In this document: positions 1 through 64,000 of the stretch, in pieces
Position numbering within the stretch: position 1 is the stretch's first letter
How the letters are laid out: each line of letters starts with the position of its first letter
NCBI RefSeq assembly: GCF_000813745.1
Contig: NZ_JWLC01000006.1
Coordinates: forward strand, 186,001 to 250,000
Length of the DNA: 64,000 nucleotides
Source of the DNA: Leisingera sp. ANG-M1
GTDB lineage: Bacteria > Pseudomonadota > Alphaproteobacteria > Rhodobacterales > Rhodobacteraceae
Reading direction: 5' to 3'
The notes under the pieces: model-generated
The model's input: only the letters and a program-made list of their open reading frames with translations
Told to the model about the DNA's origin: nothing
Databases searched by the model: none
Translations under genes and position numbers: made by a program

Positions 1-1
1 C

Positions 2-1708
2 ACCGAGCCGCTCTATCTGGAACGCTACGGGTTCATTTCCGCACCTGCCAGCGAGGAGAACCCGGACGCCCTCCCCATCGGGTTTGCCGCCACCCCGTTC
101 CAAAACCTGGCTGGACTGCCCGAAACCGCAACCGCCGTGGGCTTCACCTGCGCCGCATGCCATACTGGCCGCTTTTCCTACGAAGGCACCGAGTACATTG
201 TCGAAGGCGGCCCGGCAGTCACTGATCTGCAGCAGTTCTCCAAGGGCCTGGGTGCGGCGCTCGGACAGACCTTGCTGTCCGCCAAACTGCCCCTGCCGAA
301 CCGGCGGTTCGACCGTTTCGCCCGCAAAGTTCTGGGCGAGGCTTACAGCCAGGCCGCCAAGCAGTCTCTGGCAGCAAACCTGGAATCGGTGCTGAAGGCA
401 GGCGCCAAAGCTTCAGATGTGATTGAGGTGACCGAAGGCTATGGCCGTCTGGACGCGCTGAACCGGATCGGCAATCAGGTCTTCTCGAAAAACACCGGCC
501 GCCGGGAAAATTACACCCCGATCAACGCGCCGGTGAACTATCCGCATATCTGGACCGCCTCCTGGTTCGACTGGGTGCAGTACGACGGCTCGATTATGCA
601 GCCGCTGGTGCGCAACGCCGGCGAAGCCATGGGCGTGCATGCCGCAGTCAACACAACCGCGCCGCTGGATGAAGGCAGGTTCTCTTCTTCGATCCCGGTG
701 CGCAACCTCGCCTGGATCGAGGAGAGCCTGGCCGGCCGCACCCCGCCCTATGAAGCGAAGAAGTTCGGAGGCCTGCTGGCGCCGGCATGGCCGGACAGCC
801 TGCCTGCCATCAACCAGACTCTGGCCGGCGAAGGTGCGGTGCTCTATGCCCAGCTCTGCTCCGGCTGCCACTTGCCCGCGCTCAATACGGAAGCGATCTG
901 GAGCGGCAGCTATTTCCGCAAGATCAGCTATCCGGAAAGGGGGCAGGACAAGCAGACGGACGGCGCCTACCTGGCTCTCAAAATCCTGCGGCAAGAGGAG
1001 ATCGGCACCGACCCGGCGCAAGGCGCAGTACTGGCCGAACGCACTGTCAACACCGCCGGGGACGTAGCGGCAGAGGCTACAGGGATGGGCATCAGCGCCA
1101 CTGTCTGCACCACGCCGCCACAGCTGCCCGAACAGGTTCAAGGCGCAGATGGCTATGCCGCAGCAGGCGCCGAACGCAAGGAAGGCGGGCTGATTGAGAC
1201 CGATGTGCGTGACGGTCCAATGGTGAACTTTGCCCTAGCACTTGGCGCCATAGTGGAGCAGGTGAACGGCACCTGGTTCGCGGCAAACAACATCCCCAAG
1301 GGCGCGCAGGCCGCATTTGAGGGCGAACGCCCCAACTGCCTGCAAGCCGGCGCCGGCTACAAGGCGCGGCCGTTGAACGGGGTCTGGGCCACCGCCCCCT
1401 TCCTGCACAATGGCTCAGTCCCGACATTGGACGCGCTGCTGCGCCCCGCCGCCGAGCGGCCGCGGTATGTGCAGCTGGGCGATCCGGCCTTTGACCCGGT
1501 CAAGGTCGGGCTGGTGCAACCGGAGCTGAACGGCAGCCAGCCGCTGTACAAGGACGGCTACTTCATCCTCGACACCGCCAAGAACGGCAACCGCAACACC
1601 GGCCATTCCTTTGAGGGCCAGGCCGGGGAATACGGCGACGGCGTGGTTGGACGGGCTCTGACCGACCAGGAGCGGGCAGCGCTGATCGAGTATCTGAAAA
1701 CGCTGTAA
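2..1708 (+). CDS. di-haem cytochrome c, RoxA/cytochrome-c-peroxidase-like (5' partial)
   Basis: The reading frame is already open at the left edge, so the start and any signal peptide lie outside; 568 residues are visible. There are two c-type haem motifs: CAACH at visible residues 50-54 and CSGCH at 286-290. The C-terminal block WATAPFLHNGSVPTL followed by FDPVKVG is typical of the di-haem peroxidase superfamily, and its length and spacing resemble RoxA-like members more than the roughly 330-residue bacterial CcpA. A periplasmic redox role is likely; the substrate cannot be read from sequence. It is convergent with the next gene. Confidence 0.8.
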   Translation, partial: TEPLYLERYGFISAPASEENPDALPIGFAATPFQNLAGLPETATAVGFTCAACHTGRFSYEGTEYIVEGGPAVTDLQQFSKGLGAALGQTLLSAKLPLPNRRFDRFARKVLGEAYSQAAKQSLAANLESVLKAGAKASDVIEVTEGYGRLDALNRIGNQVFSKNTGRRENYTPINAPVNYPHIWTASWFDWVQYDGSIMQPLVRNAGEAMGVHAAVNTTAPLDEGRFSSSIPVRNLAWIEESLAGRTPPYEAKKFGGLLAPAWPDSLPAINQTLAGEGAVLYAQLCSGCHLPALNTEAIWSGSYFRKISYPERGQDKQTDGAYLALKILRQEEIGTDPAQGAVLAERTVNTAGDVAAEATGMGISATVCTTPPQLPEQVQGADGYAAAGAERKEGGLIETDVRDGPMVNFALALGAIVEQVNGTWFAANNIPKGAQAAFEGERPNCLQAGAGYKARPLNGVWATAPFLHNGSVPTLDALLRPAAERPRYVQLGDPAFDPVKVGLVQPELNGSQPLYKDGYFILDTAKNGNRNTGHSFEGQAGEYGDGVVGRALTDQERAALIEYLKTL

Positions 1709-1735
1709 CCGGTCTGCCGCGCCGCCACGGTTTGA

Positions 1736-1762
1736 GCCAGGGCTGTCTGCAACGGCCCTGGC
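1736..1762. terminator. hairpin between convergent genes
   Basis: Arms GCCAGGGC (1736-1743) and GCCCTGGC (1755-1762) pair perfectly around an 11-nt loop, between the stop of the cytochrome gene and the stop of the DnaB-like gene. No clear T-run follows on either strand, so the terminator role is weak. Confidence 0.3.
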
Positions 1763-1773
1763 CGGCTGCAGGG

Positions 1774-2484
1774 TCAGCTCCGGGATTCCACCCGGATCTC
1801 ACCATCCTGCAGAAAACAGGCCGTGCCGAACAGCGAGACATCCAGCGGGTCCGGCAGCCTCAGGTCATTAAACCCTGGCATTTTTGATCCGCTGCTGTCG
1901 AAGGCACGGGTGATTTGCGACAGCAGGGCAATCACTGTCCCCGACTGCCGGGAATAGGCGTGCAAAGCTGCGACCTGCACCGCCAGTTCCGGCCTGCTGC
2001 GCGGCTGGTCCAGGATCTGCAGATAATCCACCACGGCGACCGCACCGGAGCCCATGCCGTTCAGGCCGGCGATGATGTGATCCGCACAGATCTCCTCGGT
2101 GGCATCCACCTGAACCCTGGCCACCTCCTCCGGCGTGCCGCCAAGCCGGGCCAGCCATTCCCGGGTCTGCGCTGCCGTGTACTCCAGGGTGAAGAACGCA
2201 GCCGGGCGCCCTGCCCTGACGGCCTCCAGCAGCAGCTCAAGCCCCAGCACGGTCTTTCCCTGGCCAGGCCGGGCGGCCAGCAGCGCCAGGCTGCCGGGCG
2301 CCAGCCCGTTCAGAAGCTTGCCGGCCCTGGACACCGGTTCTGCCGCCGAGGCCAGATGACTCCAGTTCTGAAATCCTTCACGGCGGGCAATCCGGTCCAG
2401 TGCTGCATGCAATGGGATCCCCGCCTCGGACGCCAGCGCCTTGGCGTGCCGTTTCAGGCGGAAAACAGGGGTTGTCAGTCTCAT
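1774..2484 (-). CDS. small DnaB-like RecA-fold ATPase
   Basis: 236 residues. Walker A is ARPGQGKT at 71-78, and a Walker-B-like strand VVDYLQI lies at 151-157. LLSQITRAF near 185 corresponds to the DnaB 'LSQLSR' motif. It resembles the C-terminal RecA-like domain of the replicative helicase, but the DnaB N-terminal domain and linker are missing and replaced by about 50 residues containing LDRIARREGFQNWSHL. It is about half the length of DnaB, so it is unlikely to be the replicative helicase. The ATG is preceded by an AGGAGG Shine-Dalgarno. ATPase activity is inferred; the cellular role is unknown. Confidence 0.65.
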   Translation of the reverse strand: MRLTTPVFRLKRHAKALASEAGIPLHAALDRIARREGFQNWSHLASAAEPVSRAGKLLNGLAPGSLALLAARPGQGKTVLGLELLLEAVRAGRPAAFFTLEYTAAQTREWLARLGGTPEEVARVQVDATEEICADHIIAGLNGMGSGAVAVVDYLQILDQPRSRPELAVQVAALHAYSRQSGTVIALLSQITRAFDSSGSKMPGFNDLRLPDPLDVSLFGTACFLQDGEIRVESRS

Positions 2485-2662
2485 ACGAGAACCTCCTCAA
2501 CCGGGCCGAAACCGCAATCCCTCCTGATGCGCTGCCCGGAAAAAGCAGGTTCAAAAATCGTACACCCCGCATGCCGTTTACTTCCCCAACCGGGAGGGCG
2601 GAGGCCCGGGCCAGGCCTTTGCCCCAGAACTAAGACAGCCCAACCGGTTTCACAAGCCTTGT

Positions 2663-3481
2663 TCAGCCGCCGGTTCGGGCGGCTGCCAGGGTAAAGCACA
2701 TCGGCAGCTGCGCCCGCTGGTTTTCGTAGATATCAAAGCAGGTCTCGCGGTTGGAATGCGGATGCTCCTCCAGCCAGGTGACAGTCAATCCGGCCCGGAT
2801 CAGCCCCATGATGATATCGCTCATCTTGTGAATGTACCAAAAGGAGGGCGGTGCTGCCTGTTTGGTGCCGCCGTCGTAAGTGATCGCATATTCCTCGACC
2901 GAAGGCCCGTCCTCGAAATAGGAATAGGCCGGCAGATAGGGCTGCTCCGCTGCCGGCTCGAACATCTCCAGCATGGGGTGGGTTTCATAGATCACCAGCC
3001 GGCCGCCCGGGCGCAGCAGCCCTGCAACCGCCTGGAAGAACCGGTCCAGATCCGGCATCCAGCCCAGCACTCCGATTGTGATCACAGCAAAGTCGAAGTC
3101 GCGCCGGATGCCCTGCGGCAGCGCATAGATGTCGGCCTGCAGAAAGGCGCAGTCCGACCCGGCGATGCCTTTCAGGATCTCCGCCTGTTTCAGGAACTCC
3201 TCCGACTGGTCGATCCCCAGGCAGCGCTCTGCGCCGAACGCGGCCAGCGACAGCGTCTCGCGCCCGTTGTTGCAGCCGATCTGCACCCCGGACAGGCCTT
3301 GCAGCTCCAGCCGGTCCAGCGTCCGTGTCATCGTGGCGTCGAATGTTGAAAACCCGGGCGCCGCAAAGCCAGCCGTCAGTTCCTTCCACCGGGCACTGTC
3401 CTGGTGCAGCCGGGCTGACGCGTCCCAGGCCAGCCGGTTGGCGGCCACTGCCTGTTTCAATCCGATGCGGCTGCTGCTCAT
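2663..3481 (-). CDS. class I SAM-dependent methyltransferase
   Basis: 272 residues from ATG at 3481, which has GGGAG about 8 nt upstream. The glycine-rich motif I is VQIGCNNGRET (66-76), the acidic end of strand 2 is D91 and a motif-III-like QADIYALP follows at 115-122. LLRPGGRLVIYETHPM (155-170) is the usual post-motif strand. The family methylates small molecules or proteins; the EThP/HPM segment and the C-terminal YDGGT...FWYIHKMSDII are seen in uncharacterised 'methyltransferase domain' proteins. The substrate is unknown. It lies downstream of the transglutaminase gene in the same direction. Confidence 0.75.
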   Translation of the reverse strand: MSSSRIGLKQAVAANRLAWDASARLHQDSARWKELTAGFAAPGFSTFDATMTRTLDRLELQGLSGVQIGCNNGRETLSLAAFGAERCLGIDQSEEFLKQAEILKGIAGSDCAFLQADIYALPQGIRRDFDFAVITIGVLGWMPDLDRFFQAVAGLLRPGGRLVIYETHPMLEMFEPAAEQPYLPAYSYFEDGPSVEEYAITYDGGTKQAAPPSFWYIHKMSDIIMGLIRAGLTVTWLEEHPHSNRETCFDIYENQRAQLPMCFTLAAARTGG

Positions 3482-3547
3482 GACGCGTCTCCCGATTACC
3501 TTAACCAAAACATGGGAACGTTGCCGCAAACCACAGCCGCACTCAAT

Positions 3548-3601
3548 CCGGAATTGCATTCCGGTACCCGGGCCTCCCCCCCCGCGGCGCCCGGGTACCG
3601 G
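3548..3601. repeat. two overlapping perfect inverted repeats
   Basis: CCGGAAT-TGC-ATTCCGG (3548-3564) is a perfect hairpin. It shares its last four bases with a second inverted repeat whose 13-nt arms are CCGGTACCCGGGC (3561-3573) and its exact complement (3589-3601). The structures would compete for 3561-3564. They sit directly after the transglutaminase stop codon (minus strand) and upstream of the methyltransferase, so they could act as a processing or termination structure. No T-run was seen. Confidence 0.55.
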
Positions 3602-3602
3602 A

Positions 3603-4394
3603 TCACCGCTGCACAGACATCCGCTGCCGGGCATAGACCTGGCCTTCGAATTGCGGCTCGAGAGTCCGCGCGCCGCCCGGAATGACCGGCACCCGCCCGC
3701 GCCGGATCGCCGCGACCCGCCGGTTCATCCAAGGCCTCAGCCCATAGCGGTAGAGCAGCCCCCGCACCCCGGACAGATCCTGCCGGTATTGCGCAAAGAA
3801 ATCATCCGGCGCCGCAAAGACCCCAAGATCCGCGTTGATCCCAGTCTTCTGAATATAGGTATCCGTGCCGCGCCAGCCGACCTGCGGCGCCTGCAGGCAA
3901 TCGGTGCCCGCGCCATAGGCACAAAGCGACCTGCGGCCCGGGAAGGCTGCCTGCAGCGACGCCAGAACCGCATCGTCCAGGATGAACCCCTCAAGATTCA
4001 CCCAGGCACCGTTGAACTCCGCCTCCACCCAGGAATGCAGGATGTTTTCCGGTGCCATCCAATAGGCCGCCTCGGGCACTACCCCGCGCTGCAGGCTCTT
4101 GTGGATGGTGAAACCGTGCAGCCGGCAGGCAATCCCCAAGCCCCGCAGCAACGCCATCAGCAGCACCGCCTTGGTGTTGCACTGTCCATAGCCGTCTGCC
4201 AGCACCTGCGAAGCCTTTAGCGTATCGCTGGCATTGTAGCCAAAGCGGATTTCATTGCGGACGAAGCCGTAGGCCGCACCTATCCGCTGCTCCAGCGGCA
4301 GCTGCTGCCAGCCGCGCTCCGCAATCAGCGCGGCGATGGCCGGGGATTTGAAATCCAGCATGCCGGTTTCAGACAGGAGTTCGGATCGGGTCAT
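3603..4394 (-). CDS. transglutaminase-like domain protein
   Basis: 263 residues from ATG at 4394, which has AGAGGTGAG upstream; an in-frame GTG at 4403 would add three residues. The transglutaminase-core signature is present: C72 in DGYGQCNTKAVLL, then H120 in ENILHSWVEAEFNGAWVNLE, with an acidic residue around 140 (FILDD) as probable third member. These proteins are usually cysteine peptidases or amidases rather than true cross-linkers. The C-terminal half is basic (RPWMNRRVAAIRRGR) and unassigned. No signal peptide is visible, so it is probably cytoplasmic. Confidence 0.72.
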   Translation of the reverse strand: MTRSELLSETGMLDFKSPAIAALIAERGWQQLPLEQRIGAAYGFVRNEIRFGYNASDTLKASQVLADGYGQCNTKAVLLMALLRGLGIACRLHGFTIHKSLQRGVVPEAAYWMAPENILHSWVEAEFNGAWVNLEGFILDDAVLASLQAAFPGRRSLCAYGAGTDCLQAPQVGWRGTDTYIQKTGINADLGVFAAPDDFFAQYRQDLSGVRGLLYRYGLRPWMNRRVAAIRRGRVPVIPGGARTLEPQFEGQVYARQRMSVQR

Positions 4395-4510
4395 GGGACT
4401 CACCTCTGTTAGCGTCCCTGCCTTGCAAAATCTCCAGTCTCTATAGGCTCAAGACAGAAAATCGCACTGCCGCTCTTTTCCTGAGCGGCCCGCAGACAGC
4501 CCCAAAATAA

Positions 4511-4540
4511 AAAGGGCCGCCCGCGGGCAGCCCTTTCCAG
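4511..4540 (-). terminator. terminator of the cco operon
   Basis: A 13-bp stem with one G-U pair (4511-4523 with 4524-4536) is followed on the minus strand by CCCTTTTTATTTT. It lies 20-50 nt after the ccoP stop codon, as expected for the end of ccoNOQP. Confidence 0.75.
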
Positions 4541-4558
4541 TCCTGTGTCATGCCCGGC

Positions 4559-5428
4559 TTACTCGCCGCCGCCCAGCTGGTGGACATAGGCGGAAACCGC
4601 ACGGATCTGCGCCTCGGTCAGGCGGGTATTCCAGGCCGGCATCACACCATAGCGCGAGTTGCTGACGGTCTCGGTCAAGGTCGCGTAGTCGCCGCCGTAG
4701 AGCCAGATCGCATCGGCCAGGTTCGGCGCGCCCTGCGAGCGGTCGCCGGTGCCGTCATCGGCGTGGCAGGAGGCGCAGTTTTCGGCAAAGACAACCGAAC
4801 CCGCTTCCACTTGGGATGCATCCTGCGCCTCGCCCGACAGCGACATCACGAAGTTCACCACTTGGGAGATTTCTTCCCGCTCCAACAGCTCGTCGCGGCC
4901 AAAGGCAGGCATCTCGGAGTAGCGCGCATCGTCGCTGTCCTCGTTGCGGATACCATGGGCGACGGTGGCGTGGATGTCCTCCACCGAACCGCCCCAGAGC
5001 CAGTCGTCGTCCAGCAGGTTCGGATAGCCCTTGGCGCCGGCCGCACCAGACCCGTGGCACTGGGCGCACCAGGTCTTGAACACGGCGTCGCCTGCGGAGA
5101 CCGCATAGGAGTTCAGCTCGGGATCCGCCGCAATAGCGGTCAGTTCCGTTGCCTCCAGCTTGGCGTTAATCGGCGCGTTGGCTTCTTCCACAGCAGTGAT
5201 CTCAGCCGCCACGTCTCCTCGGGTCGACCAGCCCAGGATGCCCGCCGTTGCCGAATTGACCAGCGGCCAAGCCGGATAGGCGATGGTATAAAGAACACCC
5301 CATATGATGGTGGCGTAGAAGGTCCACAGCCACCAGCGGGGCATCGGGTTGTCGAATTCCTCGATCCCGTCCCACTCGTGACCGGTGGTGTTCGGATCGC
5401 CCTCGAACTTTTGCGATTTCTTGCTCAT
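4559..5428 (-). CDS. ccoP: cbb3-type cytochrome c oxidase, subunit III (di-haem c)
   Basis: 289 residues. An N-terminal [17 protein letters not shown] precedes one membrane span (about 32-55), the standard CcoP start. Two cytochrome-c modules follow with haem motifs CAQCH (121-125) and CASCH (218-222). It passes electrons from soluble or membrane cytochrome c to CcoO/CcoN at the periplasmic face. Its ATG overlaps the ccoQ stop (ATGA), and it is the last gene of ccoNOQP. No ccoGHIS maturation genes follow: the next gene downstream is the transglutaminase-like one. Confidence 0.97.
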
Positions 5429-5610
5429 GGCCTCGCCTCCTTAGTCGCGGCGGGTTTGTCTGCATGGCGGAACGGGATGTTCGCGGTGTCCTCGTAAGCT
5501 TTGGTGCTGCCCGGGCGGAACGCCCAGACAATGATCCCAACGAAGACGGTGAACAGGAACAGCAGCATCCAGCTGTCTGCGAATTCCCTCAGGAGCGTAT
5601 AGAGTTCCAT
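5425..5610 (-). CDS. ccoQ: cbb3-type cytochrome oxidase small subunit
   Basis: 61 residues with a single transmembrane segment ([16 protein letters not shown], about 17-32) followed by a charged tail; this is the CcoQ/FixQ pattern. It lies between ccoO and ccoP, overlapping ccoP by four bases. CcoQ stabilises the core complex and, in Rhodobacter, has been linked to redox signalling from the oxidase. A short purine-rich Shine-Dalgarno (GGAGGGAGAGG) precedes the ATG. Confidence 0.93.
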
Positions 5611-5621
5611 CCTCTCCCTCC

Positions 5622-6350
5622 TTAGCGGCTTGCGTCCGGGGTGAAGGTCGAGAAGTCGACCAGCGTGCCCAGCATCTGCAGATAGGCGATCAGCGCGTCG
5701 GCCTCGGAAACACCCGGCTGGCCGTCGAAGTTGCGCACGTTGACCTTCTCGCCATAGCGCTCCAGCAGCCCGTCATAGTCGCTGTCCGGATCGGCCTGGG
5801 CGCGGAAGTCGCGCTGCGCCTGTTCGACCATCTCGTCGCTGTAGGGGGTGCCCAGCAGCGCATTGGTGGCCATGATCTCGCCGATGTATTTGCCGTCGAT
5901 CTTCTTCTCTTCGAGGAAGCCGTATTTCGGCATCACCGATTCCGGCACCACGGCCTGCGGGTCGCGCAGGTGGTCGACGTGCCACTCATCCGAGTAGCGG
6001 CCGCCGACGCGGGCCAGGTCCGGCCCGGTCCGCTTGGAGCCCCACTGGAACGGGCGGTCGTACATCGACTCTGCCGCCAGCGAGTAGTGGCCGTAGCGTT
6101 CGACCTCGTCACGCATCGGACGGATCATCTGGCTGTGGCAGACATAGCAGCCTTCCCGGATGTAGACCTCGCGGCCCGCCAGTTCGAGCGGGGTGTAGGG
6201 ACGCATGCCCTCCACCTCCTCGATGGTGTTTTCCAGGTAGAACAGCGGTGCGATCTGCACCAGCCCGCCGATGGTCACGACCAGGAAACTGCAGATCAGC
6301 AGGAGGGTCGCGTTGGTCTCGAGGATTTTATGTTTGTCGAGAATTGCCAT
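5622..6350 (-). CDS. ccoO: cbb3-type cytochrome c oxidase, subunit II (mono-haem c)
   Basis: 242 residues. An N-terminal anchor helix (about 14-36) is followed by the haem-c site CYVCH at 68-72 in the family context [20 protein letters not shown]. The conserved 'SVMPKYGFL' block supplies the axial methionine region. Full length for CcoO. It sits 14 nt downstream of ccoN and 11 nt upstream of ccoQ, so it is translated from the same transcript. Confidence 0.97.
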
Positions 6351-6364
6351 CTCACCGGCCCTCC

Positions 6365-7975
6365 TTATTCAGCCGGGACCTGGACCGACAGGCTGGCCTC
6401 TTTGGCCGGGGCCCGGCGGACGGTCATCCACAGGTTGTAGCACATGATGATGGAGCCTGCGAGGAACATGACCCCGCCCAGTCCGCGCACCACATACATC
6501 GGGAACTTCGCTGCCACGGTGTCGGCAAAGGAGTTCACCAGGAAGCCGTTGGCGTCCACTTCGCGCCACATCAGACCTTCCATGATACCGGTCACCCACA
6601 TCGAGGCGGCGTAGAGCACGATACCGATGGTGGCGAGCCAGAAGTGCCAGGACACCAGGCTGAGGCTATAGAGACGCTCACGCTTCCACAGCACCGGAAC
6701 AAGGTAGTACAGCGCGCCAAAGGTGATCATGCCGTTCCAGCCGAGCGCGCCGGAGTGCACGTGGCCGATGGTCCAGTCAGTGTAGTGCGACAGCGAGTTC
6801 ACCGCGCGGATCGACATCATCGGGCCTTCAAAGGTGGACATGCCGTAGAAGCCGACGGAGATCACCATCATCCGGATCACCGGGTCGGTGCGCAGCTTGT
6901 CCCAGGCGCCCGACAGGGTCATCAGGCCATTGATCATGCCGCCCCAGGAAGGCATCCACAGGATCACCGAGAACACCATGCCGAGGGTCGAGGCCCAGTC
7001 AGGCAGCGCGGTGTAGTGCAGGTGGTGGGGGCCCGCCCAGATATACAGGAAGATCAGCGCCCAGAAGTGGATGATCGACAGCTTGTAGGAGAAGACGGGA
7101 CGCTCGGCCTGCTTCGGGATGAAGTAATACATCATGCCCAGGAAGCCTGCAGTCAGGAAGAAGCCCACGGCGTTGTGGCCGTACCACCACTGAACCATCG
7201 CATCCTGCACACCCGGCCAGACGATCACGGACTTGGAACCCCAAATCGAGACCGGAATGGTCGCGTTGTTGACCACATGCAGCATCGCCACGGTGACGAT
7301 GAACGCCAGGTAGAACCAGTTCGCCACGTAGATGTGCGGCTCTTTACGCTTGATGATGGTGCCCAGGAACACCGCCAGATAAGCGACCCAGACGATGGTC
7401 AGCCACAGGTCAACGTACCACTCGGGTTCCGCGTATTCCTTGGACTGGGTGCCGCCGAGCAAATAGCCGGTTGCCGCCAGCACGATGAACAGCTGATAGC
7501 CCCAGAACACGAACCACGCCAGGTTACCGCCCCAGAGACGCGCGGCCGAGGTCCGCTGCACCACGTAGAAGGAGGTCGCCAGCAGCGCGTTGCCGCCAAA
7601 GGCGAAGATCACCGCAGACGTGTGCAGCGGGCGCAGGCGGCCGAAATTGGCAAAGCCTTGCGCCCAGTCGAAGTTCAGCGCCGGAAAGGCCAGCTGGAAC
7701 GCAATGAAGGTCCCGGCCAGGAACCCGACCACGCCCCAGAAGGCGGTTGCAATTGCACCAGCGCGCACGACGCTGTCGAAATACTCGTTTTCCACCCCGG
7801 CGACGGCCTTTTTCGGCTCGTCAGTGTGGCGCAAAGTATAGAGGAACAGCCCGCCGGCCACGATCATCACGATGACCGCATGCACCTGGTAAGCCAGATC
7901 CCGCGCATAATTGGTGCCGATCATCGCAAACAGCGTGACCAGACCAAGCGCTATCAGCTTGATATAGTTAGACAT
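6365..7975 (-). CDS. ccoN: cbb3-type cytochrome c oxidase, catalytic subunit I
   Basis: 536 residues from ATG at 7975 ([11 protein letters not shown]), with AAAGGGA upstream; an in-frame ATG at 7993 is less well placed. It is a twelve-helix haem-copper subunit with the low-spin haem ligand region [19 protein letters not shown]. The CuB/Tyr region [20 protein letters not shown] is followed by [15 protein letters not shown]. It reduces O2 to water at high affinity and pumps protons. First gene of ccoNOQP, with a consensus FNR box 92-105 nt upstream of the start, so induction by low oxygen through FnrL is expected. Confidence 0.97.
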
Positions 7976-8066
7976 CTTGCGTCCCTTTGCCATGCCTGCG
8001 CGAATCCTGAATCGCAGAGGCGTTTTTAGACTGCGCCCTTCATGCAAAAGGCGCCCCGTCGGTGCC

Positions 8067-8080
8067 TTGATCTGCATCAA
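8067..8080. promoter_or_regulatory. FNR/FnrL box between ccoN and the usp gene
   Basis: TTGATCTGCATCAA is an exact match to the FNR consensus TTGAT-N4-ATCAA. It lies 92 nt upstream of the ccoN start and 99 nt upstream of the divergent universal-stress-protein gene, so it could serve either or both. Confidence 0.88.
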
Positions 8081-8178
8081 GACATTTCCGGGCGGTATGT
8101 GACACTTGTTCCCTGCAGTGAAAAACGCCGCGCCGGAGCCATGGGGGCTTGCCGGCGCCGGAAACGCCGGGAGGTGTC

Positions 8179-9018
8179 ATGTCCTACAAGTCCTTGCTTA
8201 CCGTCCTAACGTCTGCGGATTCAGCCAATGCGCCCTTGGCGCAGGTCGCAGCCTTGGCGGAGTCTTTCGGCGCTCACGCCGACGCGCTCTGTCTTGGCGT
8301 CGACCGGACCCAGACCGGCTATTACTACGCCGGTGCCAATGCCCTGGTGCTGCAGGAGACTCTGGCCCGCGCGCAGGAGGAGGCCGAGGAGGTCCAGGCG
8401 CTGGCGGAAGACACCCTGCGGCGCGCGGGTGTGCCCTTTGCCGCCGACAGCGGCATTGCCCAGATCGCCGACCTTGGCCGCCACGTGGCGCGCCAAGCCC
8501 GGTTCTCCGACCTGGTGGTGCTGGGCAAGCCCTATGGGCCGGGCAAGCGCGCGGAAGCCGAGCCGATCGTCGAAGCAGCCCTGTTCGAAGGCCGCGCACC
8601 AGTTCTGGTGGTGCCGGACAAGGCAGAGCCGATGCGGCAGCCGAAAACCGTGCTGGTAGCCTGGAACGAAAGTGTCGAGGCGATGACGGCGATCCGCAAA
8701 GCACTGCCGTTCCTGATTGGCGCCGATCTGGTCCGCATCGCGGTGATCGACCCGCCGCAGCACGGGCCCGAACGGTCCGATCCCGGCGGCCTGCTGGCAC
8801 AGATGCTGGCCCGGCACGGGGTGGCCTGCGAAATTGACGTGCTCAGCAAGACGCTGACCCGGGTGTCGGACATCCTGAACCGCCACGCCACCGACACCTC
8901 GGCCGACTTGATCGTGATGGGCGCCTACGGCCATTCCCGCTTCCGCGAAGCGATCCTGGGCGGCGCCACCCGCAACATGCTGGAACAGGCCGCGGTGCCG
9001 GTGCTGATGGCCCACTGA
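8179..9018 (+). CDS. universal stress protein, tandem UspA domains
   Basis: 279 residues from ATG at 8179, preceded by GGGAGGTGTC. Two Usp-like halves are visible. The C-terminal half begins near KTVLVAWNESVEAM (about 160) and ends with the ATP-binding G-x2-G-x9-G pattern GAYGHSRFREAILGG. The N-terminal half (SYKSLLTVLTSADS) is more degenerate and lacks a clear nucleotide loop. Divergent from ccoN with a shared FNR box, a common arrangement near cbb3 operons; it probably belongs to the low-oxygen response. Confidence 0.88.
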   Translation: MSYKSLLTVLTSADSANAPLAQVAALAESFGAHADALCLGVDRTQTGYYYAGANALVLQETLARAQEEAEEVQALAEDTLRRAGVPFAADSGIAQIADLGRHVARQARFSDLVVLGKPYGPGKRAEAEPIVEAALFEGRAPVLVVPDKAEPMRQPKTVLVAWNESVEAMTAIRKALPFLIGADLVRIAVIDPPQHGPERSDPGGLLAQMLARHGVACEIDVLSKTLTRVSDILNRHATDTSADLIVMGAYGHSRFREAILGGATRNMLEQAAVPVLMAH

Positions 9019-9064
9019 AACGTTGCGCCCGGGCCGCAACCAAGAGCTCCCGCCCGGCCCCGGC

Positions 9065-9183
9065 CATTTGAAAAACGGCCTCTGCCCGTTGGGCCAGGCT
9101 CAGCGCCAAAGGCGCTGAGCCTGGCCCAAGGCCGCCAGCGGATCCGGCAAAGCCGGGCACGCGCGGGCGCGGGAGCCCTCCCG
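9065..9183. repeat. palindromic intergenic repeat, family A copy 1
   Basis: A perfect 19-bp stem (9089-9107 with 9111-9129) closes on a 3-nt loop AAA. It is followed by a conserved flank GGCCGCCAGCGGATCCGGC and a GGGAG/CTCCC ending, and preceded by a CATTTGAAAA segment. The same architecture recurs at 13190-13310. It lies downstream of the usp gene and of the convergent LysR gene. Confidence 0.75.
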
Positions 9184-9229
9184 GGCTTGAATGCCGCTTG
9201 ATCAGTCCAAAGGCATGCCAGCCTGTGTG

Positions 9230-10117
9230 TCAGCCCGCCCCGCCGTTCCAGGCAAATTTGCGCGCCCGGGCCACAAACTGCTGTACCGCTTCGGCGTCCT
9301 GCCGCCCGGCAGCCACTGACAGCAGCACGCTGCGCTTCATGTCCTCGCGGGCCAGCGGCACCGTTGCGATGCCATCCATCACCACCGAATGGCGCGGCAG
9401 GATGGTGACCCCCTGGCCGGTCTTCACCAGATGCTGGATCCAGTCTTCGCGCTCGCTGCGCACCGAGATCCGCATCGGCACATTCTCCCGCACCGCGGTG
9501 GCCAGGAAAGTATCGCGGAACTCGCAGTGCAGCCGGTCCAGATAAGAGAGCCGGGACAGATCCTCCAGATCCACCTCGGACCGTGCTGCATAAGGGTGAT
9601 CAGCGGCACAGGCCATCACCATGTCCTCGGTGTAAAGCTCGATATGGTGCAGCCGCCCGGCATCCGAGACCGGCGCGCCAAGAATGGCCAGATCGACGCG
9701 CCCGCTCAGAAGATCCTCGCCGATCTTCACCGCGGGCACGTCATGCAGGGTGATCTCCACGTCCCGGTGCTCGGCCAGGTAATCCAGCATGAACGGCGAC
9801 AGCCGGTAGGGTCCCACTGTGCACATCACCGCAATCTCCAAAGGCTGCACATTGCCGCTGCTGATCCGCCGCGCCTCGGCCTCAGCCGAAGCCGCGCTGC
9901 GCGCCACCTCTGCCAGATGCAGCGCCATCGCCCGCCCCAGATGGGTCAGATGGGTCAGCCGCCCCTCGCGCCGGATCAGGCTGCCGCCCAGTTCCTCCTC
10001 CAGCTTGCGGACCGATTTGCTGAGCGCAGGCTGGGACACCCCGCTGCGCCTGGCGGCCTCGGAAAAATTCAAGGTGTCGGCCAGCAGCAGAAACTGGCGG
10101 ATGCGGCGTAAATCCAT
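9230..10117 (-). CDS. LysR-type transcriptional regulator
   Basis: 295 residues from ATG at 10117 with AGGAGG 7 nt upstream. The N-terminal winged helix MDLRRIRQFLLLADTLNFSEAARRSGVSQPALSKSVRKLE is typical, and an effector-binding domain follows (EIAVMCTVGPYRLSPFMLDYL onward). It is divergent from the cytochrome P460 gene with a palindromic T-N11-A box in between, so it probably regulates that gene and itself. The inducer is unknown. Confidence 0.92.
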   Translation of the reverse strand: MDLRRIRQFLLLADTLNFSEAARRSGVSQPALSKSVRKLEEELGGSLIRREGRLTHLTHLGRAMALHLAEVARSAASAEAEARRISSGNVQPLEIAVMCTVGPYRLSPFMLDYLAEHRDVEITLHDVPAVKIGEDLLSGRVDLAILGAPVSDAGRLHHIELYTEDMVMACAADHPYAARSEVDLEDLSRLSYLDRLHCEFRDTFLATAVRENVPMRISVRSEREDWIQHLVKTGQGVTILPRHSVVMDGIATVPLAREDMKRSVLLSVAAGRQDAEAVQQFVARARKFAWNGGAG

Positions 10118-10164
10118 GCGGGTCCTCCTGCCGCCAGTAAACGGCAAATCCCCATGAATGTGCA

Positions 10165-10181
10165 GTTATGATTTTCATAAC
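10165..10181. promoter_or_regulatory. LysR-type operator between LysR and P460 genes
   Basis: GTTATGA-TTT-TCATAAC is a perfect inverted repeat containing the LysR-family T-N11-A pattern. It sits between the divergent starts at 10117 and 10249. Confidence 0.65.
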
Positions 10182-10248
10182 CCACGGCCGGCCTGCGCTT
10201 TCCTACCTTTGTCCCAGCCCATCACACGACGCAGCCAAGGACATGCCG

Positions 10249-10872
10249 ATGACCCGTGAAAACGCCAAATCCATCCTTCTCGCCGCCCTCATTCTGCTGA
10301 GCGCCCTGATCATGGCCGCTGTGGCCGGAGGGACCGTCTTTGCACAATCCGCCGCCATACGCGGGGCCGACTTCACTGCTCAGGGGGATGCCGTCCGCCC
10401 GCAGGATTACCGCCGCTGGGTCTTTGTCGGCAGCCCGCTCACACCCAACGCGCTGAATGGCGGCGAGGCGCCGTTTCCCGAATTCCATAACGTCTATGTC
10501 GAGCCAACCGCCTTTGACCATTACGCTGCCACCGGAACCTGGCCTGAGGGCACCCAGATCGCCAAGGAATTGGTGATGGTGCAGACCGATGACAGCACCG
10601 ATGAGGAGACCGGCGCCAATGCGCAAGTGTCGGGCATCGGCTATTTCCAGGGCGATTTCGTGGGGCTGGAGCTGCTGGTCAAGGACAATGCGCGCTTCCC
10701 GGAAGAGCCCGGCGGCTGGGCCTTCTTCTCCTTCGGCCACGGCGGTGAGCCTTACGCAGAAACCGCGTCCGCCTTCCCCACAGATGCTTGCAATGCCTGC
10801 CACGAAGCCAATGCCGAGGATGACTTCGTCTTCACCCAGTTCTACCCGGTGCTGCGCGCAGCGAAGCCCTGA
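10249..10872 (+). CDS. cytochrome P460 family protein
   Basis: 207 residues from ATG at 10249 (AAGGA 7 nt upstream; an earlier in-frame ATG at 10243 is too close to it). A signal peptide ends near VFAQ (33). The P460 fold signatures are the N-terminal PQDYRRWVFVG (51-61), GTQIAKELV (101-109, containing a lysine at about the position of the haem-cross-linking Lys) and the C-terminal haem site CNACH (181-185) followed by DFVFTQFYPVLR. Family members oxidise hydroxylamine or bind NO (cytochrome c'-beta). Periplasmic. Probably controlled by the divergent LysR. Confidence 0.85.
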   Translation: MTRENAKSILLAALILLSALIMAAVAGGTVFAQSAAIRGADFTAQGDAVRPQDYRRWVFVGSPLTPNALNGGEAPFPEFHNVYVEPTAFDHYAATGTWPEGTQIAKELVMVQTDDSTDEETGANAQVSGIGYFQGDFVGLELLVKDNARFPEEPGGWAFFSFGHGGEPYAETASAFPTDACNACHEANAEDDFVFTQFYPVLRAAKP

Positions 10873-10906
10873 GCGGCTTTCCCCACCCAACAGCCGCAGC
10901 ACAGGT

Positions 10907-10942
10907 CCCCAAGGGTGCGGCCCAGCACTCTTGGGGGTTTGT
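10907..10942 (+). terminator. terminator after cytochrome P460
   Basis: A CCCCAAG (10907-10913) / CTTGGGG (10930-10936) stem extends inward through GTGC/GCAC and is followed by GTTTGTT. It lies 35 nt after the P460 stop, between convergent P460 and fnrL. Confidence 0.6.
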
Positions 10943-10989
10943 TCAGATAACTTGGGGATCTGTTCGGAAAGAAAGCAGCTGAGCCTGGA

Positions 10990-11730
10990 TCAGCCCAGGA
11001 AGCCGCCGTCACTGTCGTCGCCGGCTTCTTCCATCAGGCGGCGCATGTCGGGCACGGTCACATGGCGCTTGCCTTCCAGCTCGATGATGCCGTCTTTTCT
11101 CAGCGCAGAGATCTGCCGGCTCACGGTTTCCAGCGTCAGGCCCAGATAATCCGCCATCGCTTCGCGGGTCAGCGGCAGGTCGAACACCATCCGGTTGGCG
11201 GCGCCGCCCGGCGTCAGCGAGGCATCGCGCCGGGCGATGATCGACAACAGGCTGGCGATCTTCTCGCGTGCGGTCTTTCGGCCCAGGACCAGCATCCATT
11301 CGCGCGCTGCGTCCAGTTCGTCCAGGGTCATTTCCAGCAGCCGGTGGGCGATATGCGGCGTCCGCTCCATCAGCTCTTCAAACGGCTTCTTGCGGAAGCA
11401 GCACATCACCACATCAGTGGTCGCCGCCACGTCATAGGCAGCGCCTTCGCGGCCCGGGCGGCCAACAAAATCGCTGGGCAGCAAGAGCCCCACCATCTGG
11501 GTGCGCCCGTCCTCCATCGTCTGCGTCAGCGAGGCAATGCCGGACACAACCGACCCGACGAAGTTCATAACGTCACCCGACCAGATGATCGGCTGGCCGG
11601 CTTCATAGGAGCGGTAGTATTTGATCGCATCCAGCTCTTCCAGCTCATCCGCGTCGCAGCGGGCGCAGACGGCACGGTGGCGGATCGGGCAGTCGCCGCA
11701 TCTGGACTGTGACAAGACTGGTGCGTTCAT
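10990..11730 (-). CDS. fnrL: oxygen-sensing Crp/Fnr regulator FnrL
   Basis: 246 residues from ATG at 11730. The N-terminal cysteine cluster is C11-x2-C14-x7-C22-x2-C25 (CGDCPIRHRAVCARC), with a further CC at 110-111 (DVVMCCFRKK). Together these supply the [4Fe-4S] ligands of FnrL. A cyclic-nucleotide-like beta roll and dimer helix follow, then the HTH (LPLTREAMADYLGLTLETVSR) with the E-SR recognition helix of FNR proteins that read TTGAT. It activates microaerobic genes such as ccoN and hemN. A near-consensus FNR box between it and hemN suggests autoregulation. Confidence 0.95.
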   Translation of the reverse strand: MNAPVLSQSRCGDCPIRHRAVCARCDADELEELDAIKYYRSYEAGQPIIWSGDVMNFVGSVVSGIASLTQTMEDGRTQMVGLLLPSDFVGRPGREGAAYDVAATTDVVMCCFRKKPFEELMERTPHIAHRLLEMTLDELDAAREWMLVLGRKTAREKIASLLSIIARRDASLTPGGAANRMVFDLPLTREAMADYLGLTLETVSRQISALRKDGIIELEGKRHVTVPDMRRLMEEAGDDSDGGFLG

Positions 11731-11743
11731 TGGGAGATCCCGG

Positions 11744-11757
11744 TTGATCTGGGTCAA
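11744..11757. promoter_or_regulatory. FNR box between fnrL and hemN
   Basis: TTGATCTGGGTCAA differs from TTGAT-N4-ATCAA at one position. It is 14 nt upstream of the fnrL start and 36 nt upstream of the hemN start; co-regulation of hemN and autoregulation of fnrL are inferred. Confidence 0.82.
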
Positions 11758-11792
11758 GGCTTGCCGTGGCCGGCACATATAAAACTAATGGA

Positions 11793-13148
11793 ATGGATCA
11801 GAAAGCTCAATTGGCCAAACTCGGTTTGTTTGACGCCAAAGTGCCGCGCTATACCAGTTACCCAACGGCGCCGCACTTTAGGGAAAGCACCGATTCCACC
11901 GTGTTTTCCAGCTGGGTTTCGAGTATTTCGCCGGGCAGCAGCATCTCACTTTATGTGCATGTGCCGTTCTGCCGCAGATTATGCTGGTTTTGCGCCTGCC
12001 GCACCCAGGGCACGCAATCCGACGCGCCGGTCGAGGCCTACATCGAGGTTCTGAAGGCGGAAATCGCGCTGCTCCAGCAGCAGCTTCCCGAAGGCGTGAC
12101 CCTGTCGAGGCTGCATTGGGGCGGCGGCACGCCGACCTTGCTGAGCGCAGATCTGATCCGCGGCCTGGCGGAGGCGATCACCCAGGCGCTGCCGCTGGAT
12201 CCGCGGGCGGAATTCTCGGTTGAGATCGACCCGAACGAGATCGGCGGCCGGCGGCTGGACGCTCTGGCAGCGGCGGGCATGAACCGCGCATCGGTCGGGG
12301 TGCAGGATTTCGATGGCACCATTCAGCAGGCAATCGGCCGAATCCAAAGTTTTGATGCCACACGTCAGGCCATTGAGATGCTGCGTGCGCACGGCATCGA
12401 AAGCCTGAACGCCGACATTCTCTTCGGCCTGCCGCACCAGACCCCGGCCCGTATGACGGAAAGCGTGCAAAAGCTGTTGTCGCTTACCCCGGACCGGGCC
12501 GCCGTCTACGGCTATGCCCATGTTCCCTGGATGGCCGGACGGCAAAGCATGATCCGCTCGGACACGCTGCCGACGCCGGAGGCCCGGCTGGAGCTGTTCG
12601 AAACCGCCCGGCAGCTGTTCCTCTGGGACGGCTACCGGGAGATTGGCATCGACCATTTCGCGCGGCCCGAAGACGGGCTGGCCATTGCCCGGCGCACCGG
12701 CCGGCTGCGGCGCAACTTCCAAGGCTATACCGATGATCCGGCGGAGGTGCTGATCGGTATCGGCGCCTCGGCGATTTCGCGGTTTCCGCAGGGCTATGCG
12801 CAGAACGCGCCGGGCACCTCGGCGTATGTCCGCGCGATCCGGGACGGACGCTTTGCCACCGCGCGCGGCCATGCCTTTGGCGGCGATGACCTGCTTCGGG
12901 CCCGGCTGATCGAAGCGCTGATGTGTGATTTCCGCATTTGCCGCGATGAAATCCTGTCACGTTTCCCGGTCTCGGATGCGGTGCTGAATTCGATGCTGGC
13001 CGAAGCCGGTGCCGCCTTTCCCGGAATGCTGGCTCTTTCGCCGAAAGGCCTGGAAGTCCGCGAGGAAGCCCGTCCGCTGACGCGCATGATTGCCCGCAGC
13101 TTTGATGCGTATGACCTCAGCAAGGCAGGGCACAGCACCGCCATCTGA
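11793..13148 (+). CDS. hemN: oxygen-independent coproporphyrinogen III oxidase
   Basis: 451 residues. The start is taken as ATG at 11793 (MDQKAQLAKLGL); an ATG five bases earlier is out of frame. The radical-SAM cysteine motif is C60-x3-C64-x2-C67-x-C69 (CRRLCWFCAC), the diagnostic HemN CX3CX2CXC. YTSYPTAPHF (20-29) and WGGGTP follow the family. It makes protoporphyrinogen IX from coproporphyrinogen III under low oxygen, supporting haem supply for the cbb3 oxidase. Divergent from fnrL across an FNR box. Its leader has only a weak Shine-Dalgarno. Confidence 0.95.
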   Translation: MDQKAQLAKLGLFDAKVPRYTSYPTAPHFRESTDSTVFSSWVSSISPGSSISLYVHVPFCRRLCWFCACRTQGTQSDAPVEAYIEVLKAEIALLQQQLPEGVTLSRLHWGGGTPTLLSADLIRGLAEAITQALPLDPRAEFSVEIDPNEIGGRRLDALAAAGMNRASVGVQDFDGTIQQAIGRIQSFDATRQAIEMLRAHGIESLNADILFGLPHQTPARMTESVQKLLSLTPDRAAVYGYAHVPWMAGRQSMIRSDTLPTPEARLELFETARQLFLWDGYREIGIDHFARPEDGLAIARRTGRLRRNFQGYTDDPAEVLIGIGASAISRFPQGYAQNAPGTSAYVRAIRDGRFATARGHAFGGDDLLRARLIEALMCDFRICRDEILSRFPVSDAVLNSMLAEAGAAFPGMLALSPKGLEVREEARPLTRMIARSFDAYDLSKAGHSTAI

Positions 13149-13189
13149 CCCTTGTGCAGCAGCCGGACGCCCTCCCGCCCGTCGCCAGT

Positions 13190-13310
13190 GCATTTGAAAA
13201 TGCCCAGCTCCCGTTGGGCCAGGCTCAGCGCCTGAGGCGCTGAGCCTGGCCCAAGGCCGCCAAGGGGATCCGGCGCAGCCGGGGCACCTGCGGGCACGGG
13301 AGTGCCCCGC
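13190..13310. repeat. palindromic intergenic repeat, family A copy 2
   Basis: The same 19-bp stem as at 9089-9129 (13214-13232 with 13236-13254), with loop TGA instead of AAA. Flanks are closely similar: CATTTGAAAA upstream, GGCCGCCAAGGGGATCCGGC downstream and a final CGGGAG. It lies after hemN, before the convergent yejF. Confidence 0.78.
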
Positions 13311-13421
13311 CGCATTTAAAACACTGGAAAGCAGCCGGGCAGAAAAGGCCAGCACGTTTGCCGCAACTCATACACGCCGCGCAGGCCGTGAACCCGTAGA
13401 TGCTGCATGCCTGACAGGGGG

Positions 13422-15014
<1,593 letters not shown>

Positions 15015-15071
15015 TTTTCTACCCCTTGAAATCCTGCGCTAAGGGCGGTGCCCGGCCGAGGGCGGAAACGA

Positions 15072-15120
15072 AGTGCCCGCCCGTGGGGGCGGACGGGCAC
15101 TGCCCGGCGAGCCGCCGGGC
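15072..15120. repeat. intercistronic hairpins between yejE and yejF
   Basis: Two adjacent hairpins: AGTGCCCG (15072-15079) with CGGGCACT (15094-15101), then GCCCGGCG (15102-15109) with CGCCGGGC (15113-15120) around loop AGC. Being inside an operon, they may affect mRNA processing or yejF level. Confidence 0.5.
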
Positions 15121-15147
15121 GGCGCATCTTTGCGACCTGCTCCAATT

Positions 15148-16254
15148 TCATGAAAACGTCTTCCGCGGATCAAAGGCATCGCGCACCCCTTCAAAGATGA
15201 AGATCAGCAGCGACAGCATGATCGCAAAGGTAAAGAAGGCGGTGAAGGCGAGCCAGGGCGCTTCCAGATTCTGTTTCGCCTGCAGTGTCAGCTCGCCCAG
15301 GCTGGGGGCCGAGGACGGCAGGCCGAAGCCTAGGAAGTCGAGGCCGGCCAGCAGCCCGATAGTGCCGGTGATGATGAAGGGCAGCATGGTCAGCGTCGCC
15401 ACCATCGCATTGGGCAGCATGTGGCGGAACATGATGGTCATGTTGCCGACCCCCAGCGCCTTGGCGGCGCGGACGTATTCCAGGTTGCGGGCCCGCAGGA
15501 ATTCGGCCCGCACCACGCCCACCAGTGCGGTCCAGCCGAACAGGATCATCAGCCCGACCAAGAGCCAGAAGCTGCGGCCCAGAATGGCGAACATGATGAT
15601 GATCACATAAAGCGAGTTGATCGAGCCCCAGACCTCGATCACCCGCTGGAAGATAAGGTCGGTCAGACCGCCGAAATAGCCCTGCACCGCGCCGGCCAGA
15701 ATGCCCAGCAGGCTGGCAGCGCCAGTAACCATCAGGGTGAACAGGATCGACAGACGGAAGCCGTAGATCACCCGCGCCAGCACATCGCGCTTGGTGTCGT
15801 CGGTGCCCAGAAGGTTCTGGCTGTTGGGTGGCAGCGGTGCCGCGCCGGGGCGGTCGACGGTGGTGTTAAAGCTGTAGGGAATCGGCGGCCAAAGGGTCCA
15901 GCCCTGCGCGAACCCGTCAGCGGCATAGGTGCCTGCGGCGATTTCGGAAAGGATGCCCTCAGGGTCATCGAAACAGTCCTCGACGCCTCCCGACTGGATC
16001 AGGCACTCGACCTCCGGATCGCCATAGATCGCCTCGGTCTGGAAATCGCCGCCGAACCTGGTCTCGGGGTAGAACTTGAACACCGGCGCATAGATTCCGC
16101 CGCGGTAGCTGACCAGGATCGGCTTGTCGTTGGCAATGAACTCGGCAAACAGCGACAGGCCGAACAGCACCGCAAAGATCCACAGCGACCAATAGGCCCG
16201 GCGGTTTTTGCGGAAATTATGCCAGCGGCGCAGGTTCAGGGGGGACAGTGCCAT
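15148..16254 (-). CDS. yejE: peptide ABC transporter permease (YejE type)
   Basis: 368 residues. It begins SPLNLRRWHNFRKNRRAYWSLWIF, the YejE/OppC N-terminus, then a long periplasmic segment with YPETRFGGDFQTEAIYGDPEV and HLLGTDD-type NLLGTDDTKRDVLARVIYG. The permease core follows with the EAA-like loop EYVRAAKALGVGNMTIMFRHMLPNA. Five to six membrane helices are visible. It starts three bases after yejB stops, so translational coupling is likely. Confidence 0.93.
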   Translation of the reverse strand: MALSPLNLRRWHNFRKNRRAYWSLWIFAVLFGLSLFAEFIANDKPILVSYRGGIYAPVFKFYPETRFGGDFQTEAIYGDPEVECLIQSGGVEDCFDDPEGILSEIAAGTYAADGFAQGWTLWPPIPYSFNTTVDRPGAAPLPPNSQNLLGTDDTKRDVLARVIYGFRLSILFTLMVTGAASLLGILAGAVQGYFGGLTDLIFQRVIEVWGSINSLYVIIIMFAILGRSFWLLVGLMILFGWTALVGVVRAEFLRARNLEYVRAAKALGVGNMTIMFRHMLPNAMVATLTMLPFIITGTIGLLAGLDFLGFGLPSSAPSLGELTLQAKQNLEAPWLAFTAFFTFAIMLSLLIFIFEGVRDAFDPRKTFS

Positions 16255-16257
16255 GGT

Positions 16258-17343
16258 TCAGCCCTCCCGCTTTTCAAAGTCGATGCGTGGATCGACGAAC
16301 ACATACATCAGGTCCGAGACGATACCGACCACCAGCCCCATCAGGCCGAAGATATACATGGTGCCGAACATCACCGGGTAATCGCGCGCCACCGCGGCCT
16401 CGAACCCCAGGCGGCCAAGGCCGTCAAGCGAGAAGATCGTCTCAATGATCAGCGAGCCGGAGAAGAAGACTCCGATGAACACCGCAGGGAAACCGGCAAT
16501 CACAATCAGCATCGCATTGCGGAACACATGGCCATACAGCACCCGGGTCTCGCCCAGCCCCTTGGCGCGGGCGGTCATCACATATTGCTTCTTGATCTCA
16601 TCCAGGAAGGAGTTCTTGGTCAGCAGCGTCAGCGTCGCAAAGGCCGCGATGGTCGAAGCTGCCACCGGCAGTGCAATGTGCCAGAAATAGTCTGCGATCT
16701 TGCCAAACAGGCTGAGGCTTTCCCAATTGTCCGAGGTAAGGCCCCGCAGCGGAAATACCTGCCAATAGGAGCCGCCGGCCAGCAGCACCAGCAGCATGAT
16801 GGCAAACAGGAAACCCGGAATGGCATAGGCTGCAATAATCACACCGCTGGTCCAGGTATCAAACGAGGAGCCGTCGCGCATCGCCTTGCGGATGCCCAGC
16901 GGGATCGAGATCAGATAGGCAATGAGCGTCGACCACAGGCCCAGCGAGATCGAGACCGGCATTTTCTCAAGCACCAGGTCAGTCACCCCGATCTTGCGGA
17001 AATAGCTCTCGCCGAAATCGAAGGTAGCATAATTGCCAAGCATGATCAGAAAGCGTTCCAACGGCGGCTTGTCGAGACCGAACTGCTGTTCCAGCTCGGC
17101 AATCAGCTCCGGCGGCAGGCCCTGGCGGCCGGCATAGTTTTCGTTGGCGCCGATGGTCTCGGTGCCGGTGTCGCCGCCATTGCCGGCGAAACCTTCGAAC
17201 ACATCGCCGCCGCCTTCAATCTGGGCGATGATCTGCTCGACGGGGCCGCCGGGCACGAATTGCACCAGGGCAAAATTCACCACCAGGATGCCGAACAGCG
17301 TTGGGATCACCAGCAGCAAGCGGCGCAGGATATAGGCTGCCAT
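16258..17343 (-). CDS. yejB: peptide ABC transporter permease (YejB type)
   Basis: 361 residues. N-terminal [19 protein letters not shown] is the OppB/DppB-family start. Helices continue through the EAA loop ([24 protein letters not shown]) and end with [16 protein letters not shown] YejB-specific insertion after helix 1 ([26 protein letters not shown]) is present. It pairs with YejE to form the channel. It lies 9 nt after the yejA stop. Confidence 0.93.
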
Positions 17344-17352
17344 GGCCGGGGC

Positions 17353-19266
17353 TTACCGCAGTGCGCCAGCGGACTTCAGCGCCGCTTCGCGGTCTGCATC
17401 AATCCACCACAGGTCCAGGAAACCGGGGCTGTAGGGCGGCAGGTTCTCCGGCTGGGCGTACATGTCCCAATAGGCGATCCAGTTCACATCCAGATACCAG
17501 GTTGGTACCGCAAAGCGTTTGGCGCGCAGCACACGGTCCAAGGCGCGGACATTGGCGCGCAGTTCCTCCTGCGCCTTGGCGTTGACAATATTGCCGATCA
17601 GCGCATCGACCGCCGGGTCCGCCAGCCCTGCGGGATTGAAGACCGAATACTCATGCGCCTCCGAACCGAAATACTGGTAGAGACCGGTCGAGGGCTCCAA
17701 AGACATTGAATAGGCCGAGGAAATCATGTCGAACTCCTTTTCCCGGCGGCGGCTGGTGAACTGCGCGTAATCGACCCGGTTCACCACCGCGTCCAGCCCC
17801 ATGGTCTTGAGGTTGGTGGCATAGGGCTGCACGATGCGCTCGATGGTCGGGCTGTCGACCAGGAACTCCAGCTTGAACACTTCGCCGTCCGCATTGCGGC
17901 GCAGGCCGTCATCGCCCACGGTCCAGCCGGCCGCGTCCAGCAGCTTCATCGCCTTGCGCAGGTTGCGCCGGTCGCCCGGGCGGGCGGCCTTGGACGCATG
18001 CGCCATCACCGGCTCGGCGGTCAGCAGCGCCGGATCGATCTGATCGCCGAGCGCCTCCAGCACTTCTTTCTCCCGCCCCTCGGGCAGGCCTTGGGCCTGC
18101 AGCGGCGTGTCCTGCCAGAAGGAGGAGCGGTGGCGGAACAGGCCGTATTGCAGGCTCTCATTGGTCCACTCGAAGTTATAGCCCAGCTGCAGCGCCTCGC
18201 GAACGCGGATGTCCTGGAACTTGGGCCGCAGCAGATTCATCACAAAGCCCGAAGCCGCTGGCACGTTGCCGTCCAGGATCTCGCCCTTGACCACTTGGCC
18301 GTTGTTCACTGCATCAAAGTTGTAGGCTGTGGCCCAGCTTTTAGAGCTGTTCTCGGGCCGCAGGGTATAGACGCCGGCCTTGAAGCCTTCCATCGCTGCC
18401 ACCGCATCGCCGAAATACTCCACCCGGATACTGTCATAGTTATGGCGGCCGAGGTTCACGTTGACATCCTTGCCCCAGTAGTCCGGGTTGCGGCGGTAGG
18501 TGATGCTCTGGTTCACCTCCGCCTTGTCCAGCACGTAGGGGCCGGAGCCAATGCCCGGGTCCAGCCGCGGCTCGTCTATGCGGCGGTTCTCCGGATCGGC
18601 CTCGAACCATGCCTTGGAAAATACAGGGGTGCCGCTGACCTGAGATATCATCGCCCGGCGCGGGAAGTCCGGTGAGAAGTAGAACTTGACGCGGTGCGGC
18701 CCCAGCGCTTCGGCCTTGGGGATACGCTTGCGCACCGCCTCGGCATAGGATTTCAGCCCCTGGTCCAGCAGGATGTTGTGCGAGAACACCACATCATCCG
18801 CGGTAACCGGGGAGCCATCGGAAAACCGCGCCTCGGGGCGCAGGTTGAAGATCACCCAGTCCTGGCTTTCCGGATACTCAAGGCTTTCGGCCAGCAGCCC
18901 GTAATAGGAGCCGGGCTCGTCATAGGACGCCACCATGAGGCTTTCGAAATGCTCCGACGACAGCGCCCCCGCACGGCCCTTTCGGGTATATGGGTTCATG
19001 CTGTCAAAGGTTCCGACCGAGGAGATCGACAGCTCGCCGCCCTTGGGTGCGTCCGGGTTCACATAGTCGAAATGCTGGAACTCCGGGCCGTATTTCAATT
19101 CGCCGAACTCGGCAAAGCCATGCGCCTTGATGATGGTCTCTTCCGCCTTGGCCAGCGTCGCTGCTGCCAGTGCCAGAACAAGCCCCAAGGCAAGCGCCGC
19201 AGCGGCCTGCACCGGGTTCACCCTCTCCTTTGCGCGCACACGCGCCGCAGCCTGAGCGGTTTTCAT
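17353..19266 (-). CDS. yejA: periplasmic peptide-binding protein (YejA type)
   Basis: 637 residues from ATG at 19266, with AAAGGAGG upstream. A basic N-terminus and hydrophobic core (AAAALALGLVLALAAATLAKA) form a signal peptide ending near residue 40. The SBP family 5 pattern is present: HGFAEFGELKYGPEFQHFDYVNPDAPKGG, then FNLRPEARFSDGSPVTADDVVFS. The YejA-type ending SPGFLDLWW is visible. First gene of yejABEF, it captures oligopeptides for import. The promoter should lie in 19267-19500. Confidence 0.93.
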   Translation of the reverse strand: MKTAQAAARVRAKERVNPVQAAAALALGLVLALAAATLAKAEETIIKAHGFAEFGELKYGPEFQHFDYVNPDAPKGGELSISSVGTFDSMNPYTRKGRAGALSSEHFESLMVASYDEPGSYYGLLAESLEYPESQDWVIFNLRPEARFSDGSPVTADDVVFSHNILLDQGLKSYAEAVRKRIPKAEALGPHRVKFYFSPDFPRRAMISQVSGTPVFSKAWFEADPENRRIDEPRLDPGIGSGPYVLDKAEVNQSITYRRNPDYWGKDVNVNLGRHNYDSIRVEYFGDAVAAMEGFKAGVYTLRPENSSKSWATAYNFDAVNNGQVVKGEILDGNVPAASGFVMNLLRPKFQDIRVREALQLGYNFEWTNESLQYGLFRHRSSFWQDTPLQAQGLPEGREKEVLEALGDQIDPALLTAEPVMAHASKAARPGDRRNLRKAMKLLDAAGWTVGDDGLRRNADGEVFKLEFLVDSPTIERIVQPYATNLKTMGLDAVVNRVDYAQFTSRRREKEFDMISSAYSMSLEPSTGLYQYFGSEAHEYSVFNPAGLADPAVDALIGNIVNAKAQEELRANVRALDRVLRAKRFAVPTWYLDVNWIAYWDMYAQPENLPPYSPGFLDLWWIDADREAALKSAGALR

Positions 19267-19500
19267 CTGCCATGACCTCCTTTGCCCAGGGACTGCCCGC
19301 CCCGGATGTTTTCTGCCCTCAAGCTAATGGCCGGGGGTGGTAACATTCAAGTTGAGATTGGGTGATTTCCCGGTGTCTTTGCCGCCGCTTTCGGCGTGCC
19401 GCTGCCGATCCGCCCCGCGCCGGCAGGCCGCGCTTGCCCGTACGCTGGCCGCGTGCAAGCCTCGCATCACAATCTCGTTAACAAACCTGGGAGACAGCTG

Positions 19501-19737
19501 ATGCCGAAACCGAAGATAATTGCCGCCCTTGCCCTAGCCGGAGCCGCCGCTCTTAGCGCCTGCGCCCAGCAGGAAGAGGAAGTGGTCTACAGCAGCCCCG
19601 AAGAAGCGTTCTGCGTTCAAAGCGGCGGCAGCTATGTGCTGCGCAGCGGCAAGGCGGGCACCATCGGCGTCTGCATCCTGCCCGACGGCCAGGAGCGCGA
19701 TGCACGGGCCTATTACCTGGAAAACAACCCTGGCTGA
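19501..19737 (+). CDS. DUF333 lipoprotein
   Basis: 78 residues from ATG at 19501. The N-terminal basic/hydrophobic stretch ends in a lipobox LSAC (cysteine about 21), so it is probably an outer-membrane-directed or inner-membrane lipoprotein. The mature part holds the DUF333 pattern: EEAFCVQSGGSYVLR...GVCILPDGQERDARAYY, with two cysteines likely to form a disulfide. Function of the family is unknown. It is divergent from yejA and convergent with the cytochrome c gene. Confidence 0.82.
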   Translation: MPKPKIIAALALAGAAALSACAQQEEEVVYSSPEEAFCVQSGGSYVLRSGKAGTIGVCILPDGQERDARAYYLENNPG

Positions 19738-19763
19738 GCTCGTCATCTTTGCTGCCAGCAAAA

Positions 19764-19787
19764 AAGCCGCTGCAAATGCAGCGGCTT
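19764..19787. terminator. bidirectional terminator
   Basis: GCCGCTGC (19766-19773) pairs with GCAGCGGC (19778-19785) around AAAT. A run of six A precedes and TTCTT follows, so the minus-strand transcript ends in TTTTTT. It serves the cytochrome c gene and probably also the DUF333 gene. Confidence 0.8.
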
Positions 19788-19819
19788 CTTCATTCGGATT
19801 GCTTGGACAGCGGTCTGGC

Positions 19820-20326
19820 TTAGTTGTCCAGGCTGTCCAGGTAAGCGATCAGGTTCACGCGGTCTTTCTGCTTCTTCAGACCGGAGAACGACATGGTGGT
19901 GCCCGAGGCGTAAGCCGACGGCTTGGCCAGGAAGGCATCCAGTTCTTCTGCGGTCCAGGCTTTGTCCGCCATGCCGGTCAGCGCGCCGGAGTAGCCGAAG
20001 CCCGGAGCGGCAGCGATGGTGCGGCCAACCACGCCATAGAGATACGGGCCGGTCGAGTTGGCGCCGTCTTCCAGCTTGTGGCAAGCGGAGCATTTCTTGA
20101 AAACCTTGGCGCCTTTGGCAACATCGGCAGAGGCCATCAGCTCTTCGAAGCTGACTTCCGGCTCATCACTTGCGGCTTCAGCCGAGGCGACTTCGATCAC
20201 ATAGGCGGCCTCACCATGGCTGTCGACGTGATACAGGCCCTCTGCGGCCCATTTGCCCAGCAGGAGAACCAGGAACGCGCCGCAGACGCCTGCGGTCGCT
20301 TTGGTAAGGGTCATTGTGTCAAACAT
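19820..20326 (-). CDS. membrane-anchored cytochrome c (cytochrome cy / c552 type)
   Basis: 168 residues from ATG at 20326; MFDTMTLTKA is the family start as I recall it, and an in-frame ATG at 20341 would add five residues. An uncleaved anchor helix (GVCGAFLVLLLGKWAAEGLYH) is followed by an acidic linker. A class I cytochrome c domain has CSACH, GPYLYGVVGR and the axial-methionine region GTTMSF. It carries electrons from bc1 to terminal oxidases at the membrane, a natural donor for the cbb3 oxidase. Divergent from pheA. Confidence 0.9.
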   Translation of the reverse strand: MFDTMTLTKATAGVCGAFLVLLLGKWAAEGLYHVDSHGEAAYVIEVASAEAASDEPEVSFEELMASADVAKGAKVFKKCSACHKLEDGANSTGPYLYGVVGRTIAAAPGFGYSGALTGMADKAWTAEELDAFLAKPSAYASGTTMSFSGLKKQKDRVNLIAYLDSLDN

Positions 20327-20446
20327 GAATCGCGGGTCCATTTAGCTGTCTGACCGGCTGTCTAAGGCTTCCCCTCTCAAGTGGCAAGGTATAGACAGCG
20401 CGACGAAACGCCCAATTGTTGAAGTTTTGCACCGGGAACACACCTC

Positions 20447-21280
20447 ATGACCCGCAAGATCGCCATTCAGGGGGAGCTGGGCTCCTACAGCCACGAGGCC
20501 TGCCGCAACGCCCGCCACGACATGGAAGTGCTGCCCTGCCGCACTTTCGAGGATGCGATAGCAGCGGTAAAGAGCGGTGCAGCCGATCAGGCAATGCTGC
20601 CGGTGGAGAACTCCACCTACGGCCGGGTCGCCGATATCCACCGCCTTTTGCCGCACAGCGGGCTGCATATCGTCGACGAGGCCTTTGTGCGAGTGCACAT
20701 CAATGTGCTGGGGGTTCCGGGCGCCAAGCTAGAGGATATCCGCGAGGCAAAATCGCACCTGGTGCTGCTGCCGCAATGCGGCACCTTCCTGCGCGAGCAC
20801 AGCATCACCGGCCGGGTCAGCCCTGACAACGCGCGGGCGGCGCGCGATGTGGCCGATGCAGGCGACAAACATGTGGCGGCGCTGGCCAGCGAGCTGGCAG
20901 GCGAGATCTACGGGCTGGAGGTTCTGGCCCGCCATATCGAGGACAACGGCGACAACACCACCCGCTTCCTGATCATGTCGCCGGAGCCGGACTACCGCCG
21001 CCGCGGCGCCCATAACATGATCACCAGTTTCGTGTTCCAGGTGCGCAACATCCCGGCGGCCCTCTATAAGGCGATGGGCGGCTTTGCCACAAATGGCATC
21101 AACATGACCAAGCTGGAAAGCTATATGGTGGACGGCTCCTTCACCGCCACGCAGTTCTACGCCGATATCGACGGCCATCCGGACGATCCGCATGTGCAGC
21201 TGGCAATGGACGAGTTGAGCTATTTCACCACCAATGTGGAGATCCTGGGGGTCTATCCGGCGGATAACGGACGGTTCTGA
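20447..21280 (+). CDS. pheA: prephenate dehydratase
   Basis: 277 residues. Converts prephenate to phenylpyruvate in phenylalanine synthesis. The PDT domain spans 1 to about 185, with ENSTYG at 54-59 and the catalytic TTRF at 171-174. A C-terminal ACT domain (about 190-270) binds phenylalanine for feedback control; its usual ESRP appears here as ESYM. No chorismate mutase domain is fused, so this is the monofunctional form. A shared 3' repeat element follows 12 nt after the stop. Confidence 0.95.
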   Translation: MTRKIAIQGELGSYSHEACRNARHDMEVLPCRTFEDAIAAVKSGAADQAMLPVENSTYGRVADIHRLLPHSGLHIVDEAFVRVHINVLGVPGAKLEDIREAKSHLVLLPQCGTFLREHSITGRVSPDNARAARDVADAGDKHVAALASELAGEIYGLEVLARHIEDNGDNTTRFLIMSPEPDYRRRGAHNMITSFVFQVRNIPAALYKAMGGFATNGINMTKLESYMVDGSFTATQFYADIDGHPDDPHVQLAMDELSYFTTNVEILGVYPADNGRF

Positions 21281-21292
21281 ACTGGTTTTTCC

Positions 21293-21360
21293 GGCAGGGG
21301 CATTGCCCCTCTTGGCCTCACGGCCAATTCATCCCAGGATACTTCGAACCAGAAAAAAAC
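21293..21360 (+). repeat. 3'-flanking double-hairpin element, copy 1
   Basis: A GGGGC/GCCCC hairpin followed by a TTGGCC/GGCCAA hairpin, then a conserved tail (AATTCATCCCAGGATACTTC, then GAACCAGAAA). Near-identical elements occur at 25344-25410 and 39464-39530, each just after a plus-strand stop codon and in the same orientation as that gene. This one follows pheA. Confidence 0.75.
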
Positions 21361-21367
21361 AGTACCC

Positions 21368-21455
21368 CGCCGCGCACCAGCGCGGCGCCGGGCCCAACGG
21401 CAAGGGTGCAATCTTTGATTGCGCCAGAGGCGGCGGGAGAACTCCCGTTGCTATT
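21368..21455. repeat. palindromic intergenic repeat, family B copy 1
   Basis: Stem CGCCGCGC (21368-21375) / GCGCGGCG (21380-21387) with loop ACCA, followed by CCGGGCCCAAC, a second small hairpin around 21404-21430 and GGCGGGAG. The same stem and tail recur at 35331 and 63361. Confidence 0.7.
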
Positions 21456-21480
21456 CACATGCGATGCGGGGGGGGCAAGT

Positions 21481-21574
21481 GAGAGGCTGGACATCGACCC
21501 AAGCGGGGCTCGTTGTGGCTGCTTCCTTCCGGACCTGACCAGGTTGGCGAGGCGCCTGCCCGCGCCAACCTCTC
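21481..21574 (-). ncRNA. ffs: signal recognition particle RNA (4.5S type)
   Basis: On the minus strand the apical SRP domain CAGGTCAGGTCCGGAAGGAA is present, followed by GCAGCC: the invariant Ffh-binding loop and GGAA tetraloop of 4.5S RNA. The termini GAGAGG and CCTCTC (21569-21574 and 21481-21486) pair to close a roughly 94-nt hairpin. The ends are set by this pairing and could be off by a few bases. It acts with Ffh and FtsY in cotranslational membrane targeting. Confidence 0.92.
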
Positions 21575-21582
21575 GATTCCCC

Positions 21583-21610
21583 GTATAAGCACAGGTGCCG
21601 GGAATGGCAA
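21583..21610 (-). promoter_or_regulatory. sigma-70-like promoter of the SRP RNA
   Basis: On the minus strand, TTGCCA (21605-21610) is separated by 16 nt from TTATAC (21583-21588). This places transcription start near 21576, just before the closing stem of the SRP RNA. Confidence 0.6.
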
Positions 21611-21626
21611 TAGCCCCGGCTGCCGC

Positions 21627-23483
21627 TCAGAGCTTCAGATCCAGATGCAGGAAACCGCCACTGTTCAACCCGCGCAGCTCCACAAGCCCTGCCGGCAGTT
21701 CCTCCAGAAACCCCGCTGCGCCCGGACCGGTCACAGCAACTGCACGTGTTCCGGGCAACGGCGCCAAACGCCAGGGGTACGGCGCTTCCGCCAGCGGGTC
21801 CGCTGGAAGCCGGCCGGCGATATAGTCGCGCACCGCACCGCGGATCCGCATCGGCGGCAGCGGCAGCTGCTCAGCTTCCCGAAGCATCCGAAAGCTGCCC
21901 CCGCCGCTGACCCGGTAGCTGTTGGCTGCAACTGCGAAACGCTGCGTCGGCCCAACCGGCTGCCCGTTCCAGGACAGCCCTAGAATCCGCTGCGCCTCCG
22001 GATTGATCCGTTCCCCTGCAGCGGAAAACCGCGCCGGCTGGGAGACGTCGATCCGGTAGCTCAGCCCGAACACCACATCGAAATTGTGCCCCGCCCGCTG
22101 CGGGTCGACCAAAGGCTGGCCCGCACTGCCCGGCTCCACCTGACTGAACAGGCCGGCCGACATTTCCAGCCAGTCCTGCAATTGGGTGCCGCTCACCGTT
22201 ACAACCCGCAGCTCGTTCGGAAAAATCTGCAAATCTGCGATGTTGCGGGCCGAAAGCTTTCCTGCGGCGATCTCGGTATAGAATTGCGGCCCCGAACGGC
22301 CGCCGAACTTGCAGGGTGCAACGGCCGACAACAGCGGCAAACCCTCCGCGGCGGTGCCCGGCAGCAGCGGCCGCACCGCTGCTGCCTGTGCGCTGCCGAC
22401 CAGCGACAGGCCGCGGTCCGGTGCAAAGAAAGTAAAATAGGAGTGCATTGCCACCGAGCTGTAGCCCGCAGGCTGGCGCATCCGCTCCAGTGTCCGCGCG
22501 TGATCTGCAGCCAGCGCCCTCGCAAAGCCGGGCGCCTCCGGCACTAGAGGCACCGCCGCGCCATCCGGCGCCTTTTGCGCCACCGGCAGCACGCCGGCGC
22601 TGCCGCCCGCGGCACGCCAGCCCGCAGAGCCGTATTCCAGATCCAGGCTGATCACACCAAGGTGCGAGCCATGCGCGCCCGGCATCACCACCGGCTTGTC
22701 GAACGCATGCGACTTATCCGGCAGCGTCAGATGCGTGTGGCCGGCAACCACCGCATCAATCTCCGCAATCTGCGCCAGCGGCTCCAGTGCGTTTTCGCTG
22801 AGATCCGCACCGGATTTGACTGCCAGGCCGGTATGAGCCAGCGCAAGCACCAGGTCGCAGCCGTCTTCTTTCAGCCTGCGGGCAAGCACCGCCGCGGTCT
22901 CGGCAATCCCGTCGGCCGCCAGCTGCGCCTGCAGCTCCGCACCGCACCAGGCCAGCGTCTGCGGCGGCAGAACCGATACCAGCCCGATCCGCACCGGTGG
23001 CAGCTCCGGGCAGCCCGGAACCTGCCTCTCCAGCACAGCCAAAGGCGCAAACGGCAATGCCAATCCCGGCTGCAACGCCGTCAGATTTGAGCACAGCACC
23101 GGGCAGTCCACATCCTTCAGGATCCCCGCCAGCGCCTCCAGCCCGAAATCAAAATCATGATTGCCAAGCCCGGCCGCGTCATACTCAAGCTCCTGAAAGG
23201 CACGCGCCAGAGGATGCGGCCCCTCCGCGCCGGGGATGATGTCGCCCAGCGGCGAGCCCTGAAACCCGTCGCCGTTGTCCACCAGGATGCAAGCAGCCCC
23301 CTCCCGCGCCGCCGCTTCCCGTTCGCGTGCGATCAGGCTAGCCACCCGGGACAGCCCGATAGCCGGGTCCGGCCGGTCTGCGTAATAGTCATGGCTCAGC
23401 AGATTGCAGTGCAGGTCCGTGGTCGCCAGCACGCGCAGCACCCCGGAAACCCGGGGCTCTGGAGCTTCCGCCCCGCCTGTCAT
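21627..23483 (-). CDS. cpdB: bifunctional 2',3'-cyclic-nucleotide phosphodiesterase/3'-nucleotidase-like
   Basis: 618 residues from ATG at 23483, the first in-frame ATG; the Shine-Dalgarno is poor. The N-terminal calcineurin-like metallophosphatase domain has TTDLHCNLLSHDYY, DNGDGFQGSPLGD, GLGNHDFDFG and AGHTHLTLP. The C-terminal 5'-nucleotidase domain covers roughly the last 250 residues (PVGPTQRFAVAANSYRVSGGG). No signal peptide is obvious from this start, odd for a CpdB-type periplasmic enzyme, so the start may be wrong or the protein may be cytoplasmic. Role: nucleotide phosphate scavenging. Confidence 0.82.
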   Translation of the reverse strand: MTGGAEAPEPRVSGVLRVLATTDLHCNLLSHDYYADRPDPAIGLSRVASLIAREREAAAREGAACILVDNGDGFQGSPLGDIIPGAEGPHPLARAFQELEYDAAGLGNHDFDFGLEALAGILKDVDCPVLCSNLTALQPGLALPFAPLAVLERQVPGCPELPPVRIGLVSVLPPQTLAWCGAELQAQLAADGIAETAAVLARRLKEDGCDLVLALAHTGLAVKSGADLSENALEPLAQIAEIDAVVAGHTHLTLPDKSHAFDKPVVMPGAHGSHLGVISLDLEYGSAGWRAAGGSAGVLPVAQKAPDGAAVPLVPEAPGFARALAADHARTLERMRQPAGYSSVAMHSYFTFFAPDRGLSLVGSAQAAAVRPLLPGTAAEGLPLLSAVAPCKFGGRSGPQFYTEIAAGKLSARNIADLQIFPNELRVVTVSGTQLQDWLEMSAGLFSQVEPGSAGQPLVDPQRAGHNFDVVFGLSYRIDVSQPARFSAAGERINPEAQRILGLSWNGQPVGPTQRFAVAANSYRVSGGGSFRMLREAEQLPLPPMRIRGAVRDYIAGRLPADPLAEAPYPWRLAPLPGTRAVAVTGPGAAGFLEELPAGLVELRGLNSGGFLHLDLKL

Positions 23484-23818
23484 GTCCGAATTTCTGCTGA
23501 CACCGCCTGCCGCCGCTCCTTCCAGCGCCGTTTGGCGCCGTTCTTGGTTTGCCGCTATTTGAATCAGCGTTTTAACGATTTGCAAAGAAACCTTTTTGCA
23601 GCATTTGAAATTTTATTAACGCGGCGGCAGCCGGGCCGCATTCCGGCCCTGTTCCGCAGGAAAATGACGCAAACCGGGCGAAGCAGGTGTGGCGGTGCAG
23701 TGACAGGCAAGCTCGGATCACCGGCAATTACTGGCAACCCTGCCAACGCACTGGCATGGAGAAACCTAGCCCGTCCGTTGAACGCAACCAAGCCGCCGCC
23801 AGCCAAAGGAGAGCTGCC

Positions 23819-24805
23819 ATGAAACACGCAGAACAGGTCACTTTCGGCGGCGGCGGCGGGCTGGAACGGGCGGCGCATATGCGCGGCGACCCGGAAGCCC
23901 TGACTGCAGCCTGGGCGGACTGCCGGGCGCAGGTGCTGCTGATGTGGCGCGGCAAGCCGCTGACGGTGCGGGAGGCCGGCGCGGATCTGCCCGGCGGGCT
24001 GGCCTGGACGGCGCCCGCCCATGCGCTGGCCGCCAGCCGTCAGGACGAAGCTCTGTTCCTGGGCCTGGCTCCCGGCGGCACGCCCTGCTTTGCCTGCGAC
24101 CTCAGCGATTGGCAGCCTGATGGGCTGGATCAGGATGCGCTCAACAGCTTTGCCGATGCCAGCGAACAGCAGCACCCCGATCTGCCGCCGGCCCATGTCT
24201 TTGCCGAGCTGCGCCGGGTGATGACCCGGCTGACGCCGCTGGAAGCAGAACTGGCCGCCACCGCCAAGGCGCTTTTGTCCTGGCACCGCAGCCACCGGTT
24301 CTGTGCCAGCTGCGGCGAACCCAGCAACCTGGCGCAGGCAGGCTGGCAGCGGCTCTGCCCGTCGTGCAAAACACCGCATTTCCCGCGCACGGACCCGGTG
24401 GTGATCATGCTGATCACTCACGGCGATTCGGTGCTGATGGGCCGCTCTCCCGGCTGGCCCGAAGGCATGTACTCCTTACTGGCAGGGTTTGTGGAGCCAG
24501 GCGAGACCCTGGAAGCCGCGGTGCGCCGGGAAACTTTTGAGGAAACCGGCGTGCGGGTGGGCCCGGTCAGCTACCTGTCCTCGCAGCCCTGGGCCTTCCC
24601 GATGTCGCTGATGTTCGGCTGCGCAGGCGAAGCGGTGAGCCAGGACATCACCATTGATCCGAATGAAATCGAAGACGCGCTTTGGGTCAGCCGCCAGGAG
24701 ATGATGACGGTCTTTGCCGGCGGGCATCCGGTTCTGAAGCCGGCGCGAAAAGGCGCAATTGCACATTTTCTGCTCAAGAACTGGCTTGCGGACACGCTGG
24801 ACTAA
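23819..24805 (+). CDS. nudC: NAD+ diphosphatase (Nudix hydrolase)
   Basis: 328 residues from ATG at 23819 (AAAGGAG upstream). A four-cysteine zinc ribbon C162-x2-C165...C180-x2-C183 precedes the Nudix box (GFVEPGETLEAAVRRETFEE, then TGV). The NudC-specific SQPWAFPMSLM follows, the motif that distinguishes NADH pyrophosphatases from other Nudix enzymes. It hydrolyses NAD(H) to NMN(H) and AMP and can decap NAD-RNA. The next gene starts 58 nt downstream in the same direction. Confidence 0.93.
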   Translation: MKHAEQVTFGGGGGLERAAHMRGDPEALTAAWADCRAQVLLMWRGKPLTVREAGADLPGGLAWTAPAHALAASRQDEALFLGLAPGGTPCFACDLSDWQPDGLDQDALNSFADASEQQHPDLPPAHVFAELRRVMTRLTPLEAELAATAKALLSWHRSHRFCASCGEPSNLAQAGWQRLCPSCKTPHFPRTDPVVIMLITHGDSVLMGRSPGWPEGMYSLLAGFVEPGETLEAAVRRETFEETGVRVGPVSYLSSQPWAFPMSLMFGCAGEAVSQDITIDPNEIEDALWVSRQEMMTVFAGGHPVLKPARKGAIAHFLLKNWLADTLD

Positions 24806-24863
24806 GGCGCATATTCGCCGCAACCGGCGCAGCACCTAGACCGCACAACCAAGACAGGCAAGC

Positions 24864-25331
24864 ATGGAATTCCAGAGCAAAGAAGACATTGAAGCCCCGA
24901 TTGCCGAAGTATTCGGCGTGGTTAGCGATTTTGAGCTGCTGGAACGCTCTGCCCTGCGGCGCGGCATCGAAGTGCAGCGCGCCGGCGATATTGCGCACCC
25001 GGAAAACGGCTTGGTCTGGGACTTCAAATTCCGGTTCCGCGGCAAGGCGCGCGACATTCGCCTGACCTTGGATTCCATTACGCCGGTCACCGGGCTGAGC
25101 CTGACTGGAGGCGGCAGCGGTATTGACGGCCGACTGAACATCGAACTGCTGGCCCTGTCGCCGCAGCGCACCCGCATGTCGGTCCGGCTGAAACTCTCAC
25201 CCACCACCCTGACCGGCCGTCTGCTGGTGCAGTCGCTGAAGCTTGCCCGCAGCAATCTCACCCGCCGCTTCAAGCTGCGCCTGGCCGAGTATGCGCGGGT
25301 TACCGAGGAACGGCTGAACCGCAGCGCGTGA
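24864..25331 (+). CDS. SRPBCC (START-like) family protein
   Basis: 155 residues. Begins MEFQSKEDIEAPIAEVFGVVSDFELLERSALRRGIEV, the polyketide-cyclase/SRPBCC N-terminal strand-helix pattern, with alternating strands to the end and a C-terminal helix (RRFKLRLAEYARVTEERLNR). The fold makes a hydrophobic ligand pocket; no ligand can be assigned. Same direction as nudC and possibly cotranscribed. The 3'-flanking element copy 2 begins 12 nt after the stop. Confidence 0.75.
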   Translation: MEFQSKEDIEAPIAEVFGVVSDFELLERSALRRGIEVQRAGDIAHPENGLVWDFKFRFRGKARDIRLTLDSITPVTGLSLTGGGSGIDGRLNIELLALSPQRTRMSVRLKLSPTTLTGRLLVQSLKLARSNLTRRFKLRLAEYARVTEERLNRSA

Positions 25332-25343
25332 CGCGGCCTCCCG

Positions 25344-25410
25344 GGCAGGGGCGCTGCCCCTCTTGGCCTAACAGCCAATTCACCCCGGAGTATTTCAGAC
25401 CAGAAAGAAG
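25344..25410 (+). repeat. 3'-flanking double-hairpin element, copy 2
   Basis: GGCAGGGGCGCTGCCCC and TTGGCC.../GCCAA hairpins followed by ATTCACCCCGGAGTATTTC and ACCAGAAAGAAG. It follows the SRPBCC gene and is the best consensus copy of the family at 21293 and 39464. Confidence 0.78.
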
Positions 25411-25454
25411 CCCGGCAGGCATTGCACACCGGCCCCTGCGGTCCGGAAGCCCGG

Positions 25455-26336
25455 TTATTCCTTTTGCGGCACCAGCTGCGGCCAAAGCGCGGCATTGCTG
25501 CGGGTAAAGGCGCCGAGGTGGCCTATGGCTTTCAGGCCGTACGCCTGCGGATCCAGAATTATGCGCTCCTGCGGCACATCGCCAAAGACCCTGCCCAGCT
25601 GCCAGACCGCAGCGGGCGGTACAACATCGTCATCCGCTGCAGCAAACAGGCTTACGGGAATACCCGCCGCCTCCCATCGCGGCTGCGGCAGCTCCTGCCT
25701 GGTCTCCGGCAAATAGCTGCCGCGGGTGGTGCACCAACGGCGCCACTGCCAATAGACTCCGGCAGGCAGGTCTGCTCCGAACCCAACCGCGCGCCCGGGC
25801 AGATAGCCCAGGGCGCGGACCAGCGGCGGCACATGGCCGAACCAGAAAGCCAGCGCCAGCGCGCGGTAGGGCCAGGGGTGATCGTGGTGGTGCACCAAGC
25901 CGCCCGCAACCACGATCATGCGGGCGACGTCCTCTAGGCCATCCTGCAGGGGCATCAGCATCGCCCCCAGCGAATGGCCGATAACCCACAGCGGCACTCC
26001 CGCATAGTGCCGCCGCATTTCGTCCCGGGCGGCGGGCTGATCCGCCAGCGCCCAATCGGCCATCGTTGCTTTTGACCGGCGCGGATGACCCTGCGCCGAG
26101 GCGCCGAAATCCCGGTAGTCATAGGTGAGGCAGGCCACCTGCCGCTCCGCCACCAGCCAGCGCGCGAAATGCCGGTAATAGCGCTGCGGCACCCCGGTGG
26201 CCCCGTTCAGCACCACGGCTGCCCGCGGCCGGCTTGCCGGCTGGTAAAGCCGTCCTGCCAGCACAGAGTCCCCGGAGGGAAACCGCAGCTCCTGCTCACG
26301 CACTGCCGCTGACTGATCTGCGCTGCTGTCCAGCAT
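25455..26336 (-). CDS. alpha/beta hydrolase
   Basis: 293 residues, ATG at 26336 with AGGAGG 5 nt upstream. The nucleophile elbow is GHSLGA (S122). Acid (AAADDDVVPP) and histidine (IGHLGAF) candidates sit near the C-terminus in the right order. An N-terminal ATGVPQRYYRHFARWL block is seen in 'serine aminopeptidase S33-like' hydrolases. Divergent from a TetR gene with two operator-like repeats right upstream, so it is probably repressed by that TetR until an unknown ligand is present. Confidence 0.8.
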   Translation of the reverse strand: MLDSSADQSAAVREQELRFPSGDSVLAGRLYQPASRPRAAVVLNGATGVPQRYYRHFARWLVAERQVACLTYDYRDFGASAQGHPRRSKATMADWALADQPAARDEMRRHYAGVPLWVIGHSLGAMLMPLQDGLEDVARMIVVAGGLVHHHDHPWPYRALALAFWFGHVPPLVRALGYLPGRAVGFGADLPAGVYWQWRRWCTTRGSYLPETRQELPQPRWEAAGIPVSLFAAADDDVVPPAAVWQLGRVFGDVPQERIILDPQAYGLKAIGHLGAFTRSNAALWPQLVPQKE

Positions 26337-26346
26337 TGCCGCCTCC

Positions 26347-26388
26347 TAGACCAATCGGTCCAATCGCATCACTGGACCAATCGGTCTA
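26347..26388. promoter_or_regulatory. tandem TetR operator-like sites
   Basis: GACCAATCGGTC occurs twice, at 26349-26360 and 26375-26386, exactly 26 bp apart. They are flanked by TA at the left of the first and right of the second (TAGACC...GGTCTA). The sites overlap the space between the divergent hydrolase (start 26336) and TetR gene (start 26408). Confidence 0.72.
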
Positions 26389-26407
26389 TTGCTGTCAAGC
26401 TGCCGCC

Positions 26408-27016
26408 ATGGATGACGTGACGACAGCCGGACCCGCGCCGGATCAGCCCCTCCCGACCCGCGACCGGCTGATTCTGGCCGCCGCCAGCCTGTTCCGCAAT
26501 AAGGGCTACAGCGGCACCGGGCTGGCCGAGCTTCTGGCCGAAGCCGGGGCACCCAAGGGCTCGCTCTACCACCACTTCCCAAACGGCAAATCCGACCTGG
26601 CGCTGGCGGCTGCCAATTGGGCCTCGGACCAGATGCTGCAGCTGATCGACGCTTCCTTCACCCCTGCCCCCAGGTTCCAGGAAGGCGCCAAGACGGTCTG
26701 CTACAAGCTGGCCAAGCTGTTTGACATGCAGGGAAAATGGAGCGGCTGCCCGGTCTCCGCGACGCTGTTCGAAGGGCCGGAAAACGAGGCCTTCCACCAG
26801 CATGCCGCGCTGCTGTTCGAAGGCTGGATCAGCGCCACGGTGGCACATGCACAGCGCTTGGGGCTGGCGGAGACCGAGGCCCAAGCGGCGGCGGAGAATT
26901 TCTACATCCTGCTGCAGGGCGGCTGGCAGCTGGCGCGGGTGCGGCGCGACTCGGATGTGATCCGGGCGCTGCACCTCCAGATATGCCCCCCGATGCAGCT
27001 GCAGAAAAACGATTGA
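26408..27016 (+). CDS. TetR/AcrR family regulator
   Basis: 202 residues from ATG at 26408. The HTH is DRLILAAASLFRNKGYSGTGLAELLAEAGAPKGSLYHHFPNGKSDL, in the YcdC/LmrA-like branch with the GSLYHHFPxGK recognition helix. The C-terminal ligand domain contains SGCPVSATLFE, typical of that branch. Expected to bind the tandem GACCAATCGGTC sites and control itself and the divergent hydrolase. The cobalamin riboswitch starts 7 nt after its stop codon. Confidence 0.9.
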   Translation: MDDVTTAGPAPDQPLPTRDRLILAAASLFRNKGYSGTGLAELLAEAGAPKGSLYHHFPNGKSDLALAAANWASDQMLQLIDASFTPAPRFQEGAKTVCYKLAKLFDMQGKWSGCPVSATLFEGPENEAFHQHAALLFEGWISATVAHAQRLGLAETEAQAAAENFYILLQGGWQLARVRRDSDVIRALHLQICPPMQLQKND

Positions 27017-27022
27017 CGACTC

Positions 27023-27236
27023 GGCAGGTGAACCGCTACCGCTTGTGGCGATGGTTCCCGTGCCACAGAATCTTGTGTCCGGGATGAAAAGGGAACACGG
27101 TGCGGCCTGCGCATATGCATGCCAACTCCGCGACTGCCCCCGCAACTGTAAGCGGCGAGCGACCCCGATAGAGCCACTGGCCCAAAAGGCCGGGAAGGAT
27201 CGGGAAAGCGACGACCCGCAAGTCAGGAGACCTGCC
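27023..27236 (+). promoter_or_regulatory. cobalamin riboswitch
   Basis: The outer stem GGCAGGT (27023-27029) pairs with ACCTGCC (27230-27236). The conserved core is present in order: AAAAGGGAACACGGTG, the B12 box region GACTGCCCCCGCAACTGTAA with GCGG, GCCACTGG...GGGAAGG, and GACGACCCGCAAGTCAGGAG. It precedes the DUF1636 gene by about 125 nt. Adenosylcobalamin binding should lower expression of that gene. No obvious intrinsic terminator, so control may be at translation. Confidence 0.92.
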
Positions 27237-27360
27237 ATCGGATATGAAACTCGAACCCGGGCGGGGCGTCCGGACAGGGTCTGATGGCACCGCGGGACTT
27301 CCGCAATTTCATCCGAACTCTTGTCCCCGAACCCCCGCACCACGCGCGGAGGGCGCAGAT

Positions 27361-27765
27361 ATGATTTGGACCGACCAAACGCATTTCTTTGCGGCAACGG
27401 ATTGCAAGCACCTGGGGCGTCCCTGCCCCGCGGCAGAGCGGATGATCGCCAAGCTGGCCGAGGCGATGACCAAGGCCAAACCGCTGACCCAGGAAGACTT
27501 TGAAATTACCGGTACCTCGGCCCTGGACGGCTGCCCGCGCAAATGCCCGGCGCAGTTCGTGGCCAGCCATGACCGGATCCGCCTCTATTGCGGCGTCGGA
27601 GAGGACGCTCCGCGCGAAGGCCTGGATCAGTTCGCCGATGCGATCTTAAACCGGGATGGAAAAGGCTTTGCGGCTGGTGCGCTGAAATCCCGCCCCTGCG
27701 CGCTGATGGAGGCGCTGCCGAAATCGGCGGAAGCGCGGCAGGCGGAACAGATGATGGCGCTGTAA
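27361..27765 (+). CDS. DUF1636 metal-binding (ferredoxin-like) protein
   Basis: 134 residues from ATG at 27361 with GGAGGG upstream. Cysteines are arranged as C-KHLGRP-C, DGCPRKCPAQF and LYCGVG, resembling thioredoxin-like [2Fe-2S] or metal-binding proteins of the DUF1636 family. Members usually sit in cobalamin or cobalt-transport loci. Here it is alone behind a cobalamin riboswitch, with no cob gene in the window. A link to B12 or cobalt metabolism is inferred; the biochemical function is unknown. Confidence 0.75.
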   Translation: MIWTDQTHFFAATDCKHLGRPCPAAERMIAKLAEAMTKAKPLTQEDFEITGTSALDGCPRKCPAQFVASHDRIRLYCGVGEDAPREGLDQFADAILNRDGKGFAAGALKSRPCALMEALPKSAEARQAEQMMAL

Positions 27766-27798
27766 GCTCAAAGCCGCGGAAACACCTGCATTCCACAG

Positions 27799-27851
27799 AG
27801 GGCAGCGCGCGACCCTGGACGGGTGCGTTAGCGCCCTCCCGTGGGGAGGGC
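27799..27851. repeat. dispersed repeat, intergenic copy
   Basis: Read on the minus strand: GCCCTCCCCACGGGAGGGCG, then CTAACGCACCC and CCAGGGTCGCGCGCTGCCC. It closely matches a segment inside the CPBP protease gene (47301-47359). It includes a CCCTCCC/GGGAGGG-type hairpin and lies between the convergent DUF1636 and phosphatase genes. Confidence 0.6.
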
Positions 27852-27884
27852 CTGGCGATGACAGAAAAGTTAGCGCCTGGCTTT

Positions 27885-28439
27885 CTACTCTGCCTCCTGC
27901 CCAATCTCGTACCCGGCATAGGCCCACTCCATCTGCGCTTGGGTCTCCACCGCGCAAGGACGTACCGCTCGCAGCCGGGCCAGCGCCTTGACCGCGGGCT
28001 CGCCGCTTTCGATCATCAGCCGCAGCACCGCCATGCCGGAGCGGCCGCAGCCGCCCTTGCAATGCACCAGCACCCGGCCGCCGCCCGCCAGCGCCTTGCG
28101 CGCCGCCTGACTGGCCGCGGGCCATTTCACCTCGACCTCCGGCGGCGGGGTGCCGAAATCCGGCACCGGCAGGTGGATCCAGCGGCTCGCCATGCTTTGG
28201 ATATCCACCCCCAGCATCTGGCCGCCTGCGGCCGCCTGCTCCTCGGCAGTGGTCATCGAGAGCACCAGCCCCGGTTTCCAGTCGTTGATATGATCCAGAT
28301 CGCCGCGGTAGTCGCCGCCTGCTCCGGGCAAGGGGCACAGCGCCAGAATGCCGCCCGCCACCGGCAGCGCGTGCACAGCGAGGTTTTCCGCCTTGGGCGC
28401 CTCTTGCGCCGCTGTTTCAGAGACTTCCTCAGACCGCAT
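27885..28439 (-). CDS. protein-tyrosine/dual-specificity phosphatase-like protein
   Basis: 184 residues. The signature HCKGGCGRSG gives the cysteine phosphatase P-loop C127-x5-R133, and D94 in PVPDFGTPP fits the general-acid aspartate. Architecture resembles small archaeal/bacterial DSPs (cyclin-dependent-kinase-inhibitor-3-like). No membrane segment or signal peptide. The substrate is unknown. Divergent from dnaX. Confidence 0.82.
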   Translation of the reverse strand: MRSEEVSETAAQEAPKAENLAVHALPVAGGILALCPLPGAGGDYRGDLDHINDWKPGLVLSMTTAEEQAAAGGQMLGVDIQSMASRWIHLPVPDFGTPPPEVEVKWPAASQAARKALAGGGRVLVHCKGGCGRSGMAVLRLMIESGEPAVKALARLRAVRPCAVETQAQMEWAYAGYEIGQEAE

Positions 28440-28646
28440 TCCGACGCTCCTTGCGCTTGCGTTCCAATTCCCGTTTCCGCCTTAGGCCTCAGAGCCGCAG
28501 CCTAGACGCTAACGGCAGAAAGCCAAAGCCTTTTCCCTGACCGCCCTTGCCGTCCCTTTCCGCGGTGGACGAACGGGCTGCGCTTCAATACCCTGCGCGG
28601 AACGCGGGGCGCGCGCGCCTCCCTCCCGATTCCGGCACGAGACATC

Positions 28647-30461
28647 ATGAACGACATCCCCAGCGGCACCTCCGGCGACACCGGCCAATCCCAGTACCAG
28701 GTTCTGGCCCGCAAATACCGGCCCGAGACTTTTGCCGATCTGGTGGGCCAGGATGCCATGGTGCGCACCCTGAAGAACGCTTTTGCCGCCGACCGGATTG
28801 CCCAGGCCTTCATCATGACCGGCATCCGCGGCACCGGTAAGACCACCACCGCGCGGATCATCGCCAAAGGGATGAACTGCGTCGGCGAGAACGGCCAGGG
28901 CGGCCCCACCACCGATCCGTGCGGCAAATGCGAGCATTGCACCGCGATCATGGAAGGCCGCCATGTCGACGTGATGGAGATGGATGCGGCCTCGCGCACC
29001 GGTGTGAACGATATCCGCGAGATCATCGACTCGGTGCAGTACCGCGCGGCCTCGGCCCGCTACAAGATCTACATCATCGACGAGGTTCACATGCTGTCGA
29101 CCAGCGCGTTCAACGCGCTGCTGAAGACGCTGGAGGAACCGCCGGCGCATGTGAAGTTCATCTTCGCCACCACCGAGATCCGCAAGGTGCCGGTGACGGT
29201 GCTGTCGCGCTGCCAGCGCTTCGACCTACGCCGGATCGAGCCGGAGGTGATGATTGCCCTCTTGCGCAAGATCGCCACGGCTGAGGGCGCTGAAATTGCC
29301 GAGGACGCGCTGGCGCTGATCACCCGCGCCGCCGAAGGCTCTGCCCGGGATGCGACCTCGCTCTTGGATCAGGCGATTTCCCATGGCGCCGGTGAGACCA
29401 CCGCCGATCAGGTGCGCGCCATGCTGGGCCTGGCCGACCGCGGACGGGTGCTGGACCTGATGGACATGATCCTGCGCGGCGATGCGGCGGCGGCGCTCAC
29501 CGAACTCAGCGGCCAGTATGCCGAAGGTGCCGATCCGCTGGCGGTGCTGCGCGATCTGGCCGAGATCACCCATTGGGTCTCGGTGGTGAAGATCACGCCG
29601 GACGCTGCCGAAGATCCCACCGTCAGCCCGGATGAGCGCGCCCGCGGCCAGGCGATGGCACAAAACCTGCCGATGCGTGTACTCACCCGCATGTGGCAGA
29701 TGCTGCTGAAAGCATTGGAAGAAGTCGCCGCGGCACCCAACGCAATGATGGCGGCCGAGATGGCGGTAATCCGCATCACCCATGTGGCCGACTTGCCCTC
29801 GCCCGAAGAACTGATCCGCAGGCTGCAGGACACGCCGCCCCCGCCGCCTCCGGGCCCTGGCGGCGGTGTGCCGATGCAGGGCATGGGCGGCCCGGCGCTT
29901 GGCGGCGGCAGCGTTGATGCCCAGGGCAGCTATGGCGGTCCCGGCGGCCCGGCAGGCGGGGCCCCGGTGGCGCGCGGAGGCTCTGGCCCGGCGGCCGCGC
30001 TTGCCCCGCAAGCCAGCCCGGCGCTGGCCCGCTACCCCACATTTGAGCATGTGGTCGAACTGATCCGCGAAAAACGCGACGGGCTGCTGCTGGAATATGT
30101 CAAAAGCTACCTGCGGCTGGCCGCCTACAAGCCCGGCCAGATCACCTTTGAACTGACCAGCGACGCACCCCGCGACCTGACCAAGCGGCTGAGTGAACAG
30201 CTGAAGGCCTGGACCCATCACAACTGGTTCTTCACCATTGTCACCGAAGGCGGCGGCGACACCATCAGCGAGCGCGAAAACGCCGCCGAGAACGCCCTGC
30301 GCGAGAAAGCCACCGCGCACCCCCTGGTGCAGGCGGTGCTGGAGAGCTTTCCCAAGGCCAAGATCAAGCGGATCCGGACGGCAGATGAGCTGGCCGCCGA
30401 GGTCGCCGCTGAGGCCCTGCCCGAGGTTGAAGACGAATGGGATCCCTTCGAAGAAGAGTGA
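28647..30461 (+). CDS. dnaX: DNA polymerase III subunit gamma/tau
   Basis: 604 residues. Clamp-loader ATPase with YQVLARKYRPETFADLVGQ, Walker A GIRGTGKTT (59-67), zinc cysteines C78, C92, C95, C98, the DEVHML box at 145-150 and LSRCQRFDLRRI (sensor and arginine finger). After about residue 375 a proline/glycine-rich linker leads to a tau-type C-terminal domain ending in an acidic tail (EVEDEWDPFEEE). A following membrane-protein gene starts inside its stop codon (TGATG). Confidence 0.97.
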   Translation: MNDIPSGTSGDTGQSQYQVLARKYRPETFADLVGQDAMVRTLKNAFAADRIAQAFIMTGIRGTGKTTTARIIAKGMNCVGENGQGGPTTDPCGKCEHCTAIMEGRHVDVMEMDAASRTGVNDIREIIDSVQYRAASARYKIYIIDEVHMLSTSAFNALLKTLEEPPAHVKFIFATTEIRKVPVTVLSRCQRFDLRRIEPEVMIALLRKIATAEGAEIAEDALALITRAAEGSARDATSLLDQAISHGAGETTADQVRAMLGLADRGRVLDLMDMILRGDAAAALTELSGQYAEGADPLAVLRDLAEITHWVSVVKITPDAAEDPTVSPDERARGQAMAQNLPMRVLTRMWQMLLKALEEVAAAPNAMMAAEMAVIRITHVADLPSPEELIRRLQDTPPPPPPGPGGGVPMQGMGGPALGGGSVDAQGSYGGPGGPAGGAPVARGGSGPAAALAPQASPALARYPTFEHVVELIREKRDGLLLEYVKSYLRLAAYKPGQITFELTSDAPRDLTKRLSEQLKAWTHHNWFFTIVTEGGGDTISERENAAENALREKATAHPLVQAVLESFPKAKIKRIRTADELAAEVAAEALPEVEDEWDPFEEE

Positions 30462-30835
30462 TGCCCGGCCTGGCGGCACTCTGGGTCACTTTGCCGGCAG
30501 CCGCATCCGCCAAAGCCTGCTGGCATGAAGGCGGCACCCCGGCCAGCGCATGGGATGAGCTGATCCGCCTGTCCGCCAAGCCTGTTTCTCTGGCCCTCTT
30601 CGCCCTTGCTGGATTCGCTCTTTTTGCCGGGCGGCGCCTTCCCTTTGTAGCCGCCGCCCTACTGTGGGCCGGGCTGGCAATGGTTATTGCAATAGATAAC
30701 CATGAGCTTTTCTTTGACGATAAGAGTGCCTTGGGCATAATCCAGGACTGCACAGCCTCCCCCCACTTGTTCATTGCGCTCGCAATTGCGATATGTGCGG
30801 GGATGACTTACGGCGCCCTGCGCCCCCGCACTTAG
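30461..30835 (+). CDS. small membrane protein of unknown function
   Basis: 124 residues from ATG at 30461, overlapping the dnaX stop (TGATG), with AAGAAGAG as Shine-Dalgarno. A likely signal peptide or first helix (LAALWVTLPAAASA) is followed by ACWHEGGTPASAWDELIRLSAKP and two or three further hydrophobic segments (LALFALAGFALFAG, FVAAALLWAGLAMVIAI, LFIALAIAICAGMTYGAL). I do not recognise the family. Its place between dnaX and ybaB implies cotranscription; no functional link to DNA metabolism is evident. Confidence 0.7.
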   Translation: MPGLAALWVTLPAAASAKACWHEGGTPASAWDELIRLSAKPVSLALFALAGFALFAGRRLPFVAAALLWAGLAMVIAIDNHELFFDDKSALGIIQDCTASPHLFIALAIAICAGMTYGALRPRT

Positions 30836-30845
30836 GAGAAGACAG

Positions 30846-31190
30846 ATGCTCAAAGGCCTCGGCGGTCTTGGCGACATGGCCAAGATGATGAAATCCGCAC
30901 AGGAACTGCAAACCAAGATGGCGCAGATGCAGGAAGACCTGCACAACGTCATGGTGACCGGCGAGGCCGGCGCCGGCCTGGTCAAGGCGACCGCATCCGC
31001 CAAAGGCGATCTGAAGGGCCTGGACATTGATCCCTCGATCTTCAACGGCGACGACAAGGAAGTGGTCGAGGACCTGATCCTGGCCGCGATCAAGGACGCC
31101 CAGGCCAAGGCAGCCGAGAAGGCGCAGGAAGAGATGACCAAGCTGACCGAAAGCATGGGCCTGCCCAAGGACATCAAGCTGCCGTTCTAA
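30846..31190 (+). CDS. ybaB: YbaB/EbfC nucleoid-associated protein
   Basis: 114 residues with AGGAG upstream. MLKGLGGLGDMAKMMKSAQELQTKMAQMQEDL and GLVKATASAKGDLKGLDIDPSIF match the YbaB/EbfC family of dimeric DNA-binding proteins. It sits in the conserved dnaX-ybaB-recR neighbourhood, though one membrane-protein gene intervenes before it and one opposite-strand gene after it. Confidence 0.95.
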   Translation: MLKGLGGLGDMAKMMKSAQELQTKMAQMQEDLHNVMVTGEAGAGLVKATASAKGDLKGLDIDPSIFNGDDKEVVEDLILAAIKDAQAKAAEKAQEEMTKLTESMGLPKDIKLPF

Positions 31191-31213
31191 CCAGCGGCCT
31201 TATGGTATTTCGG

Positions 31214-31245
31214 AAAGGCGGCCCCTTGGGAGCCGCCTTTTCCTT
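31214..31245 (+). terminator. terminator after ybaB
   Basis: AAAGGCGGC (31214-31222) pairs with GCCGCCTTT (31232-31240), followed by TCCTTT. It lies 23 nt after the ybaB stop. The opposite-strand GNAT gene ends at 31254, so the hairpin may serve both. Confidence 0.75.
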
Positions 31246-31253
31246 TGCTTGCC

Positions 31254-31748
31254 TCAAGATGTATCCAGCCGGAACTTAAGGAAGGTCTGCCCTTCGTACT
31301 GGACCTCACCGGTCTGCACCGCCCCCAGCCGCGCCAACGGGCGCAGATGCCGCCGGGTCGGCGGCAGCAGAAAGGTCACATAGGGAATGCGCGCGTCGCT
31401 GCGGGCAAACTGCAGCGCCTTGCGCGCAATTGCAGGTCCAAGGCCAAAGCAGTCCGGTTTCAGCACCAGGCCAAAATCCCACTCAGCGCCTTCTTTTTGA
31501 AACCCGCCCCAGCCTGCATAAGCCTCCCCGCTCAGAAACGCCCAATGGCCCAGCCCGTCGCGCTGCCAGCAGGCTTCTTTTGCGGCGGCAAAGGCTTTAG
31601 CCGTTTCCTCATCCCAGGCGCCGGTCAGCAGCGGCATATGTGCTGCCATCCGCGGGTCGGACATGTGGCGGGCAATCTCGTCCGGTGCAATCTCCGTCAG
31701 CCGGGCAAACCGCAAGCTCCCGGAAAATGCGCCTGTCCGACCTGCCAT
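31254..31748 (-). CDS. GNAT-type N-acetyltransferase
   Basis: 164 residues from ATG at 31748, preceded by GGTGAGG; an in-frame ATG at 31772 is possible but has no clear Shine-Dalgarno. The fold is recognisable from [48 protein letters not shown], i.e. strand 4, the acetyl-CoA turn (in degenerate form) and helix 3. Likely acetylates a small molecule or peptide amine; the substrate is unknown. It interrupts ybaB-recR on the opposite strand. Confidence 0.7.
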
Positions 31749-31889
31749 GGCCTCACCCTGAACTGCTTCCATCCGCAACAGGGATACCTGCAGGAGCCAC
31801 CAAAACAAACCCTGAACATTTTGCCCGGCTGCCCTTGCGCTCCCCCGCCCCGATCAGCCTATATGGCTGGAACACAAAGGGCCCAGGGC

Positions 31890-32489
31890 ATGATCAAGAA
31901 TTCCACCAGCAGCATCGAAGACCTGATTGACCTGATGGCCAAGCTGCCGGGGCTGGGGCCGCGCTCGGCCCGGCGGGCGGTGCTGCATCTGATCCGCAAA
32001 AGGTCGCTGCTGCTGACGCCGCTTGCCGATGTGATGAGCGAAGTGGCCGCCACCGCGCGCGAGTGCCTCAACTGCGGCAATGTCGGCACGGATGAGATCT
32101 GCCCGCTCTGCACCGACGAGCGGCGTGCAAATGGCGAGCTCTGCGTGGTTGAGGATGTTTCGGACCTCTGGGCAATGGAGCGCGCAGGCGTGTTCAAGGG
32201 CCGCTATCACGTGCTGGGCGGCACGCTGTCGGCGCTGGACGCTGTGGGGCCGGAGGATCTGCGCATTCCCCGTCTGGTGGACCGGGTGGCAACAGAAAGC
32301 ATCCGCGAAGTGATCCTCGCACTGAACGCCACCATCGACGGCCAGACCACCGCCCATTACATAGCGGATCAGCTGCAAGGCCAAGTGAAGCTCACCTCGC
32401 TGGCCCAGGGTGTTCCCGTCGGAGGAGAGCTGGATTACCTGGATGACGGCACCATTTCCGCAGCAATGCGGGCGCGGAAGGAAATCTGA
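31890..32489 (+). CDS. recR: recombination mediator RecR
   Basis: 199 residues from ATG at 31890, matching usual RecR length; an in-frame ATG at 31863 would add nine residues. The N-terminal HhH is [22 protein letters not shown]. The zinc finger is C59-x2-C62-x8-C71-x2-C74 and the Toprim domain starts at [15 protein letters not shown], ending in [16 protein letters not shown]. It loads RecA with RecFO at gaps. Confidence 0.95.
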
Positions 32490-32591
32490 CAGCACAGCCG
32501 AGCGCACAAGATTCTTTGAAGAATTTTGGCCGGAGAACTCGTATTTTCGGGGCCGCGCCCGTCTCTGAAAGGCGCGGCCTTCCTCCAGGGA

Positions 32592-33641
32592 TCAGCCGTA
32601 AAAGCTCCGCAGCCCCTGCACCGCACGACCTAGGGCTCCGTCATCCACATCCTTATGCAGCACCATGCGGATGGCACCGGAACTGCCGCCGCCGATCACC
32701 ACGCCCTGCGCCGCCAAATGCGCCCGCAAGTCATCGTTCCGCCCGTTCTCTGGCGTGAAGAACACCATATTTGTGGCCTGAGACACCTGTCCCGCTCCCA
32801 GTCCGCGCACCACATCAGCCAGCTCCGCAGCCCGGCCGTGATCCTCCGCCAGCCGCTCAACGTTATGCTCCAGCGCATAAAGCGCGGCCGCTGCCAGCAC
32901 CCCGGACTGTCGCATGCCGCCGCCCAGCATCTTGCGCCAGCGCCGTGCCTTGGCGATCAGGTCTGCAGGCCCCACCAGCGCCGATCCCGCCGGGGCGCCC
33001 AGCCCCTTGGACAGGCAAATCGACACCGTATCCACCAGTCCCGCCAGCTCGGCCTCGGCGCAGCCCAGTGCCGTGGCGGCATTGAAGAACCGCGCGCCGT
33101 CCAGATGCACCGCCAGCCCGGCTGCCCGGGCCGCATCCGCAGCTGCATTCATATCGGCCAGCGGTACAACCAACCCGTTGTGGGTATTCTCCAGCGACAG
33201 CAGGCGGCTGACAGCCAGATGGCTGTCGTCTTCCTTCACCGCGCCCGCAATCGTAACCGGGTCCAGCGCCCCGTCAGCGCGCACCGGCACCGGGCAGAGC
33301 GCAATGCCGCCCAGCACCGACGCGCCTGCCGCCTCATAGGCATAGACGTGATAACCGTCGCCCACGATGATTTCCTCGCCGCGCTGGCAATGGGCCAGCA
33401 AGCCAACCAAATTGCTCATGGTACCGGTGGGCAGGAACAGCGCCGCCTCCTTGCCCAGGCGCTCGGTCAGAACAGCCTCCAGCCGGTTCACCTGGGGGTC
33501 TTCACCATAAACATCGTCGCCCAGTTCGGCCGCCTGCATTGCCTGCAGCATGCCTGCATCGGGCCGGGTTACCGTGTCGCTGCGCAGATCGCAGAAGGCT
33601 GCGTTGCCCCCTGCCCCTGCCAGCCCTGAATATTGGCTCAT
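32592..33641 (-). CDS. ltaE: low-specificity L-threonine aldolase
   Basis: 349 residues. PLP fold-type I enzyme. The Schiff-base lysine is K212 in CLSKGLGAPAGS, and HLDGARFFNAA (179-189) is the family signature holding the PLP-binding Asp. It starts with CDLRSDTVTRPDAGML. It splits threonine or allo-threonine to glycine and acetaldehyde. Upstream (33642-34320) lies a decayed dioxygenase gene on the same strand. Confidence 0.92.
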   Translation of the reverse strand: MSQYSGLAGAGGNAAFCDLRSDTVTRPDAGMLQAMQAAELGDDVYGEDPQVNRLEAVLTERLGKEAALFLPTGTMSNLVGLLAHCQRGEEIIVGDGYHVYAYEAAGASVLGGIALCPVPVRADGALDPVTIAGAVKEDDSHLAVSRLLSLENTHNGLVVPLADMNAAADAARAAGLAVHLDGARFFNAATALGCAEAELAGLVDTVSICLSKGLGAPAGSALVGPADLIAKARRWRKMLGGGMRQSGVLAAAALYALEHNVERLAEDHGRAAELADVVRGLGAGQVSQATNMVFFTPENGRNDDLRAHLAAQGVVIGGGSSGAIRMVLHKDVDDGALGRAVQGLRSFYG

Positions 33642-34314
33642 TCCGTCACCTGATCATAAGCCAGCGCCGCCACGACATAGGCGCGCCGGGTTTCGCCTCC
33701 GTTCAACGCGGTGTGGTAACCGCGGGTGCCAGTGAAATACACTGATCCATCCGCGGGCAAGTGGGGGACGTGATGATTCACGATAAACAATGCCCCTGGG
33801 TTGGAGACCACAGGGGTACGCAGCCGCGGCTCTGGATCACGGTGCCAGGAGTTGCTGTTATACAGCCACTGGACAGTACCTTTGCGCACCCGATCGGGAA
33901 GCGCTTGGCCAGTTCCCGATGCACGTGCTCGATATAGGCGCACGCAAATTTCGGGGGAAACCCGGAGAAGTCCGCCTCCGGCACCAAGTCCTCGCACGGC
34001 TCCTCCACATAACGCTCATCCACAAGCAGCCAATATCGGCCGGACAGGTCATTGGCGGTCCACTCGGTCTGGCCCGGACGCTGGACCATGGGCAGCGCGG
34101 CCAAGCCCTGGTCCCGCATGCCGCCCATGAGCTCCTCTCAGCGCAAACATTCTTCCGGTTACTCCTACAGCAGTTGGATGTCGAACTTCAGTTCCAGCTG
34201 CTGGATGACCGGTCAGGGCTGGAACTCTGCCACCGAGGCGGAACGGGCACCGTGCCCATAGCCCGGATGACGGCCTCAACATCCGCGTCTTTGATCTGCG
34301 GTACAAAAGTCATT
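33642..34314 (-). pseudogene. decayed phytanoyl-CoA-dioxygenase-like gene
   Basis: Three fragments in different frames read in order on the minus strand. An N-terminal piece begins at ATG 34314 (MTFVPQIKDADVEAVIRAMG) and runs into a stop near 34190. A middle piece (DLSGRYWLLVDERYVEEPCEDL, about 33890-34130) follows. The C-terminal piece WLYNSNSWHRDPEPRLRT...YFTGTRGYHTALNGG ends at the stop at 33638-33640. WHRD and YHTALNGG would be the HxD...H iron triad. Frameshifts near 33890 and about 34190 break it. Family assignment is moderate. Confidence 0.6.
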
Positions 34315-34318
34315 TCAC

Positions 34319-34858
34319 GTGCTCCCAAAGTTCGTTCTGATCGCGAGTGGTGATGCTTTTGACGCCATACTGACAGGCAGGTGTTCCCAAACTATCTTGC
34401 AAGAAAAGCAACAAGCAGCAGGGCAATCCCATACGCCGCAATATCCCGCCATCTCTGCCCTGCTGTATTTCGAGGCCGCCGCCCGCTCCGGCAGCTTCAC
34501 CGCAGGCGCCCGGGCGATGAACCTGTCGCAAAGCGCCTTCAGCCGCCAGATACAGAGCTTGCAGGTACAGACCGGCCAGACCCTGTTCAAACGCGCGCGA
34601 CAGCGGCTGCAGATGACCGATGCCGGTGCGAAATGCTGATCGACGCAGTGAGGTACCGCCATGGGCGGCCACCCACCCCAAGCGGCTGGTGCAGGGAGAA
34701 CTGGCCGAGAGCCCGCTGCTTCAGGTGCACGCGCACCGCTGCTTCCTGAGCAGCGCCTGCTATCTGCTGACACCGCAGGCCAAGACCGGCACCAGCCTGA
34801 TCGAGAGTGTCCGCGACCGGCTGCTGCGCAAAACCGCCAGCAGCACCGGCCGGCAACG
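34319..34858 (+). pseudogene. LysR-family regulator with internal deletion
   Basis: The first fragment encodes a complete LysR HTH (ISALLYFEAAARSGSFTAGA, then NLSQSAFSRQIQSLQVQTGQTLFKRARQRLQMTDAG) and stops at 34639. A second fragment in another frame (about 34645-34858) encodes what looks like a LysR C-terminus (LVQGELAESPLLQVHAHRCF, LLTPQAKTGTSLIESVRDRLL). The roughly 170-residue effector domain between them is missing. It faces the decayed dioxygenase gene, as if a former divergent regulator/target pair was lost together. Confidence 0.62.
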
Positions 34859-34860
34859 CC

Positions 34861-35148
34861 TTACTCTTCGTGCAGGTGGATTGTCATATCGCAGGCCGCA
34901 TCGCGCAACGGAATCAGCGGCTGATACTCCGGGCTGCTGTAAAACCGTTCTGCCGCCGTCATGTCCGGGTAGCGGAAAACGGCCGCCACCTCGCCGGAAC
35001 AGGCCTCGCCGCGCAGCACCCGGGCGAAATTTCCGCGCGCCAGCACTTCAACACCCATCGCTTCCATCAGAGGCGCCGCCCGCTGGACATAATCCCGGAA
35101 CAGATCCGCATTCCGGATCTTTGCATAAGAGAAATTCAGCACGGGCAT
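34861..35148 (-). CDS. DUF1330 family protein
   Basis: 95 residues from ATG at 35148 (GGAG 8 nt upstream). MPVLNFSYAKIRNADLFRDYVQRAAPLMEAMGVEVLARG and AAVFRYPDMTAAERFYSSPEYQPLIPLR match the DUF1330 dimeric alpha-beta-barrel fold, in which the FPD and SPEYQ motifs are conserved. Function of the family is not established. It abuts the end of the LysR remnant and appears intact. Confidence 0.82.
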   Translation of the reverse strand: MPVLNFSYAKIRNADLFRDYVQRAAPLMEAMGVEVLARGNFARVLRGEACSGEVAAVFRYPDMTAAERFYSSPEYQPLIPLRDAACDMTIHLHEE

Positions 35149-35330
35149 ACGGACACTCCGGAAACGGCGTTGCTCACCAATCTGCCCGCAGGATTGGCGC
35201 CGCCTTCTGATTCCGTCAAAGAAGAACTTGTACCGGCACAATGCCAAGCCCCGGTGCCAAAACGGCGGCGTCACAACTGCCCCCCCAGGCAGCTGCGCCT
35301 GCGCGCTCCGGGGTCCGCCCGGCGCAGCCG

Positions 35331-35415
35331 CGCCGCGCGCCAGCGCGGCGCCGGGCCCAAGGCTGCCAAAGCGCTCCGCCAGGGGCGCCTGCAGGCACGG
35401 GAGCCTCCCGGCCGT
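35331..35415. repeat. palindromic intergenic repeat, family B copy 2
   Basis: Stem CGCCGCGC (35331-35338) / GCGCGGCG (35343-35350), loop GCCA, then CCGGGCCCAAGGCTGCCAAA and a terminal CACGGGAGCCTCCCG. Same stem as copies at 21368 and 63361. It lies in the gap between the DUF1330 and histidine-kinase genes; nothing else is visible there. Confidence 0.7.
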
Positions 35416-35440
35416 TTTAGCCGCCGGGCCGCTGTTGCCG

Positions 35441-37579
35441 TCAGCGGAACACAGCCCTGTACAGCTTTTCCTTGGTGAAGGGTTTGTCCAGCACCTGCAC
35501 ATCGGCAAGCTCCGGGAACCCCGCTTCCACTGCGCTGACCGCAAAACCGCTCATCATCACTGCGTTCAATCCCGGCTGCAGATGGCGCAGCTGCGCCAAA
35601 GTCTCCCAGCCGCCGCGCCCCGGCATGCTCATGTCGATCACTGCGCCATCGAAGGGCGGCAGCCCCTGCAGCAGCGCCAGCGCCGCGTCGCAGCCGTCCG
35701 CCAGCACCACTTCGCAGCCGCGCAGCTGCAGCAGCCCGGCCACCGCCCGGCGCACAGTCTCTTCATCGTCCACCACCAGAATGCGCCGCGCCTCCGCACC
35801 GCGCCCCGCCGCAGCCGGGGCCGCTTGCAGAGCCGCCTCGCCGCCGCAAGCCGGAAAGTAAAACCGGAAGGCGCTGCCCTCGCCTTCGCGGCTTTCCACC
35901 GCCAAAGCGCCCTGGTGCCGGCTGATAATTCCAAGTGCCGCGGCCATGCCAAGCCCGCGGCCGCCGGGCTTCGTCGTGAAAAAAGGATCGAAAATCCGGG
36001 TCACCGTCTGCCGGTCCATGCCGGCGCCGGTGTCCCGCACCTCTAGCAGCAGGCATTCGCCAGCAGCCATCTCCTGCCCCTTCAGCAGCTTGCGCCGCTC
36101 CGCTGCCCCAAGCCGGGTGCGGCGGGTGGTCACCGCAACGGTCCCGGCGCCGGGACCGATGGCCTCCACCGCATTGAAGACCAGGTTCATCAGCAGCTGG
36201 CTCACCTGCGCCGGATCCATCCGCGACGTCAGCGCCCCATCCGCCAGGTCCAGCGCCACCGCCTTGCCCATTTTGCGTTCAACGGGAACCAGCGCCAGCG
36301 TCTCCTGCACAATCGCGTTCAAATCGCAAACCGACTGCTCATGGCTGCTGCCGCCCCTGGCATAGTTCAGCAGCTGCCGCACCAGCGCCGCCGAGGCCTG
36401 CAGCCCCTGTTCCGCCACTTGCATATGCTCGTGCGCCGGATGGCCGGCCTCGAGATGCGCCAACGCCAATTCAGTGCGCCCCTGCATCGACGCCAGCAAA
36501 TTGTTGAAATCATGCGCAATGGTGCCCGCCAATAGGCCAAGGCTCTCGGTCTTGTGCTTGATCAGCAGCGCCTCTTCTGCCCGGGCGCGCTGCCGCTCGG
36601 CCTTGCGGCGGCGCAGCTCCAGCCCGATACGGGCCGCAAACAGCGCGATCAGATCCGTCTCCAGCTTACGCTGCTGGATCTCCCGGTCATGCTGCAGTGC
36701 AAAATGGCCGATCACTGCGCCATCGGCATCTTTCAGCGGGATTCCCAGATAAGAATGCAGGTTCCGGGTCCGGAAATGCGCCTGGCCGGGAAAGGCCTCC
36801 TGCAGCCCCTCCGGCACCAGAAACTTCTCCCGGCCCTTCAGAAACGCGCAAGGGGTGCCCTCGTACGGCACAACCGCATCCTCCACCTCAGCCATCTGCT
36901 GCCCTTCAAAGCAGCAGGCCAGCACCCGGAAGCACTCCGGCTGGTCTTCAAGGCACTCGGCAATGAAGGCAGAGCGCACCTTGAGCGCCCCCTGCAATTG
37001 CTCGGCAAGCTGGCGGAAAGCCTCGCGCGGCGACGTGCTCTCAGGCCCTTCGGCCAGCACCGCCAAAGTGGTCAGCGTCTGCAGGCTCGCGATCTCGGCC
37101 CCAAGACGGGCGGCGAAGGCCTCCATGGCTGCCACCACCCGGCGGCCGAACCCGTCTTCGATCTCCTGCCGCCAGGACGCCTGGACCAGGCCGATCGCCT
37201 CGCCCTCGGCATTTTTCAGCGCCACTCCGATATAGCTCTGAATGCCTTCTTCGATGAACATCGCATCATCCGGGTACAGTTCCTGAACCCGGCAGGGGAA
37301 CACATGCGGATCGCCGCTCAGCACCACATCGTGGCAGGGCGTCACGCAGCTTTCATATTCGAAATCCCCCAGCTGCAGCCCATCAAAGTAACTCGCCAGA
37401 ACCTTGATGCGCTCGGTCTCCATGACCCGCAGCTCGCCCACGGTGACCAGATCGGCGCCGAACACAGCCGCCAGCTGATCCACAATTGCCTGGCAAAATT
37501 CCAGCCCGCTGAGCCGTGCCAGCACCTCCAGATCCAAACCGCAGCCGTCCCCAAACGGCAGTGCCCCTGCTGCATCCAT
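35441..37579 (-). CDS. hybrid sensor histidine kinase with GAF domains and receiver
   Basis: 712 residues from ATG at 37579 (AGGAG upstream; in-frame ATG at 37597 is poorer). Two GAF-like domains (about 15-165 and 180-325) each end in an IGVALKNAEG/LGIPLKDADG strand. A short coiled coil leads to the kinase: H356 in AGTIAHDFNNLLAS, N-box NLVFNAVEA, VRDTGAGMD, FDPFFTTK and GRGLGMAA. The C-terminal receiver has phosphoacceptor D649 (VIDMSMPG) and LDKPF. No membrane segment, so it is a cytoplasmic sensor of unknown ligand. No partner regulator gene is adjacent. Confidence 0.9.
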   Translation of the reverse strand: MDAAGALPFGDGCGLDLEVLARLSGLEFCQAIVDQLAAVFGADLVTVGELRVMETERIKVLASYFDGLQLGDFEYESCVTPCHDVVLSGDPHVFPCRVQELYPDDAMFIEEGIQSYIGVALKNAEGEAIGLVQASWRQEIEDGFGRRVVAAMEAFAARLGAEIASLQTLTTLAVLAEGPESTSPREAFRQLAEQLQGALKVRSAFIAECLEDQPECFRVLACCFEGQQMAEVEDAVVPYEGTPCAFLKGREKFLVPEGLQEAFPGQAHFRTRNLHSYLGIPLKDADGAVIGHFALQHDREIQQRKLETDLIALFAARIGLELRRRKAERQRARAEEALLIKHKTESLGLLAGTIAHDFNNLLASMQGRTELALAHLEAGHPAHEHMQVAEQGLQASAALVRQLLNYARGGSSHEQSVCDLNAIVQETLALVPVERKMGKAVALDLADGALTSRMDPAQVSQLLMNLVFNAVEAIGPGAGTVAVTTRRTRLGAAERRKLLKGQEMAAGECLLLEVRDTGAGMDRQTVTRIFDPFFTTKPGGRGLGMAAALGIISRHQGALAVESREGEGSAFRFYFPACGGEAALQAAPAAAGRGAEARRILVVDDEETVRRAVAGLLQLRGCEVVLADGCDAALALLQGLPPFDGAVIDMSMPGRGGWETLAQLRHLQPGLNAVMMSGFAVSAVEAGFPELADVQVLDKPFTKEKLYRAVFR

Positions 37580-37809
37580 AACCTGTACTCCTGCCATCCC
37601 TGCGCGTGCCGGCTTCCTGGCCCGGCCCGCTGGCAATACTCACTAACTCCCTGTCCCTGTTTCTTAGGTAAACCGCCTCCCTGCTGAAGGCGTTTCCCGC
37701 ACCCCGGTCATTTCAGGCAATCTGGAACACAACTGCCCCGCAACACGATGCTGCGCAAAATGCGGCCGTATAGTCAACATTTTGTAGTGCTGACACCTAA
37801 TTCTAACAG

Positions 37810-37849
37810 AAAAAGCCGCAAATCCAGAGCAAAGGATCTGCGGCTTTTT
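37810..37849 (-). terminator. terminator after trcR
   Basis: AAAAAGCCGCA (37810-37820) pairs with TGCGGCTTTTT (37839-37849). It lies 50 nt beyond the trcR stop, and the minus-strand transcript ends GCGGCTTTTTCTG. Confidence 0.75.
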
Positions 37850-37898
37850 AAGGAAATACCTGTGCAGGCCTATTGGGCCCACAGCGCGGCAGACCGGA

Positions 37899-38669
37899 TC
37901 AGAAGCGCGGATCCTCGTCGTCTTCCTCGTCGTCGCCGCCGCCGGACGGCAGATTGAAGAAGCTGTCGGCATCGAGGATTTCCTCGTCCTTCTTCTCTTC
38001 CTCATGGTCAGAGCTGCCGCCCAGAGTGAAGGTTTCCAGCCCCTCGATGGCGCTCGGGATCTTCGGCTCGGCATCCATCTCCAGCGACTGCTCGGTGGAG
38101 ACCAGCTTGCGGCGCTCGTCATCGCTCATCACGCCGCCTTCAGCCGCTTTCTTGGCCGCGGCTTTCTGGACTGCGGAGTCGAGCTCGGACTGTTTGCACA
38201 GGCCCAGCGCCACCGGATCGATCGGCTGCATGTTGGCGATGTTCCAGTGGGTGCGCTCGCGGATCGACTGGATGGTCGGCTTGGTGGTGCCCACCAGCTT
38301 GGCGATCTGGCCGTCCGACAGCTCCGGGTGGAACTTGACCAGCCACAAGATCGAGTTGGGGCGGTCCTGGCGCTTGGACAGCGGGGTGTAGCGCGGGCCG
38401 CGGCGCTTTTCCTCGCCGGCTGCGGCCGGGTTGAACTTGAGCTTCAGCTTGTGCAGCGGATTGGCCTGCGCCTTGTCGATCTCTTCCTGGGTCAGCTGGT
38501 TGTTGGCCATCGGGTCGAACCCTTTGACGCCAACCGCCACTTCGCCGTCGGCGATGCCCTGGATCTCCAGCTCGTGCATGCCCACGAAGTCCGCAATCTG
38601 CTTGAAACTGATCGTGGTATTGTCCACCAGCCACACGGCGGTTGCCTTGGCCATCAACGGTTTTGCCAT
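37899..38669 (-). CDS. trcR: DUF1013 cell-cycle transcriptional regulator TrcR
   Basis: 256 residues, ATG at 38669 with GGAGATGAG upstream. MAKPLMAKATAVWLVDNTTISFKQIADFVGMHELEIQGIADGE followed by NPLHKLKLKF is the alphaproteobacterial DUF1013 family, named TrcR in current annotation. A second helix-turn-helix-like part is RPNSILWLVKFHPELSDGQIAKLVGTTKPTIQSIRERTHWN. The tail is highly acidic (GGGDDEEDDEDPRF). Probably regulates transcription of cell-cycle genes; the direct evidence here is homology only. Confidence 0.9.
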   Translation of the reverse strand: MAKPLMAKATAVWLVDNTTISFKQIADFVGMHELEIQGIADGEVAVGVKGFDPMANNQLTQEEIDKAQANPLHKLKLKFNPAAAGEEKRRGPRYTPLSKRQDRPNSILWLVKFHPELSDGQIAKLVGTTKPTIQSIRERTHWNIANMQPIDPVALGLCKQSELDSAVQKAAAKKAAEGGVMSDDERRKLVSTEQSLEMDAEPKIPSAIEGLETFTLGGSSDHEEEKKDEEILDADSFFNLPSGGGDDEEDDEDPRF

Positions 38670-38813
38670 GTGCTCATCTCCTTAAAACACTCAGGTCCCC
38701 GGATACATCTCTCCCGCCGCCTGAAAGGGCGTCCCCGGCTGGCGGGGCAGGTTTCCGTTGTCGGGGAACTTCCGCCCTATATAGTCGGCATCGTTGCATA
38801 AGGAAAGAGGCCA

Positions 38814-39461
38814 ATGCGCAAGTTGTTCACAGGGGTATTTGCGGCTGTCCTTGCCTTGCTGCCCGTCCTTGCGCCCGCCGAGGGCGAGCCTGCGGGCAAG
38901 TTCGACTACTACGTGTTGGCGCTCAGCTGGTCGCCGAACTGGTGCGAACTAGAGGGCGACTCCCGCGGCGCGGAGCAATGCGAGGCCCGCCACGATTACG
39001 GCTGGACCGTGCACGGTCTCTGGCCGCAGTTCCACCGCGGCTGGCCCAGTTACTGCCGGACGTCCGAAGCCCCGCCCAGCCGCGCGATGAGCCGCAGCAT
39101 GGCGGACATCATGGGCAGCCCTGGCCTCGCCTGGCACCAGTGGAAGAAACACGGGACCTGCACCGGCCTCAGCGCCGCCAGCTACTACGCCCTGACGCGC
39201 GAGGCCTACGGGCGCGTCACCCGCCCCGCGGTCTTCCGCAGGCTGGAACAGGCAGTCACCCTGCCCGCATCCCTGATCGAGGAAGCGTTCCTCAAGGAAA
39301 ACGCCGCTCTGACGCAGGACAGCCTCACCATTACCTGCCGGGACGGAAGGATCCAGGAGGCCCGCATCTGCTTGTCCAAAGACCTGCAGCCAGTACCCTG
39401 CGGCCGGGATGTGATCAAAGACTGCACCCTGAAAAACGCCCGTTTCGCACCGGTGCGCTGA
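38814..39461 (+). CDS. ribonuclease T2 family protein
   Basis: 215 residues with a signal peptide ending near LAPAEG (24). The two catalytic segments are present: CAS I WTVHGLWPQ (H67) and CAS II WHQWKKHGTC (107-116; H108, K112, H113). The second usually reads HEWxKHGTC, so the catalytic Glu is replaced by Gln at 109. Several cysteines (C44, C56, C81, C116) fit the family disulfides. Secreted or periplasmic RNA cleavage is likely, with altered chemistry if Glu is required. Repeat element copy 3 follows the stop directly. Confidence 0.88.
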   Translation: MRKLFTGVFAAVLALLPVLAPAEGEPAGKFDYYVLALSWSPNWCELEGDSRGAEQCEARHDYGWTVHGLWPQFHRGWPSYCRTSEAPPSRAMSRSMADIMGSPGLAWHQWKKHGTCTGLSAASYYALTREAYGRVTRPAVFRRLEQAVTLPASLIEEAFLKENAALTQDSLTITCRDGRIQEARICLSKDLQPVPCGRDVIKDCTLKNARFAPVR

Positions 39462-39463
39462 CC

Positions 39464-39530
39464 GGGTAGGGGCGCTGCCCCTCTTGGCTTCCGGCCAATT
39501 CACCCCGGGGTATTTGGAACCAGAAAGAAG
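39464..39530 (+). repeat. 3'-flanking double-hairpin element, copy 3
   Basis: GGTAGGGGCGCTGCCCC and TTGGC...GGCCAA hairpins, then ATTCACCCCGGGGTATTTGG and AACCAGAAAGAAG. It begins 3 nt after the RNase T2 stop. Confidence 0.78.
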
Positions 39531-39769
39531 CCCTGGCCGCGCAATTGCCAGGCTCTGTGATCAGCTGTGCGGTCTCATCTTCCTCTTGCCCAAAAAATCC
39601 CCGCCGGAGGCAGGCGCCGCCAGGCGCCACTCCCCTCGCGCGGCAATAAATGGCCTGTGAAGCACACTTTACCCGGTTTTGTGCTACTATCAGGATAAGT
39701 GCCGCTCCCGGCCCCGCATGAGCCCTGCCTGAACGGCACTTCCGTTGTGGTCAGTGAGGAGGAGAACGC
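39531..39769. other. gap without gene before the DUF2189 gene
   Basis: Only a CGCC/GGCG-rich segment (39600-39630) and a more AT-rich stretch (39645-39700, probable promoter of the DUF2189 gene) are visible. No open frame with coding character was seen. Confidence 0.4.
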
Positions 39770-40627
39770 ATGGCAAAAACAATCGGAAACCCACTCAGCT
39801 GGCTGTTGCAAGGGGCTGAGACAACCGGCGAGCATATTGGCCATACAGTCGAAGAGATGGGGGGCGCAGGCGTCAAGGAAATCCCGGAGGCCCGGACCTT
39901 GACCATGGACGATATCATCCATTCTCTGGCAGCCGGTCTGGAGGATTTTGCCGCCTGCCGCTCGGACGCGATGTTCCTGGTGCTGTTCTACCCGCTCATT
40001 GGCATCGCCATGGTGGTGATGAGCCTGTCGATGAATCTGCTGCCGCTGATCGTGCCGATGATCATGGGCTTTGCCATCCTCGGCCCGGTCGCTGCGGTTG
40101 GCCTTTACGAGATGTCGAGGCGCCGCGAGGCCGGCGCCGAGCCGCAATGGCTGGATGCCTTTGCGGTGCTGCGCTCGCCCGCCTTCGGCGCCATCCTGGT
40201 GCTCGGCCTGTATCTTGCGGGCCTGTTCATGGTCTGGCTGGTGGCCGCCGACATGATCTACAGCCGCACCCTGGGGCCGGAGCCGCCGGAATCTATCGCC
40301 AGCTTCGCAGCCGCGGTGGTGACCACCCGCGAGGGCTGGATCATGGCCATTGCCGGCGGCGCCGTGGGGGCAGGATTTGCCTTTGCCGCATTGGCGGTGA
40401 GCCTGGTCTCTTTCCCGCTGCTGCTGCACCGCCATGTGGGCCTGCCGGTGGCAGTGGCCACCTCGCTGAAAGTGTTCCGCAAAAGCCCTGTGGTCTGTCT
40501 GACATGGGGCTTCATCGTCGGCACCGCGCTGCTGCTGGGATCGATCCCCTTCCTGGTCGGGCTGATCTTTGCAGTGCCGATCCTGGGGCATGCCACCTGG
40601 CACCTGTACCGCCGCGCAGTGCAGTAA
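39770..40627 (+). CDS. DUF2189 integral membrane protein
   Basis: 285 residues, GAGGAGGAG upstream of the ATG. The N-terminal cytoplasmic region ends VKEIPEARTLTMDDIIHSLAAGLEDF, the conserved DUF2189 entry motif. About six hydrophobic helices follow (FLVLFYPLIGIAMVV, LIVPMIMGFAILGPVAAVGLYEMSRR, GAILVLGLYLAGLFMVW and others). The family is widespread in Rhodobacteraceae; function unknown. A strong terminator follows, so it is probably a single-gene transcript. Confidence 0.82.
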   Translation: MAKTIGNPLSWLLQGAETTGEHIGHTVEEMGGAGVKEIPEARTLTMDDIIHSLAAGLEDFAACRSDAMFLVLFYPLIGIAMVVMSLSMNLLPLIVPMIMGFAILGPVAAVGLYEMSRRREAGAEPQWLDAFAVLRSPAFGAILVLGLYLAGLFMVWLVAADMIYSRTLGPEPPESIASFAAAVVTTREGWIMAIAGGAVGAGFAFAALAVSLVSFPLLLHRHVGLPVAVATSLKVFRKSPVVCLTWGFIVGTALLLGSIPFLVGLIFAVPILGHATWHLYRRAVQ

Positions 40628-40646
40628 AGGGCAGTATCAAACAAGA

Positions 40647-40679
40647 AAGGGCCGGCGCATCTGCCGGCCCTTCTGTTTT
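40647..40679. terminator. terminator between DUF2189 and quinone oxidoreductase genes
   Basis: AAGGGCCGG (40647-40655) pairs with CCGGCCCTT (40664-40672); CTGTTTT follows on the plus strand. It lies between convergent genes and may work in both directions. Confidence 0.75.
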
Positions 40680-40694
40680 GCAAGGTTCCGCAGC

Positions 40695-41678
40695 TCAGCC
40701 CACTTTCAGGACAATCTTGCCGATGTGGCCCGAGCTCTCCATCCGGGCATGCGCGGCTGCGGCCTCCTCCAGCTCAAACTCGCTGTCCATCACCGGCGCC
40801 ACCTTGCCGGCGGCAAGCAGCGGCCAGACAGCCTCGCGCAGGTCCTGGGCAATCTGCGCCTTGGCCAGATCGCTTTGCGGCCGCAGCGTGGATCCGGTCA
40901 GGGTCAGCCGCTTCACCATCATCAGAGCAAAGTTCAGTTCCACCTTCGGCCCCTGCAGGAAGGCGATTTGCACCAGGCGGCCGTCCTCGGCCATCGCCTT
41001 GATGTTGCGCGGGATGTAGTCGCCGCCGACCATATCCAGTACCAGATTGGCGCCGCCTTCCTCGCGCAGCACCTTGACGAAATCCTCATCGCGGTAATTG
41101 ATTGCACGCTCGGCACCAAGGTCCAGGCAGGCCTGGCATTTCTCGTCCGATCCGGCGGTGGCAAACACCCGGGCACCGAATTCGCGGGCCAGCTGAATGG
41201 CCGTTGTGCCGATGCCCGACGAGCCGCCGTGCACCAGGAAGCGCTCCCCGGCCTTCAAGCCGCCGCGGGTGAAGACGTTGGACCAGACGGTAAAGAAGGT
41301 CTCAGGCAGGCAGGCCGCTTGTTTCAGATCCATCCCTTCCGGCACCGGCAGGCAGTGCGCCGCAGGCGTTGCCACATATTCCGCATAGCCGCCGCCCGGC
41401 AGCAGGGCGCAGACCTGATCACCCGCCGAAATCCCGTCAACGCCTGCGCCCACGGCCACCACCTCGCCCGAAGCTTCCAGCCCCGGCAGGTCGCTGGCGC
41501 CCTTGGGCGGGTCATAGGCGCCGGCGCGCTGCAGCGCATCGGGGCGGTTCACGCCGGCATAGGCCACTTTGATCACCACTTCGCCGTGGCCCGGCTGCGG
41601 CACCGGGCGCTGGCACAGCTGCAGCACTTCCGGCCCGCCGGGTTTGGTGATCTCCACCGCGCGCATCATCTCTGTCAT
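40695..41678 (-). CDS. NAD(P)H:quinone oxidoreductase, PIG3 family
   Basis: 327 residues from ATG at 41678, with AGGAGG 9 nt upstream. MDR-superfamily enzyme without structural-zinc cysteines. YAGVNRPDALQRAGAYDPPKGASDLPGLEASGEVVAVG is the PIG3/Qor N-terminal domain. The NADP-binding loop is LVHGGSSGIGTTAIQLAREFGARVFATAGS. It reduces quinones with NADPH; often linked to oxidative stress. It is convergent with DUF2189. Confidence 0.9.
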   Translation of the reverse strand: MTEMMRAVEITKPGGPEVLQLCQRPVPQPGHGEVVIKVAYAGVNRPDALQRAGAYDPPKGASDLPGLEASGEVVAVGAGVDGISAGDQVCALLPGGGYAEYVATPAAHCLPVPEGMDLKQAACLPETFFTVWSNVFTRGGLKAGERFLVHGGSSGIGTTAIQLAREFGARVFATAGSDEKCQACLDLGAERAINYRDEDFVKVLREEGGANLVLDMVGGDYIPRNIKAMAEDGRLVQIAFLQGPKVELNFALMMVKRLTLTGSTLRPQSDLAKAQIAQDLREAVWPLLAAGKVAPVMDSEFELEEAAAAHARMESSGHIGKIVLKVG

Positions 41679-41840
41679 CGGAATATGTCCTCCTGATCCT
41701 TGCCCCTGCCTAGCATCCGGCCCGGTGCCCGCAAACAGCAAAGGCGCCGCAGTTGGGGCGGATTGCGGAGTACCACCGCAAGAAACCGAGAGTATGATGC
41801 AGCTGCCCGCTAATAAGAACAAACACCGGCCGCAAACGGA

Positions 41841-42677
41841 TTAATAGAAATCGCAACGCAAATGCCAAGCAGCGCTCGCTTTGCTTCGGAACAGATAGAT
41901 TGACCCGCTATCTCCAAAACCGATCCGGCCCTTGGCAGTCGAGTCGATCTGCAGCACAAAGTCTTCGTTGTGTTGGGCCCTATCCCATTGCGATCCTTGG
42001 ATCCAAGTCGGCCAACCGCCGATTTTAACCGGGTAAGCACTCTGCAATTCAAATGCACGCTTAGAACTCGGATTATCGTAGAACCAGGCCGATGTGTCAG
42101 ACCAAGCGACGCGATCTGGAATTTCGGCCGCAAAATCTTCCCACGAAGGTTGCTGAGGCACTGGTGTTTGCCATCGCACAGGAAAGGTGACGAGAGCGTC
42201 GCTCTCTCGATAACCCGGCCCCAGCGGAACCAGTCCGTCCATTCTGGTATAGGTGGACACCTTGAAGTCTATGCCCTCCACCGCTTCGGACAAATTGCCT
42301 TCAAGGTCGAGCCAGAGCGTCAGCAGTTCGGTATTTTCCAATCCGGGGATGGACATTTCGACTTCATCAGTTCTTATCTGAAGAAGCGCCTGCATAGGCT
42401 TTCCGCTCCGGCCCAAGGGAACTTCTTCACCCGGCGCCGCCAGCGCGCAGCCGCCCCACCAACTAGAATGTCTGTTTGTCGTCTTTGGACGGAATCCTCC
42501 CAGTTCACCAAAGACAGCAGGGCGAAGCATAAGATGCAGCGTACGGTCAGCTTCTCGCGCTTCGGTTGGGCTCGGTGGCACTTCGGTATTTCGGATACGC
42601 CCCAACAAATGCAACAGGCGCCCTCGCAGATAGCCGGTCCAACTCGCGCGAAGCGGCGGAATATTGGGGGCAGTCAT
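41841..42677 (-). CDS. DUF1963 (YwqG-like) protein
   Basis: 278 residues from ATG at 42677, AGGAT upstream. YwqG-type features: SSWWGGCALAAPGEEVPLGRSGKPM, LLQIRTDEV, YPVKIGGWPTWIQGSQWD, FVLQIDS and IGFGDSGSIYLFRSK. Family function is unknown; the fold has been linked to toxin-immunity-type loci elsewhere, but nothing here shows that. Base composition is visibly more AT-rich than the neighbours, suggesting later acquisition. Confidence 0.75.
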   Translation of the reverse strand: MTAPNIPPLRASWTGYLRGRLLHLLGRIRNTEVPPSPTEAREADRTLHLMLRPAVFGELGGFRPKTTNRHSSWWGGCALAAPGEEVPLGRSGKPMQALLQIRTDEVEMSIPGLENTELLTLWLDLEGNLSEAVEGIDFKVSTYTRMDGLVPLGPGYRESDALVTFPVRWQTPVPQQPSWEDFAAEIPDRVAWSDTSAWFYDNPSSKRAFELQSAYPVKIGGWPTWIQGSQWDRAQHNEDFVLQIDSTAKGRIGFGDSGSIYLFRSKASAAWHLRCDFY

Positions 42678-42791
42678 AAAAATCCTAGCTTCAAACAAAA
42701 CCTGAGTAGGCCCGAGCGGCCTGACTACCCCTGAGAGCAGTCAGCTGGATAGTCAAGAGGACTACCGCTTCAAAGAAAAGTACGGCCCGTC

Positions 42792-43493
42792 TCACCGCCG
42801 CGGGTCAATCGACCCCGGCAGATCATCGCGGCCTTTCGGCGGTTTAATCTGCTCGGCCAGCCAGTTCGGCCCCGCCAAAAGCGGCTTCAGCAGCGGGTTC
42901 TTCTGCAGGCCGGCCTTCAACTTCTCAAAGTCCATCACATTATCAATGCGCCGGTCCAGGAAGTCCCAGGTTGCCTGATGGTCCAGGCTGTCATCGCCCA
43001 GCCAGTAGAGAACGGTGGCGGAATAGACGCCCGCCAGCGAGGCGCGCTTGGTGTACCAGTTCAGATCGTCGGAGCCATCGCCCAGCGCCTCCCAGATCAG
43101 GTCGCAGGTGCCCCAGATTGCCTTGACGCCATCACCCGCATACTGCGGCAGCGTCAGCAGCGTGGTGCCGCGGCGCACCGCCTCCTTGTCGTCGACCGCC
43201 TCCAGCCGGAACCGAACGGCTGCCGCCACCTTATCGCGGAAGCGCAGGCCCGACAGATCCTCGGCCTCCAGCCGCGCCAGCATCAGCGAATCGCCCCGCG
43301 CGTGATAGGCCAGCGCCAGATCCACACCGCCGCGCGGGCAAACCGCATGGCCCAGCACCTCGGGCACATCCGCATCCTGGCAGGCAGCGCGGAAGGTCAC
43401 CTCGGACCAGCCGTCAAAGGGCACATGCATCAGCGCCGCATCCAGCAGTTTTTCCTTGATATCTTCCTGTGCGTGATCCTGGTCTTCAGCCAT
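42792..43493 (-). CDS. COQ9 family ubiquinone biosynthesis protein
   Basis: 233 residues from ATG at 43493, with GGGAGGG upstream. The TetR-like fold of COQ9 is visible: IKEKLLDAALMHVPFDGWSEVTFRAACQDADV, then LYWLGDDSLDHQATWDFLDRRIDNVMDFEKLK. COQ9 binds lipid and assists the COQ7 hydroxylation step in ubiquinone synthesis. Divergent from rpsU. Confidence 0.9.
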   Translation of the reverse strand: MAEDQDHAQEDIKEKLLDAALMHVPFDGWSEVTFRAACQDADVPEVLGHAVCPRGGVDLALAYHARGDSLMLARLEAEDLSGLRFRDKVAAAVRFRLEAVDDKEAVRRGTTLLTLPQYAGDGVKAIWGTCDLIWEALGDGSDDLNWYTKRASLAGVYSATVLYWLGDDSLDHQATWDFLDRRIDNVMDFEKLKAGLQKNPLLKPLLAGPNWLAEQIKPPKGRDDLPGSIDPRR

Positions 43494-43538
43494 GGCACCC
43501 TCCCGCTGGCAGCGTTCTGACACGTCCTGACACCCTAC

Positions 43539-43567
43539 TAGACAAATTAGACGCGCTTTGCTATACG
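43539..43567 (+). promoter_or_regulatory. probable rpsU promoter
   Basis: TAGACA (43539-43544) and TATACG (43562-43567) are separated by 17 nt, with the rpsU start 56 nt further on. Confidence 0.45.
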
Positions 43568-43608
43568 GCCACCTCCTGCAATTTCCTTGCAACTCAAAAC
43601 TTAGAAAG

Positions 43609-43622
43609 GTGGTGAAAACCAC
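43609..43622 (+). promoter_or_regulatory. GNRA-capped hairpin over the rpsU ribosome binding site
   Basis: GTGGT (43609-43613), loop GAAA, ACCAC (43618-43622): a perfect 5-bp stem with a GNRA tetraloop ending at the base before the ATG. The Shine-Dalgarno AAAGGTGG runs into the 5' arm, so pairing would partly hide it. Confidence 0.6.
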
Positions 43623-43829
43623 ATGCAGGTTAGTGTTCGCGACAACAACGTCGATCAGGCGCTTCGTGCCCTGAAGAAAAAGCTGCAGCGTGAAGGCGTC
43701 TTCCGCGAAATGAAGCTCAAGCAACATTTCGAAAAGCCGTCCGAGAAAAAAGCGCGCGAGAAAGCTGAAGCGATCCGCCGTGCCCGTAAACTGGCACGCA
43801 AGAAAGCCCAGCGCGAAGGTCTGCTGTAA
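43623..43829 (+). CDS. rpsU: 30S ribosomal protein bS21
   Basis: 68 residues, strongly basic. [56 protein letters not shown] is bS21, which binds the 30S platform near the anti-Shine-Dalgarno of 16S rRNA. Short single-gene unit with its own promoter and terminator. The start codon is fixed by AAAGGTGG, which lies within a small hairpin. Confidence 0.97.
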
Positions 43830-43898
43830 GCACACCTTGCTCTCCAGCTTTGGACAGCACGACGGCAGATCCTGTGATCCGCCGGAAAAACTCAGACG

Positions 43899-43930
43899 AC
43901 CCCCGCGGCCCTGCCCGGGGGTTTGTCATT
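43899..43930 (+). terminator. terminator after rpsU
   Basis: ACCCCCG (43899-43905) pairs with CGGGGGT (43916-43922), followed by TTGTCATTT. It lies 70 nt beyond the rpsU stop. Confidence 0.6.
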
Positions 43931-44529
43931 TCTGCCTCCTCCGGATGCACCGCTCCCAAACGTAGGCACTGTGCCGATGAGACACTCCGCCTGCCCTAGG
44001 TTCGTTCGAATTACATCTTTAGGGTGTATTCTTTAAAAGATTTCTGCTATACAGAGATCACGGCAGGGTAAATCTGATGCGTTTCCCTAACCATTGTCCC
44101 GCCGTCCGGGCTTGGAACACCCGGTTTATTGAAACCCGGAGCAGGCCGCGTCCCCCCCATCAATACCGGCGCCTGTCTTGGTCCCTGCAAACAAGGCACT
44201 GCCTCTCCGGGTTTCCTTTAATCCCCCAATGCCGCCAAGTTCCGGCCAAGGAACCGGTAAGCCTGCCGTGCAGCAGCGCAGCCCGGGCCGAATCCGCGGC
44301 GCCTGCCGCCCGCTGCACTCTCGGCGCATCTCCGCCACCCGCCGTGCCGCCGCCTCGGCAGCGGGGAATGGGCCCGGCACGCGCAGTTTTCCGCGTATCA
44401 GCCGCCATGCTTCGGGCAGAGCTTTGCCGCAAACCGGCTTGGGCACAGGACTGCCCTTTTAGCGCCTTAAAATTCCGTTAACGGGATAGGGCACCGCCGC
44501 TCAGCCGGCCCACTCACGGAGCAGTCTTA
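43931..44529. other. 600-nt gap upstream of the CAP-RTX gene
   Basis: No gene supported. 43995-44065 is AT-rich (TTCTTTAAAAGATTTCTGC and similar) and could hold a promoter. 44077-44481 has an open frame, but its Arg/Pro/Ser-rich translation and lack of Shine-Dalgarno look non-coding. A long leader for the downstream gene is possible. Confidence 0.4.
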
Positions 44530-45663
44530 ATGTCACAGGCAAGTGAACTCGAGCGCCAGATGCTCGACCTGATCAACGCCGAGCGCACCTCGCGCGGGCT
44601 CAACCCGGTGCAGCTGGAGCTGCGTCTCAACGATTCAGCTGAAGAACACAGCGAATGGATGCTGCAGCAGGATGTGTTCTCCCACACCGGCGCCGGAGGC
44701 TCCAGCGCGGGCGACCGGATGGAAGATGCGGGCTTTCAGTTCTCGGGCAGCTGGACCTGGGCCGAGAACATCGCCTGGCAAAGCGAACGCGGTGCGCCCG
44801 GCCTCGCCGATGATGTCATCGACCTGCACAATTCCCTGATGAACAGCCCAGGCCACCGCGCCAACATCCTGAACGCCAACGTCGAAGTGATCGGCATCGG
44901 CATCGAGCAGGGCAACTTCAACGGCTGGGACGCGGTGATGGTCACCCAGAACTTTGCCCGCACCAGCGCACCCCTTCAGCTGGACGATGGCTCTGGCGGC
45001 GGCTCAGGCGGCGGCGATACAGGCGGCAATAACCCGCAGGCGACCGAAGGCAATGACACGCTGACCCTTTCCAGCGCCGGCAGTTTGAACGGGCTGGGCG
45101 GCCATGACGAACTGACCGGCAGCAGCGGCGGCGACGATCTGCAAGGCGGCAGCGGCCGCGACACGGTCAAAGGTGAAGGCGGCAATGACGAACTGCGCGG
45201 CGGCAATCAGAACGACCGCCTGTTTGGCGGCAGTGGCAACGACAGCCTCTATGGCGGCTATGGCCAGGACCGGCTGCAGGGCAATGGCGGCCACGACGAT
45301 CTGACCGGCGGCGGCGGCAACGACAGGCTGTGGGGCGGCAACGGCTCCGATACCCTGAAAGGCGGCAGCGGTGCCGACATGCTGCACGGCGGCAAAGGCA
45401 ACGATGTGCTGACCGGCAACAGCGGCGGCGACCGGTTTGTCTTCACTTACGGAGACGACACCGTGACCGATTTCAACGTCGGCACCAGCGGCGAGCTCAT
45501 CGACCTGCGCAAGGCCGATGGCATCAGCAGCTACAACGATTTGATGAGCAACCACACCAGCCAGACCTCCCAGGGCCTTCTGATCACTGACAGCACCGGC
45601 GACAGCCTGCTGCTCAGCGGCATCACGGCTCAGGAGCTGAACTCAGGCGACTTCCTGTTCTGA
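44530..45663 (+). CDS. secreted CAP/SCP-domain protein with RTX repeats
   Basis: 377 residues. CAP domain (1-150) with the expected His/Glu set: H40 (AEEHSEWM), E79 (WTWAENIAW) and H109 (NSPGHRANIL). A Gly/Ser linker leads to about a dozen calcium-binding RTX nonapeptides from about 185 to 300 (GGxGxDxL type, e.g. GGSGNDSLY, GGNGSDTLK). A hydrophobic C-terminal part (RFVFTYGDDTVTDFNVGTSG, GDFLF end) forms a type I secretion signal. No N-terminal signal peptide. No hlyBD-like exporter is adjacent. Function outside the cell is unknown. Confidence 0.88.
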   Translation: MSQASELERQMLDLINAERTSRGLNPVQLELRLNDSAEEHSEWMLQQDVFSHTGAGGSSAGDRMEDAGFQFSGSWTWAENIAWQSERGAPGLADDVIDLHNSLMNSPGHRANILNANVEVIGIGIEQGNFNGWDAVMVTQNFARTSAPLQLDDGSGGGSGGGDTGGNNPQATEGNDTLTLSSAGSLNGLGGHDELTGSSGGDDLQGGSGRDTVKGEGGNDELRGGNQNDRLFGGSGNDSLYGGYGQDRLQGNGGHDDLTGGGGNDRLWGGNGSDTLKGGSGADMLHGGKGNDVLTGNSGGDRFVFTYGDDTVTDFNVGTSGELIDLRKADGISSYNDLMSNHTSQTSQGLLITDSTGDSLLLSGITAQELNSGDFLF

Positions 45664-45688
45664 GTTCCAATCCCCACCGGGCACCAGC

Positions 45689-45728
45689 GGACAGGGCGCG
45701 CCAGCCGGCGCGCCCTGTCCTGCTTTTG
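45689..45728. terminator. strong terminator between CAP-RTX and ppk2
   Basis: A perfect 14-bp stem (45689-45702 with 45707-45720) around AGCC, followed by TGCTTTT. The genes converge here, so it can serve both, best for the plus strand. Confidence 0.8.
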
Positions 45729-45738
45729 AAGCTGTGCT

Positions 45739-46656
45739 TCAATACACTTTCGGCACATACAGCTCGTCGGGCAGAATCTGCCGCTCGTAGTCCGGGTTGT
45801 ACTCCCGGTCCGGCAGCGCCACTTTCTCGTGCTGCACTTCCTCGTAGGGGATTTTGGTCAGCAGATGCTCGATGCAGTTCAGCCGCTCGCGCTTCTTGTC
45901 GTTGCCCTCGACAATATACCAGGGCGCCTCGGGGATGTTGGTGCGCGCCAGCATCTCCTCCTTGGCCTTGGTGTACTGCTCCCAGCGGATCCGGCTCTCC
46001 AGGTCCATCGGCGACAGCTTCCACTGTTTCATCGGATCATGGATCCGCATCATAAACCGCAGCTGCTGCTCCTCATCGGTGATCGAGAACCAGTATTTCA
46101 GCAGGATGATGCCTGAGCGCACCAGCATCCGCTCAAATTCCGGAACGTCCTGGAAAAACTGTTCTACCTGATCGTCCGAGGCAAAGCCCATCACCCTCTC
46201 GACGCCTGCCCGGTTGTACCAGGAGCGGTCGAACAGCACGATCTCGCCGCCTGCAGGCAGATGCGGCACATAGCGCTGGAAATACCACTGGCTCTGCTCG
46301 CGGCGGTTCGGTGCCGGCAGCGCCACCACCCGCGCCACCCGCGGGTCCAGCCGCTGGGTGATCCGCTTGATCACCCCGCCCTTGCCGGCGCTGTCGCGGC
46401 CCTCGAACAGGATGCAGACCTTGGCGCCGGTATGCTGCACCCAGTCCTGCACCTTGATCAGCTCGGCCTGCAGCCGCAAAAGGTTGCGGAAATAGACCTG
46501 CCGGTCAAGCATCTCCGGATGCTGCGCGCGGTAGATCTTGCGGATCTCCTGGCTCAGCATCGGCTCGGAGAACTCAATCTCAATGTCCTCGTCCAGCGTG
46601 TCCTGCAGCTCCGCTTCCAGCCAGTCGAGGGATGCGGTCTCAAATTCGCGGGTCAC
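45739..46656 (-). CDS. ppk2: polyphosphate kinase 2
   Basis: 305 residues from GTG at 46656, with GGAAGGAA 7 nt upstream; an upstream in-frame extension to 46788 lacks the family pattern. P-loop kinase with Walker A FEGRDSAGKGG, the PPK2 motif ALPAPNRREQSQWYFQRYVPHLP, lid FDRSWYNRAGVERVMGF, and the C-terminal PWYIVEGNDKKRERLNCIEHLL. It phosphorylates nucleoside diphosphates with polyphosphate. A 23-bp perfect palindrome sits 38 nt upstream of the start. Confidence 0.93.
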   Translation of the reverse strand: MTREFETASLDWLEAELQDTLDEDIEIEFSEPMLSQEIRKIYRAQHPEMLDRQVYFRNLLRLQAELIKVQDWVQHTGAKVCILFEGRDSAGKGGVIKRITQRLDPRVARVVALPAPNRREQSQWYFQRYVPHLPAGGEIVLFDRSWYNRAGVERVMGFASDDQVEQFFQDVPEFERMLVRSGIILLKYWFSITDEEQQLRFMMRIHDPMKQWKLSPMDLESRIRWEQYTKAKEEMLARTNIPEAPWYIVEGNDKKRERLNCIEHLLTKIPYEEVQHEKVALPDREYNPDYERQILPDELYVPKVY

Positions 46657-46693
46657 GGGCGGGTTCCTTCCTTGGTCAGTTGTGCAAGCGCCC

Positions 46694-46716
46694 CCTTTAC
46701 AGGCAGCCTGTAAAGG
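46694..46716. promoter_or_regulatory. perfect 23-bp palindrome upstream of ppk2
   Basis: CCTTTACAGG (46694-46703), centre CAG, CCTGTAAAGG (46707-46716). It lies between divergent ppk2 (start 46656) and the CPBP gene (start 46853). Could be an operator for a dimeric repressor or a 5'-leader hairpin of ppk2. Confidence 0.55.
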
Positions 46717-46852
46717 TTTGATGTCAGCCTTTGGAAAGGGGCGGGCATTCCTCAGGCAAGCGGAATTCCCGGCAAGGTTCAAGCGCAAAAGCCGCCGCTC
46801 CCTGCTGCTAATCCGGTGGAACTGCCCGCATTGACCTGATTATCTGCGCCCC

Positions 46853-47788
46853 ATGACCTTCATAGTGAACGCCTTTCCGCAAATCTGGCCCTGGCTGATT
46901 CTGATGGCCGCCCTCGCCGCCGGCTGGAGCGGCGCCCGCCGCAGCTCATTTCTGCTGCTGGCTGCAGCCGCTGCCTTTATGATGGCAAAGGGCCACCTTT
47001 CGATAGCAGGTCTGGCCTTGATCGGGACCGGCCTGGGTGCAGCCGCCTTGCTGCCCCGCCTCACTGGGCGCGCTGCCGTCGCCGGGCACGGCCTTCTGAT
47101 CCTGGGATGCCTGACGCTTGGCATGCATATTGTCCCCGGCGTTCACAACCTGCTGATTCTCGACCAAATTACTTCTGGCCCGGACAGCGCCCCCTATTCG
47201 CTGCACCTGAACCTCGACAAGCCGCTGGTTTTCTTCGCCCTGCTCCTAGCATGGCCGCCACTATTGCAATTTTACTTACGCCCGGCGGCACGCCGGGCCG
47301 CGCCCTCCCCTCCCCCCGGGAGGGCGCTTCGCACCCACCCAGGCTCGGGCGCGGCCCTTCCCGCGAAACAGCTCCCATCAAGCAACTTGGCGATTCTGGC
47401 TGGCTTGCTGCTGCTCACTGCCGTGTTCCCGCTGGCCCTCGCCGCCGGCGCCCTGCAGTTGGAGCCGGGCCTGCCCGCATGGACCCTCCTGTGGATTCTG
47501 TCGAATCTGCTGCTCACCTGCCTTGCCGAAGAAGCCTTCTTCCGCGGCTACATTCAGCAGGGCCTCACCCGCCGTTTCGGCGCCGCCGCGGGGATCATTG
47601 CCGCCAGCCTCCTGTTCGGCTTCGCCCACATCGGCGCCGGACCCGCAGTGGCGGCGTTCGCCACGCTGTTAGGCCTGGCGTGCGGGCTGGGCTACTGGGG
47701 CAGCGGGCGGTTCCGCATACCGGTGCTGATGCATTTTGCCTTCAACCTCGCCCACCTGTTGCTGTTCACCTACCCCGGCCCGGCCTGA
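46853..47788 (+). CDS. CPBP family intramembrane metalloprotease
   Basis: 311 residues, about eight hydrophobic helices. The Abi/CPBP motifs are EE at 226-227 with R231 (AEEAFFRGYIQ), FGFAHIG with H259, and a final HFAFNLAH. This is the type II CAAX-protease/Rce1-like family. A Pro/Arg-rich hydrophilic stretch at about 143-178 (RPAARRAAPSPPPGRALRTH onward) corresponds to a palindromic repeat in the DNA and looks like an in-frame insertion in a loop. Substrates are unknown. Confidence 0.85.
   Translation: MTFIVNAFPQIWPWLILMAALAAGWSGARRSSFLLLAAAAAFMMAKGHLSIAGLALIGTGLGAAALLPRLTGRAAVAGHGLLILGCLTLGMHIVPGVHNLLILDQITSGPDSAPYSLHLNLDKPLVFFALLLAWPPLLQFYLRPAARRAAPSPPPGRALRTHPGSGAALPAKQLPSSNLAILAGLLLLTAVFPLALAAGALQLEPGLPAWTLLWILSNLLLTCLAEEAFFRGYIQQGLTRRFGAAAGIIAASLLFGFAHIGAGPAVAAFATLLGLACGLGYWGSGRFRIPVLMHFAFNLAHLLLFTYPGPA
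47281..47380 (+). repeat. dispersed palindromic repeat inside the CPBP protease gene
   Basis: Starts with a CCCGGCG-GCA-CGCCGGG hairpin. Bases 47301-47359 then closely resemble the intergenic element at 27799-27851 (reverse strand): CCCTCCCC...CGGGAGGGCGCT, CGCACCC, CCAGG, TCG, GCGC, GCCCT. It is read through in frame without a stop. Confidence 0.6.
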
Positions 47789-47857
47789 GCACCGGCACCT
47801 CCCGGTGCACAGGGGGTGTACAGGCGGTGCACGAAAATCACCCCCGCCATTATAGGA

Positions 47858-48316
47858 TCAAACCGGCAGCGCCGTGGTCTTGAATACGGTGCGCAGCGCA
47901 AAGCTCGACTGCATCTGGGCCACCCCGGGCAGCCGCGCCAGATACTGGCGATGGATGCGGGCAAAATCCTCGGTATTCTCGGCCACCACTTTAAGGATAT
48001 AGTCCGCGGTCCCCGCCATCAGATGGCACTCCAGCACATCCGGGATCCGCGACACTGCCTTTTCAAATGCATCCAGCACTTCATCCGCCTGGCCGGACAG
48101 GGTAATCTCGACAAAGACCGTGGTCGGCACCGCCATTTTGCGGGCATCCAGCAGCGCCACGTAATCGCGGATATACCCCTCCGCCTCCAGCCGCTGCACC
48201 CGCCGGTGGCAGGCCGATGCTGACAGGTTCACGCGCTCCGACAGATCGGCGTTGGAGATCCGCCCCTGCTTTTGCAACACCGAGAGAATGCGACGATCTG
48301 TTTCGTCCAGCGACAT
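47858..48316 (-). CDS. Lrp/AsnC family regulator
   Basis: 152 residues. N-terminal HTH MSLDETDRRILSVLQKQGRISNADLSERVNLSASACHRRVQRLEAEG and a C-terminal RAM/ACT-like ligand domain. Divergent from alanine dehydrogenase, the usual place for an AldR-type activator responding to alanine. A CGAAGA-A-TCTTCG palindrome in the shared intergenic region is a candidate site. Confidence 0.92.
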   Translation of the reverse strand: MSLDETDRRILSVLQKQGRISNADLSERVNLSASACHRRVQRLEAEGYIRDYVALLDARKMAVPTTVFVEITLSGQADEVLDAFEKAVSRIPDVLECHLMAGTADYILKVVAENTEDFARIHRQYLARLPGVAQMQSSFALRTVFKTTALPV

Positions 48317-48352
48317 TTTGCGAAGATCCTTGCTGTATATTGCCTATATAAA

Positions 48353-48365
48353 CGAAGAATCTTCG
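48353..48365. promoter_or_regulatory. candidate Lrp/AldR site
   Basis: CGAAGA-A-TCTTCG inverted repeat in an AT-rich 140-nt divergent region, with another CGAAGATC half site at 48321-48328 just inside the regulator's leader. Confidence 0.45.
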
Positions 48366-48456
48366 AAAGCCATGTTTTAATTCTGCTCAAAAAAGCAGCA
48401 CATTTTGTCGCACCTCCCCCAGACTCGCAGGCAGAGAGTTTGGAGGAGATACTCAA

Positions 48457-49575
48457 ATGAAAATCGGCTGCCCCACCGAAATCAAACCCCAGGAATTCCG
48501 CGTCGGCATGACCCCGGATGCGGCCCGCGAAGCCGTCAACTGCGGCCACGACGTCGTCATCCAGAAAGGCGCCGGCATGGGCGCTGGCTTCACCGACGAA
48601 GACTACGCCGCCGCTGGCGCTGTCATCCTGGACACCGCTGAAGAGATCTTTGCCACCGCCGACATGATCGTGAAGGTGAAAGAGCCCCAGGCGGTTGAGC
48701 GCAAGATGCTGCGTGAAAACCAGCTGCTGTTCACCTACCTGCACCTGGCACCCGATCCGGAGCAGACCCACGACCTGCTGGAAAGCGGCTGCACCGCCAT
48801 CGCTTACGAGACCGTCACCGACGACCGCGGCGGCCTGCCGCTGCTGGCGCCGATGTCGGAAGTTGCCGGCCGCCTGGCACCGCAGGTCGGCGCCTACACC
48901 CTGCAGAAGGCCAACGGCGGCCGCGGCGTGCTGATGGGCGGCGTCCCGGGCGTTGCTCCGGCTAAGGTTGTCGTGATCGGCGGCGGTGTTGTCGGCACCC
49001 ACGCCGCCAAGGTCGCTGCAGGCATGGGCGCAGATGTCACCATCCTGGACCGTTCGCTGACCCGTCTGAAGTACCTGGACGACGTCTTTGGCCGTGAGTT
49101 CAAAAACCAGTACTCCACCGCCGGCGCCACCGCCGAGCTGGTGCGCGACGCCGACATGGTGATCGGTGCGGTTCTGATCCCGGGTGCCGCAGCGCCGAAA
49201 CTGGTGTCCCGCGCGCAGCTGTCTGAAATGAAGCCAGGCGCCGTGCTGGTGGACGTTGCCATCGACCAGGGCGGCTGCTTCGAAACCTCCCGCGCCACCA
49301 CCCACGCCGATCCGATCTATGAAGTCGACGGCATCATGCACTACTGTGTGGCCAACATGCCGGGCGCCGTGGCACGCACCTCGACCCAGGCTCTGGGCAA
49401 CGCCACCCTGCCCTTCATGCTGAACCTGGCCAACAAAGGCTGGCGCCAGGCCTGCGAGGACGACCCGCACCTGCTGAACGGCCTCAACGTGCATGCCGGC
49501 AAACTGACCTACTACGCGGTTGGCGAAGCCCTGGGTCTGGACGTGCTGTCGCCGAAGCTTGCCCTGAAGCAGTAA
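48457..49575 (+). CDS. ald: alanine dehydrogenase
   Basis: 372 residues with GGAG upstream. [30 protein letters not shown] (catalytic Lys) and [10 protein letters not shown] (catalytic His) lie in the substrate domain. The NAD-binding loop is [28 protein letters not shown]. It deaminates L-alanine to pyruvate and ammonium. Probably activated by the divergent Lrp-type regulator. Followed by a strong terminator. Confidence 0.97.
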
Positions 49576-49604
49576 TCCAGCCAGCCAAGGCAACCAAATT
49601 CTGC

Positions 49605-49634
49605 AAAGCCCCGCCATTCCGGCGGGGCTTTTTC
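49605..49634 (+). terminator. terminator after ald
   Basis: AAAGCCCCGCC (49605-49615) pairs with GGCGGGGCTTT (49621-49631) around ATTCC, followed by TTCC. It starts 30 nt after the stop. Confidence 0.88.
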
Positions 49635-49748
49635 CGTTTGGGCTCGGCCTGCGCGCAGCCCAAGGTCTCTCTGCCGCATCCGGAATACCGGGAAAACTGA
49701 TGCACCCTATGCGAACAGGCCAAGGCAAACTTCCGTAAATTTTCAAAG

Positions 49749-49780
49749 TTGACAAATTACTCTGTATTGTTATTTGTCAA
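49749..49780. promoter_or_regulatory. inverted repeat upstream of the TetR gene (probable operator)
   Basis: TTGACAAAT (49749-49757) and ATTTGTCAA (49772-49780) are perfect 9-bp arms 14 nt apart in an AT-rich leader. They end 23 nt before the TetR start and include a TTGACA -35-like element. Autorepression is likely. Confidence 0.7.
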
Positions 49781-49803
49781 AATTGAAAATTAACGGAGAT
49801 GCC

Positions 49804-50409
49804 ATGCCCCGCCCCAGTTTGCAGGACCAGCGATCCGAGGAGATCCTCGACGCCTATCTGACATGTGTAGCCCGGTTCGGGCTTGAAGGCGCAACGCAGG
49901 AAAGGATCGCTGCCGAGGCAGGCGTAAAGCGGCCCTTGCTGCGCCATTACCTCGGCAACCGCGATCAGATGGTTGCCGCTTTGAACACCCATGTTGTTGA
50001 CTCCTTCAACCTCCTGACAGGTCGGCTGGACGCGACTCTTGCCGGTATCACCAGTGCTGCAGAGCTGACCGATCTGCTGTTTGCCGAAGACGCCGGAAAC
50101 GACCCGCGCTTGCTGCTTGCCTGGCAGGCACTGTCCGTCTCGGCGGCCGGCCAGCCAGAGATGCGCGCAGCCCTGCTGGATAGTCTGCAGCAGTTTCTGG
50201 ATGTGCTCTCCGCCGCCCTGCACCGGATTGCGCCCGCGGCGGATCCTGCCCGGGTCCGGGCTGTGGCGCAGGGGATTTCCTCCAGCTTCGTGACTCTGGA
50301 CTCCCTGTCGCCGCTCAACCCGCCTGCGGGATGGCGGCAGGAGCTGAAGCAAGCGGCCCTGCTGCTCGCCGGCACCCTGGAACATAGCCCCCGGGCGGGC
50401 GGCTCATGA
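49804..50409 (+). CDS. TetR/AcrR family regulator of the Rieske operon
   Basis: 201 residues from ATG at 49804 (GGAG 6 nt upstream). HTH: SEEILDAYLTCVARFGLEGATQERIAAEAGVKRPLLRHYLGNRDQMVAAL. The C-terminal ligand domain is unremarkable. Its stop overlaps the start of the small membrane protein gene (ATGA), so it heads the operon with the Rieske oxygenase and reductase and probably controls them. Confidence 0.88.
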   Translation: MPRPSLQDQRSEEILDAYLTCVARFGLEGATQERIAAEAGVKRPLLRHYLGNRDQMVAALNTHVVDSFNLLTGRLDATLAGITSAAELTDLLFAEDAGNDPRLLLAWQALSVSAAGQPEMRAALLDSLQQFLDVLSAALHRIAPAADPARVRAVAQGISSSFVTLDSLSPLNPPAGWRQELKQAALLLAGTLEHSPRAGGS

Positions 50410-50669
50410 ACCGCCAGCGACTTCTGAACTACATCGCCTTCCCCGTCCTGACCGGCGCCGCTGTACTGGGCATTTACTGGATTTGGGGCCTGCTGTTCCT
50501 GTGGTGGCTGGTGCCTGCTGTGATCAGCGGCCAATCCTTCTTTGTCTTTGAAATCAGCCGCAGCGAAGACCCCCTGCTGTTCTGGGCGGTGGCCGCTCTC
50601 TGGGCTCTGTTCGGAGTGATGATGATTGCTGCCAGCCTGTTCCCGCAATACGCCGCCTGGCTTGTCTGA
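50406..50669 (+). CDS. small membrane protein, unknown
   Basis: 87 residues with two strong hydrophobic segments: YIAFPVLTGAAVLGIYWIWGLLFLWWLVPAVI and LLFWAVAALWALFGVMMIAASLF, separated by SGQSFFVFEISRSEDP. Translationally coupled to the TetR gene (ATGA overlap) and ends 10 nt before the Rieske oxygenase. I do not recognise the family. It may anchor or assist the oxygenase system, or take part in uptake; that is inference from position only. Confidence 0.75.
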   Translation: MNRQRLLNYIAFPVLTGAAVLGIYWIWGLLFLWWLVPAVISGQSFFVFEISRSEDPLLFWAVAALWALFGVMMIAASLFPQYAAWLV

Positions 50670-50679
50670 GGATGTGCAA

Positions 50680-51846
50680 ATGACTGCCATGTACCACCGC
50701 CTCCCCGTCTCCGCCTACACCAGCCAGGACTGGTTCGACCGCGAGCAGGCGCTGATCTTCTCGCGCAGCTGGCGCTATGCCGGCCTGGCCGAGGACGTGC
50801 CGGAACCGGGCCACTATATTGCGGTGCAGGCCGGCCTCAACAACCTGTTCATCGTGATGGGCCGCGACCGCCGCCTGCGTGCCTTCCACAACATCTGCCG
50901 CCACCGCGGCACCCAGCTGATCCGCGCAGTGGGCAAGTCGCAAAAGGCGCTGACCTGCCCCTATCACGACTGGACCTACGATCTGGAAGGCAACCTGGTT
51001 TCGGTCCCCGATGAGGCCCGCGAATACCCGGGCGGCCTCGACAAAAGCTGCCTCGGCCTGAAACCCGCCAGCGTCGATATCTGGCGCGGCATGCTGTTCG
51101 TGCACCCTGACCCGCGGGCCCCCGGCCTGGCCGAATGGTTCGGTGCCGTCGACCCGCACCTCGGGCCGCATAAGTCAGACCAGCTCGCAGAATACCCCGA
51201 AGCCCGCCAAACCTATGAAATCAAGGCCAATTGGAAGATCGTCGTGGAGAATTACATCGACGTCTACCACCTCAGCCACCTGCACGCGAACACGCTGCAT
51301 ATGTACGACCACGCCAAGGCCGAATACGGCTGGAAAGGCCCCCACTACCACTTCTGGGAGCCCCCCAGCGCGGCTTATGCCAAGGACCTGGAAAAGAACC
51401 TCCCCACCCCGCGGGTGATCCCGCAGCCTCATACCGGCACCTGGGTCCCGATGCTGTTCCCCGGCATCGGCATCGGCGCCAGCGAGGACAGCTGGAACCT
51501 CTTCATCATCACCCCGCTGGGCCCAAAACTGACCCGGGTCGAAAACCGCACCAAGCTCGCCAGCGCCTCGGAGTGGGAATTCAGCAAGCAGGCCTGGAGC
51601 AGCCAGGGTTTCTGGAAGAATTTCGGCGGTCCGAAATACAGCGGCAGCGACGCCTCTGGCGAAGACGACCCGATGGCCTCCGGCGATTTCACCGCCGAGG
51701 ATATCTACGCCTGCGAGCAGCAGCAAAAGTCGCTGCAAAGCCCCTACTTCGAGGTTGGCCCGGCCGCGGCAGGCGAAAGCCCGGTTATCCGGCATCAGCA
51801 GGCGGTGCTGGACTTTCTTGCAGCGCAGGAGACCCCGGCGCCATGA
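50680..51846 (+). CDS. Rieske non-haem iron oxygenase, alpha subunit
   Basis: 388 residues from ATG at 50680 (TGAGGA upstream). Rieske [2Fe-2S] ligands C73-x-H75 and C93-x2-H96 (CRHRG, CPYHDW). The mononuclear iron site is D195/H198/H203 in ENYIDVYHLSHLH, where D195 is the canonical bridging aspartate. Length and lack of a beta-subunit gene place it with GbcA/carnitine-oxygenase-like alpha-only enzymes acting on N-methyl or quaternary amines. The substrate is not determined. It overlaps the reductase gene by 4 nt. Confidence 0.88.
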   Translation: MTAMYHRLPVSAYTSQDWFDREQALIFSRSWRYAGLAEDVPEPGHYIAVQAGLNNLFIVMGRDRRLRAFHNICRHRGTQLIRAVGKSQKALTCPYHDWTYDLEGNLVSVPDEAREYPGGLDKSCLGLKPASVDIWRGMLFVHPDPRAPGLAEWFGAVDPHLGPHKSDQLAEYPEARQTYEIKANWKIVVENYIDVYHLSHLHANTLHMYDHAKAEYGWKGPHYHFWEPPSAAYAKDLEKNLPTPRVIPQPHTGTWVPMLFPGIGIGASEDSWNLFIITPLGPKLTRVENRTKLASASEWEFSKQAWSSQGFWKNFGGPKYSGSDASGEDDPMASGDFTAEDIYACEQQQKSLQSPYFEVGPAAAGESPVIRHQQAVLDFLAAQETPAP

Positions 51847-52901
51847 GCGGTTTCCACAGCCTGACAGTAGCCGGTATCCAGCAGGAAGCCGGCGGCAGCG
51901 CAACCAGCGTGACATTTGACCTGCCGCCGGCGCTTGCGGAGACCTTCCGCTGGCAGGCCGGGCAGCACCTGCCGGTTCGCTTTGAAACCGGAGGCCGGGA
52001 GTACCGCCGCTGCTACTCCATCTCCAGCCCGCCCGGCGCACCGCTGCGCATCACCGTCAAGCGGGTCAAAGGCGGCGTGGTTTCAAACCGCATTTCAGAC
52101 AGCCTCGCACCCGGCAGCACGGTTGAGGCAATGCCGCCCGCAGGCCGGTTCGTGCTCGCCCCTGCCGCCTTGGCCCGCCGGACCCACTACTTCTTTGCCG
52201 CCGGCAGCGGCATCACCCCCCTGTTTGCCATGATCCGCGCCGTCCTGGATCACGAACCGCACTCGGCCGCCCATCTGATCTATGGCAACCGCTCGGCCCG
52301 CGGCATCATCTTCCGGGAAGAACTGGAGGCACTCGCCGCAGCCTTTCCGGACCGCTTTACCCTGCGCCATGTGCTGTCCTCTCCCCGTCTGTGGAGCGGG
52401 TTCACCCCCTGGCGCAGCGGCCGCATCACCCGCGATGCCATCAGCGCAGCCTTTGCGGGCACCCCGCCGGTGGCGCAGGATGTGCAGTACTGGATCTGCG
52501 GCCCGGGAACGATGAACGCCGGGATACGTAAGGCTCTGATGGAGCTGGACGTGCCAGCCGGCCGCATCCGCATGGAAAGCTTCGGCCTCAGCAGCCCCTC
52601 CGGCAGCACCGGACCTGCCGGCGTCGCCGCTACCGCATCCGTGACCGTGAACGGCAGCCGCCGGGAGATTCCTGTTGCCGCCGGGCAGACCTTGCTCGAA
52701 GCCGCCCTGGCCAGCGGCCTCACCCCGCCGCACAGCTGCCAGTCCGGAGTCTGCGGCGCCTGCCGTGCCAGGCTGACCTCAGGCCGGGTGGAAATGCGCG
52801 CGCAAATGGCCCTAAGCAGTTCCGAAGTGGAACAGGGAGACATCCTGACCTGCCAAAGCCTGGCCGAAACCAGCGAACTGGCGGTTGTTTACAAGGATTG
52901 A
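51843..52901 (+). CDS. Rieske oxygenase reductase (FAD/NAD plus 2Fe-2S ferredoxin)
   Basis: 352 residues. Order: FAD-binding FNR barrel with RRCYSISSPP, an NAD(P) domain with AAGSGITPLFAMIRAVL and CGPGTMNAGIRKAL, then a C-terminal plant-type ferredoxin (SCQSGVCGACRARL...LTCQS; C-x4-C-x2-C plus distal C). This is the GbcB/PaaE layout and supplies electrons to the oxygenase whose stop codon it overlaps (ATGA). Confidence 0.92.
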   Translation: MSGFHSLTVAGIQQEAGGSATSVTFDLPPALAETFRWQAGQHLPVRFETGGREYRRCYSISSPPGAPLRITVKRVKGGVVSNRISDSLAPGSTVEAMPPAGRFVLAPAALARRTHYFFAAGSGITPLFAMIRAVLDHEPHSAAHLIYGNRSARGIIFREELEALAAAFPDRFTLRHVLSSPRLWSGFTPWRSGRITRDAISAAFAGTPPVAQDVQYWICGPGTMNAGIRKALMELDVPAGRIRMESFGLSSPSGSTGPAGVAATASVTVNGSRREIPVAAGQTLLEAALASGLTPPHSCQSGVCGACRARLTSGRVEMRAQMALSSSEVEQGDILTCQSLAETSELAVVYKD

Positions 52902-52912
52902 CCCTGAACAAA

Positions 52913-52939
52913 AAAGGCCGGGCGCGATGCCCGGCCTTT
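52913..52939. terminator. bidirectional terminator between the two accessory operons
   Basis: AAAGGCCGGGC (52913-52923) pairs with GCCCGGCCTTT (52929-52939) around GCGAT. The minus-strand copy is followed by TTTTTTG, so it mainly ends the leftward ABC operon and also the rightward reductase gene. Confidence 0.85.
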
Positions 52940-52961
52940 CCAAGTCGTACAGCCTTTGGCC

Positions 52962-53753
52962 TTAGTGGCCCAGGATCTGGCTGAGGAACAGTTTCGTCCG
53001 GTCGCTCTTGGGGTTGTTGAAGAACTCTTCCGGTTCGTTCTGCTCCACGATCTGGCCCGCGTCCATGAAGATCACCCGGTTCGCCACCTGGCGCGCAAAG
53101 CCCATCTCGTGGGTCACGCAGAGCATCGTCATGCCCTCTTCCGCCAGTTCGATCATGGTGTCGAGCACCTCCTTGATCATCTCCGGGTCGAGGGCCGAGG
53201 TCGGCTCGTCGAACAGCATGATCCGCGGCATCATGCACAAGCTCCGCGCAATCGCCACCCGCTGCTGCTGGCCGCCCGACAGCATGCCGGGGTATTTGTT
53301 GGCCTGCTCCGGGATCTTCACCTTCTCCAGGAAATGCATCGCCCGCTCCTCGGCCTCTTTCTTGGGCGTCTTGCGGACCCAGATCGGCGCCAGGGTGCAG
53401 TTCTCCAGGATGGTCAGATGCGGGAACAGGTTGAAGTGCTGGAACACCATCCCCACTTCGGAGCGGATTTTGTCGATGTTTTTCAAGTCGTTCGACAGTT
53501 CGGTGCCATCGACGACAATCTTGCCCTGCTGGTGCTCTTCCAGCGCATTGAGGCAGCGGATCAGCGTCGATTTGCCGGAGCCCGAGGGGCCCGCGATCAC
53601 GATCCGCTCGCCCTGATTGACGGTCAGATTGATGTCGCGCAGCACGTGGAACGAGCCGTACCACTTGTTCATGCCATTGATTTCGATGGCGACCTCGTCG
53701 CTCACCTGCATCTTGGAGCGGTCGATTTGACGGTCGGACATAAGTTCAGACAT
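52962..53753 (-). CDS. amino-acid ABC transporter ATPase (HisP/GlnQ type)
   Basis: 263 residues from ATG at 53753 (AGGAGACC upstream). Walker [10 protein letters not shown], signature LSGGQQQR, Walker [14 protein letters not shown] and the switch histidine in [10 protein letters not shown]. GlnQ/HisP subfamily (polar amino acid uptake). An N-terminal extension of about 20 residues precedes the domain. Last gene of the eight-gene operon; its start overlaps the end of the OCD-family gene by 8 nt. Confidence 0.93.
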
Positions 53754-54681
53754 TGCGGGTCTCCTGGGTCGCGGTGATGGCGGCGGCAAGATCCATCACC
53801 GCATTGCCGACGGATTTGAACAGGGTGATTTCTTCGGCGGTGCCGCGCCCGGCCCGGCCCTGGGTCAGGGCATGAAGGTCGCCGAGAATATCCGCTTGGG
53901 CGATGGCGCCGGTTTCCAGGGGCGTCTTCAGCTCGCCCGCCTCAATGGCGGCAAACCTGGTGTCCACGAACAGCCGGGCCCGCTGCAGGGCGCGGTCGTC
54001 GGCCTCGCGCATGGCCGGGGTAAAGGCGCCGATCAGGTCCACATGCTGGCCCGGCTGCAGCCAGTCGCCCATCAGCAGCGGCTCGGTAGCCAGGGTGGCG
54101 GCGCTGATGATATCGGCCTGCGGCACTGCTGCGGCCAGATCGCTGACGGCCTCAGCATCCCAGCCTTTGGCGCGTAATTCCCCCGCCAACCGTTCCGCCG
54201 AGGCGGAAGAGACATTCCAGATCCGCACCTCGTCGACCGGACGCACATTGCGGAACGCCTCCGGCAACTGCGCCGCCACCTTGCCGGAACCGAGGATCAG
54301 CAGTCTGCGGGCATTCTCCCGCGCCAGGTGTTTAGCGCCGAGCGCCGAGGCGGCTGCCGTGCGCCGGGCGGTCAGCACCGCCCCGTCCAGCAAGGCCAGA
54401 TGCGCGCCGGTGGCGCGGTCGAAGACCAGCACCGATCCGGCGATGGCGGGCAGGCTGCGGGCTGCATTGCCGGGAGTGGCGGTCACCACCTTCACGCAGC
54501 CCACGGTACCGGTCCAGGCAGGCATCAGCAGCAGCGTGGCGTCCGGTTCCCCTTGCATCTCCATCGTATGGTGATGGCGGTCCGGCGCCGCCAGACCGCT
54601 GGCAAACAGCGCCTGCATCTGCCCGATCAGCGCCTCAAAGGGCAGCGCTGCAGCGGTGGCCTCAGCATCAAGTATCTTCAT
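53746..54681 (-). CDS. ornithine cyclodeaminase/mu-crystallin family enzyme
   Basis: 311 residues. K64 (GCVKVVT) and R106-R107 ([14 protein letters not shown]) form the substrate-binding part. The Rossmann loop is [11 protein letters not shown] and the family motif [15 protein letters not shown] follows. Its length is closer to imine reductases, delta1-pyrroline-2-carboxylate reductases and DauB-type L-arginine dehydrogenases (all about 310 residues) than to true ornithine cyclodeaminase (about 350). Activity is therefore uncertain: either NAD(P)-linked amination/reduction or ornithine to proline. It starts 3 nt after the flavoenzyme. Confidence 0.85.
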
Positions 54682-54684
54682 GGC

Positions 54685-55824
54685 TCAGCTTTCAAAACGG
54701 GAGGGAGAGAACAGCGCCGGGTCAACCCCGGCCTCCGCCACATCTGCGGGCATATCCGCACCGGTCAGCAGCGCGGCAGCGATCTGCCCCACCGCGGGCG
54801 AGGTCTGGATGCCGTAACCGCCGACGCCCGCCAGCCAGAACAGGCCGGGCACCTGGCCGGAGAAACCAATCACCGGCAGCCGGTCGCTGGCAAAGGTCCG
54901 CAGCCCTGCCCAGCTGTGCGCCACATGGGAGACTTCCAGCGTGGTGCATTCGCTGAGGTAGTGAGCCGCATAGGCGATATCGAGTTCCTCGGGCCAGGCG
55001 TCATGCGGCGCAACCGGGGTTTCATCCGCCGGGCTGACCATCAGCTGGCCCGCGTCGGGCTTGAAATAGAAGACCTCGTCGATTTCGTTGACCTCGGGCA
55101 TGGCGGAGACGTCGTAGCCCGGCACCTTGACGCTGATCGCGGTGCGGCGGTGCGGGGTGAGGCCCAGAGGCTTGGCGCCGAACAGCGCTGCCACGGGATC
55201 GGCCCAGCCGCCCGCGGCGTTGACCACGGTGCGGGCGCGGATTTCACCGCTGGCGGTTTCCAGAACCCAGTGGTCCCCGTCCCGGCGGGCAGCGGTGACG
55301 GCGGCGGACTGGCGCACCTTTGCGCCTTTGGCCTTGGCGCCACGGATGTAGCTTTGCAGCAGGTTCTCGACCTCGATGTCCCAGCAGTCCGGGTCGTAGA
55401 AGGCGGCCTTGACCCAGTCCGGGTCCAGAAACGGCATCTTCGCCAGCGCTTGTTCGACGGTTAGCAGTTCGACTGGCGGGGCGCCTGCTGGCGTATTGGC
55501 GCGCTCCTGTTCGTAGACTTTGCGCAGGTGATCCGCCTTTTCCGCCTCGGCAATCAGCAGGTTGCCGCGCGGGCGCAACAGGTCCACGTCTGTGAAGCCT
55601 GCCTGCGGCTGCATCATGAACGTGGTGCTGGCCTGGGTCAGCTGTCCGGCTGCCGGGGAGTGGAACCGGCGGGTGAATTCTGCTGCCGAGCGGCCTGTGG
55701 AGTGGTAGCCGAGCGAGGCCTCCTGCTCGAGCAGCACAACGGAGCGCTGTCCTTGCAGGAAATAGGCAACCGAAGCGCCGGTGATGCCGCCGCCGATAAT
55801 GGCGATGTCATGGATTTCAGGCAT
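54685..55824 (-). CDS. FAD-dependent D-amino-acid dehydrogenase, DauA-like
   Basis: 379 residues from ATG at 55824. The dinucleotide fold is IAIIGGGITGASVAYFL, then LGYHSTGRSAAEFTRRF. The C-terminal pattern is SPADETPVAPHDAWPEELDI, HSWAGLRTFASDRLPVIGF and LAGVGGYGIQTSPAVGQ. From memory these strongly resemble D-arginine dehydrogenase DauA of Pseudomonas. Conserved Tyr/Arg (VFYFKPDAG, AGLRTF) fit carboxylate binding, but N88 replaces the Glu (E87 in DauA) that holds the guanidinium. So a related but different D-amino acid or secondary amine may be the substrate. Confidence 0.82.
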   Translation of the reverse strand: MPEIHDIAIIGGGITGASVAYFLQGQRSVVLLEQEASLGYHSTGRSAAEFTRRFHSPAAGQLTQASTTFMMQPQAGFTDVDLLRPRGNLLIAEAEKADHLRKVYEQERANTPAGAPPVELLTVEQALAKMPFLDPDWVKAAFYDPDCWDIEVENLLQSYIRGAKAKGAKVRQSAAVTAARRDGDHWVLETASGEIRARTVVNAAGGWADPVAALFGAKPLGLTPHRRTAISVKVPGYDVSAMPEVNEIDEVFYFKPDAGQLMVSPADETPVAPHDAWPEELDIAYAAHYLSECTTLEVSHVAHSWAGLRTFASDRLPVIGFSGQVPGLFWLAGVGGYGIQTSPAVGQIAAALLTGADMPADVAEAGVDPALFSPSRFES

Positions 55825-57313
55825 TGTTCTCATCCAGCGGGAAGACGGGGCGGCGCAGGCGGGTGTAGCTGCGCTGCTTGACGTTGGGGGTGCAGAGGCC
55901 GCCCGCGTCGGTGACGATGATCTCAGACGCGATGGGGCCGAAGGCGCCCTTGAAGTGCTGCATGGATTTCACTGCCAGCACTGCTTTCTCAGTGGGTTCG
56001 ATGCCCACGACCCGGAACACATTCTTGTCCAGCATCTGCATCCGGTCCGAGACGATCATGATGTCGATGCCCCTTACCCGCAGGCAGACACTGAGGCCGG
56101 TGGAGCCGGGCAGGCCGGTGAACATCGGCCCCTCGAAGGTGAAGCTGCCGTCGCTGACGGCCATCACCGTGCCGGTCACCTGCAGGGGCCCGCCGCCCAC
56201 GGATGCGTCGGTTTTGCCGCCGATGGAGAGCGTGGCTTCGGCGCCGATGCCGCGGGCGGCGAGCTCCTTGGCGGCTGCGGGGTCATAAAGCGCCCCGGCT
56301 GCCGCGTTTTCAATGCCGGCCTCCAGCATCGCTGCGATCAGTGCGGTGCAGTCGCTGTAGCCGCCGGAACCCGGATTGTCGGAGAAATCCGCCACCACAA
56401 CCGGGCCCGTGCCGGATGAGGTGCGTTTCAGCCGGGTTATGCAGTCTTCCAGCGGCACCGGCAGGTCCCACTGGTCGCGGAAGTCCCAGATGCGGCTGCA
56501 GATCCGCTTGGCGGCAGCGGCGGCGGTTTCTGCTGCGGCCTGGGTGGTGTCATAGGTGACCAGAACCGAGGGTCCCGCGGCCCAGACATCGGCATCGGTG
56601 AAGCCTGCGTTGATGGCCACGTTCAGAATGCCGGGCGCCTGTTTTTCGCGTTCCGCGTCTTCCAGCAGGCGGCACATGGGGCCATCTTCGGTGGTACGGC
56701 CGTCGTCGCATCCGACCAGCATCGGCGGGCGGCGGATCAGCAGTTTGGGGGTGATTTCCCCTTCCAGCGTTTGGTGCAGCAACTCGCAGGCCTCCACCCC
56801 CACCTCGTGCATGTCCACATGCGGATAGGTGCGGAAAGAAACGGCGATTTGCGCCTGATCCGCCAGCTCGTCGGAGATGTTGGCGTGCAGGTCCAGGGTC
56901 ACGGCCAGCGGGATATCATCCCCTACAACCGCCCGGACCGCGCGCAGGAACTGGCAATCGCCATCCTCGTCCGTCTCGGTCACCATTGCGCCGTGCAGCG
57001 CCACAAACACACCATCGAACGGCACTTGCTCCTGCAGGCGGCGGGTGCATTCGCCGGTGATCTCTGCCCGCGCGGCCTCGGTCACCGGGCCGTTCGGCTC
57101 GGCATGGGCGGCGGTGATATAGACAGGGTCCCAGCCGCGCGCTTCGGCAACTTCGATGGCGCCGCCGACCTCGGAGCCGGTGCCGCGGAAGTTCTCCGGG
57201 ATTTCATCGCCCTTGAACCAATGGGAGGCGCGGAAATCGTCCATCCCTGTGCGCATCACGGTGAAGGTGTTGCTTTCGTTGATGAACTCGATGATGGCAA
57301 CGCGGTGGGTCAT
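55817..57313 (-). CDS. M81 family metallopeptidase (MlrC-like)
   Basis: 498 residues. MTHRVAIIEFINESNTF, VALHGAMVTETDEDGDC and TLDLHANIS followed by YPHVDMHEVG supply the zinc site (D141, H143 and H165 or H169). The C-terminal half has VVADFSDNPGSGGYSDCT, as in MlrC, the last hydrolase of microcystin breakdown. Many members sit in amino-acid uptake operons; natural substrates are mostly unknown. It overlaps the ureohydrolase gene by 4 nt and the flavoenzyme gene by 8 nt, so it is tightly coupled to both. Confidence 0.9.
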   Translation of the reverse strand: MTHRVAIIEFINESNTFTVMRTGMDDFRASHWFKGDEIPENFRGTGSEVGGAIEVAEARGWDPVYITAAHAEPNGPVTEAARAEITGECTRRLQEQVPFDGVFVALHGAMVTETDEDGDCQFLRAVRAVVGDDIPLAVTLDLHANISDELADQAQIAVSFRTYPHVDMHEVGVEACELLHQTLEGEITPKLLIRRPPMLVGCDDGRTTEDGPMCRLLEDAEREKQAPGILNVAINAGFTDADVWAAGPSVLVTYDTTQAAAETAAAAAKRICSRIWDFRDQWDLPVPLEDCITRLKRTSSGTGPVVVADFSDNPGSGGYSDCTALIAAMLEAGIENAAAGALYDPAAAKELAARGIGAEATLSIGGKTDASVGGGPLQVTGTVMAVSDGSFTFEGPMFTGLPGSTGLSVCLRVRGIDIMIVSDRMQMLDKNVFRVVGIEPTEKAVLAVKSMQHFKGAFGPIASEIIVTDAGGLCTPNVKQRSYTRLRRPVFPLDENNA

Positions 57314-58278
57314 GCCGCCTCCTTCCGCTGCGCGGCGCGGGCGCAGATGTATTCCAGTGCCAGCGAGGCGCCAAGCAGGGCGGTGGTGCCGGTGGGGTCA
57401 TAGGGCGGTGAGACCTCGACAATGTCCATGCCCACGAAATTCATGTCCACGCTGCCGCGCAGGAACTGGATGATGTCATTCGGGGTGAGCCCGTCCACCA
57501 CCGGGGTTCCGGTGCCGGGGGCATAAGCCGGGTCCAGGCTGTCGATGTCGATCGACAGATAGGCCGGGCGGCTGCCAACCACCTCGCGCACCGTTTGCAG
57601 CGCGCCGCGCCAGCCGTGCTCATGCAGCCAGTCGCGGTAGAGCACGGTCATCGGGTCGTCGTGGTCATAGAAGGTGCGGATGCCGATCTGCACCGAGTGG
57701 TGCGGGTCGATCAGCCCGTCCTGGATCGCGTGGTGCACGAAAGTGCCGTGGTCGAACCAGTCGCTTTGCTGGGTGTCGCGGTGGGCGTCGAACTGCACCA
57801 GCGCCAGGGGCCCGTGCTTCTCGGCATGCGCTTTCAGCGCGGTGTAGGTGGTGCAGTGGTCGCCGCCCAGCATCAGCGTGCTGGCGCCTGCATTGGAGAT
57901 ATGGCGGGCCATGGCAATGGCGCTGTCGCGCATCTGCTCCGCCTGGCCGCGGCGGAAGGGCACGTCGCCGCAGTCCACCACTGACAGGATATCGAAAGGA
58001 TCAAAGCCCCAGGGCCAGACCTCGCCCCAGGCCAGCTGCGTTGAGGCTTCGCGCAGCGCGCTCGGCCCCAGCCGGGCGCCTGGGCGGGCGGAGGTGGTGA
58101 GATCAAAGGGGATGCCATAGACGCCGATATCAACGCCTGTCATATCTACCGTCGGGCGGCGGCGCATGAAGGTGCGGATGCCGGAATAGGGCATCTCCAC
58201 ATGGGTGCCGTCGGGGCCGGTGGCGGTCTGGAACACGCCTTCGCGGCCGAACAGAATGTCATCTGCCTGTGTTTTCAT
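57310..58278 (-). CDS. agmatinase-family ureohydrolase
   Basis: 322 residues from ATG at 58278 (AAAGGATAACAACA upstream). All dimanganese ligands are present: H141 (GGDHC), D164/H166/D168 (FDAHRD), D244/D246 (SIDIDSLDP). It hydrolyses a guanidino group to urea plus an amine; family members act on agmatine, guanidinobutyrate, guanidinopropionate or arginine derivatives. Context with an arginine-type importer and DauA-like enzyme suggests a guanidino acid rather than agmatine. Five nt after the second permease. Confidence 0.9.
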   Translation of the reverse strand: MKTQADDILFGREGVFQTATGPDGTHVEMPYSGIRTFMRRRPTVDMTGVDIGVYGIPFDLTTSARPGARLGPSALREASTQLAWGEVWPWGFDPFDILSVVDCGDVPFRRGQAEQMRDSAIAMARHISNAGASTLMLGGDHCTTYTALKAHAEKHGPLALVQFDAHRDTQQSDWFDHGTFVHHAIQDGLIDPHHSVQIGIRTFYDHDDPMTVLYRDWLHEHGWRGALQTVREVVGSRPAYLSIDIDSLDPAYAPGTGTPVVDGLTPNDIIQFLRGSVDMNFVGMDIVEVSPPYDPTGTTALLGASLALEYICARAAQRKEAA

Positions 58279-58283
58279 TGTTG

Positions 58284-58967
58284 TTATCCTTTGGTTTGCA
58301 GCCAGACATTGCGGCCTTCCATCCAGCGCCACAGCGCCTCGATCACCAGCACCACCAGCAGATAATTGGCAGCCGCGATGTAGAAGACGCTGAGGTCGAA
58401 GGTCTCGCCGAACAGATAGCGCGCCTGGCCCATCACATCGCGTACGGTGATCACGCTCACCAGTGCCGAGGCTTTCAGGAGCAGCACCAGCTCATTGCCG
58501 AAGGCGGGCAGCATGCGGGCCACGGTGATCGGCAGGATCAGCAGGCGGAAGCGCTGGAAGCGGTGCAGGCCCATGGCCAGGCCGGCCTCGATGGTGCCCT
58601 TGGGGATCGCCAGGATGCCGCCGCGCAGGATCTCGGCCTGGTAGGCGGCGGAATTCAGGGTGAAGGCCAGAAGGCCGCAGTAATAGGCGTCACGGAAGAA
58701 CCACCACAGCCCCAAGGCTTTGAATTCCTTATGGAACTGTCCCAGCCCGTAGTAGATGATGAAGATCTGCACCAGCAGAGGCGTGCCGCGCACCAGGTAG
58801 ATGTAGCCATAGGCGAGCCGCGACAGGAAGCGGTGCTTGCTGAGCCGGGCTGCCGCCAGGGAGACCGCGACGAAGAAGCCAAGGACAAAGCCTAGGATCG
58901 TCAGGCTGACGGTGTTTTGCAGGCCTTGCACCCAGAGATCGGCGTTTTCGGTCAGATGGTCCAGCAT
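58284..58967 (-). CDS. amino-acid ABC transporter permease 2
   Basis: 227 residues from ATG at 58967. Five membrane helices and the HEQ/EAA loop (YQAEILRGGILAIPKGTIEAGLAMGLHRFQRFRLLILP) define the HisM/GlnP class. It begins one base before the end of permease 1's stop region, so translation is coupled. Together with permease 1 it forms a heterodimeric channel like HisQM/OccQM. Confidence 0.92.
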   Translation of the reverse strand: MLDHLTENADLWVQGLQNTVSLTILGFVLGFFVAVSLAAARLSKHRFLSRLAYGYIYLVRGTPLLVQIFIIYYGLGQFHKEFKALGLWWFFRDAYYCGLLAFTLNSAAYQAEILRGGILAIPKGTIEAGLAMGLHRFQRFRLLILPITVARMLPAFGNELVLLLKASALVSVITVRDVMGQARYLFGETFDLSVFYIAAANYLLVVLVIEALWRWMEGRNVWLQTKG

Positions 58968-58968
58968 C

Positions 58969-59685
58969 TCAGCGCCCTCCCACCAGATTGCGGTTGGCGC
59001 GGGCCTCCAGAACGGTCTGGATCTGCCCGGAGATAAAGGCCAGCACCACATAGACCAGCGCCAAGACCGAGTAGAAGAAGAACGGCTCGCGGGTGGTGGC
59101 AATGGCCATATTGGCGTAGCGCATCATGTCGTTCACGGCGATGATGGAAATCAGCGAGGTGTCTTTCAGCAGGATCAGCCACAGGTTCCCGAAAGCGGGG
59201 ATTGCGTGGCGCCACATCTGCGGCAGGATCACCAGGAAGAACGCCTGGCCGCGGTGCAGCCCCATGGCGGCGGCGGCTTCTGATTGGCCTTGACCGACAG
59301 CCTGATAGGCGGTGCGGACCACTTCGGAACCCAGCGCAGAGAACACTAGCGTCAGAGCCACAACCCCGGCAGCAAAGGCGTTGAGCGAGATGTTGGCATC
59401 CTCAACAAACAGGCCGGCGCCGAGGTTCAGCAGGCTTTGCAGCTGGTAGTAGATGATGATCAGGGTGAGGATCTCGGGCAGGCTGCGGAACACGGTGGTG
59501 TAGCCATTGGCCAGGCGGCGGACCCATTTGGATTTGGCGTGCTTGCCCCAGGCAATGACGAAGGACATCGCCAGCGCGCAGGGGGCGGTCACCAGCGCCA
59601 GCGCCATGGTGACCCAGAAGCCGCGCAGCAGCTCATCCCCCCAGCCTTCGTCCCCGAAGGCGAGCAGTGAAAACAGTTCGGTCAT
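58969..59685 (-). CDS. amino-acid ABC transporter permease 1
   Basis: 238 residues. Five helices; loop VVRTAYQAVGQGQSEAAAAMGLHRGQAFFLVILPQM is the EAA motif. HisQ/OccQ class. It lies 61 nt after the binding-protein gene, and its stop is immediately followed by the permease 2 start. Confidence 0.92.
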   Translation of the reverse strand: MTELFSLLAFGDEGWGDELLRGFWVTMALALVTAPCALAMSFVIAWGKHAKSKWVRRLANGYTTVFRSLPEILTLIIIYYQLQSLLNLGAGLFVEDANISLNAFAAGVVALTLVFSALGSEVVRTAYQAVGQGQSEAAAAMGLHRGQAFFLVILPQMWRHAIPAFGNLWLILLKDTSLISIIAVNDMMRYANMAIATTREPFFFYSVLALVYVVLAFISGQIQTVLEARANRNLVGGR

Positions 59686-59746
59686 GGAGGACGCTCCCTA
59701 AGCGTTCCGGTAAGGGCGGGCCCGCATGGTGCAGGCCCGCGCCATC

Positions 59747-60541
59747 TTAGTTGCTCAGATGCTCCGAGGCTTTCTTGGGCTGGGTCATGATGTCGAAGGC
59801 AAAGTATTCGCCGCGGATCTTGTCATAGGTGCCGTCCTCCACGATCGCGTCCAGCGCCGCGTTCAGCGCGTCGCGCAGGTCGGTGTCATCCTGGCGCACT
59901 GCAACCCCGGTGCCCTTGGCGAAGTCCGGCAGGAAGGCCTCGCCGACAAACTCGCAGCAGCCGCCTTCGTCGCTCTTCAGCCAGTCGCCCAGCACAAACT
60001 GGCTGGCCAGAACCAGATCAACGCGGCCGGTTTCCAGGTCCAGCAGCGCGTCGTCCAATTTCGGATAGAGCTTCAGCTCGCTGTCCGGGAAGTAGTCTTC
60101 CAGGATATCCACCTCGCCGGTGGCCGACTGGGTACCGATCACCAGCCCCTTGAGGTCGGCAGGCAGGGCGTTTTCCAGCCCGTGGCCTTCAGCGGCAACA
60201 AAGCGGATGCCGTTGAAGTAATAGGGATTGGTGAAGCTCACGATCTTGCTGCGCTCGTCGGTGATCGACATCGAGGCGATGATGGTGTCGAACTTATCCG
60301 CGTTCAGCGCCGGGATGATGCCGTCCCAGTCGGTGGTCACCCACTCGCATTTGACTTCCATCCGTTCGCACAGGGCGTTGCCGATGTCGATGTCGAAGCC
60401 TTTGATCTGGCCGGCGCTGTCGAAGAAGTTGAACGGCGGGTAGTAGCCTTCGGTGCCCATGCGGACCACTTTGTCCCCGGCCAGGGCGGCGGTGGCGCAG
60501 ACAGAGGTGGCAATGGCCGTCATCGCGAGTTTTGCAAACAT
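59747..60541 (-). CDS. periplasmic amino-acid-binding protein (HisJ/ArgT-like)
   Basis: 264 residues with a signal peptide ending ATAALA (21). SBP family 3: VVRMGTEGYYPPFNFFDSAGQIKGFDIDIGNALCERM is the LAO/HisJ/OccJ N-terminus, with the aromatic pair FNFF and FDID. VGTQSATGEVDILEDYF-type GTQSATGEVDILEDYF follows. It probably binds a basic amino acid or guanidino compound. First gene of the operon, facing the LysR gene across 117 nt. Confidence 0.92.
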   Translation of the reverse strand: MFAKLAMTAIATSVCATAALAGDKVVRMGTEGYYPPFNFFDSAGQIKGFDIDIGNALCERMEVKCEWVTTDWDGIIPALNADKFDTIIASMSITDERSKIVSFTNPYYFNGIRFVAAEGHGLENALPADLKGLVIGTQSATGEVDILEDYFPDSELKLYPKLDDALLDLETGRVDLVLASQFVLGDWLKSDEGGCCEFVGEAFLPDFAKGTGVAVRQDDTDLRDALNAALDAIVEDGTYDKIRGEYFAFDIMTQPKKASEHLSN

Positions 60542-60600
60542 GGTGTCCTCCCGGTGGTTTGCTGATCTGGTGCAGGAGGATTCCCGAGGTTGGCGCCTAA

Positions 60601-60620
60601 CTCAAATTTATAGTTTTGAG
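60601..60620. promoter_or_regulatory. candidate LysR operator
   Basis: CTCAAA (60601-60606) and TTTGAG (60615-60620) form an inverted repeat in an AT-rich intergenic region that separates the binding-protein gene from its divergent LysR gene. Confidence 0.5.
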
Positions 60621-60658
60621 ATATGGTATTTATCAGATTTATTCTCTAGCGTTCCGCC

Positions 60659-61576
60659 ATGAGTGACTTTGCCCGCAATCTGGACTGGAACCTGCTCTAT
60701 ACCTTCATGGTGGTGGTGCAGAACGAGAGCATGACCAAGGCCGCCGAGGAGCTCTTGCGTTCGCAGCCGGCGGTCAGCCTGGCGGTCAAGCGGCTGGAGG
60801 CCAGCACCGGCAAGCGGCTGCTGACCCGTACGGGCAACCGGCTGGCGGTGACCCCGGCAGGGCAGGCGCTGTACGAGCAGGCGAGCGAGATTTATTCTGC
60901 GATTTCAAGGCTTCCTCTGACGTTCGAAGCCGCACCGCGGGCACTGACCGGCAAAATCACTGTCGCCTCGATTGACCAGGTCGAAAGCGATGTCCTGAAC
61001 GCCCGCCTGACCAGGTTCTTTGCGGAATACCCTGGCGTCGAGCTTGAGATCCTGCTGGCAACCACCGCGGATGTGATCCGGATGGTCGAACTGGGCACTG
61101 CCACCTTCGGCATCTGCGACGGCGTTATTCCCAAAGGCTTCACCAGCCTGGAGCTGGTGAACGAACGTTTCGGCCTCTACTGCGGCGCCGGTTACCACTT
61201 GGCCGGGCGCACCGGCCTGGCCCCGATGGACCTGCGGGGAGAACCCTTTATCGGTTTCACTGCCGATGTTCTGGGCGGCAGCCATATGGGCGACGTCACG
61301 GCCTTCCGCGCCCGCGCCTCTATCGGCCAGCACGTGCGCGGCCAGTCCAGCCATGTGAACGAGGTCCGCCGGATGATCGAATGCGGTCTGGGCATTGGGT
61401 TTCTTCCGACCCATCTGGCCGATCCTTTTGCCGCCCGGGGCAGCCTGTTCCGCTTGCCGCCTTACGAGAATGAACCCTGCGCCATGGTCTACTTGATCGC
61501 AAACCCCGCGATTGCCTTGTCAGAAGCGGAACAGCTGCTGCTGGAGCAAATGCTGTTGGAGCTTCCAGCCAGCTGA
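60659..61576 (+). CDS. LysR-type regulator of the guanidino-compound operon
   Basis: 305 residues. HTH: LDWNLLYTFMVVVQNESMTKAAEELLRSQPAVSLAVKRLEASTGKRLLTR. The effector domain has GKITVASIDQVESD and ends EAEQLLLEQMLLELPAS. Divergent from the ABC operon, as OccR and NocR are in opine loci. Presumed to activate the operon when its imported substrate is present. Confidence 0.92.
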   Translation: MSDFARNLDWNLLYTFMVVVQNESMTKAAEELLRSQPAVSLAVKRLEASTGKRLLTRTGNRLAVTPAGQALYEQASEIYSAISRLPLTFEAAPRALTGKITVASIDQVESDVLNARLTRFFAEYPGVELEILLATTADVIRMVELGTATFGICDGVIPKGFTSLELVNERFGLYCGAGYHLAGRTGLAPMDLRGEPFIGFTADVLGGSHMGDVTAFRARASIGQHVRGQSSHVNEVRRMIECGLGIGFLPTHLADPFAARGSLFRLPPYENEPCAMVYLIANPAIALSEAEQLLLEQMLLELPAS

Positions 61577-61733
61577 TGGCTGCCAGACCATCCGCACCGC
61601 TGCGCTGTCCTGCGGGGCCTCTCCTGCCGGTTGAGCCTTCACCGCGGGAACTTTCCCCGCTGCGCCCTATTGCCACAGCCTCCGCATTCCGGGACAGTCA
61701 GCAGCATCACAGAAACCGGCAGGGACAGCGGAC

Positions 61734-62540
61734 ATGGAACAGATGATTGAACAAGCAGGCGTATACTGGCCTCTTGCGGTGAGCGGCGCCAAGGCCCTGG
61801 CGGTCTTGATCCTCGGCTGGATTGCCACCGGCTGGATCAGCGGCGCGGTGCGGCGGCGCATCAACAAGACGCCGCAGCTCGACCCGACACTGGGCAACTT
61901 TGCCGCCAGCGTGATCCGCTGGGCGCTGCTGGCTGTGGTGCTGGTCGCCGTGCTCGGCATTTTCGGCATCCAGGCCACCAGCCTGGTCGCCATGCTGGGT
62001 GCTGCCACCCTGGCCATCGGCCTGGCGCTGCAGGGCACTCTCAGCGATCTGGCAGCCGGCTTTATGCTGATCCTGTTCCGCCCCTACAAGATCGGCCAGT
62101 ATGTGGATATCGGCGGCACCTCAGGCACGGTGAAGGACCTGAACCTGTTCGTGACCGAGCTGGCCACGCCTGACAACGTGCAGATCATCGTGCCCAACGG
62201 CCAGGCCTGGGGCTCGATCATCACCAATTTCTCGCATCATGCGACCCGTCGCGTCGACATGGTCTTCGGCATCGACTACGGCGACAGCGCCGATGCGGCC
62301 AAGGAGATCATCCTGGCCCAGGCCAAGGCGGATGAGCGCGTGCTGCAGGATCCCGAACCCTGGGTGCGGGTCACCAACCTGGGCGACAGCTCGGTGGATC
62401 TGACGGCACGGGTCTGGTGTGACGCGGCAGACTATTGGGAAGTGAAATTCGCCCTGACGCAAGGCGTGAAAGAAGCGTTTGACGCCCAAGGCATCTCGAT
62501 CCCCTATCCGCATTCGGTGGAGATCAAAAAGGAAGGCTGA
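61734..62540 (+). CDS. small-conductance mechanosensitive channel (MscS)
   Basis: 268 residues. Three helices; the pore helix TM3 is LGAATLAIGLALQGTLSDLAAGFMLILFRPYKIGQYVDIGG with the Gly/Ala packing pattern of MscS, then the beta domain (IIVPNGQAWGSIITNFSHHATRRVDMVFGIDY) and a C-terminal alpha/beta cage. It opens under membrane tension to release solutes. Length close to E. coli MscS (286). Confidence 0.95.
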   Translation: MEQMIEQAGVYWPLAVSGAKALAVLILGWIATGWISGAVRRRINKTPQLDPTLGNFAASVIRWALLAVVLVAVLGIFGIQATSLVAMLGAATLAIGLALQGTLSDLAAGFMLILFRPYKIGQYVDIGGTSGTVKDLNLFVTELATPDNVQIIVPNGQAWGSIITNFSHHATRRVDMVFGIDYGDSADAAKEIILAQAKADERVLQDPEPWVRVTNLGDSSVDLTARVWCDAADYWEVKFALTQGVKEAFDAQGISIPYPHSVEIKKEG

Positions 62541-62576
62541 GGCCCTCCCGCCCGTCTTCGGCCCTGACGGGCCTCA

Positions 62577-62625
62577 TCCCGTTGGGCCCGGCGCCCCGCC
62601 TGCGGCGGGGCGCCTTTGCCTCCTG
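62577..62625. repeat. palindromic intergenic repeat, family C
   Basis: CCCGTTGGGCCCGGCGCC followed by GGCGCCCCGCC (62590-62600), loop TGC, GGCGGGGCGCC (62604-62614). It shares the CCCGTTGGGCC entry with family A and B copies but has a different stem. Confidence 0.6.
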
Positions 62626-62635
62626 GGGCAAATGC

Positions 62636-63172
62636 TCATCTGCTCCGCGCCGCCTGCATCGCCCGGACCGCCGCATTGCGGGCCCTGGCCTCGCGCGCCC
62701 GGTCCTGCACCCGGTTCTGCAACTGCTCCGGCGGGCTGCCCGCACATACGGTAACCCCATCCAAATCGGCAAAAGCCCATTGCGCCGCCAGCAGCTGGTA
62801 GGTCTTGAGATCCCAGCCCGACGTGTCCGCGACAAAGCGCAGGCGCCATGTGCCGCGCACCTTGACCGGCAGCCGCAAGCGGCGGACCTGCGCCATGGCT
62901 TCGTGCCCGTTCAAAGCAGTCCGCACCCCCTGTGTCCGCAGCTTCTTCATCCGCTCCACCAGCCCAGCCGCATCCCGTGTGCGGCGGCCTGCAAAGACCA
63001 CCTCGACCTCAGCTTCGGGTTTGACGATCCCCTTCACCACCAGATCGCCGCGGCTGTTACGGCTGAAGACCGGCACCAATTCAACCTCCACATCCCGTAC
63101 TTCGCGTTTGAACAGTCCCGAATCCTCGTACTGCGGGGTGATTTGCGATGCTGGTTTGCGCCGGTTTGTCAT
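62636..63172 (-). CDS. hypothetical protein
   Basis: 178 residues, ATG at 63172 with GGAAG upstream. Basic throughout; starts MTNRRKPASQITPQYEDSGLFKREVRDVEVELVPVFSRNSRGDL and includes MKKLRTQGVRTALNGHEAMAQVRRLRLPVKVRGTWRLRFVADTSGWDLKTYQLLAAQW. The C-terminal tail is Arg/Ala-rich (QDRAREARARNAAVRAMQAARSR). The codon-position pattern looks coding. I do not recognise a family; no signal peptide or membrane segment. Confidence 0.6.
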   Translation of the reverse strand: MTNRRKPASQITPQYEDSGLFKREVRDVEVELVPVFSRNSRGDLVVKGIVKPEAEVEVVFAGRRTRDAAGLVERMKKLRTQGVRTALNGHEAMAQVRRLRLPVKVRGTWRLRFVADTSGWDLKTYQLLAAQWAFADLDGVTVCAGSPPEQLQNRVQDRAREARARNAAVRAMQAARSR

Positions 63173-63360
63173 GTGAACTTCCAGGCCCGCTGCCGAAGAA
63201 CAGGGGTCTTTGCCTTTTGTCGTGCGTTATCAGATTTGTTAGGCCGCGCCCGTTAACGAAGGGTTGAATTCGCGCCGGCGCTGAAAATTTGCGGCAAAAA
63301 TCAAACCATTCAAGGACTGCGGACACCGCCGGGTTGCACCGCCGGCAACTGGCGGAACCG

Positions 63361-63434
63361 CGCCGCGCACCAGCGCGGCGCCACGCCCAACGCTGCAATG
63401 CGCTTCGCCAGAAGCGCCTTCAGGGGCGGGAGCA
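63361..63434. repeat. palindromic intergenic repeat, family B copy 3
   Basis: CGCCGCGC (63361-63368), ACCA, GCGCGGCG (63373-63380), then CCACGCCCAACGCTGCAATG and a GGCGGGAG ending. It sits just past the 3' end of the GNAT gene. Confidence 0.7.
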
Positions 63435-63447
63435 CACCGCTGCGAGG

Positions 63448-63978
63448 TCACCGCCCGCCGATCGGGCGCGCATGCACCACAGAGGAGCCGCCCCGGTACT
63501 GGACCTCTTGCCGGAACTCATACCCCGCCTTCCCGGCCAGCCGCAGCGAAGCCGCGTTTTCCGGGTTAAGCAAGCAAAGCGTCTCCGGCCAGAGCCGCGC
63601 TTCATCGGCCCAGGCGTGCGTCCGCAGCACCGCTTCCGCACCATAGCCCTGCCCTTGCGTATGCGGCGCCAGCACCCAGCTGGCCTCCACCGCATCCCCC
63701 AAGGCAGGCATGCATTGCCGCGGAGTGACAAAGAATCCGGTCTCGCCCAGATAGCGCCCGCTCCGCCGCTCGGTGATCACCCAGACCCCGAACCCCAAAG
63801 CCTGCCAATGGCCGTGATGAAACAGCAGCTTGGCCCAGGCCCCCTCCGGCGTCTCCTCCGACGGCTGGATATAGCGCACTGTCTCCGGCTCCGCCCAGAG
63901 GGCCGCCACATCAGCAAAATCCTGCACCCGGTGGGGGCGCAGGATCAGTCGTTCCGTCTCCAGAACCGGAGGCGTCAT
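63448..63978 (-). CDS. GNAT N-acetyltransferase (RimJ/RimL type)
   Basis: 176 residues. ETERLILRPHRVQDFADVAALWAEPETVRYI is the RimJ/L-type N-terminus. The acetyl-CoA loop is in VLAPHTQGQGYGAEAVLRTHAWA (QGQGYG), and LNPENAASLRLAGKAGYEFRQEVQYRG follows the Asn/Ser motif of the family. The substrate is unknown. Its ATG overlaps a TGA in another minus-strand frame, so an upstream gene probably ends there. Confidence 0.88.
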   Translation of the reverse strand: MTPPVLETERLILRPHRVQDFADVAALWAEPETVRYIQPSEETPEGAWAKLLFHHGHWQALGFGVWVITERRSGRYLGETGFFVTPRQCMPALGDAVEASWVLAPHTQGQGYGAEAVLRTHAWADEARLWPETLCLLNPENAASLRLAGKAGYEFRQEVQYRGGSSVVHARPIGGR

Positions 63979-64000
63979 CCCGGCAGCTTGCCGGTCAGCA
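63975..64000 (-). CDS. 3' end of a gene entering from the right edge (partial)
   Basis: On the minus strand the bases read ...LTGKLPG followed by TGA, which overlaps the GNAT start codon as ATGA. Only seven codons are visible, so this is inferred from the overlap pattern alone; nothing can be said of its function. Confidence 0.3.

Follow-up and report, generated by a model that had tools for sequence, protein, structure and literature searches.

A candidate operon for the uptake and degradation of N-alpha-substituted, perhaps N-acylated, D-arginine in Leisingera sp. ANG-M1

Introduction

The closest described systems to the locus studied here are the noc and occ loci of Agrobacterium, in which a LysR gene and a four-part importer accompany opine oxidase, arginase (in noc) and ornithine cyclodeaminase genes, and the dauBAR genes of Pseudomonas, through which D-arginine is converted to 2-ketoarginine and then to L-arginine by the FAD enzyme DauA and the NAD(P)H enzyme DauB, the latter a member of the OCD superfamily. 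In addition, the D-arginase of Arthrobacter sp. KUJ 8602 is a Zn guanidinobutyrase, according to the title of a reference in PMC11271267. In the M81 family, MlrC (microcystinase C) cuts Adda-Glu (PMC12474180). In the present study, we analysed a window, that is, the whole stretch of 64,000 nucleotides from Leisingera sp. ANG-M1 (contig NZ_JWLC01000006.1), in which one operon carries an importer, a ureohydrolase, an M81 protein, a DauA-like FAD enzyme and an OCD-superfamily enzyme. Among the matches listed in open-licence PubMed Central, titles and abstract openings gave no account of a pathway such as the one proposed here.

Results

The operon consists of eight minus-strand genes and a divergent LysR gene, which starts 117 bases from the start of the binding-protein gene. 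From the binding protein through permeases 1 and 2 to the ureohydrolase, the junctions are gaps of 61, 1 and 5 bases; from the ureohydrolase through the M81 protein, the FAD enzyme and the OCD-family enzyme to the ATPase, they are overlaps of 4 and 8 bases, a gap of 3 and an overlap of 8. The eight products matched SBP_bac_3, BPD_transp_1 (twice), Arginase, DUF1485 with MlrC_C, DAO, OCD_Mu_crystall and ABC_tran in Pfam, each above cut-off, as did the regulator with HTH_1 and LysR_substrate. A sequence-only reading of this DNA had proposed such an operon, and its positions, junctions and families were confirmed. The features are as follows.

60541-59747, minus strand: gene 1, periplasmic binding protein (family 3, LAO/NocT/OccJ class); Pfam SBP_bac_3
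59685-58969, minus strand: ABC permease 1 (HisQ/ArtQ type); BPD_transp_1, 35% to NocQ
58967-58284, minus strand: ABC permease 2 (HisM/ArtM type); BPD_transp_1, 44% to NocM
58278-57310, minus strand: ureohydrolase, agmatinase family, predicted substrate (N-acyl-)D-arginine; PRK02190, intact catalytic residues
57313-55817, minus strand: M81 (MlrC-like) zinc amidase, predicted target an N-acyl-arginine amide; PF07364 and PF07171
55824-54685, minus strand: DauA-like FAD D-amino-acid dehydrogenase, predicted D-ornithine dehydrogenase; 43% to DauA
54681-53746, minus strand: delta1-pyrroline-2-carboxylate (P2C) reductase, OCD superfamily; NF004793
53753-52962, minus strand: ABC transporter ATPase, last gene; PF00005, 50% to NocP
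60659-61576, plus strand: divergent LysR regulator; PF00126 and PF03466
60542-60658, no strand: divergent promoter region with the exact dyad CTCAAA-N8-TTTGAG, a candidate LysR site
52910-52936, minus strand: terminator-like hairpin GGCCGGGC-ATCGC-GCCCGGCC followed by T6, read from the sequence

The hairpin was missing from the sites listed by a scan. The dyad was exact in just two of the seven operon intergenic regions examined (the window and L009), and a conserved LysR site was therefore rejected. A LysR gene adjoins the operon in L009, L018, L019, L024, L041 and L042 and was not found beside it in L010. The Rieske oxygenase and reductase genes next door (50680-52901) form a convergent unit and were not counted as part of the operon; tblastn found no such pair in L018, L019 or L024, and L009 and L010 stop at contig ends and are uninformative here. 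The gene order is conserved in other genera, and the arrangement is therefore not due to chance. The search for the same eight-gene order suggested by the earlier reading found it to be rare and patchy: a few roseobacters carry it, and the Rhizobium version is without the OCD and ATPase genes.

The ureohydrolase passed two agmatinase models, PRK02190 (364.1 bits, cut-off 302) and a second NCBIfam model (221.6 bits, cut-off 174.3), and it retains the agmatine-side W68. Its metal and catalytic residues are intact (eight of eight). In SpeB numbering it has R152, Q155 and S157, with a loop A shorter than in SpeB, and the glutamine at SpeB Y155 (the arginase N130 position) is found in all eight copies. 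The residue roles were taken from PMC8125230; in Table 1 of that paper, arginase loop residues put into SpeB, Y155N included, gave no arginine activity, so that a change at position 155 is not by itself enough for an arginase. Within the same clade, one more distantly related ureohydrolase has an Orr-type gene directly downstream.

The FAD enzyme scored 300 bits against 3nyc and keeps the DauA residues R222, E246, Y249 and R305; H48 is changed to E and E87 to N, the latter in all six FAD enzymes compared from operon copies. The window OCD-family protein scored 384.7 bits with the P2C/Pip2C reductase model NF004793 (cut-off 322), compared with 120.3 bits for the ornithine cyclodeaminase model NF005762 (cut-off 350). 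The earlier OCD-family label thus holds for the superfamily, but ornithine cyclodeaminase was rejected for this gene by the family scores.

In two relatives, G070 and G277, the back half of the operon is replaced. These retain the LysR, binding-protein, permease, ureohydrolase (74-75%), M81 (62%) and ATPase genes, with an Orr-type racemase instead of the FAD gene (NF040742, 307 and 317 bits, below the exception cut-off of 480; same family as Orr) and a true ornithine cyclodeaminase instead of the reductase (NF005762, 560 and 562 bits, cut-off 350). Ureohydrolase positions 152, 155, 157 and 190 are identical in the FAD and racemase variants. Both the FAD enzyme with the reductase and the racemase with the cyclodeaminase would lead from D-ornithine to L-proline, which points to D-ornithine as the most likely product of the ureohydrolase. 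Since the Orr-type scores lie under 480 and relatives of these proteins are annotated beside DUF1611 genes, ornithine is not certain as the racemase substrate. P2C reductases over the cut-off were found in all four FAD-type hosts tested; one of these, Rhizobium anhuiense, has no such gene in its operon but two in its genome. Neither of the two racemase-type hosts has one, and among five M81-only hosts one was found in a single host, with an internal stop. Counting against the reading proposed below, G070 has elsewhere in its genome a DauA-like gene (44%) adjoining a reductase relative of 239.5 bits. A racemase-arginase fusion was considered as proof of coupled racemisation and urea release; the argument was weakened because neither of the two copies displayed has the DAHxD metal motif in its fused arginase domain.

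The nearest PDB entry to the binding protein is LAO, followed by NocT and OccJ, and over the whole length it is closer to E. coli ArgT (38%) than to NocT (33%). The roles of the pocket residues were taken from PMC5740067 (Table 3) and PMC4192606. The pocket of the window protein consists of E11, Y14, W52, R77 and Q117, with S161. The first five are present, and D161 is lost, in 21 of 21 binding proteins compared, which are not independent and include near-identical pairs (for example L019/L024, L041/L042 and the Shinella rows; the two comparisons covered 15 and 21 sequences). The arginine-side pocket of NocT/OccJ is thereby kept throughout, and the aspartate to which a free alpha-amine binds is gone. 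At LAO positions 72, 92, 121, 122 and 161 the window has S, I, G, E and S, so that the keto-acid side agrees at one position of five with OccJ (Ser-Asn-Thr-Ala-Asn) and at one of five with NocT (Gly-Met-Ser-His-Ser). A D-ligand whose amine is free could also account for the loss of D161, and the alignment cannot separate D- from L-ligands.

The M81 protein scored 198.6 bits against 7ylq. Its zinc ligands are kept and equivalents of MlrC H133 and D332 are present; the MlrC general base E70 faces a G in the alignment, with an E a few residues on. All eight operon copies compared contain it. Several of these were found through M81 itself, but it is also there in the five found through the ureohydrolase. 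Furthermore, it occurs with the same binding-protein class, without the other operon enzymes, in 14 M81-only loci, and its place there as the sole operon enzyme suggests the imported compound as its substrate. No D-specific partner genes were found in the M81-only loci. In one of these, L015, the same strand carries, 3-5 kb downstream, an arginase (279.7 bits, cut-off 227.6) and an ornithine cyclodeaminase (576 bits, cut-off 350), which suggests L-arginine as the compound handled there. In the M81 tree, roseobacter operon copies group with M81-only copies at 81/88 (not starred). Keeping all eight operon copies together gave a p-AU of 0.033 for M81, and a like grouping on the binding proteins was rejected (p-AU 6e-16), with groups defined after the identities were known, which is not a clean test; these values do no more than suggest that the operon and the M81-only unit have exchanged M81.

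Discussion

We tentatively propose that the operon serves to import and break down an N-alpha-substituted D-arginine, most likely one that is N-acylated, a reading to which we give slightly less than an even chance. The guanidino part is well supported, in line with the earlier reading of a guanidino-compound system (D-arginine-like or opine-like) with urea release; the D-configuration is moderately supported, and the acyl cap is inferred. In the predicted route, the binding protein would grip the guanidino and carboxylate groups as NocT/OccJ do, without an acidic residue for a free alpha-amine, and the two permeases and the ATPase would import the capped arginine. The M81 zinc amidase would cleave the acyl-D-arginine amide and the ureohydrolase would convert D-arginine to urea and D-ornithine, two steps that could be swapped. 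D-ornithine would then be oxidised by the DauA-like FAD enzyme, the 2-oxo acid would cyclise to delta1-pyrroline-2-carboxylate, and the OCD-superfamily reductase would form L-proline, which the earlier reading had named as a possible end product and which is supported as such. The LysR protein is the likely ligand-responsive regulator. The substrate assigned to each enzyme, like the regulation, is predicted from the genes and their residues. Against the proposal count the agmatinase cut-offs that the ureohydrolase passes together with its W68, the changes at H48 and E87 in the FAD enzyme, the closer overall similarity of the binding protein to ArgT, and the M81-only loci, with no D-specific partner and, in L015, a pointer to L-arginine. 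In addition, acyl-D-arginine is not known to be a common nutrient.

An operon for plain D-arginine, imported and taken to L-proline by the ureohydrolase, the FAD enzyme and the reductase, would leave M81 a side job, for example on D-arginine dipeptides or an occasional conjugate. All the evidence for D-ornithine stands without an acyl group, and the loss of D161 could stem from the inverted alpha-carbon; however, M81 accompanies every operon copy compared and the same binding-protein class in the M81-only loci, and we consider this reading unlikely. The order given by the earlier reading, oxidation before urea release, would have the DauA-like enzyme turn D-arginine into 2-ketoarginine, the ureohydrolase strip the urea and the reductase yield proline. 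This is sound chemistry with the same end product, and the identity to DauA and its four kept residues favour it. The ureohydrolase of the racemase variant must then use L-arginine, yet its four compared positions are the same in both variants, and E87 of DauA is N in all the operon FAD enzymes. Such an order could hold but is rather improbable, and urea release first, via D-ornithine, is simpler given the racemase/cyclodeaminase variant.

Octopine, a substrate suggested before, or another true L-arginine opine would be imported, cleaved oxidatively and passed to arginase and ornithine cyclodeaminase. The arginine-side pocket and a Ser at the NocT S207 position agree with this, but the full keto-acid-side signature of OccJ/NocT is absent, the ureohydrolase shares 26% identity with the noc arginase against 46% with SpeB, identity between the reductase and the noc OCD is 29%, the later enzymes are of the kind that handles D-amino acids, and no racemase would be needed. 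In addition, BLASTP at E 1e-3 gave no match between the operon proteins (the FAD enzyme among them), the LysR protein or the neighbouring Rieske/reductase proteins and the two oxidoreductases beside the pTi-SAKURA arginase, which we take from their position to be NoxA and NoxB. On this comparison with the pTi-SAKURA noc genes, an octopine/nopaline locus was rejected as very unlikely. It is likewise highly improbable that an ordinary agmatinase serves an agmatine or polyamine pathway here, with the FAD and reductase genes as unrelated passengers: the agmatinase models are passed and W68 is present, but agmatine offers no alpha-carboxylate to R77 of the binding protein, the FAD enzyme or the reductase, Y155 is replaced, and the operon holds no arginine decarboxylase gene.

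Beyond the preferred reading of a capped D-arginine operon, we raise a wider view that we doubt somewhat more than we credit. The N-acyl-D-arginine pathway may be an amide counterpart of the opines, with an opine-class receptor, uncapping by M81, a D-arginine-specific ureohydrolase and two interchangeable routes from D-ornithine to L-proline; the smaller LysR-binding protein-(importer)-M81 unit seen in certain rhizobia and roseobacters may be a recurrent system for capped arginine (L or D), giving M81 a role outside microcystin breakdown. If this is true, arginine would be turned into proline by way of D-amino acids, starting with a D-specific ureohydrolase that databases call agmatinase, and M81, a family best known from algal-toxin breakdown, would gain a concrete, testable substrate class. 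It would also imply that sea water and the rhizosphere contain N-capped arginine, perhaps in the D form, in amounts that make dedicated uptake worthwhile.

Comparison with known systems

Judged by its genes, the operon is not an occ/noc opine locus. It shares with the Agrobacterium loci the LysR gene, the four-part importer and the arginine-side pocket of the binding protein, but it is without the oxidase matches, arginase and ornithine cyclodeaminase and has M81 instead, for which the earlier claim of no counterpart holds among the noc genes examined. The plasmid clusters of Shinella zoogloeoides and Roseateles (L083, L084) likewise bring together a ureohydrolase, an Orr-type racemase and a D-amino-acid dehydrogenase, with a C45 amidohydrolase-family gene; unlike the window, they have a 5-guanidino-2-oxopentanoate decarboxylase and an aldehyde dehydrogenase, with an amino acid permease in the L083 record, and M81 is not annotated in the stretches examined. 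With MlrC, the window M81 protein shares the family, the zinc ligands and the H133/D332 equivalents, and MlrC also cuts the amide of an acyl-amino acid; however, the two are distant (about 200 bits, phmmer), and the window protein stands with a small-amino-acid-type importer and has another predicted substrate. The Arthrobacter sp. KUJ 8602 D-arginase is alike, by title only, as a ureohydrolase acting on D-arginine. The dauBAR system resembles the operon in pairing a DauA-like FAD enzyme (43%) and an NAD(P)H enzyme of the OCD superfamily, whereas the window adds the ureohydrolase and M81, has H48 and E87 changed, and carries a reductase that scores as P2C, with proline as the predicted product.

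Results

The sequence-only reading had claimed eight genes with a divergent LysR gene, and coordinates, Pfam and NCBIfam bear out the gene set and the named families, with one label changed.

60541 down to 52962, minus strand: eight-gene operon (family 3 binding protein, permease 1, permease 2, ureohydrolase, MlrC-like M81 protein, DauA-like FAD enzyme, OCD-family enzyme, ATPase); neighbours overlap or lie at most 61 bases apart; LysR gene divergent

The gene labelled OCD was reassigned by its NCBIfam score as a delta1-pyrroline-2-carboxylate/piperideine-2-carboxylate (P2C) reductase (384.7 bits, cut-off 322). Ornithine cyclodeaminase was rejected as its identity, the score being far under the cut-off (120.3 of 350 bits). 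Around the operon, a Rieske oxygenase gene (best NCBIfam model GbcA, 127.6 of 670 bits) and then a reductase-like ORF (50680-52901, plus strand) converge on its end, and an ORF with the appearance of a small MscS-type channel (putative) lies past the LysR gene (61734-62540, plus strand).

A search for the same gene order in relatives had also been proposed. Scanning the species-genome collection by pattern with the M81 query, a method that picks up close relatives only, gave 12 loci; operon genes flank M81 in four of them.

L009, Phaeobacter MAG: operon genes around M81
L018, Tropicibacter: operon genes around M81
L010, Falsiruegeria: operon genes around M81; permease 1 match spans 64% only; neither binding protein nor LysR found within the stretch available
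L019, Rhizobium anhuiense: operon genes around M81

Seven others (L011-L016, L020) have M81 and the binding protein without a close ureohydrolase, FAD or OCD homologue, and L017 has no recognised M81 partner. In Rhizobium, the operons at L019 and at L024, an annotated locus on pRL11, stop after the FAD gene, with the OCD and ATPase genes both absent at the locus. Of 394 family genomes searched at E 1e-100, three (the own genome among them) have the ureohydrolase; of 101 relatives searched for M81 at E 1e-130, one gave a match, namely the own genome. At E 1e-90, five further ureohydrolase matches were obtained in 385 class genomes and five in 398 phylum genomes (49-51% identity); tblastn detected no M81, FAD or OCD homologue in these 10 regions (11 to 20 kb). 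The operon thus recurs, but it is rare.

The window FAD enzyme is 43% identical to DauA; BLASTP at E 1e-3 did not match it to the noc oxidase proteins. It keeps DauA R222, E246, Y249 and R305. H48 is replaced by E in 9/9 proteins, counting those of the operons and of LysR-FAD pairs; in 6/6 operon enzymes E87 is N and Y53 is F. E87, H48, R222, R305 and Y249 have roles in DauA. Excerpts of PMC10655190 and PMC9996824 describe E246, T50 and the gate residue Y53. LysR (45-46%) and FAD (52-55%) genes are paired in Sinorhizobium meliloti pSymB and in two Shinella genomes, the latter two also carrying an M81-only unit. Such pairs stand apart from the operon, which therefore looks like a combination of two units, import/M81 and LysR/FAD. 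The own genome has a second DauA-like gene (L066, C45:29090-30169; 41%) with one TGA within the matched frame.

All eight metal and catalytic residues named for E. coli agmatinase (SpeB) in an excerpt of PMC8125230 are intact in the window ureohydrolase. In the eight operon ureohydrolases the SpeB specificity loop is changed throughout (Y155 to Q, N157 to S, T152 to R), as is loop B (F190 to Y). Among 96 database proteins of the wider clade (E 1e-110, among the best 8000 candidates scored), R152 and Y190 each occur in 95, and position 155 is Q in 48, A in 31, M in 9, L in 6, K in 1 and G in 1, so Q155 marks half of the clade. Residue 155 is a hint rather than proof, since SpeB given arginase loop residues, Y155N included, had no arginine activity (PMC8125230, excerpt). 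Eight arginase-family matches were seen in the own genome, four of them (L001, L002, L004, L008) in two adjacent pairs (C77:65323-67063 and C5:110450-112281); in one partner of the C5 pair SpeB H163 is replaced by A and E274 by C, which recalls two-subunit ureohydrolases like metformin hydrolase.

Discussion

On sequence evidence, the guanidino-compound reading is well founded. Excerpts of PMC5740067 and PMC4192606 give the residues holding octopine and nopaline, contrasted with LAO, and assign LAO D161 to the alpha-amine. The comparison, in LAO numbering, took in 15 and then 21 binding proteins encoded in operons or M81-only loci. E11, Y14, W52, R77 and Q117, the guanidino and carboxylate pocket of the opine receptors NocT and OccJ in these excerpts (D, Y, F, R and L in LAO), are present in 21/21, as is N90, which neither NocT nor LAO has. 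D161 is lost in all 21 (S in 20, G in one). Single residues agree on the keto-acid side, but the full signature of NocT or OccJ was found in 0/21; full-length identity of the window protein is 38% to ArgT versus 33% to NocT. Because the NocT/OccJ-type pocket is kept and D161 is lost, the most probable ligand is either an arginine derivative whose amine is substituted and whose guanidino and carboxylate groups are free, or D-arginine with its amine pointing elsewhere, two options that the alignment cannot separate.

An excerpt of PMC9982164 gives the MlrC ligands as E39, D167, H169 and H191 (the last also printed as H196), and its table lists alanine variants of H133 and D332 without kinetic values. 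By alignment and motifs, the window M81 keeps the four ligands, H133 and D332 as E13, D141, H143, H165, H107 and D312; MlrC E70, the proposed general base, aligns with a glycine. The Glu of MlrC's Adda-Glu substrate is of the D form and side-chain linked. It is the Adda-Glu amide that MlrC cleaves (PMC12474180, excerpt). M81-only loci constantly pair M81 with the binding protein and with a LysR of another type, and this trio was found in 6/6 further loci from the family of R. anhuiense; 247 genomes of that family, searched for M81 at E 1e-140, gave 7 with a match, and R. anhuiense is the one beyond these six. Since the binding protein is the constant partner, M81 probably acts on the compound that it delivers, and an N-acyl-arginine would suit both. 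In L011, L014, L020, L026 and L075-L080, binding protein and M81 are adjacent and no homologue of the operon permeases was detected; a permease encoded at another site presumably serves them. Some of these loci contain ATPase matches (33-36%) kilobases away, within other importer clusters. L027 and L028 (Gemmobacter and Pseudosulfitobacter plasmids) carry a more distant M81 (43-45%) directly 3' of an ABC importer of another kind, made up of two permeases and two ATPases, together with a MurR/RpiR regulator, and seem from sequence to be another M81 uptake unit.

The configuration was judged from a variant operon (L041 in G070, L042 in G277) retaining most window-operon genes (LysR 58-59%, binding protein 74%, ureohydrolase 74-75%, M81 62%, ATPase 77-78%, both permeases present). 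An alanine/ornithine-racemase-type gene (NF040742, 307 and 317 bits, under the model's exception cut-off of 480) occupies the FAD gene's place, and a true ornithine cyclodeaminase gene (560 and 562 bits, cut-off 350) lies 3' of the ATPase. The FAD enzyme and P2C reductase would convert D-ornithine to pyrroline-2-carboxylate and then L-proline; the variant pair would convert D-ornithine to L-ornithine and then L-proline. D-ornithine is the simplest common denominator of both pairs, and the ureohydrolase would therefore be a D-arginine (or acyl-D-arginine) ureohydrolase. The P2C reductase inventory fits this scheme in a small sample: the model was passed in 4/4 FAD-type, 0/2 racemase-type and 1/5 M81-only hosts tested, the last with a stop inside the gene. 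R. anhuiense lacks the gene in its operon and has two copies elsewhere; weaker relatives occur in all 11 genomes inventoried, and outside its operon G070 has a DauA-like gene (44%) adjoining a 239.5-bit reductase relative. The Roseovarius M81-only locus (L015) has arginase (279.7 bits, cut-off 227.6) and ornithine cyclodeaminase (576, cut-off 350) genes 3-5 kb downstream on the same strand. The stretch 12863-16416 holds these two and a Rieske-type gene between; a regulator resembling GbdR and a second Rieske-type gene follow. The arginase and cyclodeaminase genes support arginine as the likely M81 product and, at this locus, point to L-arginine; the case for the D-configuration therefore comes from the operon and not from M81.

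Distant clusters link such racemases to arginine breakdown, the racemised compound being arginine or ornithine. In L085 (G1483), an Orr-type gene (335 bits) directly follows a 58% wider-clade ureohydrolase; the cluster also has hydantoinase A/B genes and an ABC importer of PotB-like type. The hydantoinase B and A genes (453-4387; caprolactamase beta as nearest model, 271 of 1000 bits) may encode a further enzyme that opens amides or lactams of arginine derivatives. The racemase of plasmid cluster L083 is 41% identical to that of the variant operon, and L083 and L084 hold annotated agmatinase, 5-guanidino-2-oxopentanoate decarboxylase, D-amino-acid dehydrogenase and C45-family genes. Other relatives are annotated next to DUF1611 genes. 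In L085 (9834-11672) and L083 (7004-8788), an ornithine/alanine-racemase-type domain is fused to a C-terminal arginase-like domain; the DAHxD metal motif is absent from the latter in both fusions scanned, and it is, by its sequence, a pseudo-ureohydrolase domain.

Overall, octopine, the earlier candidate, is held less likely than a capped D-arginine, which appears the likeliest substrate. The acyl cap is the weakest link of this reading and the D-configuration the next weakest. We regard the operon as a variant of the opine-like and D-arginine catabolic operons already known.
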